Positions 1-20,401 of a stretch of DNA of 20,401 nucleotides are shown piece after piece (position 1 is the first letter of the stretch; each line of letters begins with the position of its first letter). Source of the DNA: a virus. The DNA is taken from positions 1-20,401 of the IMG/VR virus record IMGVR_UViG_3300017734_000119; one strand, given 5' to 3'. The translations under genes were made by a program, and so were the position numbers. Below the pieces are notes generated by a model. The model worked only from the letters and a program-made list of their open reading frames with translations, was not told where the DNA came from and did no database searches.

Positions 1-3000
1 GGGGAGGAATTTCTTAACCCTATGCCGTATTTGCGAAGAAGTCTATAGTGACTATTAGAAATTAATCCCGTGTCGTATGTAGCGGTGCATATCCAAGTTG
101 CACCACTTGAATTATCACTATTACTTTCGCTGTCCTCAGAGAAACCATATGTTTGATTGTTTTGGGCATTTATATCAGTTTCCAGACCCATTGAGTGACT
201 AGGACCAGAAGGTGAAGGATTACCTCCTCCGCCGCCGCCGTCGCCGCCATCGCCGCCATAATTAAAATATCTTGGAGGTGGAACTCTAAATCCTTGAATA
301 TTTAATTGTCTAGTTGACATATATGTTGCTTCTTTTGTATCTAAGTGGCCTAAAGCAGCATAACTTGCTCGAGCTATACATCCTGCATTTTCTTCAACAT
401 CAACTGATATATCTAAAAATTTTAATTGTTTAGTGCCAACTCTAATTCTTATGGTATCATTATTTGGAATAATCAAAGAACCTTCAACTGTTCCATCATT
501 ATCAGTTGTTAGCGTATTTGTTCCATCAGGATGTTCAGTTAGTCCATTTAATGTGTTACCAAAATCTATGTTATTATCTGAATAGAATTGAAAAGTTTCT
601 TCTCTAGCATATGCCGCAATATTAATTCCATTTAAAATTGGAAAGATTTGAGTGTTAGGTCTCATACCTTCAACTTTAAAATGAACTTTACGAGATCTCA
701 TAAAAGGTAAAAAAGCAGTCTGTAAAACTCTATCTTCAACTAAATCTAAAATTGTTTCTTCGCTAACAACTCTATTTACTATGCCTCTTTGTGAATTAGT
801 ACTAGAACCAACTCCTAAATTTTCGACTGGTATACCGCTCCAACTCCATGACCAGTTATTCCAGTTATTTGCATTATTTGTAGCAAGTCGAGTGCCGCCT
901 TGAACAATTTTATCTGGTAATCTATTAACATCTCTCCATTCATCTGATGCAGGAGATAGTGTAACTAAACCTTCATATATAATCACTGCAAATGGATTTA
1001 GTAGAATTGCTTTTGTCGCTTCATTTTGATTTATGTAAGGTACTTCATCATATTCAATATAAACATTATCACCTTTACGTATAGTATTAGTAGATGATGC
1101 AGAGTCATAAATCATTCTTATATTATCTTCAAAGAAAGCAGGTCTCATATGTTGATTAACAGGATCTATCGCAGCTCGATATCCTATATCAGGACTCACA
1201 CGTGTATCTGTAAAAGTATGATCACTAAAGTTATCTACAAAAAATCCTGACTTAGTTCTATCGTTTCCAGAAGAATCTAATGTTTGAAAATATTTAGTAT
1301 CAACTTCTAATAAACTCATAGAAGTAACATCTTCAAGATTACTTAGTCTTTTTTCAAGAGTGCTAATATCTTTCATTGTAAATCTTCTGTGCTCGATCTT
1401 TCTTGTAGTAACATCAGAATCATTATCAGTGTTACCATTCATAAAAATATCGTATAAAGCAAGAGTCTGATCAGGTTTAGTTGGAGTAACAGGATTAAAG
1501 CTAGGTATACCTGTTACAAATCTAATAATACCTTCTCTGTCAATTATTAACTTACCAGCTTGCCCTTGATAATATTCATTATCACTAGTAACTAATGTGC
1601 CAGGTTGTGGCAATTCTATAACTCTAGCTCCGGCACCTGAAGATGCAAATTCGCTGTTTACATCCATAACAGATCTAAAATCTATAAAGTTTCTTAATTT
1701 TATTTTACGGCCATTAGAAAGTTTATAACTAGGAATTTTATCATATGTAACTTGGCCAGTATATGAGTTTACTGCAAATAAATCGCCTGATACACCATGT
1801 TCAAAATATCGGTATTTTATTTGACAACTGTCAACTGCACTTAAACCTGGTCTTAAATTTATTTTACCAAGTGCATAATGATTATCTCTTTGGCCATTAT
1901 CTAAATCAAATAAAGAAGTACGTATAGTACTACTATCTCCTGCTTTTATAACTTCAGTTATGTCAAGAATATCAGCTTTACTTAACGTTATTGATGTGCC
2001 TCCTGCTAATGTTTCAGTTCTAGTTGTTAATGTTTTAGTTTTAATAGATGGAGAACTTTTGCTTACGTAAGCAAGTATTTCGATATTTTGACTTGCCGGC
2101 AATCCGGTTAGAGTTGAAGATGTGGTTCCATTTCCGCTAATAGATGGATTAGTGTATAGAGCACTTGGATATAATACACTACTATCACTTCCAATTATCC
2201 AATCACTAACATTAGTAAATGTTTCACCTCCAGCTGACACACTTATTGAAGCTTGACCAGAACCATTAGTAGTTACTGTAAATCTACGTTGAACCGCAAA
2301 TGATATATCAGTTATTGCTTTTGGTCTTGCTTTAGAAATTGGAAATAAAGATGTATTATTGAATGGGTCTTTTAAAACAGCTTTACCGCTTTCTAATTCA
2401 AGATTAAAATATTCTGACGAGCCTGTTCCTATACTTTTAGCATTTCTAAAAGCTTTTCCAGAATTCATTTGTACATCAAATAGATAAAACTTTAATTTGC
2501 CATCAAAATGATTTATAGATTTTACTCTAGCAGTACCGATAGTTGAGCCAGCATGGCCATGAGCATCTCTGATATTTAATTTTGGAAACGTGCTTATATT
2601 AGGAATACCATCATTTGCTCCAGCGCTATCAGTATCAACAACAACTGAATTACCAAAATCAACTGGGGTTACATCATTATTTATTTCAACTGTGGTTATA
2701 GGTTTTAAAATTCTAAGTGTTGTTGGAAAAGTTGTTGAGGCTCTATATCCGTCCACTACAGCCACACCAGAGCTTACCTCTAAGTTTAAATGAGTTGTTT
2801 CAGAGTCCAATTCAAATTTTGTTGAAAAAGGTTTTACAATATAGTCGCCTGAATTTTCATATATTCTCTTTGCTACAACGTCTGTTGGAATATTATAAGC
2901 ATCATTCACAGAGATTGCACTAAATATTTCACCTTTTTTGATAGTAGCAATATGTATAAAATTTTCATCTGCAGCAATATCTGTTTCTTCTGCAATTGAT

Positions 3001-3758
3001 AAAGTAATCCTATATCTATCAGCGCCAGATGCTGTTAGGTTAGGTGCGGCTCCTTGATTATCAAATAAGCTATTATCATCAATTGCTGTAACAATATCTT
3101 CAACTGCTTTAAATCCTAGATTAGTCGTCTTATTGTCACTGTACTTTGAAATAATCTTTGACTGGTCTTCTGTGAAAATAAAATGTCCTCTTGCATAATA
3201 TATTCCGGAAGCTAGTGTTGCAAGTATTCCAACACCTGTTGCTGGATTAGCTGTTGTATTAATTGACTGCACTGTTAAAGTAACAGTACCATTAGTTATA
3301 TTTTCACCTGCACTTAATCTAGGAGTAGAAGTTCCAGAAGTTGATACTGTATTCATGTATTGAATATAGAGAGTATCAGGATCGGAACCAGTAGCAGTAA
3401 CTACTTGTAAGACTTTAACTTGTATATTAGATGTAGCACCTTGAAAAATATTAGCACTACTCGCTGCAGTTGTTATAGAAGACGTATCAGCTGGAAGAGT
3501 ATTTGTAGTAGTATTTAATTTTACAAACTCATATTTTGGATTTATATTAGCACCACCTGGTTTAACAACCGCGCCTTCTTTAAATACATTATCACCAAAT
3601 CTTTGTATTTGATTTTGTAATATTGTTTGTAGTTGAGTTAACTCACGAGCCTGTAATGCCTTACCTGAATTAAATAGTATCTTATGAAATCCTGCGCTGT
3701 CAGCAAAATCATCTTTATAAGTTGTATTAAAGACGGAATTTGTAAGTGTAGTAGCCAT
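1..3758 (-). CDS. DUF4815-type large virion structural protein (C-terminus beyond window)
   Basis: A single reading frame of at least 1252 codons stays open to the left edge, so the C-terminus is missing. It starts MATTLTNSVFNTTYKDDF and residues about 35-62 contain ALQARELTQLQTILQNQI, the N-terminal signature I associate with Pfam DUF4815. Further features of that family follow: a helical stretch around RKIEHRRFTMKDISTLEKRL, then NDRTKSGFFVDNF, then LPFMRSRKVHFKVEGMRPNT. Residues about 1168-1179 are an almost pure Gly/Asp linker. A Ser/Asn-rich stretch and a C-terminal module, WICTATYDTGLI (about 1222-1233) with HYRLLRKYG, come next; such modules occur at the ends of phage tail proteins. The start is supported by AAGGAT overlapping the upstream stop codon. 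Its position after gp8 and its size suggest a baseplate-periphery or fibre-attachment protein. The exact role is not known to me. Confidence 0.8.
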   Translation of the reverse strand, partial: MATTLTNSVFNTTYKDDFADSAGFHKILFNSGKALQARELTQLQTILQNQIQRFGDNVFKEGAVVKPGGANINPKYEFVKLNTTTNTLPADTSSITTAASSANIFQGATSNIQVKVLQVVTATGSDPDTLYIQYMNTVSTSGTSTPRLSAGENITNGTVTLTVQSINTTANPATGVGILATLASGIYYARGHFIFTEDQSKIISKYSDNKTTNLGFKAVEDIVTAIDDNSLFDNQGAAPNLTASGADRYRITLSIAEETDIAADENFIHIATIKKGEIFSAISVNDAYNIPTDVVAKRIYENSGDYIVKPFSTKFELDSETTHLNLEVSSGVAVVDGYRASTTFPTTLRILKPITTVEINNDVTPVDFGNSVVVDTDSAGANDGIPNISTFPKLNIRDAHGHAGSTIGTARVKSINHFDGKLKFYLFDVQMNSGKAFRNAKSIGTGSSEYFNLELESGKAVLKDPFNNTSLFPISKARPKAITDISFAVQRRFTVTTNGSGQASISVSAGGETFTNVSDWIIGSDSSVLYPSALYTNPSISGNGTTSSTLTGLPASQNIEILAYVSKSSPSIKTKTLTTRTETLAGGTSITLSKADILDITEVIKAGDSSTIRTSLFDLDNGQRDNHYALGKINLRPGLSAVDSCQIKYRYFEHGVSGDLFAVNSYTGQVTYDKIPSYKLSNGRKIKLRNFIDFRSVMDVNSEFASSGAGARVIELPQPGTLVTSDNEYYQGQAGKLIIDREGIIRFVTGIPSFNPVTPTKPDQTLALYDIFMNGNTDNDSDVTTRKIEHRRFTMKDISTLEKRLSNLEDVTSMSLLEVDTKYFQTLDSSGNDRTKSGFFVDNFSDHTFTDTRVSPDIGYRAAIDPVNQHMRPAFFEDNIRMIYDSASSTNTIRKGDNVYIEYDEVPYINQNEATKAILLNPFAVIIYEGLVTLSPASDEWRDVNRLPDKIVQGGTRLATNNANNWNNWSWSWSGIPVENLGVGSSTNSQRGIVNRVVSEETILDLVEDRVLQTAFLPFMRSRKVHFKVEGMRPNTQIFPILNGINIAAYAREETFQFYSDNNIDFGNTLNGLTEHPDGTNTLTTDNDGTVEGSLIIPNNDTIRIRVGTKQLKFLDISVDVEENAGCIARASYAALGHLDTKEATYMSTRQLNIQGFRVPPPRYFNYGGDGGDGGGGGGNPSPSGPSHSMGLETDINAQNNQTYGFSEDSESNSDNSSGATWICTATYDTGLISNSHYRLLRKYGIGLRNSS

Positions 3759-3769
3759 ATTTTATATCC

Positions 3770-5158
3770 TTAAAGTGTTATCACAACTTTTATATCTTCT
3801 GTTTGATTAGCTGATCTAGTTACTGGCGCTCTATTTTCTATATATAGTACTTTTCCGGAAAGTTTGTTAACGTCATCTCGTGTAAATGCATCAGAGTCTG
3901 CGTCAGTTCCTTCTACAACAAGTGTGCCAGTTTGACCACCACCAGAAATACCTTCTTCTTCTTGAAAATCTAAAAATCCAGTATCTTCTGTTTGATGAAA
4001 ATATAATTTATCGCCAGCAACTTCATCAACTAAAGCTTTAGCACCAGAGGTTCCACCTGTTATTGTTGCATCTAAAAAGCCAACATTTGCTGCTGATTGC
4101 AATTTTAAAAATCTTAAAACTTTACCACTTGAATTTGAAAAATCAGAGTCTGTAGTAGGTTTTTTAGGATCTCTTATTAAAGCAACTTGTCTAAAATTTT
4201 GACCTACTATAAAATTGCTATCTTCAATTCCATTTGGTTTTGTATTAAACATTAATGATGTTGATTTAAATTCATCTCTTGGATCATTACCCATTCCACT
4301 ATCTGGTCCTAATATTACACGCGCAGTGGTATTTGAACCGCCACCACCAGTAAATGATACACTAGCAAAATTATATCCTTGACCCATTGTAAGGCCACTA
4401 TCAGCACTTGAATCTAATTCTATCTTTGTCACAGTTCCGCCAGATACAGTTGCAGTTGCTGCTGCTCTAACCCCATCACCATTTATATTTACAATAGGTG
4501 CACTAGTATATCCTGAACCACCGTTTGTCACACTGATACCAATAATTTGGCCTGGAACAGCTGCGTTTTGTATTAAAAGTTGCTGATCTTCTAAAACTGT
4601 ATGAGCTCTTCCTAGTGTAGCTGAATCTAATATTTTTTCGACTGGTACAAAATTTGCTGAAAGAAATTTATTTGCTCTTGTTGCACTCAATGTATATAAA
4701 AACTTCCAAACATAACCATCTGCATTTTTAAAAGCTTTTACAGATGTTCCTGTTGGCTTAACTGTAGAAGTAGTTGCTGCACCAGTTGACGATTTTCCTT
4801 GCTGTAAACACACATATACTTGGTTATCTTCAGTAAGAACGTAATAGCTGTTTACTGCTGGAATAGATGCTAAATTGTCGTCATATGCTGAATATATTGC
4901 GCCAGAAGACCAATTATATCTTGGTATAGTAAAAGTTACATCATTTGCAGATTTTATTGATTGTAATCCAGCTCTTAAATTTCTTATAGTTCTAGGTGTG
5001 TCTGTAACTGTAGGAATGTTTTCGCTATCATCCCATTGCTCGGATCTACCTATTCCTATATAATACCTATGTGTTGATGCTGAATCTGAAAAAGAAACTT
5101 CATCAAATACGGTTTGAACTATTTGTTTCTTAAAAGAGTCTGTAATTATCGCTGCCAT
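3770..5158 (-). CDS. gp8: Baseplate wedge protein gp8 homologue
   Basis: This is a 462-aa homologue of T4 gp8, which dimerises in each baseplate wedge and contacts gp7, gp10 and gp6. The matches I recognise are the N-terminal IITDSFKK followed by a YIGIGRSEQWDDSEN block (T4 has FITFGRSEPWSSNEN), NADGYVWKFLYTL (T4 GDGYVWEYLFEI), and the C-terminal SGKVLYIENRAPV...NQTEDIKVVITL (T4 SGEMIYMENRPPI...DQTEEINILFTF). The protein is well over 100 residues longer than T4 gp8 (334 aa). Two insertions explain this: a Gly-rich stretch with GGSGYTSAPIV at about 208-272, and a second beta-rich module at about 363-415 (ITGGTSGAKALV...GISGGGQTGTLVVEG). An AAGGAATAAGAT leader precedes the ATG, 11 bases after the previous stop. 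Confidence 0.9.
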   Translation of the reverse strand: MAAIITDSFKKQIVQTVFDEVSFSDSASTHRYYIGIGRSEQWDDSENIPTVTDTPRTIRNLRAGLQSIKSANDVTFTIPRYNWSSGAIYSAYDDNLASIPAVNSYYVLTEDNQVYVCLQQGKSSTGAATTSTVKPTGTSVKAFKNADGYVWKFLYTLSATRANKFLSANFVPVEKILDSATLGRAHTVLEDQQLLIQNAAVPGQIIGISVTNGGSGYTSAPIVNINGDGVRAAATATVSGGTVTKIELDSSADSGLTMGQGYNFASVSFTGGGGSNTTARVILGPDSGMGNDPRDEFKSTSLMFNTKPNGIEDSNFIVGQNFRQVALIRDPKKPTTDSDFSNSSGKVLRFLKLQSAANVGFLDATITGGTSGAKALVDEVAGDKLYFHQTEDTGFLDFQEEEGISGGGQTGTLVVEGTDADSDAFTRDDVNKLSGKVLYIENRAPVTRSANQTEDIKVVITL

Positions 5159-5169
5159 ATCTTATTCCT

Positions 5170-6111
5170 TTATGCTACTGTCACTTCACCTTGATTACCT
5201 ATAAGAGACCAGTTTGATCCATCCCATATACAAGTACATCCATCATTTTGTGCAAGTGCAAACGTTGTTCCTTGTGAAAAATTTGAAGGAGTCACAGTCA
5301 TCACACCTGCTCCTTTATTTGTAAATATTTTGTATTCTCCAACAGTGGTTCCATTTGCTAAACTTACAGCAAGAGGCGAACCTTTATTTCCTATTATATA
5401 TGTTACAGCACTATTTGCTGCGCCGTTTGATGTAATCGTAGTTGATGTAAAAGATGCTTTTGATAGACTAACAGACCCAGTTCCTTTTGCTGCAAGACGT
5501 AAATTTAAATTTGATCCGGAACCAGTTGCTGATATTGTAGGACCCGTTATTGACGCACCATTTGCAATTGTTATTTCATTTACAGCATTTGAGTTTGCAG
5601 TTATTTTTATAATTTCGTTTCCATTTACATCATTTATTGCAGTGCCAATTATTGGTGAATTTATAGTTGGTGTGGTTAAAGTTTTATTTGTTAAAGTGTC
5701 TGCTGAAGTTCTAGCAACTAAAGTGTCTGCACCAGAAGGAATTGTAACTGTACCACCATTTATTATAGATGCTATTGTTGGTGTAGTTAAAGTTTTATTT
5801 GTTAAAGTGTCTGTGGTATCTTGTAAAATAATTGTACCAGTTGCATTTGGCAAAGAAATTGTTCTATCTGCAGTAGGATTAATTGCAATCAATTTTGTTT
5901 CATGAGAGTCTGTACTTGTTCCTTCAAATTGTATAGTACCAATAGTACCTGAATCTTTTAATTTAACTAATTCACTAAGTGTAGAGCTATTTCCTCCAAG
6001 TTGTGTATAAATTTCTTGAAAATTAGCATTTATCTTAGTTCCTGCAGAACGTAAGGTATCGCCTGTTCCATCGTTCGCTGAAGAACCTATGTTTATATTT
6101 TGTCTTGTCAT
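5170..6111 (-). CDS. gp10-N-terminus-like fibre protein with TLTNKTLTTPTI repeats
   Basis: This is a 313-aa structural protein. Residues 1-40 (MTRQNINIGSSANDGTGDTL, then RSAGTKINANFQEIYTQLGG) match the start of T4 gp10 (MKQNINIGNVVDDGTGDYLR...KINENFDELYYELGDG), the part that ties gp10 into the wedge. The rest does not resemble the receptor-side portion of gp10. It holds two copies of DTLTNKTLTTPTI, a motif common in phage fibre shafts, then Thr/Asn/Gly-rich beta sequence. The C-terminal stretch (VGEYKIFTNKGAGVMTV...CTCIWDGSNWSLIGNQG) resembles the small beta-domain ending in a Trp-containing strand found in gp10-like and fibre proteins. It is far shorter than T4 gp10 (602 aa). It probably acts as a wedge-anchored short fibre or fibre adaptor. 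A late-promoter box lies directly upstream. Confidence 0.75.
   Translation of the reverse strand: MTRQNINIGSSANDGTGDTLRSAGTKINANFQEIYTQLGGNSSTLSELVKLKDSGTIGTIQFEGTSTDSHETKLIAINPTADRTISLPNATGTIILQDTTDTLTNKTLTTPTIASIINGGTVTIPSGADTLVARTSADTLTNKTLTTPTINSPIIGTAINDVNGNEIIKITANSNAVNEITIANGASITGPTISATGSGSNLNLRLAAKGTGSVSLSKASFTSTTITSNGAANSAVTYIIGNKGSPLAVSLANGTTVGEYKIFTNKGAGVMTVTPSNFSQGTTFALAQNDGCTCIWDGSNWSLIGNQGEVTVA
5667..5701. repeat. 35-bp direct repeat, copy 1
   Basis: This stretch is identical to 5778-5812 except for one base (G at 5674, A at 5785). It encodes one copy of the DTLTNKTLTTPTI fibre motif on the minus strand. Conservation at the DNA level as well as the protein level suggests a recent duplication or ongoing recombination between copies. 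Confidence 0.9.
5778..5812. repeat. 35-bp direct repeat, copy 2
   Basis: Second copy of the repeat at 5667-5701, with one mismatch and a 111-base (37-codon) period. It lies inside the gp10-N-like fibre gene and encodes the first DTLTNKTLTTPTI motif in reading order. Confidence 0.9.
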
Positions 6112-6132
6112 TTTCTATCCTACTTATAGTGT

Positions 6133-6140
6133 TATTTATA
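6133..6140 (-). promoter_or_regulatory. T4-type late promoter box TATAAATA
   Basis: The minus strand reads TATAAATA, the T4 late-promoter consensus recognised by gp55-bearing RNA polymerase. It fills the left part of the 29-base gap between the stop of the gp7-position gene and the start of the gp10-like gene. Transcription would begin about 6 bases downstream and leave a leader of roughly 15 bases that carries an AGGAT ribosome-binding site. Confidence 0.7.
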
Positions 6141-7106
6141 CTAGAAAGACGAGTCAGTAACTCTTCTAGTAAATATTTCATTATCCATTGTCTCTAATGT
6201 TAATGAGAAATCAGGTGTAGCATTTTCATCACTATCTCTAATACTACTATCATCAAATGTAAATGAGTTTGGTGTAATAATTTGTTTTACAGTGTGATAA
6301 GTTGTATCAAGATCGCTTAATGAAAAGTTTTGGTAATCACTAACAAGTTCATTTAAATTAGACTGTCTTACATTACTACCTTCTGAATCGATTAATACAG
6401 TTGATTGCACAAACGGTAACGTTGCAGATAATATTGCTTCTGATATTATTACAGGATCAGCTGCAGAATCTGGTACTGATATTTCTCCAATTGGAGAAGT
6501 TATAGCTTCGGTATCAGAAACAACTTGTCCTGCAAAAAAGAAACCAGATGGATGCACAAACTTTTTATAAAGCTCGCTCCATGTATCTACAGATATTTCT
6601 GTTTTTATTAATAGTCCAAAAGTTTGAAACAGTTCATTATTTTGTATAAATTTTATTGAATCAACTCCAATTTGACTTGCTGAATCTCCAATAATAAACA
6701 TAGATTCTTTACCATATTCAACTTCAGCTCTTTGCTGAAAGAATAATCTAAAAAATTCTTCTAGTGAAAATCTACTGCCTTTTAGTCTTGCAAGATCAGC
6801 TAATCTAGTTAAAGCATAACGCCTATCAGTAAAATTTTCTCCTGTTTTTAAACCGCCACCTAACTCACTAACTAAATTATTAAGTAAGTTTGCTGGCATT
6901 TCTTTTATATCTTTTTTAGCGAAAAACTGCTGTGCATTGCTTCCAAAGGCATGTGTTCCATCAGCAGAATCTATAAAATTGTAATATTTTTCTAAAAATG
7001 TAACTAAAGTCGGAAATTCAGAAGTATAAAACTCAGGTAGCGCTTCTCTTACTTTTCTATTTTGAAAAGATTTAAATCTTCTTTTACTTTTATAATCAAT
7101 TGACAT
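6141..7106 (-). CDS. Baseplate-associated structural protein in the gp7 position
   Basis: This 321-aa protein lies between gp6 and the gp10-like and gp8 genes, where T4 has gene 7. It does not resemble the 1032-aa T4 gp7. The sequence recalls a family of marine T4-like phage structural proteins: an N-terminal LPEFYTSEFPTLVTFLEKYY block (about 23-42), an LTRLADLARLKGS...FFRLFFQ block (about 99-123), EYGKESMFIIGDS, and LYKKFVHPSGFFFAGQVV (about 179-196). These read like a helical domain followed by a beta domain. I infer that it takes part in wedge assembly, possibly doing the linking work of gp7 in a reduced form. The start codon abuts the gp6 stop as TAAATG, which suggests translational coupling. 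The T4 equivalence is positional only. Confidence 0.7.
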   Translation of the reverse strand: MSIDYKSKRRFKSFQNRKVREALPEFYTSEFPTLVTFLEKYYNFIDSADGTHAFGSNAQQFFAKKDIKEMPANLLNNLVSELGGGLKTGENFTDRRYALTRLADLARLKGSRFSLEEFFRLFFQQRAEVEYGKESMFIIGDSASQIGVDSIKFIQNNELFQTFGLLIKTEISVDTWSELYKKFVHPSGFFFAGQVVSDTEAITSPIGEISVPDSAADPVIISEAILSATLPFVQSTVLIDSEGSNVRQSNLNELVSDYQNFSLSDLDTTYHTVKQIITPNSFTFDDSSIRDSDENATPDFSLTLETMDNEIFTRRVTDSSF

Positions 7107-8933
7107 TTATATACTAACCGCTGTATTTTGAAAATCTAAGACCGCTCTTGATGATGATGCTGTATCAATATCTAATATGTAATTTCTTAAAGGTCTTATA
7201 GTATTCTGATTTGCTGGAAATACTGATATACTTATTTCACTTCCTTCAAATGCAGTTGGCTTAAATCCTACTAAATTAACTATTCCAGTTAAATTGTTAT
7301 AGCTTCCTATATTATCAACTTCAATAGTGCCATCTATTGATATTATTTGTAATTTTGTAGTTCCTACTTTATTTTTTATAAAGCAAGTTTGAGAATTAAA
7401 AGTAAATTGAGAAGTTGTTAAAGACGAAATTGTATCATCTGGTTCAGCTAAGGAAACTGGAAATGATATAGTATAAGATAAAGGTATATTAGCAGTTGGT
7501 ACAAAACTTTGTTTTAACTTAATTTCCATTTTAGAGTTTAAAATTGATGGATCTAAAGCGTCTATAAGAGTTAATAAATTAGACCTTCTAAAAACTTTAT
7601 TAAATTTTTTAAGATTAGTTGTAAAAAAATTGTTTATTGTATTTTGAACTTGTGTTTGAAGAGCTTGTGAAGTTGAACCTGTTAAATCTGGATCTAAATT
7701 AAAGGTAGTTGAAATTTCTAATAAAGTTGTTACAGGATCTACATATTCTGTATTTATCGACATAATTGCCATATTATCTGTAAGGTCTGTTTTAATTCGG
7801 TCTTTAACATTTTGTTGTCTTGATGCGCTTACACCTGCTTTAAATTTTAAACCAATATACGTTATTCCGTATATTGCTGGTACAGAATCTGCTCCACTAT
7901 ATGATGTTACATCATCTAAAAATCCGCCATAGTTTGATTGTATTTGAGCTTTATAGTCTTCTGCAGTTACTAATCTTCTTTGAGAAGTAAAAGCTATAGG
8001 AGCGTTTTGTCTTATAGACTCAATGCTTTCTTTGTATGCGCCTCCAGCAGAAGCAGCCTCAGTTGTTGTCACAAGAGTATAATCTACACCATTAATAGTC
8101 ACATCTGATGATGGGGAAAATGAAGAAGCATTATTTGCAACTGTGCCTTGTGTTGATAAATAATCGATTACTATTTTATTACCAGCAACTGGTGCTTTTC
8201 CTGTAGTTGTGCCATCGCCAAATATTATTTCGTAAAATCCATTTGGAACTTCTTTTATTTGAAAAAACTTTGAATCATTATTAATTCTTAATGCACGTTG
8301 TATGTTAATATAAGTATCAAATGAAGATGAACTTGCAGTTGGAAAAACTCTTACTCTTATAGTTGAAGTATCCATTGTAATATCTGGAATTACATATATT
8401 TGATTATCAGCTATGTCACCTACAAAAAAAGTTTTAGTTTTTTCTATACCTTCAAAAACTGGTATAGCAACTCCGTCTGTAGAATTTAAAAACTGATATA
8501 ATCCTGTTCCATCGTCTGTGGCTATAAAATTTTCTCTTGTTTGAAAAGTGTATGAAATATCTCCAACACTTGACGTAAATGATGTGCCTCTTGGCAAAGT
8601 TATAAGAGTCGGTCTTGTCTCTGCTGATACTTGAACTGCAAGATTTAAGTCTGCTTTTGATGAAGAATATGATTTTGGAACGTATCCTAATCCTTCTGCT
8701 AATGATGCTACAGAGCTTCGAAGTTGCGCTGTGTTTATAAATGATTCGTTAAGAGCAAAGTTTGCATTTAAACCCATAAAATGTGTATTATATGCCAATA
8801 CATCTAATATATTACTTAAACCTGATGCTTCAAAATCGTAATCAGCAAACTCAGTTTGTTGCTTTAAATAATCTTTTAACCTACTTTTAATAGTGTTAAA
8901 ATCTAATTGAGTTGATCTAATAGTTGTTGCCAT
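7107..8933 (-). CDS. gp6: Baseplate wedge protein gp6
   Basis: This is a 608-aa homologue of T4 gp6 (660 aa), a member of the baseplate J-like superfamily. In T4, gp6 forms the ring that holds the wedges together and drives the hexagon-to-star change. The N-terminal region (about residues 15-75) shows the typical DYLKQQTEFADYDFEASGLS, LAYNTHFMGLNANFALNESF and TAQLRSSVASLAEGLGYVP blocks, close to the same region of T4 gp6. A central ESIRQNAPIAFTSQRRLVTA-EDY segment (about residues 300-325) matches T4 RELGTIKRETQQRCVTATDY. The C-terminal third is beta-rich and more diverged. Its start overlaps the end of gp25 as TAAATG, with no spare bases, so translation is likely coupled. Confidence 0.95.
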   Translation of the reverse strand: MATTIRSTQLDFNTIKSRLKDYLKQQTEFADYDFEASGLSNILDVLAYNTHFMGLNANFALNESFINTAQLRSSVASLAEGLGYVPKSYSSSKADLNLAVQVSAETRPTLITLPRGTSFTSSVGDISYTFQTRENFIATDDGTGLYQFLNSTDGVAIPVFEGIEKTKTFFVGDIADNQIYVIPDITMDTSTIRVRVFPTASSSSFDTYINIQRALRINNDSKFFQIKEVPNGFYEIIFGDGTTTGKAPVAGNKIVIDYLSTQGTVANNASSFSPSSDVTINGVDYTLVTTTEAASAGGAYKESIESIRQNAPIAFTSQRRLVTAEDYKAQIQSNYGGFLDDVTSYSGADSVPAIYGITYIGLKFKAGVSASRQQNVKDRIKTDLTDNMAIMSINTEYVDPVTTLLEISTTFNLDPDLTGSTSQALQTQVQNTINNFFTTNLKKFNKVFRRSNLLTLIDALDPSILNSKMEIKLKQSFVPTANIPLSYTISFPVSLAEPDDTISSLTTSQFTFNSQTCFIKNKVGTTKLQIISIDGTIEVDNIGSYNNLTGIVNLVGFKPTAFEGSEISISVFPANQNTIRPLRNYILDIDTASSSRAVLDFQNTAVSI

Positions 8934-9377
8934 TTATCTTAACCTCGTTAAGTTCACTTGTGTACTTTCAATTTGTGATGTATTAATCATTTTAAAAGTA
9001 ATTGTGACTTTTATTTCGTGTGAATCATCGCGTAAATTTGTATCAATATTTAATATTTGAATTCTTGGTTCGAATATTTCAACTGCTTGTATTATTTGTT
9101 CTCTTAAATCTTCGTCATCAACATCTGTGTTTAAAGCAAAAAGAAAAGAATTTAAATTACCACCAAATCTTGGTTGAAAAGGCTTTTCACTAAAGTTTGT
9201 TAATAATAAGTTCTTAATTGCTTGTTTAACAGAAGCAGCATGTTCTTTTTTAAAAATATCACCAGAAGCTTTTTTTGTGAAAGTTAAATCAATATCTTTA
9301 TAAGTTTCAGTTCTACTTGAAACTAAAGTATTAGTTCCTATATTACCATCTTCAATTGAAAAAGCTCTTGTTGGCAT
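8934..9377 (-). CDS. gp25: Baseplate wedge protein gp25 (GPW/gp25 family)
   Basis: This is a 147-aa member of the GPW/gp25 family, close in length to T4 gp25 (132 aa). In contractile injection systems, gp25 sits in the inner baseplate with gp6 and gp53 and provides the first binding sites for sheath subunits. The family's core signature is visible: a helix ending in LLLTNFSEKPFQPRFGGNL (about residues 57-75), then SFLFALNTDVDDEDLREQI and IFEPRIQILNIDT, then a final strand pair. An AAAGGAAAC ribosome-binding site precedes the start, and a late-promoter box (9395-9402) lies 17 bases upstream. gp25 and the genes after it can therefore be transcribed independently of the upstream hub genes. Confidence 0.93.
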   Translation of the reverse strand: MPTRAFSIEDGNIGTNTLVSSRTETYKDIDLTFTKKASGDIFKKEHAASVKQAIKNLLLTNFSEKPFQPRFGGNLNSFLFALNTDVDDEDLREQIIQAVEIFEPRIQILNIDTNLRDDSHEIKVTITFKMINTSQIESTQVNLTRLR

Positions 9378-9394
9378 TATGTTTCCTTTTGATC

Positions 9395-9402
9395 TATTTA
9401 TA
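9395..9402 (-). promoter_or_regulatory. T4-type late promoter box TATAAATA
   Basis: An exact TATAAATA on the minus strand lies in the 29-base gap between the 210-aa gene and gp25. The predicted transcription start is about 6 bases further on and gives a leader of about 11 bases containing AAAGGAAAC. It would open a wedge-gene transcript (25, 6, 7-position and onward). Confidence 0.72.
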
Positions 9403-9406
9403 TAAG

Positions 9407-10039
9407 TTATGCGTCAACAGTTGTTCTTAATACCTCTAATAATTCATTTGTAACCTGATTAATATTATTATATCTTGTTTCTACATTATTATTAAATGTA
9501 ACAGTCCAAGGTGATATTACTTCAGGCATTACTAATATAATTTGAGCATTAAGTGTGCCATCTGGATTATAATTATCGTAATCTAAAATCATTTTATCAA
9601 ATTGTATATTATCTTTCCAATATACAGCTAAATCAAATGTTTTTTCTATAGCAATTTTGCCGTTTAATCCAATTAATTCATATACAACGGCTAAACCTCT
9701 AGACATTAAGTAATTTAATCCGTCACTAACATCTAAGTTTTCACCGGGTTCTGCTCTATATAATCCTTCAACAACTTGTAATCTAAAATCTTTAAATTCT
9801 TTTGTTGAATCTTGAGAATTAATTGTTTTCATTGCTTCTGCATGTAATACATATTGCTTTGCTAGTAAAACTTTTTGATTGTCATCTGTAATATGTGTCA
9901 GTGTTACAGGATCGTTGTCACCGCCAAGAAACTTTGCCATTGATATTCCAGACGCAAGTTTTGTTTTACTTGTTATTGAATCTTGAAATACTGGATTGTA
10001 TTTTTGATCTACCAATAAATCTACTGTTGAAACTGCCAT
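9407..10039 (-). CDS. Structural protein of unknown function between needle and gp25
   Basis: I cannot assign a T4 counterpart to this 210-aa protein. It has no signal peptide, membrane segment or recognisable catalytic motif. The N-terminal half is mixed polar (MAVSTVDLLVDQKYNPVFQD, then SGISMAKFLGGDNDPVTLTH). A helical middle follows (LLAKQYVLHAEAMKTIN), then GLNYLMSRGLAVVYELIGLN and a C-terminal beta stretch (NAQIILVMPEVISPWTVTFN). It ends with a helix, NQVTNELLEVLRTTVDA. It follows the needle gene by 2 bases and precedes gp25, so co-expression with the baseplate is likely. I recall that marine T4-like phages often carry an uncharacterised virion protein at this place, which favours a baseplate component over an enzyme. 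Confidence 0.65.
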   Translation of the reverse strand: MAVSTVDLLVDQKYNPVFQDSITSKTKLASGISMAKFLGGDNDPVTLTHITDDNQKVLLAKQYVLHAEAMKTINSQDSTKEFKDFRLQVVEGLYRAEPGENLDVSDGLNYLMSRGLAVVYELIGLNGKIAIEKTFDLAVYWKDNIQFDKMILDYDNYNPDGTLNAQIILVMPEVISPWTVTFNNNVETRYNNINQVTNELLEVLRTTVDA

Positions 10040-10041
10040 TG

Positions 10042-11445
10042 TTATGCCTTATATAATTTAGTTGAGTTTTGACTTCTACCTAATTCGTCATTTCCTCTTC
10101 TTGCTGCTGTTTCTTTACCAACTATTCTACCTGTCGATAATGGTGAAAGCCTTGTAGCAAAAGGTGATATTGTCCCATCTGATATAAGAGCTGAAATAAA
10201 CGTAGTGTTACTTGCGTTATTTGGATCTCTTAATTTTGATCTAGCTTCTTTAGTCGTTAAGTCTACTTTAGATACGCCACCGTAGTGTGCTGTACGATCT
10301 AATCTGTTAAATAATTGATTAAAGTCATCGATATGAACTCTCTTTATTGCTACACCTGAATTCTCTAATGCATCATTTATTATAGCTGTTGTAGGTAAAA
10401 CAGTGTTAGAATCTGCAGCAGAAGTAGTGTTATTTACGTTTGTCCCAGGTGAACCGGCGCTTCCTTCAGGAGCTTGACCGGCGGTATTAGCAAAATCTGC
10501 ATGATTAGCAGAATCAGCTTTACCAGTTAAGTCTCCATGAAAAGTTGTAGCATACATTGCAGTAGCATGAACTGAAGTAGAATTAACTCTTGGTATATGC
10601 GCAGTGTGACCGTAGTAGACCATATTAGCACCTCCAATAGTTCCACTGTCACCTAATACCGCAAGTGATGATGCTGTAATGTTAGCGCTCTTTGTTGAAA
10701 GAGTAACTTCATTTTCAGCAGTCATCGTTAGTGTTCCTCCGGCTGCGTAGTTATGATCAACTTGAACATTTTCAGCAAACGATCCTTTTATAATGTCATT
10801 CTTGTCACCATGTATTAGCGTAGTGGATCCTCCACCAATAGTTTCTGACTTACTTCCTACAATTTGGGTTTCAACCGTTCCGGCAACATCAGTAATAAGA
10901 CCTCTTCTTATATTTTGTTCCATATCGCCTTTGACGTTCACATTAAAGTCTCCACCAACTTCAACATCAAAATCTCCTGCAACTTTTAATTTTAAGTTAC
11001 CATTATATTGTAATTCACCATCACCATCAACTATAACCTTTTCATCCTGTGCTGTTACTCTTACTGTATTTTTTGTTGATGAATATACTACTGAACCATC
11101 TGCACGCATCTCAACGCCTGATCCAGAATTATGTCTTATCATAACTCTTTCAGAACCTGGTGTATCGTCATATTCAACAATATGACCTGATGCAGTTTCT
11201 TTGACTTGTGAATTAGGATAAGTTGATACTGCTTCTTCATTTAAATCAAAATCAATATCTTTTACTGAACCACCTAGTTCAACGTTTACTCTTTTAAATC
11301 CTCTTGCTATTTCGTTGACTGACGATGTTTCTTCATATTCAACTTTAGGAAATATACCGCTAGGATCAGAAAAGCCGTTTTCTTTATTTTTTAATGAACT
11401 AGCTTTTCCTTCAGGTACTGTAAAATTTTGAGATTCCATTGACAT
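10042..11445 (-). CDS. gp5: gp5 C-terminal beta-helix needle as a separate protein
   Basis: This 467-aa protein corresponds to the T4 gp5 C-terminal needle, without the OB fold or lysozyme. Residues 80-103 (VKETASGHIVEYDDTPGSER) match T4 gp5C (METESGHIQEFDDTPGQER). Residues 147-226 form ten consecutive octads of the VxGxxxxx type, e.g. VAGDFDVE, VGGDFNVN, VKGDMEQN, IRRGLITD, VAGTVETQ, the repeat that winds three chains into the triangular needle. Residues 24-34 (GFSDPSGIFPK) match the linker that in T4 follows the OB domain (GFSDPTGQYPR). A C-terminal extension of about 240 residues includes a His-containing segment (about 280-315) and a fibre-like FHGDLTGKADSANHADFANT. AGGAT precedes the first ATG by 6 bases. 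It is the membrane-piercing spike; the extension has no T4 counterpart. Confidence 0.88.
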   Translation of the reverse strand: MSMESQNFTVPEGKASSLKNKENGFSDPSGIFPKVEYEETSSVNEIARGFKRVNVELGGSVKDIDFDLNEEAVSTYPNSQVKETASGHIVEYDDTPGSERVMIRHNSGSGVEMRADGSVVYSSTKNTVRVTAQDEKVIVDGDGELQYNGNLKLKVAGDFDVEVGGDFNVNVKGDMEQNIRRGLITDVAGTVETQIVGSKSETIGGGSTTLIHGDKNDIIKGSFAENVQVDHNYAAGGTLTMTAENEVTLSTKSANITASSLAVLGDSGTIGGANMVYYGHTAHIPRVNSTSVHATAMYATTFHGDLTGKADSANHADFANTAGQAPEGSAGSPGTNVNNTTSAADSNTVLPTTAIINDALENSGVAIKRVHIDDFNQLFNRLDRTAHYGGVSKVDLTTKEARSKLRDPNNASNTTFISALISDGTISPFATRLSPLSTGRIVGKETAARRGNDELGRSQNSTKLYKA

Positions 11446-11454
11446 AATTTAATC

Positions 11455-13647
11455 CTATCTCCTAAATAATTTTTTTAAATTGCTTGTATCGAGTTTTTTA
11501 GCTATTGAATCGACTGAAATTTTATTCTTATCAAATCCGCCAGTAAGTTTACCAATAATGGCATCACCTTGTAACTTTGCTGCAGAATTTTTAGGATCAT
11601 TTATAGCTTGAGATATTCCTTTATCAATATCTATTTTTCCTTTTTTAAGATCATCAAATGCTTTTAATCCAGCGTCTAAATCTTTTTGTGCATCAGGCGG
11701 AAGTTCTTTACCAGTTGCTAAATCTATTTTTTCAAAGTCTTTTTGTATTTTACTAAAACTAAAAGGTTCGACTGATTTTGTTTTTGATCCTTGAGCTATA
11801 ACTGAAGGTTTTGTAAAAACTATTTCTTTTCTACTAGGAGCGTTACCGCCTTCTTCTGGATTAGTTATAGAGTTTGCTTTTCCATACACGTCTCTTAAAG
11901 AATCCATATCTATTGCGGGACCTAATTTGTTTTGATCCATTTCGTAATCACCAAATAAGTTAAGCCCTGGAACAACTTTATAAGCTTTAGATATAAGTTT
12001 TTTTAATGATGCTAATTGCTCATCATTAACTGGATTTTCAGTGTTTGCAACAATAGTAACTTGAACACCAGTTAAATCATATGAAGAAGTGTCTGGATTT
12101 CTAGTTTCATCTATAGGTCTACCTCTTTGTATTCTTCCATCTGTTAATATTAAGTAATGAGCTTGTATTCCATAAATTTTAGGTTTAGCATTTATTTTAA
12201 CTAATGCACTTTTAATATTTTTTTCAGTATTAACTAAATTTTGTAAATCATTTGTTTTTGATATTTCATGAATAGAACTAGCGTTTACCTTTTCCGGTGG
12301 GCCCCAAATTTTATCAGTCCAACCTACAATAAAAGCTACAACTTGATTATTAGTTCCTGTTTTCATTCTAGAACTATTTGAAAATTCAGTTTCTAATTCA
12401 TCAGAAGTATCCACAAATTCAAATTTATAAGTTTTTGGCGTATTATATCCAGCCCACGTAGATTTATTAAAACCTAAATTAGATATATTACTTGGTGACA
12501 TATTCGGTGTTAAAGAGCCTTTTTGTATTAACTTATTTGTGTTTGTGTCTAACGAAAGTTTTCCAGTAATTGGATCTACACCTTCTATTATATTTGGAAT
12601 TTTTGTGTTTAATTTTGGCGGGATAACACCATCTGGTAATCCTTTCATTAAATTTTTAACACTTGGCGGAAATTGAGCTTTTATGCCTTTCACTTTACCT
12701 AGCAAGTTAGCAAATGTATTAGATCCAGATCTACCAGCTCCTGGAATTAACGCATTAGGATCATAACCTAAACCTGCGTTTTGAGCTTCTTTAAGTTTTG
12801 ATTTAACTTCAGTTTGTACTTCTTTAGTCATTTTACTTTCAACTGTAATTCCAGCATCTTTATCATTAATAGCAGCAGTTGCTTGTTCTAAAATTTTAGT
12901 AGAAATATTTGTAGGTAAAACAGACTGAGCTGTTTCTTTTATTTTACTTGAGTTTGCAGAAGTTCGAACTTTTAATTCGTCCATTATTGCATTAACGCTA
13001 CCTTGTGTAAATACCACTTTATTTAAATTATTAGTAGATAAATTAGTTTTTTTAAACAATGTTGTTAAATTTGATGTTTGAGATGACGTTGCGTCTCCTG
13101 ATCCGTCGGCTGCGCCTGGCTCCATTTTAGCTATTCTTACTCTTTTGGTAAAATTAGCTGTAGGTTTTGCTCCTTCTTGTAATCCTTTAAATCCACCAAA
13201 AGTTGCACCTAAAAGATTAAAAGGTGATGCATTACCTGTAATTTCTTGAACATTTAAACTTGAAGCAGAGGCTCTCATTGGTCCGCCAATATCAGCAATC
13301 ATCTTTTGTTGAAAAGCTACCATTTCAGGCGAAGCAGCTGCTTCAAACTCTGCTTGTGTTACTTCGGGTTTTTCATATTCTATTCTAATTCTTTGATGAA
13401 AGCTTTTTAAAGATATGATACTTCCATTATATGTATATTGAGAAAGATCATTAAATATTGAAGGCATATTGTTAGTAGTAAAAGCGTTTTTATCATCAGT
13501 TTGGCTTCTAGCAACTCTTATATCTGTTATTTTTGCAATTACTTCTGGTCGGCCTATCGTTAGTACTGTACCATTAAATGTACTATTTTCATTAGCGCCT
13601 CTTGGTTTATCACCAGCTTTCATATTAATAAATGATTTATCAGCCAT
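11455..13647 (-). CDS. Large hub-region protein with zinc-ligand-less amidase-like (pseudo-amidase) domain
   Basis: This 730-aa protein is encoded between the two gp5-like genes. Residues about 1-95 are beta-rich (TVLTIGRPEVIAKITDIRV, ISLKSFHQRIRIEYEKP). Residues 100-400 are low-complexity, Ala/Lys/Ser/Asn-rich and probably helical or flexible. Residues about 430-590 resemble the N-acetylmuramoyl-L-alanine amidase type 2/PGRP fold (T7 lysozyme): VVAFIVGWTDK, then AHYLILTDGRIQRGRPIDE (T7 GYHFIIKRDGTVEAGR), TGVQVTIVAN (T7 SIGVCLVGG), and LFGDYEMDQNKLGPAIDM (T7 AHHEVAPKACPSFDL). In this hand alignment all three zinc ligands (T7 H17, H122, C130) are replaced, although the Tyr and Lys positions are kept. 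That suggests a structural or peptidoglycan-binding role. The C-terminal 110 residues are Lys/Asp-rich helices. It starts at a TAATG overlap with the OB-lysozyme gene. Confidence 0.7.
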   Translation of the reverse strand: MADKSFINMKAGDKPRGANENSTFNGTVLTIGRPEVIAKITDIRVARSQTDDKNAFTTNNMPSIFNDLSQYTYNGSIISLKSFHQRIRIEYEKPEVTQAEFEAAASPEMVAFQQKMIADIGGPMRASASSLNVQEITGNASPFNLLGATFGGFKGLQEGAKPTANFTKRVRIAKMEPGAADGSGDATSSQTSNLTTLFKKTNLSTNNLNKVVFTQGSVNAIMDELKVRTSANSSKIKETAQSVLPTNISTKILEQATAAINDKDAGITVESKMTKEVQTEVKSKLKEAQNAGLGYDPNALIPGAGRSGSNTFANLLGKVKGIKAQFPPSVKNLMKGLPDGVIPPKLNTKIPNIIEGVDPITGKLSLDTNTNKLIQKGSLTPNMSPSNISNLGFNKSTWAGYNTPKTYKFEFVDTSDELETEFSNSSRMKTGTNNQVVAFIVGWTDKIWGPPEKVNASSIHEISKTNDLQNLVNTEKNIKSALVKINAKPKIYGIQAHYLILTDGRIQRGRPIDETRNPDTSSYDLTGVQVTIVANTENPVNDEQLASLKKLISKAYKVVPGLNLFGDYEMDQNKLGPAIDMDSLRDVYGKANSITNPEEGGNAPSRKEIVFTKPSVIAQGSKTKSVEPFSFSKIQKDFEKIDLATGKELPPDAQKDLDAGLKAFDDLKKGKIDIDKGISQAINDPKNSAAKLQGDAIIGKLTGGFDKNKISVDSIAKKLDTSNLKKLFRR

Positions 13648-14555
13648 TATGCAGCTCCAATTCCTAGTTTTTTGTCAATTTCAAGTGCAAAAGCTATTCT
13701 TTTTTGCGTACTTCCAGGTGCCGGTCTTTCATAGTATCTTTCAAAAATTCGAGAAGCTTCTTCAGGCGTTTGAGCTTTTCTTAATTTACCAAGACCTAAA
13801 TACGGATATTTTCCAAGTTCATATACTATAAATTTTAATTGAGCATATAGTGTTCTAAAATTTAAATTTGAATCTTTACAAAATCTTTTAAGCTCTTGCA
13901 ATCTAAAACCTGCAGCTTTACTTGGATTCCATTGCGCTATTCCAAAAGATCCTTCATCTTTAAATCCTGAAACTATAGTTGGATTTAGATTTTTACCAGA
14001 TTCTGCCATTAAGTTTCCTATTATACCAGCACTTTGTGCAGATGTAAACGATCCACCTTCTTTAGATAAGAAAAAATTATATGCTTTTTCTGCGTTATTC
14101 TGCCCTGTTAAATTGCCTTCACTAACTGAAGGCACACCGGGTTTGACACCCTGTGGTGTTGAATCAGGAACAACTGAGCTTCCGTCATATTCATTCTTTG
14201 TCGAAGGCGCTTCATTAACATCATTTCTTTTTGTTTCAACTTTAGGGATTGATCCCATAACTAAAGGGCATTGCGAATCTTTTCCATCTAAAAATATTCC
14301 AAAAACTTGTGCTCTATTTTTTATTTGAGAATTCGCTCCAATTCCAGAAGTACCACCTTCTGTAACAGGTATTAAAACACTTGCCCATGGTAAATCTTGA
14401 TTTGGTATATCAATAGTATTTGACGTATGAATACCATAAACTCTTACTTTAACTCTATCAAGTTTTAAAGGATCATTGACGTCTACAACTGTTCCAATAA
14501 ACCATCTTACTTGATCACCGTAATATTCAGATTCTAATATATGCGCGTATGCCAT
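13647..14555 (-). CDS. gp5: gp5 N-terminal OB fold fused to phage-tail-type lysozyme
   Basis: This 302-aa protein has two parts. Residues about 14-105 match the T4 gp5 OB domain: VRWFIGTVVDVNDPLKLDRV, KVRVYGIH, DLPWASVLIPVTEGGTSGIG and VFGIFLDG (T4 NWFVGVVEDRMDPLKLGRVR, LPWMSVIQPITSAAMSGIG, VYGHFLD). In T4 this domain plugs the gp27 ring. After a Ser/Pro/Asn linker (about 106-150), residues 152-297 form a lysozyme-like domain of the phage-tail lysozyme type: SAGIIGNLMAESG with probable catalytic Glu185, then FGIAQWNPSKAAG and a helical C-terminus. This is not the T4-lysozyme (GH24) type used by T4 gp5. The needle that follows in T4 is encoded elsewhere (10042-11445). The start is shared with the gp27-like stop as TAATG. 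Confidence 0.87.
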   Translation of the reverse strand: MAYAHILESEYYGDQVRWFIGTVVDVNDPLKLDRVKVRVYGIHTSNTIDIPNQDLPWASVLIPVTEGGTSGIGANSQIKNRAQVFGIFLDGKDSQCPLVMGSIPKVETKRNDVNEAPSTKNEYDGSSVVPDSTPQGVKPGVPSVSEGNLTGQNNAEKAYNFFLSKEGGSFTSAQSAGIIGNLMAESGKNLNPTIVSGFKDEGSFGIAQWNPSKAAGFRLQELKRFCKDSNLNFRTLYAQLKFIVYELGKYPYLGLGKLRKAQTPEEASRIFERYYERPAPGSTQKRIAFALEIDKKLGIGAA

Positions 14556-15913
14556 TATATTGCAATTTCCTTTCCAATAGATGCGACTTTACCACATAAT
14601 AATTCACTAGTAACTTTATCACCATTAAATGAATGTTTAGCACCTATTATTAGATAATCACCTGATTTTTTTAAATCCTTCGAAGCATTATGTGTATCTT
14701 CGGTAGGATCAGCATCTAAAAATAAGACTCTTATAGTTTTCCCTAAAGTGTAATTATCATTGCCAGTTATAAACTCTCTACCTTTCACAGTAATGCACAA
14801 AGGAGTTTTAGATAAAAAACCTTTTATAGCTTTACCAGTAATATGTTTCATATGATCGCCACCTAAAGTTTCATCGCTGTAACTTCTGTAACCAGCATTG
14901 TACGAGCCACCTCTGTAACTACCACTAGAAGATATTTTACTAATAACTTTAGAATTATAACTTGATAAATTCTTTCCTTTTATCTTATATTCTGGTCCAT
15001 AATTATATTTTGAATTTTGACCTCCTAAAAGATTTTGCACTAATAAGCTTTTAAACACATTATCAACATCAAAATGTTTTTCTTCAGATATTCCTCTATG
15101 CACATCGTAAAAACTATATGAAGCGCCAACATAACCTTTTCGTAAAAGATTAATTAATTCTTCAGAGTTTTCGTACTTATATTCTATTATGCTATATAAT
15201 TTTGATTCTCCTGATGAATGAGATAAACTACTAGTATAAACATATGGCCTTGTAATATTATTTACAGGCTCAGATAACATTTTTCCTAAATCTTTAAATA
15301 CTAAATTATCAACGCCTAAAGGCGAATACAAAAAGAAAGGTAAACCGTTATATGTCACTGATCTATTTTTTATCCATAAAGCAGCATCTATAGGATCTAA
15401 GTTTGGTATTATTACTTTTAAATTCTTAGTAGAATCTGTACCATCTATTACTAAAGACTTATTTATATAACTAGAAATTAAACTATTAATAATACTAGAA
15501 GGAGAACCACTATAAGATTTATTTACATTTTGAGCTGCAGCTTCGAACATATGATATTCAGTGCAATGTATTACAACTGTTTCATTTCTTTCGTCAAGTT
15601 TAATTACCTTTTCTATTTCATCAATAACAAAATCTTTTCTTATTTCATTTCCAGTTTGAACTTCTTCTATTTGTTTTATTACAATTGATAGTTTTTCACC
15701 ACCTTGAAAATCTACAGTTTGAACTATATTAATTTGATCTATGAAAGATAACCTCATAGTTAAATAAGGTTTTTCTATATGTTCATAAATTACAAATTCA
15801 CTCACAACAGCAGATATTTCTACTTCAGATTGCACACGATCTGATGTTATAATAGCGCTCACAAGAGAGTATTCAGTAGATCCTTCTGCAGTAGAAGCAA
15901 TGTCTAATTCCAT
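14555..15913 (-). CDS. gp27: Baseplate hub protein, gp27-like
   Basis: This 452-aa protein lies directly upstream of, and is translationally coupled with, the gp5 OB-fold gene, the same pairing as gp27 and gp5 (fused in VgrG proteins). The N-terminal half is beta-rich and reads like a hub tube-type domain: SEFVIYEHIEKPYLTMRLSF, then GGEKLSIVIKQIEE, FVIDEIEKVIKLDE and TVVIHCTEYHMFEAAAQNV. The C-terminus has SGDYLIIGAKHSFNGDKVTS, a pattern typical of hub/late-control proteins. A Ser/Gly/Tyr-rich loop (about 328-346) interrupts it. Gene order and this C-terminal signature support the call; sequence identity to T4 gp27 (391 aa) is too low to claim by eye. It would form the trimeric ring that the OB-lysozyme protein caps and would connect to the tail tube. 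Confidence 0.68.
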   Translation of the reverse strand: MELDIASTAEGSTEYSLVSAIITSDRVQSEVEISAVVSEFVIYEHIEKPYLTMRLSFIDQINIVQTVDFQGGEKLSIVIKQIEEVQTGNEIRKDFVIDEIEKVIKLDERNETVVIHCTEYHMFEAAAQNVNKSYSGSPSSIINSLISSYINKSLVIDGTDSTKNLKVIIPNLDPIDAALWIKNRSVTYNGLPFFLYSPLGVDNLVFKDLGKMLSEPVNNITRPYVYTSSLSHSSGESKLYSIIEYKYENSEELINLLRKGYVGASYSFYDVHRGISEEKHFDVDNVFKSLLVQNLLGGQNSKYNYGPEYKIKGKNLSSYNSKVISKISSSGSYRGGSYNAGYRSYSDETLGGDHMKHITGKAIKGFLSKTPLCITVKGREFITGNDNYTLGKTIRVLFLDADPTEDTHNASKDLKKSGDYLIIGAKHSFNGDKVTSELLCGKVASIGKEIAI

Positions 15914-15914
15914 A

Positions 15915-16646
15915 TTATCCTCTTACAGCTCTTTTAAAACTTGAAACTAAGTTAGTAACTTGACTAGGTTTAATTATTTTAATTTGTCTAAGATTCTCAT
16001 TTATTGTGAAATAAACATCTTCATGAGTTTTTTCTGTAAGTAAAGCTCCAGGCCCTACTGTAGGATCTATGTCTACAATTGCACCAGTTCCATCTATATA
16101 ATGAGAAGCAGATTGATATTCTTTTGAGCTTGACGCTCCAACTAAAGATTCTAATGTTCCGGAAGAATTTGTTGATGAAAATAATTCGCCGCTTATAGAA
16201 AAAGCCACATTACCTTCAACAACTATTTGTCCCAAATCTGGATTTCTTTTTATAATTTTACCAGATACGCCTGATGTTCCTCCTGAAATAGTTTGACCTA
16301 TTTTAAATTTATTTGCAAAGTCAGGGTCTTTTGTTGTTATTGTAGTATTTGGAAATATTTTTTTAGTATATGCGTCAAGTTCTGTTCTAATAAGAGGCCA
16401 ACCTTGTTCTCTAATATCGTCGTTAATAAGATAAAAAGTCCAATAGTATAAAGGAGTTCCATATAATTGTATTGAAACTTGATCTGGTCTGAACCCTTCT
16501 TGAATAGTATGAACGTTTAAAAACGTTATATTATTTTTAATCTCATCTATTAAATCAACATATATTGATAAGTTTTGGAATATAACTGTATCAACTTCAT
16601 CTCCAAATTTATATGTTAAATTTTCAAATTCATTAAAATAAAGCAT
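15915..16646 (-). CDS. gp53: Baseplate wedge protein gp53
   Basis: This is a 243-aa homologue of T4 gp53 (196 aa), which with gp6 and gp25 builds the wedge core and links wedges around the hub. Residues 52-76 (FRPDQVSIQLYGTPLYYWTF) correspond to T4 SPRPEELANAIYGNPQLYWVL. The C-terminus NENLRQIKIIKPSQVTNLVS corresponds to T4 ENEKLRQIKIIAKSDINSFM. The extra length is an inserted module at about residues 115-168 (FKIGQTISGGTSGVSGKIIK, IVVEG, FSISGELFSSTNSSGTL) that resembles an insertion in the gp8 homologue of this window. The start lies in a TAATG overlap with the gp48-like stop, and one base separates its stop from the next ATG. Confidence 0.88.
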   Translation of the reverse strand: MLYFNEFENLTYKFGDEVDTVIFQNLSIYVDLIDEIKNNITFLNVHTIQEGFRPDQVSIQLYGTPLYYWTFYLINDDIREQGWPLIRTELDAYTKKIFPNTTITTKDPDFANKFKIGQTISGGTSGVSGKIIKRNPDLGQIVVEGNVAFSISGELFSSTNSSGTLESLVGASSSKEYQSASHYIDGTGAIVDIDPTVGPGALLTEKTHEDVYFTINENLRQIKIIKPSQVTNLVSSFKRAVRG

Positions 16647-17992
16647 TAGTAACCCTTTTCTATATCTTGTTGCTCAATAGCTCTGTGCTCAACAAACGCT
16701 AATGTTAAATCAGTTTCATTAGCTTTTCCATCATTTTTAAATCCACCACCCGTTGGATTTATTGTGTGAGAAACATTTCTTAAATAACATGGAAGCAACT
16801 TAGGTATATTTCTGTTTTCGGAATCTTTAAAATTAAATTTAATCTTAAAAGCATTTGGAAAATTATATCCTAAACTTACATTTGATTCACCACCTACAGG
16901 AACTTTAAACGCTCTTGGATACATTTCTTTTCTAAATAGTTTAATTATTTTTTGTATAATTTCACCTTCTTCAGGCGATGTTGGTATCATTTTAAATTGA
17001 AATGTAAACTCTCTTACAGTTACGCCGTTAAATAATTTTCTTACATTTGGATTAACTATTATTCTGTTGGCAATTCCCGCTGCAGCTCCCAGTCCTTGAT
17101 TTAAATTCATTCCAGGGATTGCACTTATAAGTTTTGTTGCAGTTAATCTAGCAGTTTCAGATTCAGCAGCTGCTGCTATTTTAACTTGACCAGATAATAC
17201 AGTATCTAACACAGTTTTTCCAACATCCATCATTTGGCCAACAGCAGCTCTAACCCCATCACCACCTGCTTCAAATGCTGCTAAAGCTGCTCCACCGGTG
17301 GCACCTAAATTTGCGTCACCATATTGAACGCCATCAAGAAAAGCTTGAGAAGGTGGAAAATACATAGTTACAATAGGCGCAGTTGTTTTTGGAAAAAATC
17401 CTAATTTAAAGTTACTAGAGCTCGCAGTAGTTTTTTTAATATTATTAAATTCAGCTTTTGCATCTTGTTTGGTTTTAAATTCATTAACACCGCTGAAGTC
17501 ACTAAAATCACCGATGCTATTACTAGAAATACCGGCATAACCTGAATTACTGGCGTCGTCATTAAAAGAAACAGTAGAAGGAGCACCAATATCACTTCCA
17601 CCGCCACCTATATTACTTGCATTAGGATCGTCTTCAACTTTTGCTTTTGTTGTTTCTTGAGATTGAATATTATCTGTAGTTGTTGTTATATGATTTTTTT
17701 GTGATTGACCTGGACTAGCAGTTGTGTATTCTAACACTTGAAATTTTATAGTAGCAGAATATGCTGGATTGCCACTAACGTCTATAGGATATTCTAATCT
17801 ACTTGCAGTAAGAGCGCTTCTTGATAATGGGCTTTGTAATTTTCCAGATAAAGATTGACCAGTTATATCATCATCTAACCCCATAGAATTAGAATTACCA
17901 ACACTTTTAATTTCATTGCCTACCCCTGGATTTCCAAAATTCTTCTCTCCTAAAGGACCAGCTTTTTGATTTATAATGCTAAGTTCTGACAT
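16646..17992 (-). CDS. gp48: Baseplate tail-tube cap protein, gp48-like
   Basis: This 448-aa protein is the first gene of the minus-strand operon. The C-terminal third carries a tube-protein-like block, VNPNVRKLFNGVTVREFTFQ followed by FKMIPTSPEEGEIIQKIIKL (about residues 313-352), LPCYLRNVSHTINPTGGGF, and a final ETDLTLAFVEHRAI strand. This is the pattern of T4-like gp48, which caps the hub and begins tail-tube assembly with gp54. Residues about 90-195 are Ser/Asn/Gly/Thr-rich and probably disordered. Residues 225-310 are Ala/Gly-rich helices. At 448 residues it is longer than T4 gp48 (364 aa). A late promoter box (18029-18036) and an AAGGAT ribosome-binding site precede the start. gp54 is the main alternative, but the tube-like gene at 19141 suits that role better. 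Confidence 0.78.
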   Translation of the reverse strand: MSELSIINQKAGPLGEKNFGNPGVGNEIKSVGNSNSMGLDDDITGQSLSGKLQSPLSRSALTASRLEYPIDVSGNPAYSATIKFQVLEYTTASPGQSQKNHITTTTDNIQSQETTKAKVEDDPNASNIGGGGSDIGAPSTVSFNDDASNSGYAGISSNSIGDFSDFSGVNEFKTKQDAKAEFNNIKKTTASSSNFKLGFFPKTTAPIVTMYFPPSQAFLDGVQYGDANLGATGGAALAAFEAGGDGVRAAVGQMMDVGKTVLDTVLSGQVKIAAAAESETARLTATKLISAIPGMNLNQGLGAAAGIANRIIVNPNVRKLFNGVTVREFTFQFKMIPTSPEEGEIIQKIIKLFRKEMYPRAFKVPVGGESNVSLGYNFPNAFKIKFNFKDSENRNIPKLLPCYLRNVSHTINPTGGGFKNDGKANETDLTLAFVEHRAIEQQDIEKGY

Positions 17993-18002
17993 ATTTAATC
18001 CT

Positions 18003-18010
18003 TATAGATA
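18003..18010 (+). promoter_or_regulatory. Possible late promoter box TATAGATA for the rightward operon
   Basis: This plus-strand octamer has one mismatch to TATAAATA and lies 35 bases before the gp4 start. That distance mirrors the 36 bases between the leftward box at 18029-18036 and its gene. It is the best plus-strand candidate in the 53-base divergent gap, but a single near match in AT-rich DNA is weak evidence. Confidence 0.35.
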
Positions 18011-18028
18011 TATTAAAGTATTATTCTT

Positions 18029-18036
18029 TATTTATA
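18029..18036 (-). promoter_or_regulatory. T4-type late promoter box TATAAATA for the leftward structural operon
   Basis: This is an exact TATAAATA on the minus strand in the 53-base gap between the divergent gp48-like and gp4 genes. The predicted start is about 6 bases further on, leaving a leader of about 30 bases that ends in AAGGATTAAAT before the gp48-like ATG. It is the natural main promoter for the whole minus-strand block. Confidence 0.75.
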
Positions 18037-18045
18037 ACGGATTTC

Positions 18046-18549
18046 ATGGGATATTCAGGAAGATACCAAGTCAAAAATAAATCAAAATACAAAGGAGATC
18101 CATCTTCGGTTGTGTATAGATCATTATGGGAAAGAGCTGCATTTGGCTGGTGCGATAGTAACGTTAAAGTAAAAGGATGGAGTTCAGAAGAAGTTATCAT
18201 TCCATACTACTATGACGTTGATAAAAAGTATCACAAATACTATGTTGATTTAAAAATAGTGTTTGAAGAAAAAACGATCTTAGTTGAAATAAAACCAGAA
18301 AAAGAAACTGTTCCACCGGTAGGTGCAAAAAAAACTAAAAGATATATTACTGAAGGTCTTACTTATGTAAAAAATATGAATAAGTGGGAAGCTGCAAATG
18401 AATATGCTCAGGATCGTGGATGGGAGTTTCACGTGTGGACTGAAAAAACTTTACAAGAAATGAAATTATTGCATAAGCCAGTTCCTGGAAAACTTAAGAA
18501 GTATACTCCAATGAAACCATTTAGAAAAAAGCGTAAGAAAAAGATATAA
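18046..18549 (+). CDS. gp4: Head completion protein gp4 (nuclease fold)
   Basis: This is a 167-aa homologue of T4 gp4, a head-completion protein with a PD-(D/E)XK nuclease fold needed before tail joining. It begins GYSGRYQVKNKSKYKGDPSS and continues with VYRSLWERAAFGWCD, WSSEEVIIPYYYD, KTKRYITEGLTYVKNMNKWE and YAQDRGWEF, all close to the T4-like family. The candidate catalytic set is complete: Glu29 in SLWER, Asp68 in YYVDLKI, and Glu81-x-Lys83 in LVEIKPE. The C-terminus is a basic tail (FRKKRKKKI) suited to DNA contact. There is no strong ribosome-binding site; only CGGA lies just before the ATG. It starts the rightward operon, and a late-promoter-like octamer overlaps its stop codon. Confidence 0.92.
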   Translation: MGYSGRYQVKNKSKYKGDPSSVVYRSLWERAAFGWCDSNVKVKGWSSEEVIIPYYYDVDKKYHKYYVDLKIVFEEKTILVEIKPEKETVPPVGAKKTKRYITEGLTYVKNMNKWEAANEYAQDRGWEFHVWTEKTLQEMKLLHKPVPGKLKKYTPMKPFRKKRKKKI

Positions 18550-18552
18550 ATA
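18545..18552 (+). promoter_or_regulatory. Exact TATAAATA late promoter box at the gp4 / downstream gene junction
   Basis: A plus-strand TATAAATA overlaps the gp4 stop codon and ends 5 bases before the next ATG (18558). With T4 late-promoter geometry, transcription would start at or within a base or two of that ATG. It would then serve either as a near-leaderless start for that gene or as a promoter for the tube-like and gp26-like genes further on. Confidence 0.5.
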
Positions 18553-18557
18553 GAATC

Positions 18558-19148
18558 ATGAGTAACTTATTTCAAAAACTAGAACTTGAAGCTTTTCGAA
18601 AAGGTATTACACCACGTACAGATGAATCACGTGATTGGTTTCGTAAACGTGTACAAAGTTTAACGAGAGTTAACCGGGAATCTTTAATGAGAGAAGAAGG
18701 TGTTAATAAAGTAAATTCACCTTTATTAGGAAGTATGATGATGTTTTTTTATGATCCTAAACTTAAAGATAAACTTCCGTATTACGATACATTTCCTTTA
18801 GTAATACCAGTTGAAAAAGCACCAGGTGGTTTTAGAGGTTTAAACTTGCATTATATACCACCGGTTTTACGAGCAAAGTTTTTAGATAGTTTACTTGATT
18901 TAGTTAATAACAAAAGTTATAACGAATCAACACGTTTTAATTTAACATATAGATTGCTTAAAGGCGCTGCTAAATTTAAATACTTTCAACCTTGTTTTAA
19001 ACATTATTTAATGGATCACGTTAAATCTCAGTTTGCACAAGTGCCAGCGCCAGAGTGGGAGATTGTAACTTTTATGCCAACAGCAAGTTGGAAAAAAGCT
19101 TCTGCTGGTAGAGTATATTCAGATTCAAGGAAGATAGCAAATGGCTAA
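18558..19148 (+). CDS. Conserved T4-like phage protein, possibly gp2-type DNA end protector
   Basis: This 196-aa protein follows gp4. I recognise its type from marine T4-like phages: MSNLFQKLELEAFRKG, ESRDWFRKRVQSL, then MMMFFYDPKLKDKLPYYDTF, PLVIPVEKAPGGFRGLNLHY, IPPVLRAKFLDSLLDLVNNK, KYFQPCFKHYLM and a closing VYSDSRK. It is rich in basic and aromatic residues and has no signal peptide or membrane segment. In T4, gene 2 (the protein that protects packaged DNA ends from RecBCD) is a neighbour of gene 4, so gp2 is a reasonable guess from context, but I cannot confirm it from sequence. No ribosome-binding site is visible upstream. The stop overlaps the next start by 8 bases. Confidence 0.6.
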   Translation: MSNLFQKLELEAFRKGITPRTDESRDWFRKRVQSLTRVNRESLMREEGVNKVNSPLLGSMMMFFYDPKLKDKLPYYDTFPLVIPVEKAPGGFRGLNLHYIPPVLRAKFLDSLLDLVNNKSYNESTRFNLTYRLLKGAAKFKYFQPCFKHYLMDHVKSQFAQVPAPEWEIVTFMPTASWKKASAGRVYSDSRKIANG

Positions 19149-19833
19149 TACAGTAGACGAATTAAAAGCTTTAGCTAATACTAAATTAGGATTTGCAAGA
19201 CCAAATAGATTTTTAGTTACAATGCCAACAAGTTTTGGTGGTAGTGGAGGATTATTGAATGGAATTATTGGTCTTCTTACAGGTGGTGGCGGAGGAGCAT
19301 CAGGCAGAGAATTAAACATATTATGTTCTAATGCACAATTGCCTGCTAAAGTTACTTTAACAAGTGAGAGAAGAATTGGTATGGAATTTCAAAAGGTTGC
19401 TTATGGATACGCTGTTGATGATGTAAGTATGACTTTTTATCTTATGAATGATTACGGTGTTAAAGAGTATTTTGATGCTTGGAGAAATACTGCAATTCCG
19501 GAAGAAGGTAGTAGTGCTTTTACAAGTAATTACAAGAGTCAGTATGCTAGGACAATTACTATACACCAGCTAAGACAACCACTAGCAGGAATAAGTAAGC
19601 AAGTAGGACCTATAAGATTTAACGCAGGAATTGGTGGTGGAACTGTTTATTCAGTTGACCTTCTTGAGGCCTTTCCTATAGCGACAAGTGCAATAGAACT
19701 AAATAACGAATTAGATGGTTTAGTTCAATTAACTGTAACATTTGCTTACACTAATTGGAAAAGATCGTCAAATACTCAAGGATTTATTAATATGGACATT
19801 GATACACCTCTTGGTGGAATTGATGTATTATAA
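19141..19833 (+). CDS. Tail-tube-family protein (gp54 tube initiator or gp19-like)
   Basis: This 230-aa protein follows the T4 gp19 tube-protein layout: KLGFARPNRFLVTMP (T4 gp19 SGDFARPNLFQVEI), ELNILCSNAQLPAKV (T4 FTFQCKATALPAGI), VSMTFYLMNDYGVKEYFDAW (T4 WTVTVMNDEAHDARQKFVDW), KSQYARTITI, and a final LVQLTVTFAYTNWKR strand (T4 IQTFEVTLALDYWE). Residues about 33-57 are an added Gly-rich, hydrophobic insertion (GGLLNGIIGLLTGGGGG) absent from gp19. Being next to gp26-like and head-completion genes rather than a sheath gene favours the baseplate tube initiator gp54 over the main tube subunit. An AAGGAA site lies 8 bases before the ATG, inside the previous gene. Confidence 0.8.
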   Translation: MANTVDELKALANTKLGFARPNRFLVTMPTSFGGSGGLLNGIIGLLTGGGGGASGRELNILCSNAQLPAKVTLTSERRIGMEFQKVAYGYAVDDVSMTFYLMNDYGVKEYFDAWRNTAIPEEGSSAFTSNYKSQYARTITIHQLRQPLAGISKQVGPIRFNAGIGGGTVYSVDLLEAFPIATSAIELNNELDGLVQLTVTFAYTNWKRSSNTQGFINMDIDTPLGGIDVL

Positions 19834-19837
19834 GGAG
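19832..19837 (+). promoter_or_regulatory. Ribosome-binding site AAGGAG that decides the gp26-like start
   Basis: AAGGAG ends 8 bases before the ATG at 19846. A nearer ATG at 19842 leads to a stop after nine codons, so the 19846 start is the real one. Confidence 0.8.
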
Positions 19838-19845
19838 TGAAATGA

Positions 19846-20401
19846 ATGGGGTTACCTCAATTACAAAATGATGTACCAAAATATGAAATGACGGTACCAT
19901 CAACTAAAGAAGTTGTTAAATATCGGCCTTTTTTAGTAAAAGAACAAAAAGTATTACTTGTAGCATTCGAATCAAAAGATTCTAAGCAAATACTAAACTC
20001 TATGTTAAGTTGTTTAGAAACTTGTGTACAAGGAATCAATGTAAACAATCTTGCAACATTTGATGTTGATTATATGTTTACACAAGTAAGGTCTAAATCA
20101 GTAGGTGAAACTACTCAACTATTACATCCTTGTGAAGAATGTAATGAAGAAAATGAAGTCAAAATAGATTTACAAACTATTGATATTAAAACTAATGATA
20201 ATTGGGAAATTGAAAAAAATGTTTCTATTACAGATGATATTGTTGTGGAGTTAAAATATCCAACATATCAAGATATTATTAGTAACAATATATTAGGTAA
20301 AACAGATGGTTCTATGGCTGAAGTTTTATTCGAATCGATTATGTCATGTCTTTATAGTGTAAAAACTGAAAATGAAAACATTATGGTTAAAGACGAACCA
20401 A
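19846..20401 (+). CDS. gp26: Baseplate hub assembly protein, gp26-like (cut at the right edge)
   Basis: There are 185 codons before the window ends, so the C-terminus is missing. The order of features fits the T4 gp26 (T4_baseplate) family: a short beta start (MGLPQLQNDVPKYEMTVPST), then VVKYRPFLVKEQKVLLVAFE, a helix, and FDVDYMFTQVRSKSVGE. A CxxC pair follows (LLHPCEECNEENEVKI; T4 gp26 has FTCPKCEKE), then VVVELKYPTYQDII. In T4, gp26 acts in hub assembly together with gp27, gp28, gp29 and gp51 and is not abundant in the finished virion. It lies 12 bases after the tube-like gene with a strong AAGGAG. The next gene to the right would be expected to be another hub or tape-measure gene. Confidence 0.82.
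   Translation, partial: MGLPQLQNDVPKYEMTVPSTKEVVKYRPFLVKEQKVLLVAFESKDSKQILNSMLSCLETCVQGINVNNLATFDVDYMFTQVRSKSVGETTQLLHPCEECNEENEVKIDLQTIDIKTNDNWEIEKNVSITDDIVVELKYPTYQDIISNNILGKTDGSMAEVLFESIMSCLYSVKTENENIMVKDEP

Follow-up and report, generated by a model that had tools for sequence, protein, structure and literature searches.

The gp5 protein of bacteriophage T4 is the textbook piercing device. Its OB domain binds the hub protein gp27 (PMC7650644), and the chain is cut at Ser351/Ala352 into gp5* (OB and lysozyme) and gp5C (the needle), which stay together as (gp27-gp5*-gp5C)3, with the needle restraining the lysozyme to about one-tenth of its activity until the needle departs (PMC3004832, PMC7650644). 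That gp5 layouts vary is already in print: RaK2 gp078 is described with a β-helix between two unmatched regions and a C-terminal lysozyme, no OB domain being named (PMC3622015), and CBB has baseplate lysozymes of unusual layout (PMC5259590), but the descriptions of both, on which our comparison is based, contain no divided gp5 of the kind reported here. In the baseplate of Anabaena phage A-1(L), as in our locus, wall enzymes are described beside the spike, several per device, but there they are carried on the hub protein and the spike is a single chain of OB and β-strand (PMC10966104). Among the matches listed in a search of the open PMC literature, outside which many subscription papers fall, no title or abstract concerns a divided gp5, and recurrent division, a constant middle gene and reciprocal hydrolase decay are likewise absent. 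We find that a divided gp5 is real and recurrent in a group of uncultured T4-like phages, and that in the record analyzed here it is accompanied by two extra enzyme-like parts, amidase-fold and M15-like, that apparently lack active sites.

The DNA analyzed is a virus record of 20.4 kb, hereafter the window, which contains a T4-like baseplate operon with its genes on the minus strand. In transcription order, the operon runs from a tail-tube-cap-like gene (16646–17992) and a gp53-like gene (15915–16646) through hub27, a 452-aa gp27-like hub protein (14555–15913), the 302-aa OB-lysozyme (13647–14555), a 730-aa middle protein (11455–13647), the 467-aa needle (10042–11445) and a 210-aa peptidase M15/LAS-like protein (9407–10039) to the gp25-like and then the gp6-like genes. 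The original prediction, that gp5 is split with a 2.2-kb gene between its halves, gave these coordinates, strands and lengths correctly for the OB-lysozyme, middle and needle genes. Sequence comparison identifies, in this order, an OB-lysozyme, an amidase-fold protein lacking Zn ligands, a needle bearing the GFSDP motif and an M15-like protein that likewise lacks its ligands. The hub27/OB-lysozyme and OB-lysozyme/middle gene junctions are TAATG stop-start overlaps, an AGGAG (11459–11463, minus strand) lies 13 bases ahead of the needle start, and only 2 bases separate the needle and 210-aa genes; this arrangement suggests genes that are expressed together to build a single structure. The hub27 protein matches the tail protein family phrog_350 (1.1e-43) and nothing in a Pfam search; its tie to the OB domain is the adjacency of this phrog_350 protein, and its position beside the OB-lysozyme gene suggests the role of T4 gp27. 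Within the 20.4-kb record, itself a fragment, there is no match to a PAAR tip protein (PF05488). A head-closure protein (18046–18549, phrog_218) has an N-terminal match to a TnsA-like endonuclease domain (7.9e-15).

The OB domain and lysozyme predicted for 13647–14555 are borne out, the gene product matching Pfam Gp5_OB (1.7e-7, 32 bits against a cut-off of 25), Phage_lysozyme2 (PF18013, 3e-26, residues ~153–293) and phrog_430 (3.1e-33), with residues 12–103 aligning to T4 gp5 residues 4–100 (E = 2.5e-13). Sequence comparison thus supports an OB fold, whose absence had been named as an outcome that would refute the original prediction. No match to the T4-type lysozyme family PF00959 is found in this protein at E = 0.1. 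Its PF18013 lysozyme is related to phi29 morphogenesis protein 1, and the Glu of its GNLMAESG motif, which we take to be the catalytic residue, aligns with that of GNMQSES in the phi29 protein. The needle aligns over residues 75–246 with T4 gp5 residues 386–557 (E = 4.3e-13) and matches phrog_430 columns 328–585 (3.1e-32), while the Pfam Gp5_trimer_C score of 22.7 is below the cut-off of 30.9. Its GFSDPSGIFP (residues 24–33) aligns with GFSDPTGQYP of T4 gp5 in a piece covering T4 residues 108–135 that is weak when taken alone (2.6 bits); Gp5_OB columns 70–123 match needle residues 13–70 at 0.0026, below the Pfam cut-off. The GFSDP segment had been placed after the T4 OB fold, but by the published domain boundaries it lies inside the OB-fold domain (residues 1–129) and not in the linker (130–173) (PMC7650644).

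We consider it likely that these genes encode a T4-like cell-puncturing device in which gp5 is divided between OB and GFSDP, assembled as set out below and with a slot for hydrolases at the division. The components of T4 gp5 recur in the window, as read from the genes alone: an OB domain, a GFSDP segment, a lysozyme and a β-helix needle, accompanied by a gp27-like hub protein, and the OB-lysozyme and needle, encoded separately here, are described as separate chains in the T4 virion also. Unlike T4, the window has two genes in place of one cut chain and a PF18013 rather than a PF00959 lysozyme; GFSDP goes with the needle and not with gp5*, the boundary preceding GFSDP and not coinciding with the T4 cut, and the amidase-fold and M15-like proteins are additional. 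Measured against the T4 central spike, the N-terminal OB and C-terminal needle are present, and the PF00959 lysozyme and the single proteolysed chain are absent. By its parts the device is a T4-type spike, presumably by its function too, but it is not gp5 as defined by one chain and a T4 lysozyme.

In the proposed assembly, the gp27-like hub would carry an OB-lysozyme trimer. Beneath the OB ring a trimer of needle proteins would dock by way of its N-terminal ~70 residues, at a junction that the middle protein would fill or brace. On contraction, the needle would pierce the outer membrane and detach, and its departure would free the lysozyme to open the peptidoglycan. The two genes would supply directly what are nearly the T4 cleavage products, OB and lysozyme for gp5* and the needle for gp5C. 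It is plausible, by analogy, that separate genes replace T4-style maturation cleavage, an idea that fits because T4 obtains nearly the same two pieces by cutting gp5. A trimer-trimer docking surface, foreseen as a consequence of the split, would indeed be needed, but it is not a new demand, as mature T4 already has gp5* and gp5C as separate chains (PMC3004832). The suggestion that the OB part was moved upstream is unnecessary: the transcription order of hub27, OB and needle is the domain order of a single chain, and hydrolase genes placed between OB and GFSDP suffice.

We then surveyed 164 stretches, the window and 163 loci, with iterated profiles. Similarity to the window proteins governed the choice of loci (best 80 of each), which overlap and include some contigs twice. 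The split that was to be sought in relatives recurs: hub27, OB-lysozyme, middle gene and needle form a cassette in 91 of the 164 stretches, a count that describes relatives of the window and not phages at large, since selection by similarity to the window favors the same layout. One further stretch is split without the lysozyme and middle gene (Melnitz), 23 are single-chain, and 49 have no OB or no needle match. The 92 split loci, Melnitz included, comprise 61 distinct OB frames and 69 distinct needle frames, and in 90 loci the two frames lie 1.8–2.5 kb apart. The middle gene is a constant part of this cassette and not a stray insertion, a point that the original prediction had missed. That the split might be an assembly error, or a broken gene heading for loss, gains something from three stretches (L005, L067 and L096) in which the middle gene occupies two frames; yet 91 stretches are alike at OB-lysozyme identities down to 47%, with the OB and needle frames intact, and splits occur also in deposited phage genomes, so that this explanation is already contradicted and we give it practically no credence.

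The distribution of GFSDP follows the division as predicted, at the start of the needle. Of the distinct frames from split loci, a profile of the needle N-terminus matches 68 of the 69 needles but none of the 61 that carry OB; the remaining needle, that of Melnitz, matches this segment in other profile searches, although the tail of the Gp5_OB profile finds a match in the Melnitz OB gene as well. Among 21 distinct fused frames, nine match the GFSDP-bearing segment, which then lies between OB and needle, and the 12 without a match count against the divided-gp5 account. An ancestor of OB-linker-needle form had been postulated, and chains with this architecture, OB-GFxDP-needle and no lysozyme match, do exist in HTVC008M (350 aa), Mosig (361 aa) and WH25-B. 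Roth20 (T4-type) provides a further single-chain form.

The strong conservation of the needle N-terminus (~70 residues) could be read differently, with the needle gene alone forming the spike through an unrecognized N-terminal hub-binding part and the OB-lysozyme acting as a separate lysin; the description of RaK2 gp078, with its β-helix, C-terminal lysozyme and unnamed OB (PMC3622015), offers a parallel. We regard a separate lysin as improbable, and decidedly so, since the OB gene adjoins and overlaps the gp27-like gene, the OB domain is the part reported to bind gp27 in T4 (PMC7650644), and every split record tested has a single OB gene. A search for a second, complete gp5 in 16 related records, which include two complete phage genomes, gives a single place in each record for the needle and a single place for the body of the OB profile; the OB-profile body exceeds the curated cut-off in 13 of the 16. 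The OB and needle frames are separate in 13 of these records as well, and form a single frame in C48C1, G013 and G014.

Several named phages carry related splits, consistent with a division of gp5. In the Methylophilales phage Melnitz (EXVC044M), an OB-enzyme gene adjoins a GFxDP-needle gene as in the window, but the enzyme is VanY-like (22.4 bits, below the cut-off of 25) and no gene lies between; neither gp5 nor OB domain occurs as a term in the searchable text of the isolate paper (PMC9004378). Rhizobium phage RHph_I1_18, whose record gives the host strain as Rhizobium phaseoli I1_18, likewise has an OB + PF18013 gene (300 aa) apart from its needle gene (635 aa), but with only a 116-aa gene between them; a Peptidase_M15_3 match on this needle (0.0011, below the cut-off) sits at the needle position of a domain homologous to the 210-aa protein. 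In the Agrobacterium phages OLIVR5 and Atu_ph04 (Pootjesviridae) and the Ochrobactrum phage ORM_20, the OB gene is also separate from the needle gene, with one OB place and one needle place per record, far from one another (~39 kb in OLIVR5); unlike the window, the two tested for the enzyme, OLIVR5 and Atu_ph04, carry a CHAP enzyme on the OB gene. The gp5 of Caulobacter phage Cr30 (701 aa) resembles the window in combining OB, a PF18013 lysozyme and a needle, but does so in one chain, in which the GFSDP-bearing segment is unmatched and Pfam names no M15 domain; at its C-terminus it shares a related part with the RHph_I1_18 needle.

A gp6 tree of 48 rows (32 split, 15 fused and one, S-PM2, left unlabeled with its OB in a 982-aa frame), from which RHph_I1_18, OLIVR5, Atu_ph04 and ORM_20 are left out, places 30 split rows in one group (93/94) with C48C1 as sister (100/99). 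Melnitz groups with pelagiphages of the single-chain form (97/99); contig G012 stands apart. The split/fused label requires at least three changes on this tree, and a single change suffices in none of 200 bootstrap trees. Judged from this phylogeny, gp5 was likely divided at least twice, in the window clade and in Melnitz; we keep the count at two or more instead of three because the tree contains a number of long branches and one of the gains could equally be explained as a loss. C48C1 was considered as a split phage and rejected, as its 196-aa protein comprises OB and a short needle, and Pfam matches nothing in a later 451-aa protein. That the sister of the window clade has a short, lysozyme-free single chain counts against the divided-gp5 account. 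Contig G012 (L164) holds a 3076-aa frame (3068–12298, minus strand) with the needle in a separate gene. This frame contains, in order, OB, a PF18013 domain without its Glu, a PF00959 lysozyme (1e-22) and a second amidase half (8e-7); the first amidase half is seen by eye only (E = 0.58), with PF00959 lying between the halves, and the long remainder looks fibre-like by eye and has no Pfam match. Their presence in a shared frame links OB, lysozyme and amidase to one another.

The middle protein was identified through its homologs. In the window, Pfam gives a weak Amidase_2 match (0.0058), and Pfam and PHROGs give nothing beyond it; the homologs in L124 and L129 have clear Pfam amidase matches (1e-11 and 5e-13), and the L129 domain aligns with T7 lysozyme at 1e-16. 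For the structural model, weak overall (mean pLDDT 71.7, pTM 0.37), Foldseek against the PDB returns amidases, AmpD and T7 lysozyme at a probability of 1.00 and E values of 1.1e-3 to 1.7e-2, none at E ≤ 0.001. Model and homologs together place an Amidase_2/T7-lysozyme fold at residues ~435–585 of the middle protein. For the N- and C-terminal parts we find no relative outside the cassette. The window protein matches one record by tblastn at E = 0.001 in 50,697 phage records; the intact L129 homolog matches 1475, and the 20 matches listed cover only the C-terminal amidase part. A middle gene in two frames, from sequencing error or real decay, is seen at 7986–9058 in L005, 8843–10668 in L067 and 993–3205 in L096. 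The middle-protein model also matches, with probability 1.00, a 1016-aa protein of Vibrio phage VP-1 named baseplate hub subunit and tail lysozyme (BFVD A0A4P2TEB5), perhaps another enzyme swap in gp5.

With ligand columns set by L129 and by the residues that we take to bind Zn in T7 lysozyme, the H/H/D positions read G/D/G in the window. A live hydrolase with unconventional metal ligands, giving the device two enzymes, would be in keeping with the retained amidase fold and with conservation at G504 (invariant) and H497 (at least 90%) among 41 family members; we find it unlikely, as all three T7-lysozyme-type positions are changed and at least one ligand is missing in 53 of 62 distinct lysozyme/middle-protein pairs, with varied replacements. 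These pairs derive from 83 stretches in which both frames are complete. The catalytic-type Glu of the lysozyme, present in the window, is kept in 54 of the 62 pairs: 53 keep the Glu and have broken Zn ligands, eight have lost the Glu and keep the ligands intact, one (L053) has both sites intact, and none has neither. Mapped onto a hub tree that was built quickly and has long branches, this pattern needs one change for the lysozyme and two for the amidase, and with only about three changes the 53/8/1/0 tally mostly reflects shared ancestry; the complementarity of lysozyme and amidase is suggestive and no statistical proof of selection.

The 210-aa protein (9407–10039) is homologous to a C-terminal domain fused on 29 of the 69 distinct split needles. 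Its model (pLDDT 90.8) yields nothing significant by Foldseek alone (best E = 0.29); VIA-align, in which a best Z of 7–8 is common for models that lack a clear match, ranks first the Zn DD-peptidase 1lbu (Z = 9.2, rmsd 3.7, 128 aligned), followed by hedgehog N domains (Z = 5–6) and other LAS-fold enzymes, with the first unrelated row at Z = 3.7. The model thus points to a Peptidase M15/LAS fold. The Zn-ligand pattern of this fold is, we assume, H/D/H, and the protein appears to lack it: across 30 sequences of the family, none of the 12 invariant or 27 almost invariant columns is a His. Alignment by hhalign with the Cr30/Melnitz needle ends (probability 66%) places the Cr30 D and last H opposite V and I, with the first H just outside the match. 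A search with the family profile at E = 0.01 returns the L164 needle only, and neither Cr30 nor Melnitz.

The interval between OB and needle may be a slot into which evolution repeatedly places new wall hydrolases, and in which outdated enzymes would persist as folds without active sites. A broader reading is more speculative and, in our view, doubtful: the spike would be a three-body machine of OB-lysozyme socket, middle protein turned structural spacer after loss of amidase activity, and separate needle; among T4-like phages generally, the OB socket would serve as a port through which wall enzymes are exchanged, splitting and swapping would be a usual adaptation to new walls, and selection would preserve one or more live hydrolases in each device. 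Phages that encode both products separately allow a direct test of the purpose of T4 cleavage, and the cassette and its relatives form a natural series in which one device is found with PF18013, amidase, VanY-like, CHAP and PF00959 enzymes and with apparently dead enzyme remnants. GenBank product names conceal the split: both halves in RHph_I1_18 are called 'baseplate hub subunit and tail lysozyme protein', and the OLIVR5 OB-CHAP gene (L181, 4918–5832) and needle gene (L175, 7363–9951) bear near-identical baseplate hub/tail lysozyme names.
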